From contig VHBP01000015.1 of the NCBI GenBank assembly GCA_016871915.1, forward strand, positions 1-45,560: a stretch of DNA of 45,560 nt, written 5' to 3'. The position numbers were made by a program, and so were the translations under genes. A model generated the notes under the pieces. The model did no database searches. It was given only the letters and a program-made list of their open reading frames with translations, and was not told the DNA's origin. The DNA comes from Gemmatimonadota bacterium. GTDB lineage: Bacteria > Gemmatimonadota > Gemmatimonadetes > Gemmatimonadales > Gemmatimonadaceae. This document shows positions 1-45,560 of this stretch, piece after piece; positions within the stretch are counted from its first letter, which is position 1; each line of letters opens with the position of its first letter.

Positions 1-142
1 CCGCCCCATCCACCCGCAACATCACGACGACGACGACCGCCTCGGTCCGACTCTCCCGCGCGATGGTGAAGCGCCCCGCGATCGGCCATTGCTCGACCGC
101 GACCTCGAGGGCGATCCCGCGCGCGCCCCCCGGCGCGCTCAC
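1..142 (-). CDS. Dipeptide epimerase (DgcA/YcjG-like), N-terminal fragment
   Basis: Only the first 47 codons lie in the window; the gene continues beyond base 1. It starts at a GTG (142-140) that overlaps the stop codon of the DUF1611 gene by four bases (GTGA). The visible peptide contains ALEVAVEQWPIAGRFTIARE and a run of valines, which matches the start of the enolase-superfamily dipeptide (L-Ala-D/L-Glu) epimerases. The DUF1611-epimerase pair is a recurrent operon; from published work on marine bacteria such pairs (DgcN-DgcA) act in D-glutamate catabolism, while other members act on muropeptides. Active-site lysines and metal ligands lie outside the window, so the substrate cannot be judged. 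This is too short for the usual ORF callers because it is cut by the window edge. Confidence 0.8.
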   Translation of the reverse strand, partial: MSAPGGARGIALEVAVEQWPIAGRFTIARESRTEAVVVVVMLRVDGA

Positions 143-1146
143 GAGAACTCGGCGCGCACGCGCTCCACGATCGCGCGTACCCCGAAGCGCACCGGATCGG
201 TCGCCGGGAGCCCATGCGCCTCCCCGACCTCGGCGCAGAGCGCACGCGCCGCGTCCTGAGTGAGCGCCTGCGTGTTGATCGCGATCCCCACCGGACGGAT
301 TGCGGGATTCGTGAGACGCCCGCACGCGACGGTCAGATCGATCACCGCCTGGATCGACGGTAGGGGATGCTTCACCCCGCGCATCGTGGTGCGCGTCGGC
401 TCATGACAGACCACGAAGGCATCGGGCTGCGCCCCATGGAGGAGCCCGAGTGTGACGCCGGCGAACGAGGGATGGAAGAGCGACCCCTGCCCCTCGATCA
501 CGTCCCAGTGCGCCGGCGCCGCCTCGGGAGAGAGCCACTCCACCGCGCCCGAGATGAAATCCGCGACGACCGCATCGATCGCGACCCCGCGCCCACTGAT
601 GAAGACCCCCGTCTGCCCCGTCGCCTTGAAGTCGGCATCGAGCCCCTGCGCGCGCATCTCGCGCTCGAGCGCGAGCGCGGTGTACTTCTTCCCCACCGAG
701 CAGTCGGTGCCGACGGTGAGCAGACGCCTCCCCGCGCGCTTGGTCCCCTTCCCCGTCGCGAAGCGCTGCGTCGAGTGCCGCACGTCGAAGAGCTGACGCC
801 CACGCCGCGCCGCGGCCTCTCGGATCTCGGGGACCGAATCGAGGCGCACATGGAGCCCGCTCGCGATGTCCATCCCTGCGTCCAGCGCCTCGACGATCGT
901 CGCCACCCAATGGGGTGGCAGCACACCGCCCGCATTCGCCGCGCCGATCACCAGGGTCTTGGCGCCAGCCGCGGCGGCCTCCGCGATGGTGCGGTCCGGC
1001 AGTCCGAGATCGGCCTGACACCCGGGAAGCCGCAGCTGCGCCAGGCACCACTCGCGCCGCCAGTCGACGATCCCGAAGGCGGTCTTGGCGGCGAGGGGAT
1101 CGGGGACGTCGCCGATGAAGAGGAGGTAGGGCGGATGGATGTGCAT
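139..1146 (-). CDS. DUF1611 family protein (DgcN-like, P-loop)
   Basis: 335 residues. A Rossmann-like N-terminal domain (about 1-130) is followed by a C-terminal P-loop domain with a Walker-A-like GTDCSVGKK at residues 147-155. This is the two-domain build of the DUF1611 family, previously mislabelled as NAD-dependent epimerase. In D-glutamate-using bacteria the homologue DgcN was described as a D-glutamate N-acetyltransferase working with the DgcA epimerase, which is the overlapping next gene here. An ATG at 1146 is chosen because homology starts at once with MHIHPPYLLFIGD; the open frame continues further upstream without family similarity and into the kinase promoter region. No clear Shine-Dalgarno precedes it. 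The 156 bp between this start and the divergent kinase must hold promoters for both. The family call is firm; the reaction is inferred. Confidence 0.85.
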   Translation of the reverse strand: MHIHPPYLLFIGDVPDPLAAKTAFGIVDWRREWCLAQLRLPGCQADLGLPDRTIAEAAAAGAKTLVIGAANAGGVLPPHWVATIVEALDAGMDIASGLHVRLDSVPEIREAAARRGRQLFDVRHSTQRFATGKGTKRAGRRLLTVGTDCSVGKKYTALALEREMRAQGLDADFKATGQTGVFISGRGVAIDAVVADFISGAVEWLSPEAAPAHWDVIEGQGSLFHPSFAGVTLGLLHGAQPDAFVVCHEPTRTTMRGVKHPLPSIQAVIDLTVACGRLTNPAIRPVGIAINTQALTQDAARALCAEVGEAHGLPATDPVRFGVRAIVERVRAEFS

Positions 1147-1302
1147 GGCGGGTCCGAAGAGGGTAGCCCCACCGGTGCGGCGGAACAAGGCGTCCCGGCG
1201 GCGGGATCGGGGGCCGGCATTGCGCACCCCGACCATCGGTCCGAACTTCTGCGAGCCACTCGACATCCCCACTCCGCCTGATCCCCACCACGCCCACCCG
1301 CG

Positions 1303-4023
1303 ATGACCGTCCCTGAGACCCTGCGCTCGGCCCTCGCCGCCCACTATCGCATCGAACGGGAGCTCGGCGCCGGGGGGATGGCGACGGTCTATCTCGCGAA
1401 CGACCTGAAGCACGACCGGCGGGTGGCCCTCAAGGTGCTCCGCCCCGAGCTCGCGGCGGTGATCGGCGCCGAGCGCTTCCTGACCGAGATCAAGGTCACG
1501 GCGAACCTGCAGCATCCGCATATCCTCCCGCTCCACGATTCCGGCGAGGCGGGGGGATTCCTCTTCTATGTGATGCCGTACATCGAAGGGGAGTCGTTGC
1601 GTGACCGCCTGACCCGGGAGCAACAGCTCTCGGTGGCCGATGCGGTGCGCATCACCGGAGAGATCGCCTCCGCGTTGGATTCCGCCCACCGACAAGGGGT
1701 AGTGCATCGCGATATCAAGCCGGAGAACATCCTGCTACACGATGGCCGTGCCCTCGTCGCCGACTTCGGGATAGCTCTCGCCGCCTCGCGAACCGCCGGC
1801 GCACGAATAACCGAGACGGGGATGAGCCTCGGCACGCCGACGTACATGAGTCCCGAGCAGGCGATGGGCGAACGCGAGATCACCGCGCGGAGTGATGTCT
1901 ACGCGCTGGGGTGCGTGGCGTACGAGATGCTCGCGGGGGAGCCCCCGTTCACGGGGCCCACCGCACAGGCGATCGTCGCGCGCGTGATGACGGAGCGGCC
2001 GCGGACGCTGCGTGCGCAACGGGCCACGGTGCCCGCGCACGTGGAGGCGGCGATCCAGATGGCGCTCGAGAAGTTGCCGGCGGACCGCTTCCCGACCGTC
2101 GCGGCCTTCGCCGCAGCGCTGGCCGACCCCTCGTTCACCGCGGCCGCGAGCACGACGCTCATGCCGGCGACGGGGGCGGGGCCGGCGGGGCCGGGCGGGG
2201 CGATGGCCGGACGCCGTGGACCGCACACCGGGCTCCTCGCCGCCGGGATCGTGGTCGCCCTCACCCTCGGTGCCGCGAGCGGTTGGTTCGCGAAGGTCCA
2301 GTCGACGCCGGCACCGGATGTCATCCGCTTTCCGCTGACGGTCCCCACGGGGCTCCGCATCGCCGACGGGGGAATCGTCGGGGTGCCGTTCGCGATCGCC
2401 CCGGACGGGCGCACCGTCGCAATGGCGGTGACCTACGATTCCGGAACCGATCGGCGCGCGCGCCTCTATGTGCGCACGGTCGATCAACTCGAAGGGACGT
2501 TGCTGCCCGGGACGGAGTCGGCCACCTCCCCCTTCTTCTCTCCCGACGGGAAGTGGATCGGTTTCTTCACCGGGGCGGGACGTCTCCTCAAGAAGGTCGC
2601 CGTCTCGGGTGGACCGCCGATCACCTTGGCCGAAGGCACCTCGCTCCGTCAGCACGGCGCCTGGAGCACGGATGGGCAGATCCTCTTCACCGACGCCGCC
2701 AGGCACCTCCAGATCATCCCGGCGGCCGGTGGACGTGCCACGCAGGTGCCGGTCGCCGACTCGCAAGCGACCTACTACTGGGGAGAGATGCTCCCCGATT
2801 CTCCGTGGGCGATCGCGATGCGCTGCCCCCGCGGCTGTGGCACGCACGACCTCGTCGCGATCCACCGAGAGACGGGCGAGAGCAAGCCGATCGTCCCCGG
2901 CGCCACCCGTGGGTGGTATCTCACGATGGGGATCCTCGTCTACGGGACCGATGACGGGGCGGTCTTCGGCGTCCCCTTCGATGCGAAGAAGGCAGAGGTG
3001 TCCGGGGAACCCATCCCCCTCGTCGAGGATGTGCAACTCGCCGCTGACTTCGGCACGATGCTCACCCTCTCGGCGAGCGGGATGATGGCGTACGTCCCAC
3101 TGACCAATGCGGCGACCTCGCAACTGGTCGCCGTGAGTGCCGACGGATCAGAGCGTGTGGTCCTCCAGCGCGCGGGGGCGTATGCGAATCCGCGGTGGTC
3201 CCCCGATGGGAAGCGGATCGCCGTCGATCAACGGACGCGGAATGGCACGCAGATCTGGGTCTACGACATTAGTTCGCAGACGATGACGCAGCTCACGAGA
3301 GACGGGGAGAACCAGCGTCCGACCTGGTCCCCTGATGGACGTCGACTCGCCTTCTCCGGCTCGAGCGGGATGCTCTGGATGCCGGCCGATGGCTCCCTAC
3401 CGCCGGAGGCGGTGATCGAAGGCCCTGCGCTCTCAGGGACCACGGCGGTCTCGTGGACACGTGACGGCAAGTATCTCCTGATCGATGGGATCGCCCCCAC
3501 CGCGAGGCATGAGACCCGTGAGGATGTCTACGCGGTCCCGACCGAGAGCCCCCGCACGATGGAGATGGTCGCCTCGACCCCGTCGAACGATCAGGCCGGT
3601 ACGGTCTCCCCCGACGGGAAGTGGCTCGCGTACGTCTCCGACGAATCGGAGTCGCAGAAGGTCTATGTGCGCCCCTTTCGGCAGCCGGGCGGACGCTTCC
3701 TCATCTCCACGGGCTCAGGAGAGGAGCCGCTCTGGGTCGGCGCATCAAGCCTGCTCTACGTCGACCCCGATGTCCAAGCGCTCATCCGCGCCGATCTCAC
3801 GCTCGGCGCCTCGGTGGAGGTCGTGCGCCGTGAGACGGTGCGCGATGTGCGGTCGTACACGATGGGATCCGCCGGATGGTGGAACTACGATGTCTCGCGC
3901 GACGGCCGCGACCTCCTGTTGGTGAAGCCCGCGCGCGCCGCTGGCAACGCGAATCCGATCGTCGTGGTCAATTGGGCCGAGGAGGTCCGAGCACGGCGGC
4001 GCCCAGCGACCGCGACGCCCTAA
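1303..4023 (+). CDS. Eukaryotic-like Ser/Thr protein kinase with periplasmic PD40/TolB-type propeller
   Basis: 906 residues. The cytoplasmic kinase domain (about 15-280) has a complete active site: glycine loop GAGGMATVYLA (22-32), catalytic-pump lysine in VALKVL (K44), HRDIKPEN (135-142, catalytic D137), DFG (D154) and the activation segment ending in GTPTYMSPEQ. A single membrane helix follows at about 309-329, after a Pro/Gly/Ala linker. The outer part (about 335-895) carries repeated SPDGKWI / SPDGRRLAFSG blocks, the signature of PD40 (WD40-like) blades, so it should fold as a propeller in the periplasm and act as the sensor. Such kinase-propeller fusions are typical of Gemmatimonadota and Acidobacteriota. 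It is divergent from the DUF1611 gene and converges on the hydroxylase with a six-base gap. The ligand and phosphorylation targets are unknown. Confidence 0.93.
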   Translation: MTVPETLRSALAAHYRIERELGAGGMATVYLANDLKHDRRVALKVLRPELAAVIGAERFLTEIKVTANLQHPHILPLHDSGEAGGFLFYVMPYIEGESLRDRLTREQQLSVADAVRITGEIASALDSAHRQGVVHRDIKPENILLHDGRALVADFGIALAASRTAGARITETGMSLGTPTYMSPEQAMGEREITARSDVYALGCVAYEMLAGEPPFTGPTAQAIVARVMTERPRTLRAQRATVPAHVEAAIQMALEKLPADRFPTVAAFAAALADPSFTAAASTTLMPATGAGPAGPGGAMAGRRGPHTGLLAAGIVVALTLGAASGWFAKVQSTPAPDVIRFPLTVPTGLRIADGGIVGVPFAIAPDGRTVAMAVTYDSGTDRRARLYVRTVDQLEGTLLPGTESATSPFFSPDGKWIGFFTGAGRLLKKVAVSGGPPITLAEGTSLRQHGAWSTDGQILFTDAARHLQIIPAAGGRATQVPVADSQATYYWGEMLPDSPWAIAMRCPRGCGTHDLVAIHRETGESKPIVPGATRGWYLTMGILVYGTDDGAVFGVPFDAKKAEVSGEPIPLVEDVQLAADFGTMLTLSASGMMAYVPLTNAATSQLVAVSADGSERVVLQRAGAYANPRWSPDGKRIAVDQRTRNGTQIWVYDISSQTMTQLTRDGENQRPTWSPDGRRLAFSGSSGMLWMPADGSLPPEAVIEGPALSGTTAVSWTRDGKYLLIDGIAPTARHETREDVYAVPTESPRTMEMVASTPSNDQAGTVSPDGKWLAYVSDESESQKVYVRPFRQPGGRFLISTGSGEEPLWVGASSLLYVDPDVQALIRADLTLGASVEVVRRETVRDVRSYTMGSAGWWNYDVSRDGRDLLLVKPARAAGNANPIVVVNWAEEVRARRRPATATP

Positions 4024-4029
4024 GACGCG

Positions 4030-4887
4030 TCAGTCGATCGGGATGTGCTTGTCGCGCCCAAGCACCGTCTCGGCGCGCTGTGATCGCAGGAGGGGGAAGA
4101 GGAGCTGGTGGAGCCACCGCTCCTGGCCGTGGCGACGATCGTCCTTAAGCCCGTACGCCGGCGGGAACTGCCGCGTGATATGCGCCGTGCCGAAGAGCAC
4201 ATCCCAGAAGAAGAGCAGGTTCCCGTAATTCCCGTCGTAGTGCCCGATCCCGTCGTCCTGCGTCAGGGCGTGGTGCGCGTGATGCGTCGCCGGGGTCGAA
4301 ATGGTGCGCTCGAGGATCCAGGCGAGCGGATGGAAGACTCGATACTTGTAGAGGAAGCTGTCCCACCGCACCGCGGAATGTGCTCCGGTGATCACGAGGA
4401 GCTTCACCGTGCTGTAATAGACGAAGACCCACCCGAAGCCGAGGTAGAGCAGCGCCCCACCGAACCAGAGCCCTGGCATCAGGAGGTAATAGAGAAAGTT
4501 GTTCCGGTAGACCACCCGCACGCTCATGTACGCCGCGGAGTGATGCGCGCGGTGGAGAGGCCAGAGGACCGAGGTGTGCGAGAGGCGATGCCACCAATAC
4601 TGCGTGAGATCGTCGGCGATGAGCAGTACGCCGACCATCGCGTACCAGGGCCAATCGGCCCAGGCATCGCGCGCCTCCGGGAAGAGCGCCGCGCTGATCG
4701 CGCGTGAGGTGGCGAAGACCCCCGAGGCGACGACGGGGAACATGAGCCCGACGGCGACGTCGAGGTGATCGTCTTCGTGCCCCGCTTCGGGGGGGAAGAA
4801 GCGGCCGACGGCGACCTCGGCGAGCCCGAAGGTCAGGAAGATCCCGAGGAGGACGAGGACCTGGAAGAGTTGGGGGTCGAGGGTCAT
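4030..4887 (-). CDS. Sterol desaturase / fatty acid hydroxylase family membrane protein
   Basis: 285 residues with several hydrophobic helices (first about 8-27, then a cluster around 45-110 and 150-195). The diiron histidine clusters of this superfamily are all visible: HRLSH (HxxxH), HRAHH (HxxHH) and HHAHH. These residues bind a non-haem diiron centre that hydroxylates or desaturates lipids in the membrane. The physiological lipid is unknown; close relatives are annotated as sterol desaturases but hopanoid, carotenoid or fatty-acyl substrates are equally possible. The start is the ATG at 4887 (MTLDPQLFQ), where family similarity begins; the frame is open far upstream but that sequence is antisense to the permease gene. 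It converges with the kinase gene, leaving six bases between the stops. Confidence 0.9.
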   Translation of the reverse strand: MTLDPQLFQVLVLLGIFLTFGLAEVAVGRFFPPEAGHEDDHLDVAVGLMFPVVASGVFATSRAISAALFPEARDAWADWPWYAMVGVLLIADDLTQYWWHRLSHTSVLWPLHRAHHSAAYMSVRVVYRNNFLYYLLMPGLWFGGALLYLGFGWVFVYYSTVKLLVITGAHSAVRWDSFLYKYRVFHPLAWILERTISTPATHHAHHALTQDDGIGHYDGNYGNLLFFWDVLFGTAHITRQFPPAYGLKDDRRHGQERWLHQLLFPLLRSQRAETVLGRDKHIPID

Positions 4888-5021
4888 GCTCGAAGGTACG
4901 GTGGGCGGGGCGCGGGGGCCAGAATGCGAAACGCCGTATGACGCATACCCCTCGGTCGGAGGCATCGGACACCACAAAGTCTGGCTTGCCAAACGGGTTC
5001 GCGGCGGGGCGCGAGCAGCGC

Positions 5022-6188
5022 CTACCGCAACGCCTGCACCACCGGCATCCGGCTCGCCTTGCGCGCGGGGAAGAAGCCGCCCACCACGCCCATGACGACG
5101 GCGAAGACGAGGCCCGAGACCAACAGCGAGGGCGTGATGCGGAACGCGAACGCGACCTCGCTGAAGCTCGCCCAATTGGTCGTGCTCGTCACCATGCCGT
5201 TGATCGGCAGCGCGATCAGGCACCCGAGGACGCCGCCGATGAACGCGATCACGGCCGACTCCACGAGGAAGCTCAGCAGCACGCTGTGCGGCTTGAACCC
5301 CAGCGTGAGGAGCACGGCGATCTCGGGCGTGCGCGACGAGATCGACGCGTACATGGTGTTCACCGCCCCGAAGACCGCCCCCACCGACATGATGCCGGTG
5401 ATCATCACCGCGAGGAAGCTCAGGATCCGCCCCAAGAGCTTCGACTGGTCGGCGTAGAACGTCGACTCCAGGTGCGCGTCGACCTGCAGTCGCTGGTCGC
5501 CCATGAGGGCACGCTTGGCTTCCTCGAAGCCCCCCTTGTCCGCGAGCCGCAGCGTGACCGACTGGTACGAGTTGCCGCCGCGCATCGCGCCCTGGAACTG
5601 CTCGGCTTCGCCCCAGACCTCCGACTCGAAGCTCGATCCGTCGGCGGTGAAGTGGCAGACGACCGTCCACTCACGCCCAGCGAAGCGCATCCGCTCCCCG
5701 ATCGCGGTGTTCCGGTAGCGGGCGGCCAGCTTCTCCCCCACGCAGACCTCGCTCTGTCCGTTGTTGAAGGTGCGTCCGGTGACCTTGATGTTCTTGCGCA
5801 CCTCGAACGCGCGCTGGCTCACGCCGCGCATCACCACGTTGGCGAGGAGCGTGGAATCCGGTCCCTTGCGGGGGAGATTCAGCACGACGTACGTCTCGGG
5901 GCTCACCAGCGGCCTGCCGTCGCTGCCCGTCGCGATCTGCGGGAAGCTCGCGATGATGTTCATGTCGGCGCGCGAGATGCCGCTCGAGAGCTCCGAATCG
6001 GCTCCCTTGCGCATGACGAGCAGGTTGTCGTCGCCGCCGGTCTTGGTGAGCGCCGACGCGAAACCGTTCGCCAGCGCCAGCATCGCCACGAAGACGGCGA
6101 CCACCAGCCCGATCCCGAGCGCGGTGAACGCGGTGGAGACCGGGCGCTGCATCACGCTGCGCACGTTGTAGATGAGCGGGATCTTCAC
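5022..6188 (-). CDS. ABC transporter permease, FtsX/MacB type (second permease)
   Basis: 388 residues, last gene of a four-gene operon. The layout is MacB-like: one N-terminal membrane helix (about 18-42), a large periplasmic domain, then three C-terminal helices, ending in the typical ARKASRMPVVQALR. The GTG start (6188-6186) overlaps the stop of the upstream permease by four bases. Together with its paralogue and the ATPase it should form a type VII (mechanotransmission) ABC complex that works with the HlyD-like fusion protein to drive export of a substrate or signal across the envelope. Nothing in the sequence identifies the substrate. No outer-membrane TolC-like gene is present here. Confidence 0.9.
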   Translation of the reverse strand: MKIPLIYNVRSVMQRPVSTAFTALGIGLVVAVFVAMLALANGFASALTKTGGDDNLLVMRKGADSELSSGISRADMNIIASFPQIATGSDGRPLVSPETYVVLNLPRKGPDSTLLANVVMRGVSQRAFEVRKNIKVTGRTFNNGQSEVCVGEKLAARYRNTAIGERMRFAGREWTVVCHFTADGSSFESEVWGEAEQFQGAMRGGNSYQSVTLRLADKGGFEEAKRALMGDQRLQVDAHLESTFYADQSKLLGRILSFLAVMITGIMSVGAVFGAVNTMYASISSRTPEIAVLLTLGFKPHSVLLSFLVESAVIAFIGGVLGCLIALPINGMVTSTTNWASFSEVAFAFRITPSLLVSGLVFAVVMGVVGGFFPARKASRMPVVQALR

Positions 6189-7330
6189 TCGACCCTCCGC
6201 AGCGCCTGGACCACGGGCAGCCTCGCCGCCTGGTACGCGGGCGTGAACCCGCTCACGACGGCGAGGAACAGCGCGATCACGGCCCCGACGATCGCCGTGC
6301 CGCCGGTCACGTGGAAGCCGGGCAGGAAGCCGAAGGCGTTGAAGCCCGTGGCCTTGGGCAGGATGATCGCGAGCCCGAGCCCGATCAGCGCGCCGGTGAG
6401 CGCGATGACCGCGGCCTCGACGATCACCAGCGTGAAGATGGTCCGGTCGGTGAACCCCACGGTCTTGAGCACCGCGATCTCGCCCGTCCGCTCGCGCTGG
6501 TTCATGAGCATCGCGTTCGCGGCGATCAACAGGATCGCGAAGACGACGGCCATGCCGATCGTGCCGAGCAGCAGCTGGATGTTGCCGAACAGGGTCACGA
6601 AACCGGCGCTGAAGGCCTGCTCGGTGCCGGTCTTGGTCGGCGCCGTGGAGTTGCGGAACTCGTCGTCGATCGCCTTCGCCACCACGCCCGACTGCTGCGG
6701 GTCGTCGATGCGCAGGATGAACCAACCCGGCGTGACGTTCTCCTTGTTGCGCTCGTACAGGTAGTCGTAGTGGAAGAGGAACTGCTCATCCCCGTACGCC
6801 GGGTCCTTGAGCGCGTAGGTCCCGCGGATGGTGAAGGTCCAGTCGCCGGGAAAGATCGTCCCCTGCAGCGTCACGTCGTCGCCGATCTTCCAGCCGAACG
6901 CCTTGAGCAGGCCCGGTCCCACGATCGCCGCCGTCCGCTCGCGGAGGAAGGCCTCCTTCTGCTCGGGCGGGATGATGAAGTCGTTCTTGTAGATGTCCAG
7001 GTACGACACCGGATCGACCGCGAACGGCCCGAAGAACTTCTTGCCGTCGCCGTACTTGCCGCCGAACCAGTTGGCCCACGTGACCCCGGTGACGTGCGGC
7101 ACCGTCGCGAGCCGGTTGGCGTAGCTCTGCGGCAGCGGGAAGATGAACGCCGCGGCGTTCTGCACGATCATGCGGTTCGCGGCACCAACCTGTCCCGAGA
7201 TCTCGAGCTGCGTCACGACGGAGCGCAGCGAGGCGAAGAGGAAGAGCGCCAGGGCCACGCTCATCACGGTGAGCGTGGTGCGCAGCTTTTGGCGCAGCAG
7301 GTTGGAGAGCACCAGCGGGATGAACCTCAT
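6185..7330 (-). CDS. ABC transporter permease, FtsX/MacB type (first permease)
   Basis: 381 residues. An N-terminal helix (about 17-37) is followed by a periplasmic MacB_PCD-like domain and three C-terminal helices, ending in AARLPVVQALRRVE. The pattern and length match DevC/MacB-type permeases, and the protein is clearly paralogous to the next gene. Its ATG overlaps the stop of the ATPase gene by four bases and its own stop overlaps the GTG of the second permease, so translation of the operon is tightly coupled. Two different permeases suggest a heterodimeric transporter. It should sit in the inner membrane; the substrate is unknown. Confidence 0.9.
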   Translation of the reverse strand: MRFIPLVLSNLLRQKLRTTLTVMSVALALFLFASLRSVVTQLEISGQVGAANRMIVQNAAAFIFPLPQSYANRLATVPHVTGVTWANWFGGKYGDGKKFFGPFAVDPVSYLDIYKNDFIIPPEQKEAFLRERTAAIVGPGLLKAFGWKIGDDVTLQGTIFPGDWTFTIRGTYALKDPAYGDEQFLFHYDYLYERNKENVTPGWFILRIDDPQQSGVVAKAIDDEFRNSTAPTKTGTEQAFSAGFVTLFGNIQLLLGTIGMAVVFAILLIAANAMLMNQRERTGEIAVLKTVGFTDRTIFTLVIVEAAVIALTGALIGLGLAIILPKATGFNAFGFLPGFHVTGGTAIVGAVIALFLAVVSGFTPAYQAARLPVVQALRRVE

Positions 7331-8016
7331 GCGTGCGCCTCCTGCCGCTCCATCAGCACCCCCTTCTCCAGATGCAGCACCGTCTTTGCCCGCTCGGCCG
7401 CCTTGGCGTCGTGCGTGACCATGATGATCGTCTTGTTGAACTCGCCGTTCAGGCGCTGCAGCAGCGAGAGCACCTCCTCGGAGCTCTTGGAGTCGAGTTG
7501 CCCCGTCGGCTCGTCCAGCAGGATGATCTGCGGGTCGGCCACGAACGCGCGCGCGATCGACACGCGCTGCTCCTGTCCGCCGGAGAGCTGCCGGGGATAG
7601 TGGTCCATGCGGTCGGTGAGACCCACCACGCCGAGCGCGATCGCGACGCGCTCGGCCCGCTCGCGCTTCTTGAGATGGGTGAGCAGCAACGGCAGCTCGA
7701 CGTTCTGCTGCGCGGTCAGCACCGGCAGGAGGTTGTACGACTGGAACACGAAGCCGATCGTGCGCGACCGCCAGGTCGCGAGCTGACTCGTGTTCATGGT
7801 GCCGACCTCCGCGCCACCGACGCGCACCGATCCGCTCGTCGGACGGTCGAGCCCCGCGACGAGATTGAGCAGCGTCGACTTGCCCGACCCCGACGGCCCC
7901 ATGAGCGCGGTGAAGCTGCCCTCGGCGAAGTCGACGGTCAGGCCGGTATAGACGTCGACCGACTGCGTATCACGCCGGAACGACTTGTAGACGTCGCGGA
8001 TCTGCACGAGCGCCAT
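7327..8016 (-). CDS. ABC transporter ATP-binding protein (MacB/LolD type)
   Basis: 229 residues, the usual length for LolD/MacB-class ATPases. Visible motifs are Walker A GPSGSGKST, the Q-loop in VFQSYNLLPVL, the signature LSGGQEQRV, Walker B IILLDEPTG with the catalytic glutamate, and the H-loop in MVTHD. The start is ATG 8016 (MALVQIRDVYKSF); the frame continues upstream but would overlap the fusion-protein gene. The gene lies 34 bp after the HlyD-like gene and overlaps the first permease by four bases. It powers the two FtsX-like permeases encoded downstream. Confidence 0.93.
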   Translation of the reverse strand: MALVQIRDVYKSFRRDTQSVDVYTGLTVDFAEGSFTALMGPSGSGKSTLLNLVAGLDRPTSGSVRVGGAEVGTMNTSQLATWRSRTIGFVFQSYNLLPVLTAQQNVELPLLLTHLKKRERAERVAIALGVVGLTDRMDHYPRQLSGGQEQRVSIARAFVADPQIILLDEPTGQLDSKSSEEVLSLLQRLNGEFNKTIIMVTHDAKAAERAKTVLHLEKGVLMERQEAHA

Positions 8017-8050
8017 CGTCGCATCCCCTGCTGAAGGTTGGCCTGCGGCC

Positions 8051-9313
8051 CTACTGTCCATTCTTAACGCGCTGGCCTTCGGTGGGCGAATCCACACCGC
8101 CGATCACGACCAGCTCCCCGCCGGTCAGCCCGGACCGGACCTCGCGGAATCCGGCGCTCACGGGGCCGACCTCGATCTCCCGGCGCACGAGCCGACCGTC
8201 GCGCACGATCCAGACCACGCTCTTGCCCCCATCCTCGCGCACAGCCGCCTGGGGCACGCGGACGACCGGGCGGGCGGCGTCGCGCCCCGCGTCGGCGGAG
8301 CGCACCTCGGGCTGGAGGAAGTCGACCTTCGCGCCCATCTCGGGCAGGATGCGCGCGTCGCGATCGGTGATACTCACCTTCACCTGCACCGTCGCGCGCT
8401 GCCGGTCCGCGGTCGGCACCACCTGTCGCACCGATCCGCGGAACGACGTGTCGGGATACGCGTCGAGGGTGATCCGCGCCCGCAGTCCCTTGGTGATGCG
8501 GGCGATGTACGCCTCGTTCACGTCCACCTCGACCTCGAGCGTGGAGAGATCCGCCATGGTCACCACCGCGCCGCGGGTGAGACCGCCGCCGACGCTCGGG
8601 GCCACGACCTCGCCCACCTCGGCGTCCTTGCGCAGCACGGTGCCGGTGAACGGCGCGCGGATGATCGTGTTCTCGTTGCTCGCCAGCGCGAGTTCGAGCC
8701 CGGCCTCGGCCGCGCGCTTGCGCGCGGCCGCCGCATTCACGCGCGCCTCCGACTGCGAGGCGCGGCTGTTCACGGCGTCGAGCTCCTGCGGCGAGACCAG
8801 GTTGGGGTTCTGCGCGCGCACGTCGCGCTGCCGGACCGCTTCGCGCACCGACTGATCGCGATCGGCGGTGGCTTCGATCAGCGTCGCCTCGGTGGCCGCC
8901 AGGTTCGCCGTCGCCTGCGCGATGCCCGCCTGGAACTCGGCGTTGTCGAGCCGCGCGATCACCGTCCCCCGCTCGACGAACGACCCCTCGCTGACGCCGA
9001 GGTAGTCCAGCCGTCCGGCGGCCTTGGCCGAGACCGACGCCTTGGTGCGCGCGACGACGTAGCCGTTGGCGGTGACGCTCGTGACCCCGCTCGCGGCGCC
9101 GGCACCGGCGACGGCAGGGGCGCCGACGGTGGCGACCTCGACCTGCGGGACGGCCTTCTCACGCAGGTACCACCACCCGATCGCGATGGCCGACACCACG
9201 ACGAGCAGGAGCACGAGATTGCGGATCACCGCGCCCTGGACGGCGGGCGGCGGCGCGTCGCGATCGATCCGGAGCCTGGCGAGGTCGGCGTGGGGGGGCG
9301 TGGGCTGGGTCAT
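8051..9313 (-). CDS. HlyD/RND-type periplasmic membrane fusion protein
   Basis: 420 residues. A short cytoplasmic N-terminus is followed by one membrane anchor (about 29-46, then WWYLREK), a first lipoyl half-motif (GYVVARTKASVSAKAAGRLD), an alpha-helical hairpin rich in Ala, Glu and Arg (about 130-210), the second lipoyl half (TIIRAPFTGTVLRKDAEVGE) and beta-barrel and membrane-proximal domains to the end. This is the standard build of adaptor subunits that link an inner-membrane ABC transporter to an outer-membrane channel. It is the first intact gene of the operon; ATG 9313 is chosen because it gives a normal short cytoplasmic tail before the anchor. Just upstream on the same strand lies the broken end of a TonB-dependent receptor gene. 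Confidence 0.92.
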   Translation of the reverse strand: MTQPTPPHADLARLRIDRDAPPPAVQGAVIRNLVLLLVVVSAIAIGWWYLREKAVPQVEVATVGAPAVAGAGAASGVTSVTANGYVVARTKASVSAKAAGRLDYLGVSEGSFVERGTVIARLDNAEFQAGIAQATANLAATEATLIEATADRDQSVREAVRQRDVRAQNPNLVSPQELDAVNSRASQSEARVNAAAARKRAAEAGLELALASNENTIIRAPFTGTVLRKDAEVGEVVAPSVGGGLTRGAVVTMADLSTLEVEVDVNEAYIARITKGLRARITLDAYPDTSFRGSVRQVVPTADRQRATVQVKVSITDRDARILPEMGAKVDFLQPEVRSADAGRDAARPVVRVPQAAVREDGGKSVVWIVRDGRLVRREIEVGPVSAGFREVRSGLTGGELVVIGGVDSPTEGQRVKNGQ

Positions 9314-9371
9314 GGCCGAGCGAAGTCTACGAGCGGGACCTAGGAGCGGCAACGCTGCCACGGGACGCGCG

Positions 9372-9500
9372 TCAGAAGTCGAGCGCGACCCGCATCACGA
9401 TCGCCCGCCCTGGCGCGTCGGCGAACTCCTTGTAGCGGCTCATGTAGTCGCGGTATCACGTGTTCGTGATGCTTCGCAGCGTCACGTCGACAGTGAGCAG
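9372..9500 (-). pseudogene. TonB-dependent receptor, C-terminal remnant with in-frame stop
   Basis: Read on the minus strand, about 43 codons give LLTVDVTLRSITNT, then a TGA stop (9456-9458), then YRDYMSRYKEFADAPGRAIV and MRVALDF before the final stop at 9372. The NxxYRDYMSRYKxFADAPGR block followed by a last beta-strand ending in aromatic F is the characteristic C-terminus of TonB-dependent outer-membrane receptors, where the TGA position is normally an arginine. No similarity is visible further upstream, so only the last strands remain. It lies 58 bp before the membrane-fusion gene on the same strand, which suggests the receptor once headed this operon. Not translated as an intact gene; a sequencing error could explain the stop but not the missing rest. 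Confidence 0.75.
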
Positions 9501-9840
9501 CCGCGCGGGAATATCCAATCATCCGCTCACGGCACGTGCAGCGAATTCCACCCTCAAGAACCACTTCTGTCTCATCCTCACACCAACGGTTGATTCGGAT
9601 TGGGTGAAGGTTGGTCAGTTGATTGAGGACTAGTCGTACCCTGTGGTCGGGGACTGACGGTCAGTCCTCATTCAAAACGAGACGGAAGTGGGAACCAGTT
9701 CGGTTCTCACTCCCGTCTCTCATCCCCACTCTTCACGACCTATCTGCAAAGTATGGGTTTACCATACCCAATCACATACAAACTTTCGTCCAAATCCACC
9801 GCTGTTTTGTAAAGCATTGATTCTACATCACTTAGACCAG
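9501..9840. other. Gene-free, lower-GC interval downstream of the tRNA array
   Basis: 340 bases with no convincing coding sequence and clearly lower GC than the rest of the window, most marked at 9720-9840. It holds a strong hairpin with a T-run on the minus strand (separate entry), a short inverted repeat with arms GGACTGA/TCAGTCC near 9650-9670 and another with arms GTATGG/CCATAC at 9751-9767. It sits between the 3' end of tRNA-Thr and the decayed receptor gene. The position beside a tRNA 3' end would suit an old integration site, but no integrase or repeat of the tRNA end is visible. Confidence 0.5.
9671..9719 (-). terminator. Rho-independent terminator of the efp-tRNA unit
   Basis: On the minus strand an 18-bp stem (arms 9702-9719 and 9679-9696, with one mismatch and one G-U pair) closes a five-base loop and is followed at once by GTTTTGAA, a T-rich tail. 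It is about 120 bases downstream of tRNA-Thr, the last gene of the array, on the same strand. The orientation of the T-run fits the tRNA transcript and not the opposite strand. Confidence 0.7.
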
Positions 9841-9912
9841 AGCCACAGGTGGGAATTGAACCCACGACCGCTCGATTACGAATCGAGTGCTCTACCCCTG
9901 AGCTACTGTGGC
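9841..9912 (-). tRNA. tRNA-Thr (CGT)
   Basis: 72 nt without encoded CCA. Acceptor stem GCCACAG/CTGTGGC, D-arm GCTC...GAGC, anticodon stem CTCGA/TCGAG with loop TTCGTAA (anticodon CGT), T-arm GTGGG TTCAATT CCCAC, discriminator T. Last tRNA of a seven-gene array transcribed on the minus strand. Confidence 0.95.
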
Positions 9913-9950
9913 GGTTGTGACCCTGCACCCTGCGACCGACGACCTGCGAA

Positions 9951-10032
9951 TGCCCTGGCGCGGACTCGAACCGCGACGCCTTGCGGCACCACCCCCTCAA
10001 GATGGCGTGTCTACCAATTTCACCACCAGGGC
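9951..10032 (-). tRNA. tRNA-Leu (GAG)
   Basis: 82 nt class II tRNA with a long variable arm (GTGCCGCAAGGCGT region). Acceptor stem GCCCTGG/CCAGGGC, D-loop typical of tRNA-Leu (AAATTGGTAGACA), anticodon stem CCATC/GGTGG with loop TTGAGGG (anticodon GAG), T-arm CGCGG TTCGAGT CCGCG, discriminator A. CCA is not encoded. Confidence 0.95.
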
Positions 10033-10115
10033 AAACCGCAGGGGTCAGGTGGGAGGTGTCAGGTGACAGGTGAAACCTGTGCCCTGATCCCTGAGATCTG
10101 ATCCCTGCCCTACGA

Positions 10116-10190
10116 CGGGAGCGACGGGGCTCGAACCCGCGACCTCTCGAGTGACAGTCGAGTGCTCTAACCAAACTGAGCTACGCCCCC
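10116..10190 (-). tRNA. tRNA-Asp (GTC)
   Basis: 75 nt. Acceptor stem GGGGGCG/CGCTCCC (one G-U pair), anticodon stem CTCGA/TCGAG with loop CTGTCAC (anticodon GTC), T-arm GCGGG TTCGAGC CCCGT, discriminator G as expected for tRNA-Asp. CCA is not encoded. Confidence 0.95.
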
Positions 10191-10219
10191 TTCCACCAAC
10201 CTCACGCACCGTGAGGCGA

Positions 10220-10291
10220 TAGCCCCAACGGGAATCGAACCCGTCTCTGCACCTTGAAAGGGTGCCGTCCTAACCGATAGACGATGGGGCC
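10220..10291 (-). tRNA. tRNA-Glu (TTC)
   Basis: 72 nt. Acceptor stem GGCCCCA/TGGGGCT with a first-position G-U pair, positions 8-9 TC, D-arm GTC...GAC, anticodon stem GCACC/GGTGC with loop CTTTCAA (anticodon TTC), T-arm ACGGG TTCGATT CCCGT, discriminator A. CCA is not encoded. Confidence 0.94.
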
Positions 10292-10323
10292 CGATCGTCC
10301 TGCTGGTCGTGCGAACCTACCCA

Positions 10324-10396
10324 TAGCGGTAACGGGATTCGAACCCGTGTTCCAGCCTTGAGAGGGCTGTGTCCTAGTCCCCTAGACGATACCGCC
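10324..10396 (-). tRNA. tRNA-Glu (CTC)
   Basis: 73 nt. Acceptor stem GGCGGTA/TACCGCT, again with a first-position G-U pair, anticodon stem CAGCC/GGCTG with loop CTCTCAA (anticodon CTC), T-arm ACGGG TTCGAAT CCCGT, discriminator A. It is similar in layout to the adjacent tRNA-Glu(TTC), so the two may stem from a local duplication. Confidence 0.94.
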
Positions 10397-10430
10397 TCTG
10401 ATCCCTGCCACCTGATCCCTGCCCTTCCAA

Positions 10431-10503
10431 CAGGCCCGGAGGGAATCGAACCCCCAACCGCCGGTTTTGGAGACCGGTGCTCTACCAATTGAGCTACGGA
10501 CCT
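10431..10503 (-). tRNA. tRNA-Trp (CCA anticodon)
   Basis: 73 nt. Acceptor stem AGGTCCG/CGGGCCT, anticodon stem CCGGT/ACCGG with loop CTCCAAA (anticodon CCA), T-arm GGGGG TTCGATT CCCTC, discriminator G. CCA is not encoded. Confidence 0.95.
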
Positions 10504-10509
10504 AGGCAG

Positions 10510-10584
10510 GGTGGATGACGGGATTCGAACCCGCGACCCTCGGAACCACAATCCGATGCTCTAACCGACTGAGCTACATCCACC
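10510..10584 (-). tRNA. tRNA-His (GTG)
   Basis: Acceptor stem GTGGATG/CATCCAC with the extra 5' G (position -1, base 10584) opposite discriminator C (base 10510), the identity pair of tRNA-His. Anticodon stem CGGA/TCCG with loop TTGTGGT (anticodon GTG), T-arm GCGGG TTCGAAT CCCGT. First tRNA of the array, 66 bp downstream of the efp stop. Confidence 0.95.
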
Positions 10585-10650
10585 ACACCGCTCTGGCCCC
10601 TGCCCTGCCAGAGCCTCGAAAGCTAGGCCCGACCGACCACCGAATCAACC

Positions 10651-11217
10651 TCAATCCTTCGCGCGGTCCATGTACTCGCCGGTGTTCGGGTTCACCCGCA
10701 CCCGCTCCCCCGACGCGATGAACTCCGGCACCTGCACTGTCACCCCGTTCTCCAACACCGCCGGCTTGGAGCTCGCGGTCTTGGTCGCGGTCTTCATGAC
10801 CGGCGCCGTCTCGACGATGGTCAGATTCAGGAACTGCGGAAGCTGGACCGACATCGGCTTCCCATTATAGAACTCGACCATCACCATCATGTTGTCCTGC
10901 ATCCACGGGGCGTTGTCGCCGAGCGTCTCCTCGTCCATCTCGAGCTGCTCGTAGTTGTCCGTGTTCATGAAGTGGTACGAATCGACGCTCTTGTAGAGGA
11001 ACTGGAGCTCCTGCGTCTCCATGTCCGCCTTGTGCACCTGATCGTCCGCGCGGAACCGGTGCTCGAAGTTGTTCCCCGAGCGGAGGTTCTTGAGCTTGGC
11101 CTGCACCATCGCGCGCAGGTTCCCCGGCGTGTGATGCCGGAACTCGATGATGCGGCAGGGATCGCCTTCGAAGACGATCACCATCCCGCGACGGATCTGG
11201 GTGGCTGGGAGCGCCAT
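10651..11217 (-). CDS. efp: Elongation factor P
   Basis: 188 residues, full length, with the three domains of EF-P: KOW-like N domain (1-65), central OB fold (about 67-127) and C-terminal OB fold (132-188) ending in GERVRVNPNTGEYMDRAKD. EF-P binds stalled ribosomes between P and E sites and speeds peptide bonds at polyproline stretches. The tip of domain I reads TPGNLRA (30-36): the residue normally modified (Lys34 in E. coli, Arg in EarP species) is Asn33 here. That implies either no modification or an unmodified mode of action. It is followed on the same strand by the tRNA array, a sensible translation-related cluster. Start ATG 11217. Confidence 0.95.
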   Translation of the reverse strand: MALPATQIRRGMVIVFEGDPCRIIEFRHHTPGNLRAMVQAKLKNLRSGNNFEHRFRADDQVHKADMETQELQFLYKSVDSYHFMNTDNYEQLEMDEETLGDNAPWMQDNMMVMVEFYNGKPMSVQLPQFLNLTIVETAPVMKTATKTASSKPAVLENGVTVQVPEFIASGERVRVNPNTGEYMDRAKD

Positions 11218-11268
11218 GGGACTGGGAGCGACAGGTGAAAAGGACGGCTAAACTTCGACAGCCTCGCA

Positions 11269-11297
11269 ATTTGGCCGCTGTCGCCCCTCAGGGTCAA
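11269..11297 (-). promoter_or_regulatory. Possible sigma70-type promoter before efp
   Basis: On the minus strand TTGACC (11297-11292) and CCAAAT (11274-11269) are separated by exactly 17 bases and lie 52 bases upstream of the efp start codon. The -35 is a 5/6 match and the -10 is weak. It overlaps the last codon of the SGNH esterase gene. Confidence 0.35.
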
Positions 11298-12037
11298 CTC
11301 TGCGGACCCTTGAGCCCCTCGATGGCCGGCCCTAAGGTCCGCCACATGTTCCGCGCCGCCTTTCGGGCCCCCTCCTCGGTGGGGTGGATCCCGTCGTCCT
11401 GGTTCATCGCGGGAACCCCAGCCACCCCCTCCAAGAAGAAGGGGATCACCCCCACCCCCTGATCCGTCCCGACCGAGGTGAAGACCCCGCGAAAGGCCTT
11501 GGTATAGGCCGCCCCGAGGTTCTTCGGCGCCTCCATCTGCGCCAGCAGCACGGTCGCCTTCGGGTTCGCCCGCCGAACCTTCCCGATGATCGCCACCAGA
11601 TTCGCCCTGGTGCTATCGGGATCCAACCCGCGGAGCCCGTCGTTCGCCCCGGTCTCGATCACCACCAGATCGGCGCGGTCGCGAAGCAACCAGTCGGCGC
11701 GGCGGAGCGCCCCCGCCGAGGTCTCCCCCGAGAGCCCCGCCCCGACGATCTGCACCCGGAGCCCCACCGAATCGGCCAACCTTTGCAGCACCGCGGGGTA
11801 CGCCGAATCAGGATCGAGCCCCAATCCGGCGGTGAGGCTCGTCCCGATGATAAGCACGCGCGGGACCGCGGCGACACCCGATGCCACGCCGCCCGTTGCT
11901 GGCGCCGACGCCACCATGGTTGATTCCACGGGAACCGACGCGCTCGATGCGGGCTTCTGCTCGGAGCCACCGCACGCGCTCATCATCACTCCCACCACGA
12001 CCACCGTGGTGATCCGCCCTCTCCAGACGCTCCGCAT
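11294..12037 (-). CDS. SGNH/GDSL esterase lipoprotein (TesA-like arylesterase)
   Basis: 247 residues. The N-terminus is a lipoprotein signal peptide ending in MMSAC (lipidated Cys about residue 22), then a Ser/Ala-rich linker. The hydrolase part has block I GTSLTAGLGL (nucleophile Ser), block III GANDGLRG and block V DGIHPT with the catalytic Asp-x-x-His. These are the marks of the TesA/arylesterase subgroup of SGNH hydrolases, which cleave acyl thioesters or lysophospholipids in the periplasm. It is divergent from a YbbA-YbbP-like pair, the same gene neighbourhood as tesA-ybbA-ybbP in E. coli. The start codon is only two bases from that of the neighbour. Confidence 0.9.
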   Translation of the reverse strand: MRSVWRGRITTVVVVGVMMSACGGSEQKPASSASVPVESTMVASAPATGGVASGVAAVPRVLIIGTSLTAGLGLDPDSAYPAVLQRLADSVGLRVQIVGAGLSGETSAGALRRADWLLRDRADLVVIETGANDGLRGLDPDSTRANLVAIIGKVRRANPKATVLLAQMEAPKNLGAAYTKAFRGVFTSVGTDQGVGVIPFFLEGVAGVPAMNQDDGIHPTEEGARKAARNMWRTLGPAIEGLKGPQS

Positions 12038-12039
12038 CG

Positions 12040-12768
12040 ATGCTCGCCACCCGTGATCTGACGAAAGAATACCAGAGCGGGACCTCCCGCCTGGCCGTGC
12101 TCCGCGACGTGACCTTCGAGATCCCCCAAGGGGCGTTCGTCGCGATCGTGGGCCCCTCCGGCAGCGGGAAGACGACGCTGCTCGGTCTCCTCGCCGGCTT
12201 GGACCTCCCGAGCCGCGGCGCGGTCGTGCTCGACGGCGTCGACCTCAACGCCCTCGACGAAGATGGCCGCGCCAAGCTCCGTGGGGAGAAAGTTGGGTTC
12301 ATCTTTCAGAGCTTTCAACTGATCCCGACGCTCACCGCGGCGGAGAACGTGCAGGTCCCGCTCGAACTGCGCGGCGAACCCGACGCCGCGACGCGCGCCC
12401 GCGACCTCCTCGCCCGCGTCGGGCTCGGCGACCGCACCCATCACTACCCCAACCAGCTCTCCGGGGGCGAACAGCAGCGGGTCGCCATCGCGCGCGCCTT
12501 CGCCAACCGCCCGCGGATCCTCTTCGCCGATGAACCGACGGGGAACCTCGACGGGACGACCGGCGAGAAGATCGTCGCCCTCCTCGACCAGCTGAATCGT
12601 GAATCAGGCGCGACGGTGGTGATCGTCACACACGACCTCACCCTCGCCGAGCATGCGCAGCGGGTGATCCGCCTCCGTGATGGGTTGGTGATCGAGGATC
12701 GCCCGGGGCGTGGGAGCGCGACCGCGATGGCCTCGAGCGAGCCGACGACCGCGGCACCCGTCGCGTGA
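12040..12768 (+). CDS. ybbA: ABC transporter ATP-binding protein, YbbA-like
   Basis: 242 residues. Walker A GPSGSGKTT, Q-loop IFQSFQLIPTL, signature LSGGEQQRV, Walker B ILFADEPTG and H-loop IVTHD are all present, with the LolD/MacB-type spacing. A 20-residue Ser/Ala-rich tail follows the domain. It overlaps the start of the large permease gene by four bases and is divergent from a TesA-like esterase, so it matches the YbbA subunit of the YbbAP-TesA system, which is thought to present hydrophobic or lipid-linked substrates to the esterase. ATG 12040 is the only sensible start, since the peptide begins with the usual first strand of the fold. Confidence 0.9.
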   Translation: MLATRDLTKEYQSGTSRLAVLRDVTFEIPQGAFVAIVGPSGSGKTTLLGLLAGLDLPSRGAVVLDGVDLNALDEDGRAKLRGEKVGFIFQSFQLIPTLTAAENVQVPLELRGEPDAATRARDLLARVGLGDRTHHYPNQLSGGEQQRVAIARAFANRPRILFADEPTGNLDGTTGEKIVALLDQLNRESGATVVIVTHDLTLAEHAQRVIRLRDGLVIEDRPGRGSATAMASSEPTTAAPVA

Positions 12769-15320
12769 GCGAGCGCCGTCCGGGGCTCGCGCCCCTGCTC
12801 CGCCTCGCCTGGCGCGAGAGCCGCACCGCACGCCGGCGGCTCCTGCTCTACATGAGCTCGATCTCGCTGGGCGTCGCCGCGCTCGTCGCGATCGACTCCT
12901 TCGCGGCGAATGTGCAGGAGTCGATCAGCGCGCAGTCGAAAGCCTTGCTGGGTGGCGATGTGAACCTGCGCGCGCGCAATGGCTTCACACCGGCCGCCGA
13001 TTCCCTGCTCGACTCGCTCGCGGCGGCGGGGATCCCCTCAGCGACAGTCGAGAGCTTCGGCTCGATGGCGATCGTGACGCGCACCGGTGCGACGCGCCTC
13101 GCGCAGGTCCGCGCCGTGAGCGAGGGCTATCCCTTCTATGGTGAGGTGCTCACTGAACCGGCAGGGAGCTGGCCGCGGCTCCAGCAGGATCGTCATGCCT
13201 TCGTCGATCCTTCGCTGATGCTCTCGCTCGGTGCGCAGCCCGGCGACACGCTCGCGATCGGCTTCGCGCGCTTCGTGATCCAAGGGACGATCGTGAACGT
13301 GCCGGGCGATCCGGGGATCGCCGGGACGGTGGCGCCACGCATCTTCATCCCCGGGCGGTATCTCGCGGAGACGCAGCTCACCGGGTTCGGGAGTCGCGTG
13401 GAGCACGAGGCGGTGCTCAAGTTCCCTGCCACGCTGAATCCCGAGAAGTGGGCCTTCGATCAGGGCCCCCGCCTCGACTCCCTCGGACTCCGCGTGCGCA
13501 CCTCGGCCGAGAACGAGGTCGATCTCACCGATGCGATCCAACAGCTTGCGCGGTTCTTAGGCGTGATCGGCCTCGTCGCGCTGCTCTTGGGTGGGATCGG
13601 CGTGGCGAGCGGGGTGAACGCCTTCGTGCAGCGGAAGATCGACACCGTGGCGGTGCTCCGGTGCCTCGGCGCCTCGAGCGCGCAGGTGCTGACGATCTAC
13701 CTGGTGCAGGCGGCGGTGATGGGGCTCGTCGGCGCGAGCATCGGCGCGGCGCTCGGCATCGCGATCCAGATCATCCTCCCGGAGATCCTCTCGGGATTGC
13801 TCCCCGTGGATGTGACGGTCTCGATCGTTCCGTCGGCGATCCTCCTCGGCATCGGCATCGGGGTCTGGGTGGCGCTGGTCTTCGCGCTCCGCCCTCTGCT
13901 CGTGCTCCGACGCGTCTCGCCATTGCAGGCGATCCGACGTGATGACGCCGCGCTCGCGGCCTCGCGGCGCACCGATGTGTGGGGTTGGCTCGTCGATGCG
14001 GGACTCCTCGGAAGCATCCTCGCGCTCGCCATCGGCCGCGCGGAGACGGCGATGCAGGGGGTGTGGTTCACCGTCGGGATCCTCGTCAGCTTGGGGGTGC
14101 TCGGGGCGAGCGCGGTGGTCACCAGCGGACTCGCGCGCCGACTCGTCTCGCGGCGGTGGCCGTATGTGGTCCGGCAGGGGATCGCGAACCTCTATCGTCC
14201 GGCGAGCCAGACGCGCTCGGTGGTGCTCGCCCTCGGCTTCGGCTCGTTCCTGATCACCACCAACATCGTGGTGCAGACGAACCTGCTCGCGGGGTTCGAC
14301 CTCACCGCGGCCGCGACGCGCGGGAACCTCGTCTTCTTCGATGTGCAGGAGGATCAGGAGCCCGGACTCACGCAGATGATCACTGCGAACGGGAGCGAGC
14401 AGGTGAGTGCGACGCCGATCGTGACCATGCGGTTAGCTGGCGTGAACGGTGTGAGCGCCGAGGAGTGGGCGACCTCCAAGGGACTCCCCGCGCGCTACTG
14501 GGCGTTGCGCCGTGAGTATCGCTCCACCTACCGGGATGCGGTGGTCGAGACCGAGAAGATCACCGCGGGTGAGTGGTTCGGTGCGGCGAGCCCCGGGGAC
14601 TCGATCTTCGAGTTCTCCTTCGAGCAGGATATCGCCAAGGATCTCAAGCTCTCGATCGGGGACACGGTGAGCTGGGACGTACAGGGGGTGCGCGTCCGAG
14701 CGCGGATCACCTCCCTGCGCGAGGTCGACTGGGGGCGTTTCCAACCGAACTTCTTCGCCGTCTTCCAGCCCGCGGCAATCGATGCGGCGCCGAAGCAGTT
14801 CGTGCTCGTGGCGGCGGTGCCGAGTGATACCGCGGTCGCGCTCCTGCAGCGGGATGCCGTGCGCGCCTATCCTAACGTCTCGAGCATCGACCTCTCGTTG
14901 ATCCGTCGTACGATTCAGCAGATCCTCGATCGCGTGACGCTCACCGTGCGCTTCCTCGCGCTCTTCAGCTTGGCGATGGGGATCCCCGTGCTCTTCAGCG
15001 CCGTGGCGGCGACGAGGCGTGATCGCCTGCGCGAGGGGGTGCTGCTCAAGACGCTCGGTGCGACCAGGCGACAGATCGGGTGGATCCTCCTTGCCGAGTA
15101 TGCGGTGCTCGGGTTGCTCGGGAGTCTGAGCGGGATGGTGCTCGCCATCGGTGGGTCGTGGGCCTTGGTGACCTTCGTCTTCAAGGGGACCTTTGCGCCG
15201 GCGGTGCTCCCCGCGCTCGCGATCGCGACGACGATCGTCCTGATGGCGGTGGGGATCGGGTTGCTGACGGGGCGTGATGTGTTCCGCGAGACGCCGATGG
15301 CAGCGTTACGGGAGAGCTGA
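12765..15320 (+). CDS. ybbP: ABC transporter permease, YbbP-like (large FtsX-type)
   Basis: 851 residues, the size expected for YbbP (about 800). It has an N-terminal helix (about 27-47), a first periplasmic domain, four helices in the middle (about 260-470 region, with FVQRKIDTVAVLRCLGASSAQV, a typical FtsX coupling helix), a second periplasmic domain, and three C-terminal helices around a second coupling segment (LLKTLGATRRQIGWILLAEY). The duplicated FtsX domain means one chain can supply the full membrane part. GTG start overlapping the ATPase stop. It should work with the YbbA-like ATPase and the TesA-like esterase. A large hairpin overlaps its stop codon. Confidence 0.9.
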   Translation: MSERRPGLAPLLRLAWRESRTARRRLLLYMSSISLGVAALVAIDSFAANVQESISAQSKALLGGDVNLRARNGFTPAADSLLDSLAAAGIPSATVESFGSMAIVTRTGATRLAQVRAVSEGYPFYGEVLTEPAGSWPRLQQDRHAFVDPSLMLSLGAQPGDTLAIGFARFVIQGTIVNVPGDPGIAGTVAPRIFIPGRYLAETQLTGFGSRVEHEAVLKFPATLNPEKWAFDQGPRLDSLGLRVRTSAENEVDLTDAIQQLARFLGVIGLVALLLGGIGVASGVNAFVQRKIDTVAVLRCLGASSAQVLTIYLVQAAVMGLVGASIGAALGIAIQIILPEILSGLLPVDVTVSIVPSAILLGIGIGVWVALVFALRPLLVLRRVSPLQAIRRDDAALAASRRTDVWGWLVDAGLLGSILALAIGRAETAMQGVWFTVGILVSLGVLGASAVVTSGLARRLVSRRWPYVVRQGIANLYRPASQTRSVVLALGFGSFLITTNIVVQTNLLAGFDLTAAATRGNLVFFDVQEDQEPGLTQMITANGSEQVSATPIVTMRLAGVNGVSAEEWATSKGLPARYWALRREYRSTYRDAVVETEKITAGEWFGAASPGDSIFEFSFEQDIAKDLKLSIGDTVSWDVQGVRVRARITSLREVDWGRFQPNFFAVFQPAAIDAAPKQFVLVAAVPSDTAVALLQRDAVRAYPNVSSIDLSLIRRTIQQILDRVTLTVRFLALFSLAMGIPVLFSAVAATRRDRLREGVLLKTLGATRRQIGWILLAEYAVLGLLGSLSGMVLAIGGSWALVTFVFKGTFAPAVLPALAIATTIVLMAVGIGLLTGRDVFRETPMAALRES

Positions 15321-15366
15321 AGGCTGGAGGCTGAAAGCTTAAAGCCTTTAGCTTCCAGCCTTCAGC
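15316..15366. terminator. Hairpin between convergent genes (bidirectional terminator-like)
   Basis: A perfect 13-bp outer stem (15316-15328 with 15354-15366), a six-base bulge, then an inner stem with arms AAGCT-AAAG/CTTTAGCTT. The left arm includes the stop codon of the YbbP-like gene. The right arm ends seven bases before the stop of the convergent metalloprotease gene. It has no long T-tract but its place and stability fit a shared terminator. Confidence 0.6.
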
Positions 15367-15372
15367 CTCTGT

Positions 15373-17871
15373 TCATTCGATCCGCACCAACCCGAGCCGC
15401 AGGGTCCCGCCCCCCGTCACCCCAACGACCCCATTCGCTCCTGATACCACGGTGAGCTCGACCGGGGCGAAGCCACCGGGGACGATCGAACCAAGCGTGA
15501 GGGATGGCGGCGCGAGGCCGATGCTCGCGGCCATCGTGGCGGGGGTGAGGCGGAGTGCGCGCACGGGGTCGACATCGGGGAATCGGGGATCGCCGCTCGG
15601 TGAGAGGCAGCCTCCCACTTGCTCGCAGAGTCCGCGGAACTGGCTGCGGAGATTCCACGACGGGAAGGTCAGGCGCGTGGGCACCGTGAACCCGGCATCA
15701 TCGACCATCATCGTGAGCGCCCACTCGGGGAGGAGCTCCTCCCATGGGCGCTGAACCCGTGCCTCGAGATTCGCGAGTCCCGACTGTCCTCCCGTCGTGA
15801 GGGCCGCATAGGTGACGGTCTCGTCATTGCCCTGTTGATCGAGCGCCCAGCGCGTGAAGGCCCACGCAGCACCATAGAAGGAGATGTCACCAGCGCTCGT
15901 CGGCCCAAGCGGGGATCGCGCGGTGGAGCCGCGCAACATCTCATACAGGGCCTCGAGGTGCGGCTGCATGGCGCGAGGCGCATCGACGCACCCGGTCCTC
16001 GTGATCTCACAGGCGAGACTCGTCGAGAAACCCGTGTTCGCATTCCGGAGATGGCCGTAGATCGCTCGCGCATAGAGCTCCTCGGCGTGACGGGCCGTCG
16101 CCTCCTCGAGCCACGATTCCTCGAGCGGCTGTCCGCGCACGATGCGCTCCGCATACGACGCGATGTGCTTGAGCTCGTGGACGAGGGTCGCCCGCATCTT
16201 GCGACGCCACCGCGCGGGTGTGCCAGCCGCGTCCCCGCTCTGCGCCACGGTGGGGACCTGCGCGTAGATGATCTCCCCCATGTCACTCGCGGGGAACTGC
16301 GCGCGAGGGAAGAGATCGCAGGTCACGGTCGCGGCGAGGACGGTGCCCCCGAGGATCGTGTTCATCCGCGGGGAGAGCACGATCGTGACGCGCCCATCGT
16401 CGTCGAGGCGACTGTCCATCACGAGAGGATCGCCGAAGCGACGGACGATCGCCCAACCGAGGGAATCGAGCTCGGCCCCGACCGCGGCATAGAGCGCATC
16501 CTGCGTGCCGGCGAGGGTGGGTACCCCCTCGATGACCGTGCTCGTATCCTCGAGGATCGCGATGCGACGCCCCACCCATGCCACCCGCGTGGTGACGGGG
16601 CTGAACTTGGTGCAGAGGTCGGGTTGACCGAGCGCGGGAAGACGGATCGGACGGAGATCGCCGACGCGGGGCTCCACGAGTCGCGGCGCGACCGTGCGGG
16701 CCGCGCGGACGGATGCGGTACGCGGGGCATCGACCACGACGAGATGCGCATCTGCGGATCGCACGGAGGCGGTGCCGCCTGTCACACCGCTCATCGCACC
16801 GCTCATCGCACCGGTCTCGCCGCTCGCGACCACCCCGGTGAGTGTCGGGGCGATCGATGCGGCCCCGATCGACCGTCCGACATTGGTCACCGCGAGGCGA
16901 TACCGACCGGGGCTCGCCGAGAGGTCGAGACAGTGGGCGGCCGTCGGCGTGAGGACCGCGAAGCTCCCGCGGTCGATGGTGCGCGCGGTCGCCACCTCCA
17001 AGGGAACCGACGCGACCCCGATCGCTCCGTCGGTCTCGATCTGGAGCGCCACCGTCCGACGTGGGGCACAGACGAAGCTCGTCGCCGGTGGGATGGCGAG
17101 CACCAACTGCGTCGCACTCGCCTGTGTGACCGGAACTGGCACCCCATCGAGCACGACGGTATTCGCCCCTGGCGATGTGGCGAAGAGCGACCCATTGACC
17201 ACGAGGGTCTGTCCCGGGATCACCACGAGCGGCGCGATCGCGTCGATCACCGGCGCCGTCGGCGAGGGATCGGCGACGACCTCGACCTCGAGCGTGGTGC
17301 TGACCGCATCGATCTGCGCGACGACCTGCGCCTTCCCCACCGCGACGGCGGTCACCTGTCCGAGCGTGGAAACGGCGGCGATCCGCGCGGCGGACGAGCG
17401 CCACTGGATGCTCGCTCCGAGGATCGGCTCCCCGACGGAATCGCGTGGGACCGCCGCGAGCTGTCGAGCCCCGCTAGGGAGGGAGAGCCGGAGTGCGCCC
17501 GCGTCGAGCGTGATGGTGCGTGCGGGTGGGTTCCTCAAGGTGAGGGAGAGTTCCGCCGACAGGGCACCGGCGCTGACCCGCACCGTCCCGGGGCCCGGCG
17601 CGATCCCGAGCAATCGTCCGGCGGTGTCGACCTGGACCGTGTTCGGCGTCAGCGACCGCCAGCTCACCCGCGGGCCCTCGACCACCTCGCCTTCGGGCGT
17701 GAGCACCTGGGCCTCCGCCTGCATCACTCGCCCCGGGCGCAACTCGAGCGCGGGGACCAGAATCGCCAACGATCCCTCCACCGGCGCGGTCTCGACCGGC
17801 GCCTCACCACACCCCACCCCGAAGGCGAGGAGGAGCGCGAGCGCTCGGGCGAGGCGATTAGACTTCGTCAC
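15373..17871 (-). CDS. Lipoprotein with Ig-like domains and HExxH metalloprotease domain (M30-like)
   Basis: 832 residues. A lipoprotein signal peptide ends in GVGC (Cys21). Residues about 30-210 form two BIG2-like Ig domains (the second with STLGQVTAVAVGKAQVVAQI), followed by an IPT/TIG-like segment (about 215-305). The C-terminal half is a putative zinc peptidase: HELKH at 565-569 and, about 20 residues on, WLEEATARHAEE, where the downstream Glu would be the third zinc ligand of a gluzincin. The spacing resembles family M30 (hyicolysin-like) secreted peptidases. The GTG start directly follows the stop of the small six-cysteine protein gene (TGA-GTG), so the two form an operon. Substrate unknown; the protein should be anchored in the outer membrane or periplasm. 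Confidence 0.75.
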   Translation of the reverse strand: MTKSNRLARALALLLAFGVGCGEAPVETAPVEGSLAILVPALELRPGRVMQAEAQVLTPEGEVVEGPRVSWRSLTPNTVQVDTAGRLLGIAPGPGTVRVSAGALSAELSLTLRNPPARTITLDAGALRLSLPSGARQLAAVPRDSVGEPILGASIQWRSSAARIAAVSTLGQVTAVAVGKAQVVAQIDAVSTTLEVEVVADPSPTAPVIDAIAPLVVIPGQTLVVNGSLFATSPGANTVVLDGVPVPVTQASATQLVLAIPPATSFVCAPRRTVALQIETDGAIGVASVPLEVATARTIDRGSFAVLTPTAAHCLDLSASPGRYRLAVTNVGRSIGAASIAPTLTGVVASGETGAMSGAMSGVTGGTASVRSADAHLVVVDAPRTASVRAARTVAPRLVEPRVGDLRPIRLPALGQPDLCTKFSPVTTRVAWVGRRIAILEDTSTVIEGVPTLAGTQDALYAAVGAELDSLGWAIVRRFGDPLVMDSRLDDDGRVTIVLSPRMNTILGGTVLAATVTCDLFPRAQFPASDMGEIIYAQVPTVAQSGDAAGTPARWRRKMRATLVHELKHIASYAERIVRGQPLEESWLEEATARHAEELYARAIYGHLRNANTGFSTSLACEITRTGCVDAPRAMQPHLEALYEMLRGSTARSPLGPTSAGDISFYGAAWAFTRWALDQQGNDETVTYAALTTGGQSGLANLEARVQRPWEELLPEWALTMMVDDAGFTVPTRLTFPSWNLRSQFRGLCEQVGGCLSPSGDPRFPDVDPVRALRLTPATMAASIGLAPPSLTLGSIVPGGFAPVELTVVSGANGVVGVTGGGTLRLGLVRIE

Positions 17872-18141
17872 TCAACGGGTGCGGCACTGCGGGCGTTGCG
17901 GCGGGAGGCCGCTGCACTGGATCGACTCGGCCATCCCGGTGGCCAATGGTCCACAGGCGGTGTTCACGACGGTGCGCAACGCCTCGAGCGAATCCTTCCC
18001 CGAGGCGGTCGCGCAGTTCTGCCCGCCCTTGAAGGTGACGCAGGCGCTGCACTCCACCTGCTGCGCCTGCAGCGTGGTATAGAGCAGGAGGCCGCCGAAT
18101 CCCGCGATGGCGGCGAGGGTGAGCAGGGTGCTAGGCTTCAT
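17872..18141 (-). CDS. Small exported six-cysteine protein, unknown function
   Basis: 89 residues. A hydrophobic N-terminus (about 5-25) followed by LQAQQ looks like a signal peptide or a membrane anchor. The exported part has six cysteines (31, 34, 43, 63, 76, 86), the first two as CSAC, in a pattern suggesting three disulfides, and the phrases VTFKGGQNCATASG and ACGPLATGMAESIQC. No catalytic motif is recognised. The gene is followed with no gap by the metalloprotease lipoprotein gene and is divergent from ctaA with only 22 bp between start codons. The regular Cys spacing and the operon argue that it is real. A role linked to cytochrome/haem work or to the protease would be speculation. Confidence 0.65.
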   Translation of the reverse strand: MKPSTLLTLAAIAGFGGLLLYTTLQAQQVECSACVTFKGGQNCATASGKDSLEALRTVVNTACGPLATGMAESIQCSGLPPQRPQCRTR

Positions 18142-18163
18142 CTCAGGAGGGGTAGGTCAGGCG

Positions 18164-19114
18164 ATGACGCGATTTGCGCGATTTGGCTGGGCGGTCCTTG
18201 GGTATAACCTACTCGTCATCCTCTGGGGTGCCTACGTGCGCGCCTCGGGGTCGGGCGCCGGGTGCGGCGCGCACTGGCCGCTCTGTAACGGGGTGGTCAT
18301 CCCGCGCGAGCCGGCGATCGAGACGTTGATCGAGCTCACGCATCGGGCCACCTCGGGCGTGGCGCTGCTGCTGGTGGTGGTGCAGCTCATCTGGGCCCGC
18401 CGCCTCGCCCCGCGCAGGAGCACGACCTGGGTCGCCACGCATGTGGCGATGACGCTGATGATCACTGAAGCGTTTGTGGGCGCTGGGCTCGTGCTCTTTG
18501 AGATGGTCGCTGACAACGTGAGTTTGGCGCGTGCGTGGTGGTTGGCGGCGCATCTGCTCAACACCTTCCTCCTCATCGCCGCTCTCGCGCTCGTCCCCTG
18601 GTTCGCCTCGGGGGCGCGCGCGCCGCGACTCGACGAGCCGAGCGGGGAACGCGGGCTCCTCGTCGCGAGCCTCCTCGGGATGCTCGCCGTCGGGATGAGT
18701 GGAGCGGTGACCGCACTGGGCGATACCCTCTTCCCAGCGACCTCGCTCGCCGCGGGACTCGCGCAGGACCTCGACCCCGCGTCGCACCTCCTCGTGCGAC
18801 TGCGCGTGATCCATCCGACACTCGCGATCGGGGTCGGTACGCTGATCGCGCTCACTGCGGGCGTCGCGATGGTGCGCCGCCCCTCGCCGATGACCCGCCA
18901 TCTCGGGACCGTCACCATCGGCTTGGTGGTAACGCAGCTCCTCGCCGGGCTCGTGAACCTCGTACTCCTCGCCCCGACCTGGATGCAGCTCGTCCATCTC
19001 TTGCTGGCCGATCTCCTCTGGATCGTCCTCGTCCTGCTCGCGGCCGCTACGCTCGCGGCGGACCGGCGGGATGGATCCGCATCGACCCCGGGAGCTGGTC
19101 AAGCAATCGGTTGA
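18164..19114 (+). CDS. ctaA: Heme A synthase (CtaA/Cox15)
   Basis: 316 residues with eight predicted membrane helices. The first extracytoplasmic loop reads GAYVRASGSGAGCGAHWPLC, including the cysteine pair typical of the CtaA class, and is followed by a haem-ligand His in ELTHRATSG. Further candidate His ligands are in helices 3-4 (ATHVAM, AAHLLNT) and in the second half (RVIHPTLA, MQLVHLLLADL). The enzyme oxidises the C8 methyl of haem O to give haem A for aa3-type oxidases. ATG 18164 is chosen over an upstream in-frame ATG because a strong Shine-Dalgarno (AGGAGGGG, 18145-18152) precedes it. No other oxidase genes lie nearby. Its 3' end overlaps the convergent manC-like gene by 68 bp. Confidence 0.93.
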   Translation: MTRFARFGWAVLGYNLLVILWGAYVRASGSGAGCGAHWPLCNGVVIPREPAIETLIELTHRATSGVALLLVVVQLIWARRLAPRRSTTWVATHVAMTLMITEAFVGAGLVLFEMVADNVSLARAWWLAAHLLNTFLLIAALALVPWFASGARAPRLDEPSGERGLLVASLLGMLAVGMSGAVTALGDTLFPATSLAAGLAQDLDPASHLLVRLRVIHPTLAIGVGTLIALTAGVAMVRRPSPMTRHLGTVTIGLVVTQLLAGLVNLVLLAPTWMQLVHLLLADLLWIVLVLLAAATLAADRRDGSASTPGAGQAIG

Positions 19115-20222
19115 GATCGGTGGCGCGGTCGAGCGTCGTCACGAAGGTCAGCCCATCGAGCGTCACCACCAGCATCCGGTTCACCCCGTAGAGCACCACG
19201 CGGCCATGGCCCGCGTGCACCACGTTGCTCTCGGCGTCGACGAAGCGCGCATCGCCTGAGGCGCCGTTGCCATCATCATCGAGCTCGCGCGCGCGGCGCA
19301 GAGCGGCCCAGGTGCCGACATCGTCCCATCCGAACTCCCCGCGCACCACGAGGAGTCGATCGCTGCGCTCGAGGAGTCCGCGCTCGAGCGAGGTCGCGCG
19401 CACCATCCCGACGAAGCCCGGGAGATTGCCACGCCGGAGGGGATCAAGTCCATCGCGCACCTCGACGCAGTGCTCTGCCAACTGCTCGAGGAAGATACCG
19501 GCGGTCCCGATGAGGACGCCGCCGTGCCAGAGCGCCCCGTCGATGATCCGCTGGCGCGCCTCCATCTCGCTCGGCTTCTCGATGTAGCCACGCGTCTCGG
19601 CCACCCCGCCGGCCTCGAGCGAGAGATCGAGATCGAGCGGCGGCCCCGGGAGCACATAGCCGAACCCGGCCTCGGCGCGGGTCGCGGGGATCCCGATGGA
19701 GACGAGCGCCTGCTCGCGCGCCGCGTACGCCGCCGCGCGCCGCACCGTGCGACGGAACTCGTCGGGGAAGGTGATCGCGAGATCGGCGTGCACTGCGCAG
19801 GCGATCGCGCCGGGCCCGGCGCGCTGCACCAACTCCTGCGCCGCCCACGCGAGCGCCGCCGCGGTCCCGAGCGGACGCGGCTCGACGAGCACGTTCTCTT
19901 CCGGTACCTCGGCGGTGACGGAGCGGATGGCCGGCGCGATGTCGCGGCTCGTCAGGATCAGCACGCGCTCCGGCGGGATATCGGGCTGCAGGCGCCCGAC
20001 GGTGTCCTCGATCAGCGTGCGATCGGAGACGAGGGCGAGGAGGGGCTTCGGCCGATCAGGTGTGGAGAGGGGCCAGAAGCGCGATCCGATCCCGCCGGCG
20101 AAGACGATCGCCCAGAGCGCGACCCCGGTATCGGGCGCACCCGTCGCGAGGCGCTGCGCCTCGGGGAGGGTGCCGGCTCCGGCGCTCGGGCCGAGGGGGT
20201 CGAGGTCGTCGATCGGGGTCAC
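19047..20222 (-). CDS. manC: Mannose-1-phosphate guanylyltransferase
   Basis: 391 residues. After a poorly conserved 35-residue leader comes AIVFAGGIGSRFWPLSTPDR with PKP, the nucleotide-binding signature of sugar-phosphate nucleotidylyltransferases, then VEPRPLGTAAALAWAA and GYIEKP, typical of GDP-mannose pyrophosphorylases; FGWDDVGTWAAL matches the sugar-binding region. It makes GDP-mannose from mannose-1-phosphate and GTP for surface polysaccharides or glycosylation. It lacks the C-terminal isomerase domain of bifunctional ManC. The start is taken as GTG 20222; the leader is unusual, so a start nearer the FAGG motif is possible. The last 68 bp are antisense to the end of ctaA. Confidence 0.88.
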   Translation of the reverse strand: MTPIDDLDPLGPSAGAGTLPEAQRLATGAPDTGVALWAIVFAGGIGSRFWPLSTPDRPKPLLALVSDRTLIEDTVGRLQPDIPPERVLILTSRDIAPAIRSVTAEVPEENVLVEPRPLGTAAALAWAAQELVQRAGPGAIACAVHADLAITFPDEFRRTVRRAAAYAAREQALVSIGIPATRAEAGFGYVLPGPPLDLDLSLEAGGVAETRGYIEKPSEMEARQRIIDGALWHGGVLIGTAGIFLEQLAEHCVEVRDGLDPLRRGNLPGFVGMVRATSLERGLLERSDRLLVVRGEFGWDDVGTWAALRRARELDDDGNGASGDARFVDAESNVVHAGHGRVVLYGVNRMLVVTLDGLTFVTTLDRATDLNRLLDQLPGSMRIHPAGPPRA

Positions 20223-20260
20223 AGGAAACGAAAGCTACATCTCAGGCATATTGAGGGGAG

Positions 20261-20406
20261 ATGCGGCATCGACTCGCCCTCCTCCTCTGCGGCGTCGTCC
20301 TCGGCGCCCCCCTCCCCCGCGCGATGGCGCAGCGCGCGAGCTGCCCGCCGGCGCGCACCGCCGCGGACCGCGTCAGGCGCTGATCCGCGTCGGGCACTGG
20401 TTCTGA
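20261..20406 (+). pseudogene. Probable remnant of an outer-membrane/exported protein gene
   Basis: From ATG 20261 the frame gives a clear signal peptide (MRHRLALLLCGVVLGAPLPR, then AMAQ as cleavage site) and stops after about 40 codons. A second frame of the same short stretch ends in GPRQALIRVGHWF and a stop at 20404-20406; a final strand ending in RVGHWF is typical of outer-membrane beta-barrels (for example patatin/surface-antigen fusions). The start and end of one such gene thus seem to be joined by a deletion that also shifts the frame. It is packed between manC and the acyl-CoA dehydrogenase. A chance short ORF cannot be excluded. Confidence 0.45.
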
Positions 20407-20407
20407 C

Positions 20408-22204
20408 CTAGAACCAGTCGTCCCTGAACTCCAACGCCGCGGGATCGTTGCGGAGCAGGAGCGCCACATCGGGACCGTTCTTCGGGAGCTCGAATCGCGC
20501 ATAGAAGCGCGCCGCCGCGACCTTCCCTTCATAGAACGCCCCCTCATCGCCAGTCGCGCCCGTGGCGAGCGCGCGCGACACGATCGTCGCCTGTCGCGTC
20601 CAGAGCCAGGCGAAGACCACGCGCGACACGAGCTCCATATACACGGTAGCGTTCGCGAGCCCGCGTGTGGGATCGGCCTGCATCTCGCGTCCGAGCGACT
20701 TGGTGACTGCCACCATCTGCGCCGCCGCCTCGCCGAGCGACTGCGCGAGATCGGTGAGCCCCGCCGCGGTGGCCTCGGCGACCGCCGCCTCGATGCGCCG
20801 CATGAAGGCGCCTACGGCTGCGCCCTGCTGCTGCATCACCTTTCGCCCGAGAAGGTCGAGCGCCTGGATCCCGTTCGTCCCCTCGTGGATCTGATTCAGT
20901 CGGTTGTCACGATAAAGCTGCTCGATGTCGTACTCGCGCGCGTAGCCATAGCCGCCCATGCACTGCAGCGCGTTGGAGATCCCTTCCTGCCCATAGATCG
21001 AAGGCCAGCTCTTCGCGATCGGCGTCAGGAACTCGAGCAGGAGATGCGCCTCCGCGCGCTCCGCCTCGGTGGCGGCGGTCTGCTCGTCGTCGACGAGACG
21101 CGCGCAGGCGAGCACGAGGGCGAGCGAGCCCTCCGCCGCGCACTTCGCGATCAGGAGCATGCGCCGGATGTCGGCGTGCTCGATGATCGCCACCGGGGGC
21201 TTCGTCGGATCCTTCTCCGCCGGGAGCCGCCCCTGCTTGCGCGTGCGCGCGTACTCGAGCGCGTAGCGATACGCAGCATAGCTCATCGCCGTCGCGGCGC
21301 GCCCGACCCCGATCCGCGCCTCGTTCATCATGTGGAACATGTAGGCGAGCCCATGATGGGGTTCGCCGACGAGCTCACCGAGGCAGGGCCCACGCTCCCC
21401 GAAGTTGAGCAACGTCGAGGTCGTCCCGCGCCACCCCATCTTGTGAATCAGCCCGCCGAGGACGATCTCGTTCGATGCGCCGAGCACCCCGTCGTCAGAG
21501 TAGCGACGCTTGGGGACGATGAAGAGGGAGATCCCCTTCGTCCCGGCGGGCGCGCCCGCGATCCGCGCCAGGACGAGATGGACGATGTTCTCCGTGAGCT
21601 CGTGCTCGCCAGCGGAGATCCAGATCTTCGTCCCCTCGATGCGATAGGTGCCATCGGGGTTCGGGTACGCCGTGGTGCGCAGATCGGCGAGCGCGGAGCC
21701 GGCGTCGGGCTCGGTGAGTGCCATCGTCCCACCGAAGCGCCCATCGAGCATCGGGGGGAGCCACTTCGCCTTCTGTGCCTCTGAGCCGAAGGCCGCGATC
21801 AGGTTGGAGGCGCCGGCGGTGAGCATCGGATAGCTCGCGCTCCCGATGTTCGCTGCCTCGAGCCAGGCGATCGCCGCACCGGCGATCGTGTGCGGGAGCT
21901 GCAGTCCGCCGCGCTCCGCGTCGTGCGTGGAGGCGATGATCCCGGCCTCGGCGGTGGCGGCATAGGCGGGCTTGAGGTCGGGTTGCGTGACGACGACGCC
22001 ATCGACGACCTGCGGTTCCTCTTGGTCGTTGCGCTTGCGGTTCGGGGCGTAGTGCTCCTCCGCCACCGCGCGCGCCGTCTCGAGGACGGCGTCGTAGATC
22101 TCGCGATTCTGCTCGGCGAAGCGCGGGCGCGCGGTCAGCGCCTCGACCTCGAGGAGTTCGTAGAGCAGGAAGTGCAGATCGCGGGGATTCAGGAGCTCGC
22201 TCAT
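20408..22204 (-). CDS. Acyl-CoA dehydrogenase (large, DmdC/FadE-like)
   Basis: 598 residues, the size of the large acyl-CoA dehydrogenase group rather than the 380-residue classical one. The FAD/substrate motif GTMALTEPDAGSALADLRT, the IEGTKIWISAGEH strand and the C-terminal helical domain with IHEGTNGIQALDLLGRKVMQQ are present, followed by an extra C-terminal helical domain (from about 460) as in 3-methylmercaptopropionyl-CoA dehydrogenases (DmdC) and related enzymes. It should oxidise an acyl-CoA to the 2-enoyl-CoA with electrons passed to ETF. The chain length of the substrate cannot be read from the sequence. It overlaps the RidA gene by four bases at its 5' end and is the last gene of the operon. 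Confidence 0.93.
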   Translation of the reverse strand: MSELLNPRDLHFLLYELLEVEALTARPRFAEQNREIYDAVLETARAVAEEHYAPNRKRNDQEEPQVVDGVVVTQPDLKPAYAATAEAGIIASTHDAERGGLQLPHTIAGAAIAWLEAANIGSASYPMLTAGASNLIAAFGSEAQKAKWLPPMLDGRFGGTMALTEPDAGSALADLRTTAYPNPDGTYRIEGTKIWISAGEHELTENIVHLVLARIAGAPAGTKGISLFIVPKRRYSDDGVLGASNEIVLGGLIHKMGWRGTTSTLLNFGERGPCLGELVGEPHHGLAYMFHMMNEARIGVGRAATAMSYAAYRYALEYARTRKQGRLPAEKDPTKPPVAIIEHADIRRMLLIAKCAAEGSLALVLACARLVDDEQTAATEAERAEAHLLLEFLTPIAKSWPSIYGQEGISNALQCMGGYGYAREYDIEQLYRDNRLNQIHEGTNGIQALDLLGRKVMQQQGAAVGAFMRRIEAAVAEATAAGLTDLAQSLGEAAAQMVAVTKSLGREMQADPTRGLANATVYMELVSRVVFAWLWTRQATIVSRALATGATGDEGAFYEGKVAAARFYARFELPKNGPDVALLLRNDPAALEFRDDWF

Positions 22205-22587
22205 GGGCGATACGCGATGCAGTCGATCTCGACCCGCAGCCCTTCGCCCGGGAGTCCCGCCGCCTGGATGGTGGTCCGCGCCGGTCGGTGGTCCCCGAAG
22301 ACCCGCTGGTAGACCCCGTTCATCTCCTGGAACTCCTTCATATCAAGGAGGAAGACGCCGCACCGCAGCACGTATTGGAGATCGGACCCGCCCGCCTGCA
22401 GGATCGCCCGCAGGTTCTTGAGGCACTGCTCGGTCTGGGTCGCCGCATCGGGGCCCGCGAGGCGCCCGGCGGCAGGGTCGGTCGCCCCCTGCCCCGAGAC
22501 GAAGATCAGTCGCTCGAAGCCCATCCCCGGCACGTAGGGCCCGACAGGCGCGGGGAGGTTGGCGGCGTGGATCGGCGTGTGGGTCAT
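22201..22587 (-). CDS. RidA/YjgF family enamine-imine deaminase
   Basis: 128 residues, the normal length. It has AANLPAPVGPYVPG near the start, FVSGQGATDP, the conserved Arg in VLRCGVFLLDM and the C-terminal TTIQAAGLPGEGLRVEIDCIA with the conserved Glu. RidA proteins hydrolyse reactive enamines/imines such as 2-aminoacrylate. ATG 22587 overlaps the stop of the TspO-like gene and its own stop overlaps the start of the acyl-CoA dehydrogenase, so it is translationally coupled on both sides. Confidence 0.9.
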   Translation of the reverse strand: MTHTPIHAANLPAPVGPYVPGMGFERLIFVSGQGATDPAAGRLAGPDAATQTEQCLKNLRAILQAGGSDLQYVLRCGVFLLDMKEFQEMNGVYQRVFGDHRPARTTIQAAGLPGEGLRVEIDCIAYRP

Positions 22588-23366
22588 GCGTGAATCTCGG
22601 ATGAGGTCGAAGGGCGCCGCAGCCCAAGAAGCCAGCTGATCGCGCCGAGCGTGATGCCACCGTACAGAAGGATACGCGTCGCGCCGGCCATCGCGGGGAG
22701 GTCGGCGTACCGCGCCCCGATCCCATAGATCGCCCAGGCGACGACCAACGGGAAGACCCACATCCCGCGTCCCCACGCCATCCATGCGCCCAGCACGGTG
22801 GCGATGGTCATCATAGTGATGCTCCACACCGTCTCGCTGATCCCGAAGCCGCCGAACCCCACCACGTGCGCGAACTGGAAGGTGTTGGAGATCACCGCGA
22901 CGCTGATCCAGGCGAGATAGAGATCGAAGGGCCAGATCACCGCGAGGCGCTCATGCCAGGCCGGGGTATAGGGCGCCGCGCGGAGGCGTTCGGCCGTCGC
23001 GATGAGGGAGACCAAGAAGACCAGCATCACCACGAGGGCGAGCGCGTACTGCCCGAAGCTGAAGAGGGTGATCCAGGCGACGTTGAGCACGCCGGCTACC
23101 ACCCACCACCAGCCAAGCCGTTCCACCGCGCGACGTGACCCCTCAAGCGGGAGCCATTGGTAGATCGCGCCGGCGATGAGGCCGGCATAGATCAGACTCC
23201 AGATCCCGAAGACCCAGTTGGCGGGGAGGAAGAGCGACTGATAGCGGTTCGCGATCACCCCGATCGAGTCGCCGCTTATCATACCGGTCGCGGCGAGGCC
23301 GTTGAGCGCGATCACCGCGAGGAGGGTGAGCGAATTGATCAGCTGCATGACGATCGGGCGTGGCAT
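22584..23366 (-). CDS. TspO/MBR-related tryptophan-rich membrane protein
   Basis: 260 residues with about eight hydrophobic segments and many Trp. The segment SLFLPANWVFGIWSLIYAGL resembles the FxPPxWxFxxxW block of TspO/MBR proteins, and GVLNVAWITLFSFGQY the N-x-x-W block of the second half. It is longer than classical TspO (about 160 residues) and fits the larger family of tryptophan-rich sensory-like proteins. TspO proteins bind tetrapyrroles and act in oxidative stress; whether this holds for the long form is unknown. Gene order: 18 bp after the esterase stop, four-base overlap with RidA. Confidence 0.7.
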   Translation of the reverse strand: MPRPIVMQLINSLTLLAVIALNGLAATGMISGDSIGVIANRYQSLFLPANWVFGIWSLIYAGLIAGAIYQWLPLEGSRRAVERLGWWWVVAGVLNVAWITLFSFGQYALALVVMLVFLVSLIATAERLRAAPYTPAWHERLAVIWPFDLYLAWISVAVISNTFQFAHVVGFGGFGISETVWSITMMTIATVLGAWMAWGRGMWVFPLVVAWAIYGIGARYADLPAMAGATRILLYGGITLGAISWLLGLRRPSTSSEIHA

Positions 23367-23384
23367 GGTGGCCGCTCCAGGAGG

Positions 23385-24254
23385 TTACGGTGTGGCGCGC
23401 ACGAACGCGGCGATCCGGCGCACGATCTCGCTCTCAGCCCGATTGATCCGCGCGAAGGCGCCGACGCTCACCCCGTGCGTCCCGGGGACCCAGATCTCCT
23501 CGACTGGGACCTCGGCCTTCCGAAGTGCTGCCGCAAGGGAGCGCGTGTTGCGCGGATTCACCGTTCGGTCATCCTCCCCCATCACGAGGAGGGTGCGAAG
23601 CGACCGCGGGGAGACGAAGTGCACGGGGAGGGCATCGTACTCGCGCTCCGGCGGGCCAGCGAAGGTCCGCCGGAGGAGCTTCGTATCGAAAATGAAATCG
23701 TAGGGCCCGGAGAGACCCACGAACCCGCTGAGCATGGCGGGGGTCGTACCCTGCTTCGCGAGATAGCGCGCGTCGTAGGCCACGAGCGCCGCGATATGTG
23801 CCCCCGCGCTGTGCCCCATGAGCACGACGCGCGAGGTATCCCCGCCCCACTCGGCCGAGCGTGCCCGCGCATGCGTCACCGCACGCGCCACATCGTCGGC
23901 GAAATCAGGGAAGCGCGTGCCCGGCATCAAGCCGTAGTTCGGGAGGACGGCGACGAATCCCAACTGCGCCAGCGCCTCCCCCACCCAGGCGTACCCCCGC
24001 TTGTCCCCGCTCTCCCAGCTCCCGCCGTGCACGAAGATCACGACCGGAGCCGGCGTGGCCAGCGGGCGCCCGAGCGGATCGAGGGCGCGGTACACATCGT
24101 AGCGCTGGCGCGTCCCCTCACCATAGGCGACCTCGGTGCGTGGGACCTCGGCGGTCTCGATGAGGTTCGCGGCGCCGAGTTGGATGGTGGTGCAGCCCTG
24201 GAGCGCGAAGGTCGCGATCAGGGTGATCGACTGGAGTCGGGCAGGGATATGCAT
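23385..24254 (-). CDS. Alpha/beta-hydrolase esterase lipoprotein
   Basis: 289 residues. A lipoprotein signal peptide ends in ALQGC (Cys21). The hydrolase has the oxyanion motif FVHGGSW, the nucleophile elbow GHSAG, acid residue in GEDDRTV and catalytic His in GTHGVS, the order seen in carboxylesterase/kynurenine-formamidase-like enzymes. It is probably anchored in the envelope and cleaves small esters. It heads the four-gene minus-strand operon with the TspO-like, RidA and acyl-CoA dehydrogenase genes and is divergent from the beta-glucan operon, with 190 bp between. An acetyl-ester role on polysaccharides is possible because of that neighbour, but the operon membership argues otherwise. Confidence 0.88.
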   Translation of the reverse strand: MHIPARLQSITLIATFALQGCTTIQLGAANLIETAEVPRTEVAYGEGTRQRYDVYRALDPLGRPLATPAPVVIFVHGGSWESGDKRGYAWVGEALAQLGFVAVLPNYGLMPGTRFPDFADDVARAVTHARARSAEWGGDTSRVVLMGHSAGAHIAALVAYDARYLAKQGTTPAMLSGFVGLSGPYDFIFDTKLLRRTFAGPPEREYDALPVHFVSPRSLRTLLVMGEDDRTVNPRNTRSLAAALRKAEVPVEEIWVPGTHGVSVGAFARINRAESEIVRRIAAFVRATP

Positions 24255-24361
24255 GAGATGGGGCCTGAGGGAATCCTAGTCGTTTGGGCTGCTGTAACTT
24301 CGTACTCTCTGCGGGAGCGTGATGGTCAGCGGGCACGACTCCTCCCCCACGCCCCCCCACC

Positions 24362-24390
24362 TTGCGGTCGCTTCCAGGAGGTGGCACTTT
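24362..24390 (+). promoter_or_regulatory. Candidate promoter of the hydrolase-barrel/GH3 operon
   Basis: TTGCGG (24362-24367) and CACTTT (24385-24390) are 17 bases apart, and the -10 overlaps the left arm of the operator, the same arrangement as in the better promoter at 35551-35579. The -10 match is poor, so this is supported mainly by the shared geometry. Confidence 0.3.
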
Positions 24391-24409
24391 GTCCGACGAC
24401 CGAACAAAG
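24387..24409. promoter_or_regulatory. Palindromic operator, likely ROK-regulator binding site (plus-strand operon)
   Basis: Inverted repeat with arms CTTTGTcCG and CGaACAAAG around a short centre, located 35 bp before the start codon of the hydrolase-barrel gene. Eight of eleven half-site positions are symmetric. The same core, TTTGTTCG...CGAACAAA, stands before the other operon of the locus (35531-35551). The TTTGTT/AACAAA core resembles known ROK-family (XylR-type) operators, and a ROK regulator is encoded in the locus. Confidence 0.7.
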
Positions 24410-24444
24410 TAGCCGATCCCCCCTCACACGATCGAGTCGGCCTC

Positions 24445-27400
24445 ATGCGCCCAGCCCTGCTTCGGTGGTCTCTCATTGGAATGCTGGTCGCACTCCCCCT
24501 AGGGGCTCAGCCCACCGAGCCGTCGATCCAGATCAGGAAGGATGCATCGGGCACCCGACTGGAAGTCGACGGGCGACCATTCATGATCAACGGGGTCAAT
24601 TGGGACTATGTCCCGGTCGGCGAGAACTACGCCTACGCCCTCTGGACCCAGCCGGATGCCTTCATCAGGGAAGCGCTCGAGCGCGAGATGGTGCTGGTGA
24701 AGCGAATGGGAGGGAACGCGATCCGTGTATACGCGGGGATCCCCCCACGCTGGGTGCGGCACATCTACGAGACCTACGGGATCTTCACCGTCGTGAACCA
24801 TCCGTTGGGCCGGTATGGGACCACGATCGACGGCGTCTACCAGGCCCAGACGAATTACGCGGATCCCCGCGTGCGTCAAGCGATCACCGATGAGGTCATG
24901 GCCCTCGTCAACGAGTTCCGTGGCACCCCCGGACTCCTCCTCTGGCTGCTCGGGAACGAGAACAACTACGGGCTGACCTGGCGCTCGGCTGAGACGGAGG
25001 CGCTCCCCGTCGGCGAGCGGGACGCGGCACGCGCACGCTATCTCTACTCCCTCGTGGGGGAGGTCGCTCGCACGATCAAAGCGGCGGACGCCGCCCATCC
25101 TGTCGCCTTCGCGAACGGCGACCTGCAATACGTCGACCTCATCGCGCGCGAGGCCAAGGGGATCGACATCCTCGGGTCCAACGTCTATCGCGGCGCCTCC
25201 TTCCGCGACTTCTTCGACGTGGTCGCGGCAAAGCTCGATCTCCCCGTCCTCTTCACCGAATTCGGGGCTGATGCCTGGAACGCGCGCGAAGCCCGCGAGG
25301 ATGAGACGGCGCAGGCGCGGTATCTCGTCGCCCAGTGGGAGGAGATCTATGGCCACGCTGCCGGTCAGGGACCACCGGGCAACGCGATCGGAGGGTTCAC
25401 CTTCCAATGGAGTGATGGCTGGTGGAAGTTCGGGCAGGAGACGCGCCTCGACCAGCACGATGTGAACGCCTCGTGGCCCGCCGATGCCTACCCACACGAC
25501 TATGTGGCGGGCGAGAACAACATGAATGAGGAGTGGTGGGGGATCATGGCGAAGGGGCCCCCGGATGCGCGCGGATTCTTCGAGCTGCATCCCCGGGCTG
25601 CTTACTACGCGCTTCAGCGCATCCATGCCGTCGATCCGTACGGTCCTGGGGTCGACCGAGCGCGACTCCGCGCCCACTTCGCCTCGATCGACCTGATCGG
25701 CCTCACCGCCCAGGCGCGCGCCGAACGGGCCGCGGCCGATGGCGACCAGAGCCCGGTCCGCGTCAAGGGGATGCGACTCGAACTCACCTCCTTCTCGACG
25801 GGTGGGGCACGCATCCGGACCCCGACGTCGAGTGCCCCGAGTGCGACCGATCGCCCGGCCTTCACGGGATTCGATCGGATGGAGTCGTACTTCGTGGAAT
25901 TCGAGGCGAAACCATCACCACGCCTCCAGGCGACCCTCGCGGTGAATGTCCTCGGCCACGTGGCCGAGAACCCGATCGATGAGATCTTTTATGAGAACCG
26001 CGGACGTCAGCGGACCCTGGGCCTCGCGGATGGTGGAGCCCTCCCGACGGATGGTGTCGAGCGGCTCAAGGTCTACCGCGCTCATGTCTCATGGGATGCC
26101 CCGACCTTCCGCCTCGAGGCCTTCCATCGGTCCGGGCACTATCACTGGGGCTACGAGGGGGACTTCTTCGGGGTGTACCGCGAGGCGAACTACGGTCGCA
26201 ACATCGACATCTACAATGCCGTCGCGCCGACCGGGCTGGAGCTCACCGGCAAGCGGCAACTGACCGGCCTTTCGGTGGCGGTCGGCCCCGAACTCTGGTG
26301 GGGCGCGAATCCGGCCGCGCTCGTGAAGTATCGGCGTCAGATCGCAGGGATCGACGTGACGGGCCTCATCCATGAGGACCTCGCGCGGATCCCCGTGGGG
26401 TCGACGACAAGTTCCCTCGCCATCCCACTCCCTCCGACACGGCGCGTCTCGCTCGCACTCGCCACCACGCTCGGCGGGATCGGTCTCGAGGCCGGTGGGA
26501 TCTGGGCGGGGTCGACCCGTGTGGGGGAGACCTTCCAGTATGTCGAGGGGACCCCGGGGAACTACCAGGTCCTGCAGGATGTGATCCGCCCGAGTGACAC
26601 CTTCGGCGCCAAGGCGAAGGTCACGCTAACACGTGGTCGAGTGAATTGGTACGCGCAGGGCGCGGTCATGGGACTCGTCGCCGACGGCGGACCGACCGCG
26701 GTGCAGACCTTCACCGGCTGGTGGCTCCGCGACACGGGGATGAGCAACCAGTGGAACGCCATGTCGGGGATCACCTACACGATCGGGGCCTTGCAGATCG
26801 CGCCCAATGTGTTGGTGCAAGCCCCGCTGATCGGCCCGATGCCGAGCGATGCCCCCGCCCCGGCCCGGCTGCGGAACGTGCTGCGCGACCCGTTCGTGGT
26901 GCGTGGTAATCGCGAGATGGCCGCCGGCGAACTCGTCCTGACCTGGGATCCGACGCCCGCCACCTGGATGTATCAGTGGGACAATGACGTGCGCGAGGAT
27001 GCCCGGTTCGCCGCGAGTCTCGCGTATACCTACAAGCATCTGCCGACGGGGATGGACGCGGCGATCGGCATCCTCGGGGATGGACGGACCCCGTTCGCCT
27101 TCCCCGCGTCGACCCCCGCTCGTGATCTGTGGGAGGTGCGCCTGCGCACCGTCGCGCGTGTCGGAAGCGACATCCGCGTGATCGCCAACCTCTACGGCGG
27201 CACCGCAGAGCCGAATGGGAATAGCCAGCGACTCGTCTCGCGTGCCGGCGGGGATCTTCGGCTCGTGACCGGTCCCATGAAGGTCATGGGGGCGATCCGC
27301 TTCAATGACTTCGGACCGTACGACTATCACCGCGACTTCAATCTCACCTTCCCCGCGCAGTACTTGGCGGATGTCGCGTACGTGCTCGGCAAGCCCCAGT

Positions 27401-27588
27401 GGTTCGATCTGCCGGAGACCAAGCTTGGCCTGCGCGGCACCTATCGCACCCTCGATCGCTACTCCCCGCGGTACTGTCCGGTTCGGGTTGCCAACGCGAT
27501 CGGCGACCAGGTCTGCGACGGCACGGCCCCGGGTTATCCCCTCGGACGGGAGTGGGAGATTCGCTCCTACCTGACGGTGGCCTGGTGA
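24445..27588 (+). CDS. Exported clan-A glycoside hydrolase fused to a C-terminal outer-membrane-like beta-barrel
   Basis: 1047 residues. A signal peptide (about 1-22, ending LPLGAQ) is followed by a TIM-barrel hydrolase (about 35-430). Typical clan-A signs are GVNWDY and GGNAIRVYAGIP near the start, the acid/base Glu in LLGNEN (E172) and the nucleophile Glu in LFTEFGADAW (E272). It resembles GH2/GH5 barrels and GH72-type glucanosyltransferases without matching one exactly. From about 440 to the end the chain has alternating polar/hydrophobic strands rich in Tyr, Trp, Gly and Arg and ends in an aromatic residue (SYLTVAW), as an outer-membrane barrel would. I infer a surface enzyme carried by its own barrel. 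First gene of the operon with GH3, operator directly upstream. ATG 24445 is chosen because the signal peptide starts there. Confidence 0.75.
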   Translation: MRPALLRWSLIGMLVALPLGAQPTEPSIQIRKDASGTRLEVDGRPFMINGVNWDYVPVGENYAYALWTQPDAFIREALEREMVLVKRMGGNAIRVYAGIPPRWVRHIYETYGIFTVVNHPLGRYGTTIDGVYQAQTNYADPRVRQAITDEVMALVNEFRGTPGLLLWLLGNENNYGLTWRSAETEALPVGERDAARARYLYSLVGEVARTIKAADAAHPVAFANGDLQYVDLIAREAKGIDILGSNVYRGASFRDFFDVVAAKLDLPVLFTEFGADAWNAREAREDETAQARYLVAQWEEIYGHAAGQGPPGNAIGGFTFQWSDGWWKFGQETRLDQHDVNASWPADAYPHDYVAGENNMNEEWWGIMAKGPPDARGFFELHPRAAYYALQRIHAVDPYGPGVDRARLRAHFASIDLIGLTAQARAERAAADGDQSPVRVKGMRLELTSFSTGGARIRTPTSSAPSATDRPAFTGFDRMESYFVEFEAKPSPRLQATLAVNVLGHVAENPIDEIFYENRGRQRTLGLADGGALPTDGVERLKVYRAHVSWDAPTFRLEAFHRSGHYHWGYEGDFFGVYREANYGRNIDIYNAVAPTGLELTGKRQLTGLSVAVGPELWWGANPAALVKYRRQIAGIDVTGLIHEDLARIPVGSTTSSLAIPLPPTRRVSLALATTLGGIGLEAGGIWAGSTRVGETFQYVEGTPGNYQVLQDVIRPSDTFGAKAKVTLTRGRVNWYAQGAVMGLVADGGPTAVQTFTGWWLRDTGMSNQWNAMSGITYTIGALQIAPNVLVQAPLIGPMPSDAPAPARLRNVLRDPFVVRGNREMAAGELVLTWDPTPATWMYQWDNDVREDARFAASLAYTYKHLPTGMDAAIGILGDGRTPFAFPASTPARDLWEVRLRTVARVGSDIRVIANLYGGTAEPNGNSQRLVSRAGGDLRLVTGPMKVMGAIRFNDFGPYDYHRDFNLTFPAQYLADVAYVLGKPQWFDLPETKLGLRGTYRTLDRYSPRYCPVRVANAIGDQVCDGTAPGYPLGREWEIRSYLTVAW

Positions 27589-29402
27589 GCGCCCCGACCC
27601 TGCCCCAGCCCAGCGCCGCCCAGGTGGAGGCGCGCGTAGACACGTTGCTCGGTCGGATGCGGCTCGCGGAGAAGCTCGGCCAGATGATCATGGGTGAGCG
27701 CGCCTCGACGACCCCTGAGGACGTCCGCGCGTATCACCTCGGCGCCGTCCTGAGTGGCTCCGGATCGGTGCCCGGTGAGAATCGTCCCGCCGATTGGGTC
27801 GCACTCAACGACGCCCTCTGGGTGGCGTCCACTGATGAGGCGGACGGACGTACTCCGGTCCCGCTCATGTACGCGGTCGACGCGGTGCATGGGCATGCGA
27901 ATGTGCGGGGAGCGACGATCTTCCCGCATCAGATCGGCCTCGGGGCCACGCGTGACCCGCAGCTCGTCGCCCGGATCGCACGGATCGTCGCGCGCGAGAT
28001 CCTCGCCACGGGACTCGACTGGAACTTCGCCCCGACCCTCGCGGTGGCTCGGCACGTCTATTGGGGACGCACCTACGAGAGCTTCTCCGATGACCCGTCC
28101 CTCGTGGCGACCTTCGCGGAACACTTCGTGCATGGGATACAAGGGACGCTGCGTGACGATGGCGTGCTCGCCTGTGCCAAACATTGGATCGGGGATGGCG
28201 CGACCTTCCAGGGGATCGATCAAGGCGATGCGCAGGTCACCGAAGCGGAGCTCCAGCGCACGCACCTGCCGCCATACCTCGCTGCCCTCCGCGCCAACGT
28301 TCAGACGGTGATGGTGTCGTTCAACAGCTGGAATGGGACCAAGTGCCATGCGCATCCTTACCTGCTGACCGAGGTCTTGAAGGGACGACTCGGATTCAGC
28401 GGCCTCGTCGTCAGCGACTGGGATGGGGTCGATCAGGTGGCCGAGGGCCTGGATGCGGCGATCGTGCTCTCCGTGAATGCGGGGGTCGACATGATCATGT
28501 GCGCGGCGGATTGGCGTCGTCGTCTTGACGGACTACAGCGCGCGGTCGAGCGTGGCGAGATCCCCCTCGCGCGCATTGACGACGCCGTCCGCCGGATCCT
28601 TCGGGTCAAGGTGCGATCGGGACTCGTGGACCGTGCCCGTCCGAGCGCCCGGCCCTGGGCCCTCAGCGAGACCTTTGGCAGTGCGGCCCATCGCGCGGTC
28701 GCCCGGGAAGCGGCCCGTCGCTCCCTCGTCCTCCTCAAGCATGAGGGAGCGACGCTTCCGCTCCAGCGGACCCAGCGGATCGTGGTCGCCGGCAAGCATG
28801 CCGACGACGTGAGTCATCAGTGCGGGGGGTTCAGCGCCGCCTGGCAGGGAACGCATGGCAACGAGGCGATCGAGGGGGGCACGTCGATCTGGCAGGCCAT
28901 CCGCGCGATCGCCCCAGCGGCTACCCTCAGTGTGGATGGGAGTGCCGCTGATCCAGCGGCACATGATGTCGCGGTCGTGGTGATCGGCGAGCTGCCGTAC
29001 GCCGAGGGGATGGGGGACATCCGTCCGGGGGGGCGAATCACTCCCCCGCTCCCCGGTGGGCTCCGCACCGCCAATCTGGAACCATACGGCTCCACCTTGG
29101 AGCTCGCGACGCGCCATCCTGAGGACCTCGCGGTGATCTCTGCCCTCCGGGCGAAGGGGATCCCCGTGGTGACCGTGCTCCTCTCGGGACGTCCCCTGCT
29201 CGTCGATCGTGAGCTCGCGGCGTCGCAGGCCTTCGTCGCCGCGTGGCTCCCAGGATCGGAGGGAGCTGGGATCACCGATGTGTTGTTTGGTGATCACGAC
29301 TTCGAGGGGACACTCCCCTTTCCTTGGCCTGCCGCGGCGCCGAGCCCCGACGGGGTCGCTCCCGCGCGCTTCCCGCGCGGGTTCGGTCGCACCTACCGCT
29401 GA
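27585..29402 (+). CDS. Glycoside hydrolase family 3 beta-glucosidase (cytoplasmic)
   Basis: 605 residues. The N-terminal barrel domain has DWNFAPTLAVARHVYWGRTYESFSDDP in shortened family form, the conserved Lys-His in ACAKHWIGDG (K199-H200) and the nucleophile Asp in VVSDWDG (D278). The C-terminal sandwich domain (about 385-605) has VVIGELPYAEG and ends in FPRGFGRTYR, without the Fn3 domain of longer members. It is closest in build to exo-acting beta-1,3/1,4-glucosidases. The GTG start (27585) overlaps the stop of the hydrolase-barrel gene by four bases. No signal peptide is seen, so it should split imported gluco-oligosaccharides to glucose in the cytoplasm (or be exported by another route). 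It converges on the symporter gene, 21 bp away. Confidence 0.93.
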   Translation: MSAPTLPQPSAAQVEARVDTLLGRMRLAEKLGQMIMGERASTTPEDVRAYHLGAVLSGSGSVPGENRPADWVALNDALWVASTDEADGRTPVPLMYAVDAVHGHANVRGATIFPHQIGLGATRDPQLVARIARIVAREILATGLDWNFAPTLAVARHVYWGRTYESFSDDPSLVATFAEHFVHGIQGTLRDDGVLACAKHWIGDGATFQGIDQGDAQVTEAELQRTHLPPYLAALRANVQTVMVSFNSWNGTKCHAHPYLLTEVLKGRLGFSGLVVSDWDGVDQVAEGLDAAIVLSVNAGVDMIMCAADWRRRLDGLQRAVERGEIPLARIDDAVRRILRVKVRSGLVDRARPSARPWALSETFGSAAHRAVAREAARRSLVLLKHEGATLPLQRTQRIVVAGKHADDVSHQCGGFSAAWQGTHGNEAIEGGTSIWQAIRAIAPAATLSVDGSAADPAAHDVAVVVIGELPYAEGMGDIRPGGRITPPLPGGLRTANLEPYGSTLELATRHPEDLAVISALRAKGIPVVTVLLSGRPLLVDRELAASQAFVAAWLPGSEGAGITDVLFGDHDFEGTLPFPWPAAAPSPDGVAPARFPRGFGRTYR

Positions 29403-29423
29403 TTCGCGAGGGGAAGCGACGCG

Positions 29424-30962
29424 CTACGCCACCGTGGCGCGGCGCCGCTCAAGCTCGGTGCGAACCTCATAGGCGCGTGCCTCGGTCAGCGGGTAGTCCC
29501 ACATGATCCAGATCGCGAGCCCCGAGGCGAGGAAGGGGATCCAGACATCGGCGAGTCGCAGCAGAGAGAGCGTCTGGGCGGACTGGGCCCCACCGAGGGC
29601 GACATCGAACCCGGTGGCATTCAGGATCAGCCCACCCGCCGCGAGGGCGACCGCCATCCCGACCTTCACCACCCACCAGAAGATCGAGCCGAACATCCCT
29701 TCGCGGCGGCGCTGGGTCTCGAGTTCATCGGTGTCGACGACATCGGCCATCATCGCCCCCATCAGGGTGAAGAGGCCGCCGAGCCCGAAGGCGAGGAGTG
29801 GCGCCGGGACGAGGACGAGCCACGGCCGGGCCGGATCGTAACAGACCCACTTGAGCGCATACCCGACCATCGAGAGCCCCGTCGAGACGAAGAACGCGCG
29901 CTGCTTCCCGATCCGCGTCGCGAGCCAGGTGATAAAGGCGATCACCCCGAAGGTGGAGATCGCACCGAGGGTCCCCGCGTACCCGGTATAGCGCGCCCCC
30001 AGCTCCTGATCCCCACCGAACACATAGTAGATCACCACGTACGACTGGAACGACGAGATCATGATGAAGCCGTTGAACACCAGGAAGGTCGCCAGACACA
30101 GCCGTCGGAAGGGACGGGTGCGCAGGGTGACGGCGAAGCCGTGGAAGAAGGTGCGCGCCTGCCGACGGACAGCCGACCACCCCACGGGCGCGGCATCCTC
30201 GACCGGTGACGCCGCTGGCCGTGCGGTCGCTGGCAGGAGCCGCTCGCGCAGGACGATCGCCGGGATGATGCCCACCGCGCAGGCGACGACCCCCACCGCG
30301 ATGGCCAGACCGCGCGCTCCCTCCGCGGGCGTGGCGAACCACGTGGGATTCGTCATGATCCAGAGGAACCAGGGGGAGACGATGTAGGCGAGCTGCGCGA
30401 TGAAGTTCTGCACCCCCATGAGTCGCGTCCGCTCATGGTAATCCGGGGTCAGCTCGTAGCCGAGGGCGACCCACGGCGTCGCGAAGATCGTATAGCCGAC
30501 ATAGAAGACGGTGGATCCGATCGTGAAGTACCAGAAGTACCAGAGCTCGCTCTTCCCCACCGGGAGGAGCCAGAGGAGCGCGAACGAGACGCCCGAGAAG
30601 AGCGCGCCGATGAAGATGTAGGGTCGCCGTCGCCCCCAGCGGGAGCGGGTGCCATCCGAGATGAAGCCCATCAGCGGATCGGTGAGGGCATCCGTCACGC
30701 GCGGGATCGCACTGGCCAGCCCCACCAACGCGGGATTCATACCGAAGCCCAGATTGAGGATGATGAGCATCCCACCGATCGCTGCGGCGAGGGTGTTGTT
30801 CACGAACCCGCCGAGCCCGTACGCGAGCTTATGCGAGAAGGGGATGCGGTCCGCCGGCGCCGTCACATGCCGGAGGGCCCTCTCCGGATCGGTGCCACGG
30901 CTCAGCCGCGTGTGCCACGCGGCAAGGGCGAGGCGGAACCAGCCGGGACGACGGCCGCTCAT
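29424..30962 (-). CDS. Glycoside-pentoside-hexuronide (GPH) type MFS sugar symporter
   Basis: 512 residues. After a 45-residue cytoplasmic leader with many Arg, twelve hydrophobic segments follow, starting at KLAYGLGGFVNNTLAAAIGG, a typical opening of GPH:cation symporters, and including ALTDPLMGFISDGTRSRWGRRRPYIF, the conserved loop 2-3 motif. Such carriers bring in mono- or disaccharides with protons or sodium ions. Its ATG overlaps the stop of the GH16 gene by four bases. In this locus it should carry the glucose-oligomers released by the GH16 and hydrolase-barrel enzymes to the cytoplasmic GH3 enzyme. Last gene of the minus-strand operon. Confidence 0.88.
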   Translation of the reverse strand: MSGRRPGWFRLALAAWHTRLSRGTDPERALRHVTAPADRIPFSHKLAYGLGGFVNNTLAAAIGGMLIILNLGFGMNPALVGLASAIPRVTDALTDPLMGFISDGTRSRWGRRRPYIFIGALFSGVSFALLWLLPVGKSELWYFWYFTIGSTVFYVGYTIFATPWVALGYELTPDYHERTRLMGVQNFIAQLAYIVSPWFLWIMTNPTWFATPAEGARGLAIAVGVVACAVGIIPAIVLRERLLPATARPAASPVEDAAPVGWSAVRRQARTFFHGFAVTLRTRPFRRLCLATFLVFNGFIMISSFQSYVVIYYVFGGDQELGARYTGYAGTLGAISTFGVIAFITWLATRIGKQRAFFVSTGLSMVGYALKWVCYDPARPWLVLVPAPLLAFGLGGLFTLMGAMMADVVDTDELETQRRREGMFGSIFWWVVKVGMAVALAAGGLILNATGFDVALGGAQSAQTLSLLRLADVWIPFLASGLAIWIMWDYPLTEARAYEVRTELERRRATVA

Positions 30963-31747
30963 CGGCGCTCCTGGAAGACGCGAACCCAATCGATGGTCAG
31001 GGTCTGCGGGAAGACGGTGGAGGCATCCGGTGCGCCGACGAAGCCCCCTCCGACCGCAAGGTTGAGGATGAGGAAGAACTCGTGGTCGAAGACCCACGGG
31101 CCGGGCTGATCTCCCTTGGCGACGACGTGATAGAGCCTTTCATCGAGGTAGAATCGGATCTCCCGCGGGGTCCAGTCCGCTCGGTAGACGTGGAAGTCCT
31201 CATCGAGCCGGCCCGTCGGGAGGGTGTAGCGCCGCGTGAGCGATGCCCCTCCTGAGTAGCCTGGCCCATGGACGCTCGCGAGCACCACCGAGGGTTCTTG
31301 ACCGCGGTACTCCATCACATCGATCTCACCGGCGCGAGGCCACCCGACCGCCGGGAAATCCGCCCCGAGCAGCCAGAACGCGGGCCAGAGCCCACGCCCC
31401 GTAGGCAGCTTCATCCGCGCCTCGAATCGCCCGTACTGGAACTGGCGTCGCCCCAGCGTCTTGAGTCGAGCGGAGGTGTACTCACGATTCAGATACGCCT
31501 CGCGTCGGGCCGTGATGACCAGATGCCCCGCGCCATCGAGGGCGGCATTGGTGCGCCGATCCGTGTCGAACTCCAACTGCGCATTCCCCCAGTCGGTCCC
31601 GATGTCGGCGACCCACGAGGTCGGATCGGGGGCGGATCCCGCTGGTCCGTCGAATTCATCCGACCAGACGAGCGTATAGGTCGGGGCCGTGGCCCCGGTG
31701 CAGCCGCTGAACAAGAGCGCGAGCCCCAGCACACGAAAGGATGGCAT
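30959..31747 (-). CDS. Glycoside hydrolase family 16 endo-beta-glucanase (laminarinase-like) lipoprotein
   Basis: 262 residues. A lipoprotein signal peptide ends in LFSGC (Cys16). The catalytic motif GEIDVMEY (E141, D143, E146) with the extra Met of the beta-bulge, and WSDEFDG, WPAFWLLG and WPRAGEID around it, are those of GH16 laminarinases and related beta-1,3(4)-glucanases. It should cut beta-glucan chains from the cell surface or periplasm. ATG 31747 is chosen because the signal peptide starts there; the open frame upstream overlaps the ROK gene. It is 19 bp downstream of the ROK stop and overlaps the symporter start. Endo-1,3 action is inferred from family resemblance. Confidence 0.93.
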   Translation of the reverse strand: MPSFRVLGLALLFSGCTGATAPTYTLVWSDEFDGPAGSAPDPTSWVADIGTDWGNAQLEFDTDRRTNAALDGAGHLVITARREAYLNREYTSARLKTLGRRQFQYGRFEARMKLPTGRGLWPAFWLLGADFPAVGWPRAGEIDVMEYRGQEPSVVLASVHGPGYSGGASLTRRYTLPTGRLDEDFHVYRADWTPREIRFYLDERLYHVVAKGDQPGPWVFDHEFFLILNLAVGGGFVGAPDASTVFPQTLTIDWVRVFQERR

Positions 31748-31766
31748 GACGGTCCGATGGGAGGGG

Positions 31767-33023
31767 TCAGCGCCCGACGCGGGCACGTGACACCGCGCGA
31801 AAGAGGCGCGGGTCGCGCAGCGCGGCATCGAGCACGAGCGTCGCCGCCCCGAGGGCGATGCCATGGCGACCGAGCGTGCTGGCGCGAATCTCGGTCGCTG
31901 CCGCCGCCGGGACGAAGGTCCGGCGCAGCGCGTTGGCTCGCAGCGGGACGATCAAGCGATCGCCCAACCCGGCGATCCGTCCCCCGAGGATCACCGCCGC
32001 CGGATTCAAGAGGTTGAGCATCCCCGCGATCGCCACGCCGAGATGCTCCGCCGCCTCGTGGACCACCTGGAGGGCTAAGGGATCGTCCTCGCGCGCTGCC
32101 GCCTCGAGTCGCGCGATCGTCGGGGCGCCCGTGGCCAAGGGGCTCTGCGGATAGACCGGGGCGAGGGCGCGGATGCGTGCTTCGAGTGCGGGCGCCCCGA
32201 CGAAGGTGGTGAGACAGCCACGATTGCCGCAGTTGCAGGTCTCTCCGCGCGGATCGATGGCGATATGGCCGATCTCCCCGCCGACGCCGCTCGCTCCGCG
32301 ATGCATCCGCCCATCGATCACGTGCCCCGCCCCGATCCCTGTCGCGATCTTGATGTAGGCGAAGTGGTCGAGGCCCTGGGCGGCCCCCCACCAGCGCTCA
32401 GCGAGCGCCCCGAGGTTCGCGTCGTTGTCGACGAGGACGGGGACCTCGAGGTCCGCCAACAACTCGCTGAGCCCGTGGCGGCCCTCCCACGCCGGCATCG
32501 CGACCGGGGAGAGGCGATCAGGATGACGCAGATCGACGGGACTTGGGACGGCCACGCCGACGCCGACGAGCCGACGCGCGGTCGACCCGGGACCGGCGAG
32601 ACAGGCGTCCACCTGCGCGCGAATCACCCGTCGAGCGCCGACCGGATCCGTCTGCACCGGATGCGCGCTGCGCTCCGAGGCGAGGATCCGTCCACGAAGA
32701 TCGGTGAGGATCGTCGCGACATGGGCGGCGCCCATATCCACGCCGAGGATCGTCCCCGCGTCATCTTGGAACTCGAGGACGATCGGACGGCGCCCACCCC
32801 GCGAGGCCCCGACCCCTGCCTCACGCACCAACCCCGTCGCGAGCAAGGTCTCCACGATCTCCGAGACCGTCGATCGCGAGAGCTCGGCGCGGCGCGCGAT
32901 CTCCGCGCGGGAGATCCGCTCCTCATCCCAGATCAGCCGGAGTACGGCATCGGCCAACGACGGTGGGCGCGTCGGACCGAAATCCGACGCGCCCACCCGG
33001 GGACCCGGAGACCGGGTCATCAT
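31767..33023 (-). CDS. ROK-family transcriptional regulator
   Basis: 418 residues. An N-terminal winged helix-turn-helix (about 22-80, with ISRAEIARRAELSRSTVSEI) is followed by a ROK sugar-kinase-like domain: GVDMGAAHVATILTDLRG, DNDANLGALAE, the sugar-contact GEIGHI (E250, H253) and the zinc site CNCGNRGCL (263-271). This is the NagC/Mlc/XylR build, in which sugar binding releases the repressor from palindromic operators. The palindromes at 24387-24409 and 35531-35551 are the obvious sites, so it probably represses both operons including its own, with a glucose-like inducer. The two first codons are both ATG (33023 and 33020). It lies 36 bp after the lipoprotein gene. Confidence 0.92.
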   Translation of the reverse strand: MMTRSPGPRVGASDFGPTRPPSLADAVLRLIWDEERISRAEIARRAELSRSTVSEIVETLLATGLVREAGVGASRGGRRPIVLEFQDDAGTILGVDMGAAHVATILTDLRGRILASERSAHPVQTDPVGARRVIRAQVDACLAGPGSTARRLVGVGVAVPSPVDLRHPDRLSPVAMPAWEGRHGLSELLADLEVPVLVDNDANLGALAERWWGAAQGLDHFAYIKIATGIGAGHVIDGRMHRGASGVGGEIGHIAIDPRGETCNCGNRGCLTTFVGAPALEARIRALAPVYPQSPLATGAPTIARLEAAAREDDPLALQVVHEAAEHLGVAIAGMLNLLNPAAVILGGRIAGLGDRLIVPLRANALRRTFVPAAAATEIRASTLGRHGIALGAATLVLDAALRDPRLFRAVSRARVGR

Positions 33024-33059
33024 CCCTTCCGCCCCACGGCCGCTGCCATGGGCAGAAGC

Positions 33060-35459
33060 CTACTTATGGAAGAGGACGTTGTCGATGAAGGCGGTCCGCG
33101 ACGTGGGTGCGCTCACGAAGATGAGCTGCGCGAGGTTCGACCGGGTGGTGAGACCGGTGAACTGGCTCAGCGGGATGTTGAACGTCACCCAGCTCCCCGT
33201 CGCCAACGCCGGCGTCGTGGTGGCCGAGAAGACCAACTCATGCTCCTTGTCGTCACCGCCGCCGAACGCATTATTCGCACCGAAGTCGACCAGCTTGACC
33301 TTGAACTGCGCCGGCGCGGTGGTCGGATCAGGCGTCCAGAGATCGAAGGAAAAGTGCGTCATCGTCGACGCATTCACCGTGGCGGTGGTGAACTCGGTCC
33401 CAGAGAAGACGAGGTTGGAGTACTTCTTGACGTCGTTCCCCGCGACCTGGACATCAGCGACATCAGCCTGATCCCACGACGCCGACCAGGTGTCGACCGT
33501 GCGATTGGTGTAGGCGTTGCTGAAGAGCGAGATCACGTCCGCCGCCGCATAGCTCGGCGTCGGCGCAGCGACCGCCGGGCCATCCGACGAGAAGAAAACG
33601 TTGTCGAGGAAGAGGGTCCCGACCGAGCCAGAGAGAATCAGCTGCGCGACGCTCGTCCGCCCCGTCATCCCCGTGAAGCTCGAGAGGGGAAGCTGGAAGC
33701 GGATCCAGCTCCCGCGTGTGAGTGCCGGGGTGGTCGTGGTGGTGAAGGTGCGCTCGTGCTCGGTGTCGTCTCCCCCTCCGAACGATCCATTCGCGCCCCA
33801 GTCGACGAGCTTAACCTTAAAGGTCGACGCCGAGGTAAGCGAATCGGGGAGCCAGAGATCGAAGTTGAAAGTCGTCATCGCCGTGGCATTCACGGGTGCC
33901 GCTGGCTCGATCCCCGCGAAGACAAGGTTCGTGTACTTCTTCACGTCATCGGTCCCCACCTTCACATCGGCGACGTCGGCCTGATCCCACGAGGTCGACC
34001 AGGTGGTCCCGGTGCGATCGGTGTAGGCGTTGCTGAAGAGGGAGATCACGCTCGCGGCCGGGTTCGTCGGCGCGGTATTGGCGCTCGTCGGGCCCGGCGG
34101 CGGCGGGATCTTGTAGAAGTAGATGTTGTCCAGGTAGGCCGTGGGGCTCCCCGAGATGATCATCTGCGCGAGGTTCGCCCGCGTGGTCAGCCCCGTGAAG
34201 GCGGAGAAGGGGATGTCGATCGAGTTCCACGCGCCGACGGTGATCGACGGGGTGGAGGTCCCGGTCAGGGTAACCTCATGCTCCTTGTCATCGCCACCTC
34301 CGAAGGCCCCGTTAGCCCCGAAGTCGACGAGCTTGATCTTGAATCCGGCAGCACTCGTGACCCAGAGATCGAGGTGCAGCCCCGTCATCGGCGTAGCGTC
34401 GACGCGGGAGGTGATGAACTCGATCCCGGCGTATGAGAGATTGGTGTACTTCTTGGCCGCATTGCCTGCGATCGTCACGTCGGCGACATCGGCCTGGTCC
34501 CACGAGGCCGACCAGGTGTCGACCGTCCGATTGGTGTAGGCATTGCTGAAGAGCGAGATCACGTCGCCAGCCGCCCGCGTGGGGGTCGGCGCCGCCGCAG
34601 CCGGCGGCACGCTCGCCGTGAGTGCGATGCTCCCTGTGGCAGGGATCGCTCCAAGGGCCCCGCTGATCGTCGCCGAGCCGGCTCCGGCGACGGTGATCAC
34701 GCCGTTGGTGACAGTGGCGACCGCCGCATTGGACGTGTTGAAGGTGAAATACCCAGCCGCCGCCGCGACGGTCTGATCCACACCCGCGACCGCTGCGGTC
34801 ACCGAGGTCCCGACGATCTTCCGGCTGTCCCCGACCTCCTGTTGATACGACCCGCCTGCGATCGTGGGCCGCACGTTGGTCACGGTCCCGAGGCTCTCGT
34901 ATTGGATGTCGTCGAGCCAGAGCGTATAGCCCTGCCCATTCTCCGGACCCTCCGCGAAGAAGAAGAGCCCCTTCTCCGAGGTGAGCTTGCTCGCCAGCGG
35001 GATCGCGATGGTGTACTTCTGCCACGAGGTCGTGAGCGCCAGGGCAGTCCGTTCCGCCGGATACAGTGACGTCCCAGTGTTGTCGTTGCCAAGGCCCGCG
35101 ACATCCAAGGTCGCCGCGACGCTCCCCTTCGCGTAGAAGGAGATGACGTCGTACTTGGTCAGATCACGCCCCTGGTCGGCGACGAACGCCCCACCCGCAT
35201 AGGCCCCCGCCGAATTCCCGGCCGCGGGCACGACGATCTTCAGCGAGCTGCTGCCGCGGAACTTGACCGCGTTGTCGATGGACATCGCGGTGAGCAGCGA
35301 GCCCTGGAAGGCCTGCCAGGTCACCCCATCGCTGAACGCGTCGGTGAAGACCTTCGGATCGTTGGCGAGGGGGGCTGGACCGGTTCCGCCATCGCGGCTG
35401 CATCCCAGCACGGGGAGCACGAGGAGCGAGAGGACGGACAGGAGACGGGGCGATCGCAT
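33060..35459 (-). CDS. Surface glycan-binding lipoprotein with three tandem CBM-like repeats
   Basis: 799 residues. Lipoprotein signal peptide with GC at residues 19-20. Residues about 35-190 look like a carbohydrate-binding jelly roll (SSSLKIVVPAA, SFYAKGS, TLWLDDIQYES). A BIG2-like Ig domain follows (about 200-290). Then three repeats start at 300, 471 and 642, exactly 171 residues apart, each opening with VISLFSNAYT, then W-x-x-SWDQADVAD, KKYxNLxFxGIE and ending in a strand such as AFIDNVLFHK. Similar repeats occur attached to laminarinases of marine Bacteroidota (from memory of the family). No catalytic motif is seen. First gene of the minus-strand operon, behind a promoter and operator. 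It should hold beta-glucan at the surface for the GH16 enzyme. Confidence 0.82.
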   Translation of the reverse strand: MRSPRLLSVLSLLVLPVLGCSRDGGTGPAPLANDPKVFTDAFSDGVTWQAFQGSLLTAMSIDNAVKFRGSSSLKIVVPAAGNSAGAYAGGAFVADQGRDLTKYDVISFYAKGSVAATLDVAGLGNDNTGTSLYPAERTALALTTSWQKYTIAIPLASKLTSEKGLFFFAEGPENGQGYTLWLDDIQYESLGTVTNVRPTIAGGSYQQEVGDSRKIVGTSVTAAVAGVDQTVAAAAGYFTFNTSNAAVATVTNGVITVAGAGSATISGALGAIPATGSIALTASVPPAAAAPTPTRAAGDVISLFSNAYTNRTVDTWSASWDQADVADVTIAGNAAKKYTNLSYAGIEFITSRVDATPMTGLHLDLWVTSAAGFKIKLVDFGANGAFGGGDDKEHEVTLTGTSTPSITVGAWNSIDIPFSAFTGLTTRANLAQMIISGSPTAYLDNIYFYKIPPPPGPTSANTAPTNPAASVISLFSNAYTDRTGTTWSTSWDQADVADVKVGTDDVKKYTNLVFAGIEPAAPVNATAMTTFNFDLWLPDSLTSASTFKVKLVDWGANGSFGGGDDTEHERTFTTTTTPALTRGSWIRFQLPLSSFTGMTGRTSVAQLILSGSVGTLFLDNVFFSSDGPAVAAPTPSYAAADVISLFSNAYTNRTVDTWSASWDQADVADVQVAGNDVKKYSNLVFSGTEFTTATVNASTMTHFSFDLWTPDPTTAPAQFKVKLVDFGANNAFGGGDDKEHELVFSATTTPALATGSWVTFNIPLSQFTGLTTRSNLAQLIFVSAPTSRTAFIDNVLFHK

Positions 35460-35530
35460 GTGAGGACTCCGCGGGACAGGTGACCGGAGGGTGTCCGGTG
35501 AGGGGGGACGCGACCTACGGGAACGCCTTC

Positions 35531-35551
35531 TTTGTTCGACTGCCGAACAAA
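35531..35551. promoter_or_regulatory. Palindromic operator, likely ROK-regulator binding site (minus-strand operon)
   Basis: Arms TTTGTTCGaC and GcCGAACAAA, nine of ten half-site positions symmetric. It lies 71 bp before the start of the glycan-binding lipoprotein gene and begins at the last base of the -10 box, so a bound repressor would block RNA polymerase. It shares its core with the site at 24387-24409. Confidence 0.8.
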
Positions 35552-35579
35552 CGATGCGGCCCCCCAGGGACCCTGTCAA
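35551..35579 (-). promoter_or_regulatory. Sigma70-type promoter of the glycan-binding/ROK/GH16/symporter operon
   Basis: On the minus strand a perfect TTGACA (35579-35574), a 17-base spacer and CATCGT (35556-35551). The operator starts at the last base of the -10. The 5' leader would be about 85 bases. The promoter also overlaps the region just after the stop of the DUF808 gene on the same strand. Confidence 0.7.
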
Positions 35580-35588
35580 GGCAGGTCG

Positions 35589-36503
35589 TCAATTCCGGGG
35601 CTGAGCTGGTGAGCGCATCCGCCGCCCGAGCGCGACTACACCAAAGATCACCCCGCCGGCCACGACCCCCACCACTCCCTCGAGGACCATCGTCACGAGA
35701 GCTCCGAGCGACCCCATCCCCTCAACAAACGCTTCGATCCCATGCCCCACCACCGGGATCCCATGCGCGAGGATCGTCCCCCCGACGAGGAACATCGCGA
35801 TCGTCCCGCCGATCCCGAGGCCCTTGAGGAGCCATGGCGCCGACCGAATGATCCCGGTCCCGAACGCACGCGAAGCGCCCCCCGCCGCGATCAGACGGAG
35901 TCCGAGGTCGTCGAGCTTCACGATCCCCGCCACCAAGCCATACACGAGCGCCGTCACCAGGACACCGATCGCGCTGAGCGCGGCGATCTGCTGCGGCATC
36001 GGGGCCGACGCCATCGTCCCCAGCGCGATCACGACGATCTCCGCCGAGAGGATGAAGTCGGTGCGGATCGCACCGCGGATGCGCGTCCGCTCGAGCGCGA
36101 CGAGATCCACCGCCTGATCGCGGACCGCCGCACGGAGTTCGTCGTGGTGCCGCGCGTCCTCGGCATCGTGCGTGAGCTTGTGCCAGACCTTCTCGAACCC
36201 TTCATAACAGAGGAAGGCCCCGCCGATCATGAGCAACGGCGCGATCAGCGCCGGCGCGACGGCACTGATCACGAGCGCCGCCGGCACGAGGATCACCTTG
36301 TTGAGCAGCGATCCCTTCGCCACCGCCCAGACCACCGGGAGTTCGCGGTCCGGGGTGAAGCCGATCACCTGCTCGGCGTTCAGGGCGAGATCGTCGCCCA
36401 CCACCCCACTCGTCTTCTTCACCGCCACCTTGGACATAGTGGCGACGTCGTCGAGGAGGGTGGTGATGTCGTCGAGGAGGGCGAGCAGTCCGGCGGTGGC
36501 CAT
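35589..36503 (-). CDS. yedI: DUF808 family inner-membrane protein (YedI-like)
   Basis: 304 residues, full length. The start MATAGLLALLDDITTLLDDV is the hallmark of the family, followed by TSGVVGDDLALNAEQV, WAVAKGSLLNK, several Gly/Ala/Val-rich membrane segments and GGTILAHGIPVVGH with conserved His near the C-terminus. DUF808 proteins are widely conserved in bacteria without an established function. It lies three bases after the DUF2283 gene on the same strand, so it may be transcribed with the small pair upstream. Not part of the beta-glucan regulon, whose promoter begins just after its stop. Confidence 0.9.
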   Translation of the reverse strand: MATAGLLALLDDITTLLDDVATMSKVAVKKTSGVVGDDLALNAEQVIGFTPDRELPVVWAVAKGSLLNKVILVPAALVISAVAPALIAPLLMIGGAFLCYEGFEKVWHKLTHDAEDARHHDELRAAVRDQAVDLVALERTRIRGAIRTDFILSAEIVVIALGTMASAPMPQQIAALSAIGVLVTALVYGLVAGIVKLDDLGLRLIAAGGASRAFGTGIIRSAPWLLKGLGIGGTIAMFLVGGTILAHGIPVVGHGIEAFVEGMGSLGALVTMVLEGVVGVVAGGVIFGVVALGRRMRSPAQPRN

Positions 36504-36506
36504 CGA

Positions 36507-36698
36507 TCAGATGGTCTCGAGACTCACCACGGGGAGTTGCGCGACCCGCGACGCATGCTCGATGGTCATGCTCACGAGATTCCCGGCGCGATCCAGATCG
36601 ATATAGACGCTCTCCGATATCTCGAGCGTCTCCTCGACCGTCGACTCAGCGAACTCGAGCAGAGCCGTGTCGGTATCCCTAAAGTATCTGACTTTCAT
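36507..36698 (-). CDS. DUF2283 family small protein (antitoxin-like)
   Basis: 63 residues: MKVRYFRDTDTALLEFAEST, then ETLEISESVYIDLDRAGNLV and SMTIEHAS. The D-x-D-T-A-L opening and the I-x-x-D-x-x-G-N-L-V strand are those of DUF2283. Such proteins often follow a DUF4258 or similar small basic partner in toxin-antitoxin-like pairs, as here. Its ATG overlaps the stop of the partner gene by four bases. The antitoxin role is inferred from that arrangement. Confidence 0.8.
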   Translation of the reverse strand: MKVRYFRDTDTALLEFAESTVEETLEISESVYIDLDRAGNLVSMTIEHASRVAQLPVVSLETI

Positions 36699-36967
36699 GG
36701 ACGGAACCGGCGGTCGAAGAAGGCGTTGTGGACGGTGATACCGTCCGCGAGGAGAATCACACGGAGATATCGTCGTTCCTCCGGAATGTACACCCAGCGC
36801 TTGATCCGACCATCCTGCTGCACCGATTCGGCGACTGGGCGCTGCAGCGCGAGGAGAATCCAACGGTCGGTGATTCGAACGCGGTCGGCACGCTCCCGTA
36901 TCTCCCGGAAATATTCGGTCGAGAGGAAGGGTGACTGGGGACGTCCGCTCTCAGAGAGTGGAGACAT
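36695..36967 (-). CDS. DUF4258-like small protein (possible toxin of the pair)
   Basis: 90 residues, rich in Arg. The core reads RITDRWILLALQRPVAESVQ, then QDGRIKRWVYIPEERRYLRVILLADGITVHNAFFDRRFRP. The D-G-R-I-x-x-W-x-x-I block and the ending in T-V-H-N-A-F-F-D-R are shared by DUF4258-like proteins encoded next to DUF2283 partners. The fold would be a small RelE/BrnT-like domain, but no catalytic site can be named. Start ATG 36967; a shorter form is possible because the first 15 residues are not typical. Confidence 0.7.
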   Translation of the reverse strand: MSPLSESGRPQSPFLSTEYFREIRERADRVRITDRWILLALQRPVAESVQQDGRIKRWVYIPEERRYLRVILLADGITVHNAFFDRRFRP

Positions 36968-37087
36968 GCCCGAAGATCAGGATGGGGCATTCCGCGCCCC
37001 CAACCAATCCGTCGCAGCCCTACCCCAAAGCCCGCCCCAGCGTTCGGCCCACCACATCTGTAGAGAGGGCGAACCCCCGCCCGCCGT

Positions 37088-37116
37088 TTGCCACCCCTGG
37101 ATCCGGGGCGCATACT
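37088..37116 (+). promoter_or_regulatory. Candidate sigma70-type promoter of the amidohydrolase pair
   Basis: TTGCCA (37088-37093), a 17-base spacer and CATACT (37111-37116): five and four matches to consensus. It lies 100 bases upstream of the GTG start of the first amidohydrolase and after the divergent DUF4258-like gene. The 250 bp between the two genes hold no other visible feature. Confidence 0.45.
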
Positions 37117-37216
37117 GCAGGCGGTGCGCGTGACCCGCAACCCGGCGACGCAGGCGCCGAGACCCTCGACCCCCGATGACCGCCCGCCCCGCCGGCCATC
37201 GCCCACGGAGCACCTC

Positions 37217-40192
37217 GTGAGAGCTTCCCGCACCATCCCGGCCCTCGCCCTCTGGCTGGCCGGCACCCTCGGCGCCCAGCAGGCGTCGCGCCTCGAGCCG
37301 GTCACCGGCCTGCGCGACAACGGCACCGGGTTCCATGCCCTCGTCGGCGCGCGTGTGGTCACCGCGCCGGGCCAATCCATCGATAGTGCCACCATCGTGA
37401 TCCGGAATGGCCTCGTCACCGTCGTCGGCCGCAACCTCAAGGCGCCGGCCGGCGCCCGGGTCTGGGACCTCAAGGGGCTCACCGTCTTCCCGGGATTTAT
37501 CGACGCCCACGCCGACCTCGGGATGGACGCCGTCCCGCAGGGCGGTGACGTCGGACCGACGCACTGGAATCCGCAGGTGCGCGCCTGGTTCAGCACCACG
37601 ACCAACCTCAAGGACGACTCCACCCGTCGCGTCGCGCTGCGATCGCTCGGCTTCGGCGCGGCCCTGGCCGTCCCACATCAGGGGATCTTCCGCGGACTCG
37701 CCTCGGTCGTGAACCTCAGCGACGCCGGCGTGCGTGAGCGCGTCCTCCGCGCCGACCTCGTGCAGTCGGTCGGCTTCCAGCGCTCCTTCCAGCTCGGCGG
37801 GATGTATCCGAACTCAGCGATGGGGACCACCGCGCTGATGCGGCAGACCTTCATGGACGCCGAGTGGTACATCCGCGCGAACGCCGCCTATGAGGCGAGC
37901 GGACGCAGCGTGTTGCCGCCGGAGCGCAGCGAGGCGCTCGGCGCTCTGGCGAACGCCGTGCAAGGGAAGCAGCCGGTGCTCTTCCAGACCGGGAGTGAGG
38001 AGGAGTACCTCCGCGCCCATCGCATCGCCACCGAGTACAAGCTCACCCCCTGGTACCGCGGCAATGGGACCGAGTACCGGCTCATCGATGTGCTCAAGGG
38101 CCGGACGCAGCCACTGATCATCCCGCTCAACTTCCCCGACGCCCCCGACGTCTCGAGCCCCGAGGCCGCGCTCAACGCCTCGCTCGCCACGATGCGCCAC
38201 TGGTATCAGGCGCCGACCAATCCGGCGCAGCTCGCCAGCGCCGGGGTGCCGTTCGCGATCACGACTGATGGACTCACCACGCTGACGCAGTTCCTCCCGA
38301 ACCTCCGCCTCGCGGTCTCGCGCGGGTTGGCCGCCGACAAGGCGCTCGCCGCCCTCACCACGGTGCCCGCGGGCTGGCTCGGCATCGACCGCACCCATGG
38401 CACGATCGCGGTCGGCAAGGTCGCGAACCTCATCATCGCCGAGGGGGATCTCTTCACGCAGGACGCGAGCATCCGCGATGTCTGGGTGCAGGGCATGCCG
38501 TACGGCGTGACGCGCCCGCCGCAGATCGACCCGCGCGGGACCTGGACCATCACCTCCACGGACAAGGACGGCTTCAACGCCACCCTGCGCCTCGAAGGGC
38601 CGATCAATCGGATCCGCGGGACGATCGAGCGCGCGGGCCGCAAGGAGCTCCCGCTCGCCGCGGTGCGCCTCGTCGCCGAGACCGGACGACTCGAGATCAC
38701 CTTTAATGGTGAGCAGCTCGGCTATGAAGGGACCGTGCTGATGTCCGGCGCGGTCAGCGGCGATGAGGTCTATGGCTGGACCTCGCTGCCGAACGGCACC
38801 GATCCGACCTTCAAGGGCACGCGCACCGAGCCCTACACGGGCGCGACGCGCGGCACGGTGGCGCAGAAGGTGCCGGTCATCGACCTCCCCTTCGTCCGCC
38901 CGATGATCGAGTTCGGTCGGTCGTCGATCCCCGAGCAGCCGGCCGTGCTGTTGGTGCGCAACGCGACGGTCTGGACACAGGGATCGCAGGGGCGCCTCGA
39001 GAATGCGGATCTCCTCGTCCGCGCCGGCAAGGTCGCGCAAGTCGGTCGTGGGCTCACCGCGCCGCGCGGCGCGATCGTCGTCGATGCCTCCGGCAAGCAT
39101 GTCACGCCGGGGCTGATCGACCCGCACACGCACACCGGGGTCAGCTCGGTGAATGAGAGCGGCTTCGCGATCGTCCCCGAAGTGCGGATGGGTGATGTCC
39201 TCACGCACAACGACATCTGGATGTACCGGCAGCTCGCCGGTGGGCTCACAATGCAGATGGTGAAGCACGGCTCCGCGAACCCGATTGGTGGCGAGAACGT
39301 CTTCGTGAAGAATCGGTGGGGGCTCCTCCCCGACGAGTATCGTCTGGAGAATGCGCCGCGCACGGTGAAGTTCGCGCTCGGTGAGAACCCGAAGCGCAGC
39401 CCGAACCGTTACCCCAACACGCGGATGGGGGTGCAGGAGATCATCCGCGACCACTTCAACGCCGCGCGCGATTACCGGCGTGAGTGGCAGCGGTGGGAGA
39501 AGGAGAAGACGGGGCTCCCGCCGCGGCGTGACCTCCGGATGGAGGCGCTCCTCGACATCCTCGATCAGAAGCTCCTCGTCTCCTCGCACGGTTACCGCGC
39601 CGACGAGTTCCTCGCGCTGGTGCGACTCGCCGAGGAGTTCGGCTTCCGCATCCAGACCCTGCAGCACGGGGTCGAGGCATACAAGATCGCGTCGGAGCTC
39701 AAGGCCTCCGGCGTCGCGGCCGTCGTCTGGAGCGACTGGGGGGCGTTCAAGCTCGAGTCATACGACGCGACGTCGTATAATGCGCGCCTCCTGATGGAGG
39801 CCGGTGTCGTGACCTCGCTGCACTCGGACAACGCCGAGATCTCCTCCCGCATGAACTGGGAGGCGGGCAAGCTCCTCCGCTCAGGGGTCGATGAGATCCA
39901 AGCCCTCTCGACCGTCACCAACCAGGCGGCACGCGCCATCGCCATCCAGGACCGTGTCGGATCGCTCGAGGCCGGCAATGACGCTGATTTCGTGATCTGG
40001 AACGGCAATCCGCTCTCGCAGTTCACGCGCGCCGAGCAGACCTGGGTGGACGGCCGTCGCTACTTCTCGTTGGAGGAGGACGCCAAGCAGCGCGAAGAGA
40101 TCGCGAAGCAGCGTGCCCAGTTGATCCAAGCCATCCTCGCCGCCGCGCCGTCGGGCGGCCCCGCTCCCACCGCCACGCCGACCAGACCGTGA
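37217..40192 (+). CDS. Exported tandem amidohydrolase (two imidazolonepropionase-like halves)
   Basis: 991 residues. A signal peptide (about 1-21, ending TLGAQQ) leads to two amidohydrolase domains. The first (about 38-460) has FPGFIDAHADLG, where the metal-binding HxH is HxD (98-100), and FAITTDGL. The second (about 580-970) has the intact TPGLIDPHTHTG (H637, H639), a possible His in SSHGYRADE and TLQHGVEAY, and the metal-binding Asp in SLHSDNAE (D871). A beta-rich stretch links them. Only the second half looks fully active. GTG 37217 is chosen for its signal peptide and a GGAG six bases upstream; the frame is open to 37088. It overlaps the next amidohydrolase gene by four bases. Periplasmic; the substrate, perhaps a cyclic or N-blocked peptide, is unknown. 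Confidence 0.88.
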   Translation: MRASRTIPALALWLAGTLGAQQASRLEPVTGLRDNGTGFHALVGARVVTAPGQSIDSATIVIRNGLVTVVGRNLKAPAGARVWDLKGLTVFPGFIDAHADLGMDAVPQGGDVGPTHWNPQVRAWFSTTTNLKDDSTRRVALRSLGFGAALAVPHQGIFRGLASVVNLSDAGVRERVLRADLVQSVGFQRSFQLGGMYPNSAMGTTALMRQTFMDAEWYIRANAAYEASGRSVLPPERSEALGALANAVQGKQPVLFQTGSEEEYLRAHRIATEYKLTPWYRGNGTEYRLIDVLKGRTQPLIIPLNFPDAPDVSSPEAALNASLATMRHWYQAPTNPAQLASAGVPFAITTDGLTTLTQFLPNLRLAVSRGLAADKALAALTTVPAGWLGIDRTHGTIAVGKVANLIIAEGDLFTQDASIRDVWVQGMPYGVTRPPQIDPRGTWTITSTDKDGFNATLRLEGPINRIRGTIERAGRKELPLAAVRLVAETGRLEITFNGEQLGYEGTVLMSGAVSGDEVYGWTSLPNGTDPTFKGTRTEPYTGATRGTVAQKVPVIDLPFVRPMIEFGRSSIPEQPAVLLVRNATVWTQGSQGRLENADLLVRAGKVAQVGRGLTAPRGAIVVDASGKHVTPGLIDPHTHTGVSSVNESGFAIVPEVRMGDVLTHNDIWMYRQLAGGLTMQMVKHGSANPIGGENVFVKNRWGLLPDEYRLENAPRTVKFALGENPKRSPNRYPNTRMGVQEIIRDHFNAARDYRREWQRWEKEKTGLPPRRDLRMEALLDILDQKLLVSSHGYRADEFLALVRLAEEFGFRIQTLQHGVEAYKIASELKASGVAAVVWSDWGAFKLESYDATSYNARLLMEAGVVTSLHSDNAEISSRMNWEAGKLLRSGVDEIQALSTVTNQAARAIAIQDRVGSLEAGNDADFVIWNGNPLSQFTRAEQTWVDGRRYFSLEEDAKQREEIAKQRAQLIQAILAAAPSGGPAPTATPTRP

Positions 40193-41595
40193 CCTTCACC
40201 TACTCGACTCCCATGCACAGCACGGATCGTAGCACCCTCCGGTCGGCCGGGCGGCGCACCGCCACCCTCGCCCTCGGGCTCATCGCTGCGCTCTCGGCGC
40301 ATGCCGTCGGCGCGCAGGTCACGACCCCTGTGGCCCCGCAGTCGCAGCCGGTGGTACTCCGCGGCGCGACCATCCACACCGTGACCAAGGGCACCATCAC
40401 CAAGGGGACGATCGTCCTCGATAAGGGCCGCATCCTCGCCATCGGTGGCGCGGACGTCGCGGTGCCGCGCGGCGCCAAGGTGGTCGACGTCGCCGGGAAG
40501 CACATCTATCCCGGCCTCATCGACGCCTATAGCACCGTCGGCATCACCGAGATCGATGCCGTCGAGGTCTCGAACGACATCACCGAGCTCGGCGACTTCA
40601 ATCCGAACGTGCGGGCCGAGGTCGCGGTCAACGCGGAGAGCCGGCACATCGGCACCTCGCGCTCGGCCGGTGTGCTCGTCGCGTTCAGCACTCCCGAGGG
40701 CGGGGTGATCTCAGGGCTCTCCTCGGCGATGTCGCTCGAGGGGTGGACCTGGGAGGAGATGTCGATGAAGGGCGCCGCGGCGCTCAACGTGAACTGGCCC
40801 GATCCGGTCGCGCGCCCGCGTCGCTTCGGCGGCCCACCCCCGGGCGCGATGGGCCCCGGTGCGCGTTCCCCGGCCCCCAAGACCTACGCCGAGCAGGTGC
40901 AGGCGCTCAAGGACTTCTTCGCCGAAGCGCGGGCGTATCGGGATGCGCAGCAGGCGGGACAGGTCGCGCGCACCGATGTGCGGTATGCGTCGATGATTCC
41001 CGTATTGGATCGTGCGATCCCCGTGGTCGTCGCGGCGAACTCCGTCTCGCAGATCAACGACGCCATCACCTGGGCCAAGGCGGAGGGGGTGCGCCTCGTG
41101 ATCCGCGGTGGGCGCGACGCGATCCATGTCGCCGACCGCCTGAAGGCGGAGAACATCCCGGTGATCCTGACCTCCACGCTCGACGCCCCCCAGCGCACCT
41201 ATGAGGGGTACGACGGCGGCTACAACGCGCCGGCGCAGCTCTACGCCGCTGGCGTGCGTTTCGCGATCGCCGGTGGGTCGGGCGGCCTCTACACCTATCG
41301 CCTGCCGTGGGAGGCAGGGGTCGCGGTCGCCTTCGGTCTGCCGGAGGAGGAGGCGCTGAAGGCGGTGACGATCAACGCCGCCGAGTTCATGGGGATCGCC
41401 GACCAGGTCGGTTCGTTGGAGGTCGGGAAGCAGGCGACGTTGCTGATCACCTCGGGGACGCCGCTCAACATGACGTCGGATGTGATCCAGGCCTACATCC
41501 AGGGCCGCGAGATCGACATGAACGACATGCAGAAGCAGTTCTTCAAGAAGTACATGGAGAAGATCAAGCAGCAGCCGGGGAAGATCGCGATGTGA
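40189..41595 (+). CDS. Exported amidohydrolase-like protein lacking the HxH metal motif
   Basis: 468 residues. A signal peptide (positive n-region with RSAGRR, hydrophobic ALGLIAALSAHAVGAQ) precedes an amidohydrolase fold: composite beta-sandwich residues (VVLRGATIHT, GTIVLDKGRILAIG), the loop YPGLIDAYSTVG, and the C-terminal GSLEVGKQATLLI. At 112-115 the usual D-x-H-x-H is DAYS, and the late Asp is replaced in FAIAGGSGG, so both main metal ligands are lost. This points to a non-catalytic partner of the preceding enzyme. GTG 40189 overlaps the upstream stop; ATG 40213 would also leave a complete signal peptide. The C-terminus is Lys/Met/Gln rich. Confidence 0.85.
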   Translation: MTFTYSTPMHSTDRSTLRSAGRRTATLALGLIAALSAHAVGAQVTTPVAPQSQPVVLRGATIHTVTKGTITKGTIVLDKGRILAIGGADVAVPRGAKVVDVAGKHIYPGLIDAYSTVGITEIDAVEVSNDITELGDFNPNVRAEVAVNAESRHIGTSRSAGVLVAFSTPEGGVISGLSSAMSLEGWTWEEMSMKGAAALNVNWPDPVARPRRFGGPPPGAMGPGARSPAPKTYAEQVQALKDFFAEARAYRDAQQAGQVARTDVRYASMIPVLDRAIPVVVAANSVSQINDAITWAKAEGVRLVIRGGRDAIHVADRLKAENIPVILTSTLDAPQRTYEGYDGGYNAPAQLYAAGVRFAIAGGSGGLYTYRLPWEAGVAVAFGLPEEEALKAVTINAAEFMGIADQVGSLEVGKQATLLITSGTPLNMTSDVIQAYIQGREIDMNDMQKQFFKKYMEKIKQQPGKIAM

Positions 41596-41677
41596 GTCGG
41601 GGCGCCCCGGGTGGGGCGCCCGACCGCTGACCCCGGAACGACGACGCCCCGTCCGCGGAAACCGCGGACGGGGCGTC
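41596..41677. terminator. Two consecutive hairpins, bidirectional terminator
   Basis: The second hairpin (41643-41677) is a perfect 16-bp GC-rich stem closed by an AAA loop. A first one (about 41599-41624, arms GGGGCGCCCC / GGGGCGCCCG with a bulge) begins just after the amidohydrolase stop. They lie between that plus-strand operon and the minus-strand tRNA-Ile, so they can end both transcripts. There is no long T-run. Confidence 0.75.
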
Positions 41678-41690
41678 TGGCTGTACCCAG

Positions 41691-41764
<74 letters not shown>

Positions 41765-41832
41765 GGTCAGAACCTCGAAATCAAACCGGTCGGGGGCCCC
41801 GGGTCAACGCGGGGACGGCCCGACCGGAGTGG

Positions 41833-42108
41833 TCAATCGTCGTACCGACCGGGCCCGCGGAGATCATCGTCCTCCTCCCCGAAGTCGTCATACTCGTCGT
41901 CGAGGTCGATGAGGTCGTCATCCTCCTCGTCATCGTCATCCTCGAACTCCTCGTCCTCGTCGAGGTTGTCCTCGTCGAGGTCATCGAGATTCCCGTCGAG
42001 GTCCTCGCCATCGATCACCGAGAGCCCCTCGAGATCCTCCCCGCCGATCCCGAGCTCCTCCTCGTCCGCGAGTCCCACCGCCCACCCCGACCGTGCCTGC
42101 GACCGCAT
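41833..42108 (-). CDS. Small, very acidic protein, unknown function
   Basis: 91 residues. After a short basic N-terminus (MRSQARSGWAVGLA) nearly everything is Asp/Glu with interspersed Leu, Gly and Ile, for example a run of about ten acidic residues in the middle, ending GPGRYDD. No domain is recognised; the protein is probably disordered and could bind a basic partner (ribosomal protein, nucleic-acid-binding protein) or ions. It lies between typA (42 bp downstream of its stop) and tRNA-Ile on the same strand. The coding case rests on the open frame and position; the low-complexity codons (GAC, GAG) could also give long ORFs by chance. Confidence 0.55.
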   Translation of the reverse strand: MRSQARSGWAVGLADEEELGIGGEDLEGLSVIDGEDLDGNLDDLDEDNLDEDEEFEDDDDEEDDDLIDLDDEYDDFGEEDDDLRGPGRYDD

Positions 42109-42149
42109 CTCTGCCGCTCTCCCTGCTTGGGTGATTGGTTGGCGCCGGC

Positions 42150-43985
42150 TCAGGCCCCGGCGCGCTCCTTCTTGGCGTCCCGATTGATCCGCTTCCGGTC
42201 ACTCGCGCTCAACATCCGCTTGCGCAGCCGGATGGCGTTCGGGGTGACCTCGATCAGCTCGTCGTCTTCGATATACTCGAGTGCGCTCTCCAGCGTCAAC
42301 ACCCGCGGGGGCTCGAGCTGGATCGCGTCATCGGCGCCCTTGGAGCGCATGTTCGTGAGCTTCTTCTCCTTGGTCGGGTTCACGTCCATGTCCCCCGGCC
42401 GTGAGTTCTCCCCGACGATCATCCCCTCATAGACCTCGTCCCCCGGGGTCACGAAGAGGGTCGAGCGCTCCTGGAGGTTGCCGAGGGCGAAGGCGATGAT
42501 CGTCCCCGCCTCCATGGAGATGAGCACCCCGCGGAGCCGCCCCTGCAACCCGCCGGCCCACGGCCCGTACTCGAGGAACCGGTGGTGCATGATCCCGGTG
42601 CCGCGCGTGTCGGTGAGGAACTCGGAGCGATACCCGAAGAGGCCACGCGCGGGGATCTTGTACACCAGGCGCACGAGCCCCTGCCCCGGGTTCTTCATCT
42701 CGACCATGCTCGCCTTGCGGGGGCCGAGCTTCTCGATGACGGTCCCCATGAACTCCTCGGGGACATCGATCGCGAGCTCCTCGTACGGCTCGAGTCGCTC
42801 GCCGTCGGGCCCTACGTGCGTGATCACGCGGGGACGGCTCACCTGGAACTCGTATCCCTCGCGCCGCATGGTCTCCATCAGGATCGAGAGATGGAGTTCG
42901 CCACGCCCGGAGACGGTCCAGGTGTCGGTGCTCTCGGTGTCCTCGACGCGCAGCGCGACGTTCCGCTCGAGCTCCTTTTCGAGCCGTTCCTTCAACTGCC
43001 GGCTCGTGACGTACTTCCCATCCTTCCCCGCGAAGGGCGAGTTGTTGACGAGGAAGTCGACGGAGATCGTCGGCTCCTCGACGGCGATCCCTTCCAAGCG
43101 CTCCGGATGCTCCGGATCGGTGATGGTGAGCCCGATCTCGACGCCATCCAAGCCGGCGAGCGCGACGATCTCCCCCGCCGCGGCCTGCGGGACCTCGACG
43201 CGCTCGAGCCCCTCGAAGCCGAAGAGCTTGGTGACGCGACCCGGCGCCCCCTTCAGGGTGTGATCCACCGGAAGGAGGTGCACCGTATTCCCGACCTTCA
43301 CCGTGCCGCGCTCGATGCGCCCGATGGCCAACCGCCCGAGATAGTTCGAATAGTCGATCGTCGAGACGAGCATCTGGAACGGCCCCGCGGCATCGCTCGG
43401 CGGCGCCGGCACATGCTTCACGATCGTCTCGAAGAGCGGCGTGAGGTCCACCGCCGGGGTATCGAGATCCATCGTCGAGATCCCGTCGCGCCCGGAGGCG
43501 TAGACCACCGGCGCGTCGAGCTGCGCCTCGTTGGCCTCGAGCTCGATCAGGAGGTCGAGGACCTCCTCGTGCACGCGCATCGGGTCGGCGCCGGGGCGGT
43601 CGATCTTGTTGATGCAGATGATGACGGTGCGGCCCAAGGCGAGCGCCTTGCGGAGCACGAAGCGCGTCTGCGGCATCGGGCCATCGAAGGCATCGACCAC
43701 CAGCAAGACGCCGTCGACCATGCGGAGGATCCGCTCCACCTCGCCGCCGAAGTCGGCGTGCCCCGGGGTGTCGACGATGTTGAGCTTCGTGACCCCCCAA
43801 TGGATAGAAGTGTTCTTGGCTAGGATGGTGATCCCACGCTCACGCTCGAGCGGGTTGGAATCCATCACGCGCTCGGCGATGACCTGATTCTCGCGGAAGG
43901 CCCCGGCTTGGCGGAGCATCTGATCGACGAGGGTGGTCTTCCCGTGGTCGACGTGCGCGATGATGGCGATGTTACGGATTCGCAT
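42150..43985 (-). CDS. typA: GTP-binding protein TypA/BipA
   Basis: 611 residues, full length. G motifs are complete: G1 [10 protein letters not shown]2 with [10 protein letters not shown]3 [11 protein letters not shown]4 NKIDRPGA. The EF-G-like domains II, III and V follow, and the C-terminal BipA-specific domain has [15 protein letters not shown] and [20 protein letters not shown] with a basic tail. BipA is a translational GTPase that helps 50S subunit assembly at low temperature and under stress. ATG 43985 ([13 protein letters not shown]) is the usual start; a second ATG three codons upstream is in frame. The small acidic gene and tRNA-Ile follow on the same strand. Confidence 0.96.
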
Positions 43986-44065
43986 AGCCCTCAAAGCTAA
44001 CGACCTCAGCCCGCCAAAGGTGCCGGAGGGGACCAGTCATGCCCGGACGCCCCCGGCGAGTCCGA

Positions 44066-45262
44066 CTACCCCTCGGCCCCGAGCGCCATCTCCCCCTCGG
44101 TGAAGCTCACGTCGTGCCCGCGCGCCTTGAGCTGGGCCACCAGACTCGGCTTGTCGACCGCCTTCATCCACGCCTCCTGTGGCTCCACCAGCTTCCTCTC
44201 CACCAAGTTCAGCAGCGACTCGTTCATCGTGATCATCCCAACCTTCTTCCCCGCCTGCATCATCGAGGGGATCTGGAAGGTCTTCCCCTCACGGATGAGA
44301 TTGGAGATCGCGGTGTTGACGATGAGGATCTCCTGCGCGGCCACCCGCCCGCCCCCGATCTTCTTGCAGAGCACCTGCGCCACGACCCCCTTGAGCGACT
44401 CGGAGAGCATGGTGCGCACCTGTTCCTGCTGGTCTGCCGAGAACTGGTCGATGATGCGGTCGATGGTGCTCGCGGCTGTCGAGGTGTGGAGCGTACCGAA
44501 GACGAGGTGACCGGTCTCCGCCGTCTCGATCGCGATGCTCACCGTCTCGAGGTCGCGCAACTCGCCGACGAGGATGATGTCAGGGGCCGCTCGGAGCGCG
44601 CTCTTGAAGGACCCGGTATGCACCCCCACCTGCCGCTGCGTGACGATGCAGTGCTTGTTGGGATGCACGAACTCGATCGGGTTCTCGATCGTGATGATGT
44701 GATCGTGGCGGACCCGATTCACCAGGTCGATCAGCGCAGCCAGGGTGGTCGATTTTCCTGAGCCGGTCGGCCCGGTGACGAGCACCAATCCCTTGGTGAG
44801 GTAGCAGAGCTTCTGGACCTCCGGGGTGATCCCGAGCTGCTCGACCGTGAGCACGGTCGCCGGGATCACCCGGAAGACCGCCGCCATCCCCTTCCGCTCC
44901 GCGAGCACGTTCGCGCGAATGCGAGCCACCCCCTCGACCTCATAGGCGAAGTCGGTGTCGTTCGTCGCAGCAAACTCGGTCGCGTTCTGCTCTGGGATGA
45001 TCGCGGCGATCATCCCCTCGATATCCCGGCGCGTGAGGACGGCTTCCCCCTCGATCCGCACCATCTCGCCGAACTTCCGGATGACCGGCGGCTCGCCGAC
45101 GCGGAGGTGCAGGTCGGAACTACCGGAGGAGGCGAGGGTGTGCAGAAGGCGATGGATCCGGTCACGTGCGGCCGGATCCACCGGCACGACTGGGACCACT
45201 GACCACACCAGCGTGGTGGGGGCGGCCGCCCTGGCGGCGGCGATGGCCGAGATCTTCGCCAC
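44066..45262 (-). CDS. pilT: Type IV pilus retraction ATPase PilT
   Basis: 398 residues. A PilT N-domain (about 30-130, with GSSDLHLRVGEPPVIR) precedes the RecA-like core: Walker A GPTGSGKST, the Asp box around HIITIENPIEFVH, Walker B IILVGELRD and the His box HLVFGTLHT. The AIRNLIRE-type region near the C-terminus reads AISNLIREGKTFQIPSMMQAG, which is typical of PilT rather than PilB. It powers pilus retraction for twitching. The GTG start at 45262 gives an unusual 28-residue leader before the family similarity, so a later start is possible. A related, broken PilT-N-like gene precedes it on the same strand. Confidence 0.93.
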   Translation of the reverse strand: MAKISAIAAARAAAPTTLVWSVVPVVPVDPAARDRIHRLLHTLASSGSSDLHLRVGEPPVIRKFGEMVRIEGEAVLTRRDIEGMIAAIIPEQNATEFAATNDTDFAYEVEGVARIRANVLAERKGMAAVFRVIPATVLTVEQLGITPEVQKLCYLTKGLVLVTGPTGSGKSTTLAALIDLVNRVRHDHIITIENPIEFVHPNKHCIVTQRQVGVHTGSFKSALRAAPDIILVGELRDLETVSIAIETAETGHLVFGTLHTSTAASTIDRIIDQFSADQQEQVRTMLSESLKGVVAQVLCKKIGGGRVAAQEILIVNTAISNLIREGKTFQIPSMMQAGKKVGMITMNESLLNLVERKLVEPQEAWMKAVDKPSLVAQLKARGHDVSFTEGEMALGAEG

Positions 45263-45292
45263 ATCGGCGTCCGCCTCAGGACGGCATTCGAC

Positions 45293-45560
45293 TCAGACCC
45301 CCTCCTCATCCCGCATCACCCGGATGGAAAAGGTCACCTCTCCGATCGCATGGCGGAACGTGGATGGCTTCCCCTCATTCATCGCCTCGGCGGCCTCCTT
45401 CGGGGCGATCTCCCGCAGGAGCCCCAGGACCTGCGGCCCCGAGAGTGACCTCGTGAGCGCGTGCCCTGTCCATGCAGGACGAGCTTGGCCGGCTCGCCAT
45501 CCCGCAGCTGGAGGCCCCCCCCTTCTCCATCACCACCGTGAGCAAGCGATCGATCTCGGC
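45293..45560 (-). pseudogene. PilT N-domain-like gene, frameshifted, runs off the window
   Basis: On the minus strand the frames together spell a PilT N-terminal domain: AEIDRLLTVVMEKGG in one frame, LQLRDGEPAKLVLHGQG in a second, then LSGPQVLGLLREIAPKEAAE and ...GEVTFSIRVMRDEEGV with a stop (45293-45295) in a third. Two frame changes are therefore needed, one at a run of seven G's and one near 45440. The stop comes before any ATPase domain, so the protein would be a stand-alone N-domain. It is either a pseudogene or poor sequence at a contig end. It lies 30 bp upstream of pilT. Confidence 0.55.

Follow-up and report, generated by a model that had tools for sequence, protein, structure and literature searches.

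A single-chain glycoside hydrolase–β-barrel fusion as a candidate outer-membrane enzyme-channel for β-1,3-glucan in loci that rarely carry SusC/SusD

Laminarin ranks among the major storage sugars of algae; its uptake in Bacteroidota has been described through SusC/SusD. In the polysaccharide utilisation loci (PULs) of this phylum, the SusC/SusD utilisome unites an outer-membrane barrel, a surface glycan-binding lipoprotein and a surface endo-glucanase, with further enzymes in the periplasm and cytoplasm. One SusCD pair has been given as the minimum that a PUL encodes (PMC7618045), and the fusion of outer-membrane pore proteins to other domains has been described as rare (PMC4827864). In the part of Kuhaudomlarp et al. 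2018 considered here (PMC5827456), Bacteroidetes clusters with and without susCD carry the same β-1,3-glucan enzyme set; the GH149 'CAZyme clusters' without susCD or a TonB receptor combine GH149, GH3/GH30 and GH16/GH17, those of type II also contain a PF13347 transporter, and no outer-membrane gate is named for them—leaving the crossing of the outer membrane unexplained. Among described enzymes, the closest relative of the protein reported here is the endo-β-1,3-glucanase family GH158 of clan GH-A (BuGH158, PDB 6pal; GH158(Pro), 9oro). Mutating N136, E137 or E220 abolishes the activity of BuGH158, which bears an Ig-like domain (PMC7157763). The family described below, which joins a glycoside hydrolase to a predicted outer-membrane barrel (hereafter the GH-barrel protein), departs from both general statements on PULs and pores. 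We class it as a variant polysaccharide utilisation system whose outer-membrane component is of a new kind.

The gene lies in a 45,560-nucleotide stretch of Gemmatimonadota DNA (the window) as a single, complete forward-strand frame (24445–27588) that stays open for 1047 codons and encodes one chain of 1047 amino acids. A signal peptide, a clan GH-A TIM barrel and a C-terminal half of about 610 residues follow one another along this chain. The signal peptide (residues 1–21; 24445–24507, forward strand; N-terminus MRPALLRWSLIGMLVALPLGAQ) is of the Sec/SPI type and, as judged by eye, lacks a lipobox. Among the fused relatives, a lipobox pattern matched eight of 177 proteins, none convincingly, most of these matches being a cysteine that lies within the hydrophobic stretch ahead of an AxA-type site. 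The original prediction, made from the sequence alone, had proposed a signal peptide, a hydrolase and an outer-membrane-type barrel in one chain; a Sec-type leader is present, and structure predictions and fold matches bear out the architecture. The stop codon overlaps the GTG start of a downstream GH3 β-glucosidase gene without signal peptide (GTGA, 27585–27588; GH3 at 27585–29402, forward strand; Pfam E 1.7e-79), and the two genes are therefore probably translated in a coupled manner. A search for promoter-like patterns near the GH-barrel gene gave nothing useful. The source genome comprises 2.07 Mb in 120 contigs, and the nearest named relatives of the protein are Gemmatimonadota records.

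The whole-chain AlphaFold2 model, built on a 73-sequence alignment, had a pTM of 0.73, which makes the placement of the domains moderately sure. In this model, residues 25–395 (24517–25629, forward strand) adopt a (β/α)8 barrel with the hallmarks of clan GH-A: the invariant pair N171–E172 follows strand β-4 (164–169) and supplies the acid/base, and the nucleophile E272 ends strand β-7 (268–273). Both glutamates (E172 in GNEN, E272 in TEFG), which the original prediction had placed correctly within a clan-A TIM barrel, are invariant across the alignment and coincide with the catalytic E137/E220 motifs of BuGH158. Family databases gave little more: Pfam returned a weak Glyco_hydro_2_C match alone (PF02836, residues 40–280, E 7.9e-6) and NCBIfam partial β-galactosidase matches alone. 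A profile that included stand-alone and remote relatives ranked GH158 first in the PDB (GH158(Pro), E 1.4e-14; BuGH158, E 6.8e-13), at about 20% identity. Structural Z scores, however, tie GH158 with GH5, GH2 and GH157, so that membership of GH158 is no more than possible despite this best profile match. The TIM half is a probable GH158-like, β-1,3-glucan-cutting enzyme, in line with the β-1,3-glucan context of its gene, bearing the predicted barrel in place of the Ig-like domain of BuGH158. Residues 396–437 (25630–25755, forward strand) form the helical tail of the enzyme and a linker, with predicted helices at 405–413 and 417–432, and are mostly found in stand-alone relatives too.

Since the whole-chain VIA-align matches listed concerned the TIM half alone, the barrel half was folded and searched separately. 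AlphaFold2 modelled residues 430–1047 with 77 sequences at a pTM of 0.82, yielding a predicted closed transmembrane β-barrel of 24 strands at residues 438–1047 (25756–27585, forward strand). Two predictions place 24 membrane-type strands within residues 438–1046, a count that omits a hairpin (696–713) sitting inside an outer loop. The inside/outside hydrophobic alternation of these strands (2.45) exceeded that of all 2000 shuffles (mean 1.41, s.d. 0.21); the TIM strands of the same chain do not alternate. The approximately 600 alternating residues of the original prediction are modelled as a membrane barrel and not as the soluble jelly rolls or propellers it had named as the contrary outcome, whereas its terminal aromatic residue, although present here (W1047), recurs in only 29 of 179 relatives. 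On the side of the N- and C-termini, eight of 11 turns span two to three residues, and the loops on the opposite side all span 9–37—which, with the signal peptide and the even number of alternating strands, gives the predicted layout of an outer-membrane β-barrel. A plug, which a barrel of 24 strands would require, was not identified.

Fold searches with the barrel half point the same way. Foldseek matched MOMP, TonB-dependent receptors, AlgE and LptD, and every top row listed by VIA-align was a transmembrane barrel. The list is headed by the PapC/FimD ushers, which align over the full length (Z 14.7; rmsd 5.1 across 357 residues), and continues with the AlgE/OprD porins. The ushers share the number of 24 strands, but identity to them is about 9%, the GH-barrel protein has no usher Pfam match and sits in a sugar cluster, and none of the plug, NTD or CTD domains of ushers was seen in it. 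Likewise, neither the TonB plug (PF07715) nor the TonB barrel (PF00593) matched at E ≤ 1 in Pfam. Conservation sets the far-side loops apart as well: those at 562–595 (0.90), 615–623 (0.94) and 956–968 (0.95) rank with the best-conserved stretches of the chain, unlike the usually variable outer loops of porins, which suggests to us a role in substrate binding or gating.

The species-genome collection contains at least 585 stretches that encode relatives, the best 80 of which match over nearly the full length. They occur in Gemmatimonadota, Bacteroidota, Zixibacteria, KSB1, Calditrichia, Ignavibacteria, Eisenbacteria, Krumholzibacteria and other groups, with a patchy spread; 36 of 298 Gemmatimonadota genomes carry the fusion, in one copy each. 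Cultured carriers include Flavobacterium degerlachei (L067) and Flavobacterium petrolei (L081). The full-length build recurs in many genomes at an identity of roughly 50% or above, which excludes chance, and a truncation artefact was rejected, nearly all relatives found by the barrel half alone sitting in frames of some 1080–1200 amino acids. Gene copies in two loci, L204 (G550:C53) and L183 (G519), are broken or ended by the contig edge, and one of them has an internal stop codon. Neither Pfam nor NCBIfam holds a family of this build, as the original prediction had surmised, and a search of open-access literature yielded no earlier description of a hydrolase–barrel fusion. A record of the gut species Bacteroides finegoldii (L117, NZ_OY725931.1) carries the fusion as a 'glycoside hydrolase family 2 TIM barrel-domain containing protein', an annotation that hides the candidate gate. 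This record is titled 'plasmid 29' but holds genes for valine-tRNA ligase, ribosomal protein S1 and MazG, and is therefore probably a mislabelled chromosomal contig.

The neighbourhood in the window belongs to glycan breakdown. Beyond the GH3 gene, the reverse strand encodes an MFS_2 inner-membrane sugar transporter (PF13347, 29424–31097, E 2.9e-59), a laminarinase-type GH16 lipoprotein with the lipobox FSGC (30959–31747, E 4.2e-24), a ROK-family transcriptional regulator (31767–33023, E 6.9e-55) and a lipoprotein resembling carbohydrate-binding modules (CBM-like; 33060–35459, lipobox VLGC). The latter is without a Pfam family, contains three copies of a repeat centred on WSxSWDQADVADV...KKYxNLxFxGIEF and probably serves the barrel as its glycan-binding partner at the surface; it may represent a new glycan-binding family with a SusD-like role. 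In the 52 fused loci flanked by 6.5 kb or more of sequence in each direction, this lipoprotein was found in 50, GH16 in 51, the MFS transporter in 33, GH149 in 29, GH17 in 24 and GH30 in 21, with GH3 also often present. A neighbour of 1150 amino acids, considered as a SusC or a second fusion, proved by its match to 6hq6 to be the β-1,3-oligoglucan phosphorylase GH149. No TonB plug or barrel family appeared among the 25 commonest Pfam families listed for 51 large flanking reading frames; as such a listing could hide a single match, SusC/SusD was counted by tblastn, which found it in one of the 52 loci. In that locus (L021), the pair lies upstream (locus positions 2–4607, with the fusion at 10001). 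The conserved neighbours that were identified comprise sugar importers, β-glucosidases, a phosphorylase and sugar-type regulators, with no glycan synthase among them. The fused loci are β-1,3-glucan catabolic clusters. They match the published susCD-less GH149 clusters in their enzymes and, for type II, in PF13347, and differ from what the part of that report considered here describes (PMC5827456) in having a candidate gate—one that recurs in many phyla, gut Bacteroides included.

Stand-alone TIM proteins, found alongside fused ones when 395 Bacteroidota genomes were searched, offer a natural experiment, in that sibling loci with the same enzymes hold either the fusion or SusCD. These proteins of about 440–470 amino acids are some 50% identical, end near residue 420–430 without a barrel and begin, in about five of eight cases, with a lipobox. 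In a quick tree supported by SH-aLRT values alone, they nest inside the fused clade and require at least five changes; repeated loss of the barrel is the probable explanation. The eight stand-alone loci compared retain GH149, GH17 and MFS, but none has the CBM-like lipoprotein. SusC and SusD occur in three of them: L192 and L195, by Pfam, and L210, whose pair is 79–80% identical to that of L192 and which lies on the contig of the stand-alone locus L193; SusC proteins from sibling loci do match the TonB plug model. The other five show no SusCD within the sequence at hand, partly as contigs end. Related fused loci (L205–L208) run fusion–lipoprotein–GH16–GH149–GH17 without SusCD. Fusion plus lipoprotein and free TIM plus SusC plus SusD thus appear interchangeable in otherwise matching loci, on counts that are small and from related genomes that are not independent. 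With SusC/SusD near absent from fused loci and the lipoprotein absent from stand-alone loci, three of which have SusC/SusD, the fusion and its lipoprotein look like a SusCD substitute for β-1,3-glucan uptake. The two systems occupy the same locus slot; SusC/SusD, however, has a TonB plug, a SusD family and 22 strands, while the fusion has neither a TonB plug nor a SusD family, 24 predicted strands, and enzyme and barrel in one chain, and extends to non-Bacteroidota phyla. Four loci with remote TIM relatives (L199–L202; 24–29% identity), all with a lipobox-like leader and beside GH3/GH16 or GH149/GH17, possibly represent another unnamed β-1,3-glucan enzyme family; two carry a CarboxypepD_reg domain and three are weakly similar to GH72.

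Building on what sequence and statistics establish—the fusion, its catalytic residues, its gene context and its exchange with SusCD loci—we consider it fairly probable that the GH-barrel protein acts as an outer-membrane enzyme-channel for the uptake of β-1,3-glucan of the laminarin type without SusC/SusD. The surface CBM-like lipoprotein would hold the glucan and GH16 would cut it; a fragment would then enter the barrel, whose long, aromatic-rich and unusually conserved outer loops would serve as binding and gating site. As it is attached before strand 1, the GH158-like domain would most likely sit at the periplasmic mouth, where it could cut or transfer the emerging chain, leaving the last steps to GH17/GH30 in the periplasm (in loci that have them), to import by the MFS transporter and to GH3 or GH149 in the cytoplasm. 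The context argues strongly for β-1,3-glucan as the substrate; import through the barrel is moderately supported—the putative entry pore of the original prediction fitting the near absence of SusC/SusD—and a coupling of cutting to entry weakly so. More tentatively, and at somewhat under an even chance, the family could form an unrecognised class of glycan importer, in which a channel of 24 strands bears its own clan GH-A glucanase at the periplasmic mouth and works with a CBM-like lipoprotein dedicated to it. Such an importer would replace SusC/SusD for β-1,3-glucan uptake in many phyla and might be powered by hydrolysis at the exit, not by TonB. Occupying the locus slot of the standard SusC/SusD importer of other bacteria, the GH-barrel protein may be an overlooked entry route for sugars from algae or fungi.

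The side of the membrane on which the enzyme works separates this reading from its main competitor. In normal outer-membrane protein topology, an N-terminal domain lies in the periplasm, and the even strand number and short termini-side turns imply the same here unless the enzyme is threaded out. Such threading has precedent in patatin-type (type Vd) autotransporters, in which an N-terminal enzyme can leave through its own barrel; by analogy, the barrel could be mainly an anchor displaying the enzyme at the surface beside GH16, and far-side loops conserved up to 0.95 would be expected if they touched an enzyme outside. Autotransporters have 12–16 strands, though, as against the 24 predicted here, and no autotransporter family matched in Pfam; the helix before strand 1 belongs to the stand-alone enzyme too and is thus not one reserved for threading. 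A known surface-export signal of lipoproteins consists of acidic residues behind the cysteine; in Bacteroidota loci, at least two follow it in 24 of 28 CBM-like lipoproteins, and the signal is seen in 15 of 20 GH16 and none of 15 GH17 or eight GH30 proteins. It occurs in only one of five stand-alone TIM lipoproteins, and surface display would also leave the near absence of SusCD unexplained. The display by the barrel that the original prediction suggested is thus unlikely; a periplasmic enzyme is the likelier arrangement, with moderate confidence, neither topology nor lipoprotein signals being decisive. Covariation among 134 fused sequences (effective 86.5), analysed with a view to siting the enzyme relative to the barrel, placed adjacent-strand pairs in 11 of the 300 top pairs against 0.7% expected, and the top enzyme–barrel pairs resembled shared ancestry.

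A periplasmic enzyme would also suit a closed or plugged barrel that merely holds the glucanase while the sugar enters by way of a different TonB receptor or a porin. Several lineages tolerate loss of the barrel, five of the eight stand-alone loci have no SusCD nearby, and any of the 17 TonB-type barrel matches elsewhere in the host genome could be the importer. Yet a lipid anchor, which several stand-alone relatives have, would suffice for that purpose, the CBM-like lipoprotein is missing wherever the barrel is missing (0/8), and SusCD is nearly absent from the fused loci, all of which make this scaffold role improbable. A pore of the AlgE/PelB/PgaA type that secretes or trims a self-made β-1,3-glucan with its hydrolase is highly improbable: synthase-dependent exporters do pair a barrel with a periplasmic hydrolase, an analogy to which AlgE, among the best fold matches, and the weak likeness of remote TIM relatives to the glucanosyltransferases of GH72 lend some colour, but the conserved neighbours that were identified are importers, catabolic enzymes and regulators, with no glycan synthase. 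Elsewhere in the window, on the forward strand, lie a Ser/Thr protein kinase gene with PD40 β-propeller repeats (1303–4023) and two successive amidohydrolase-family genes (37088–41595).
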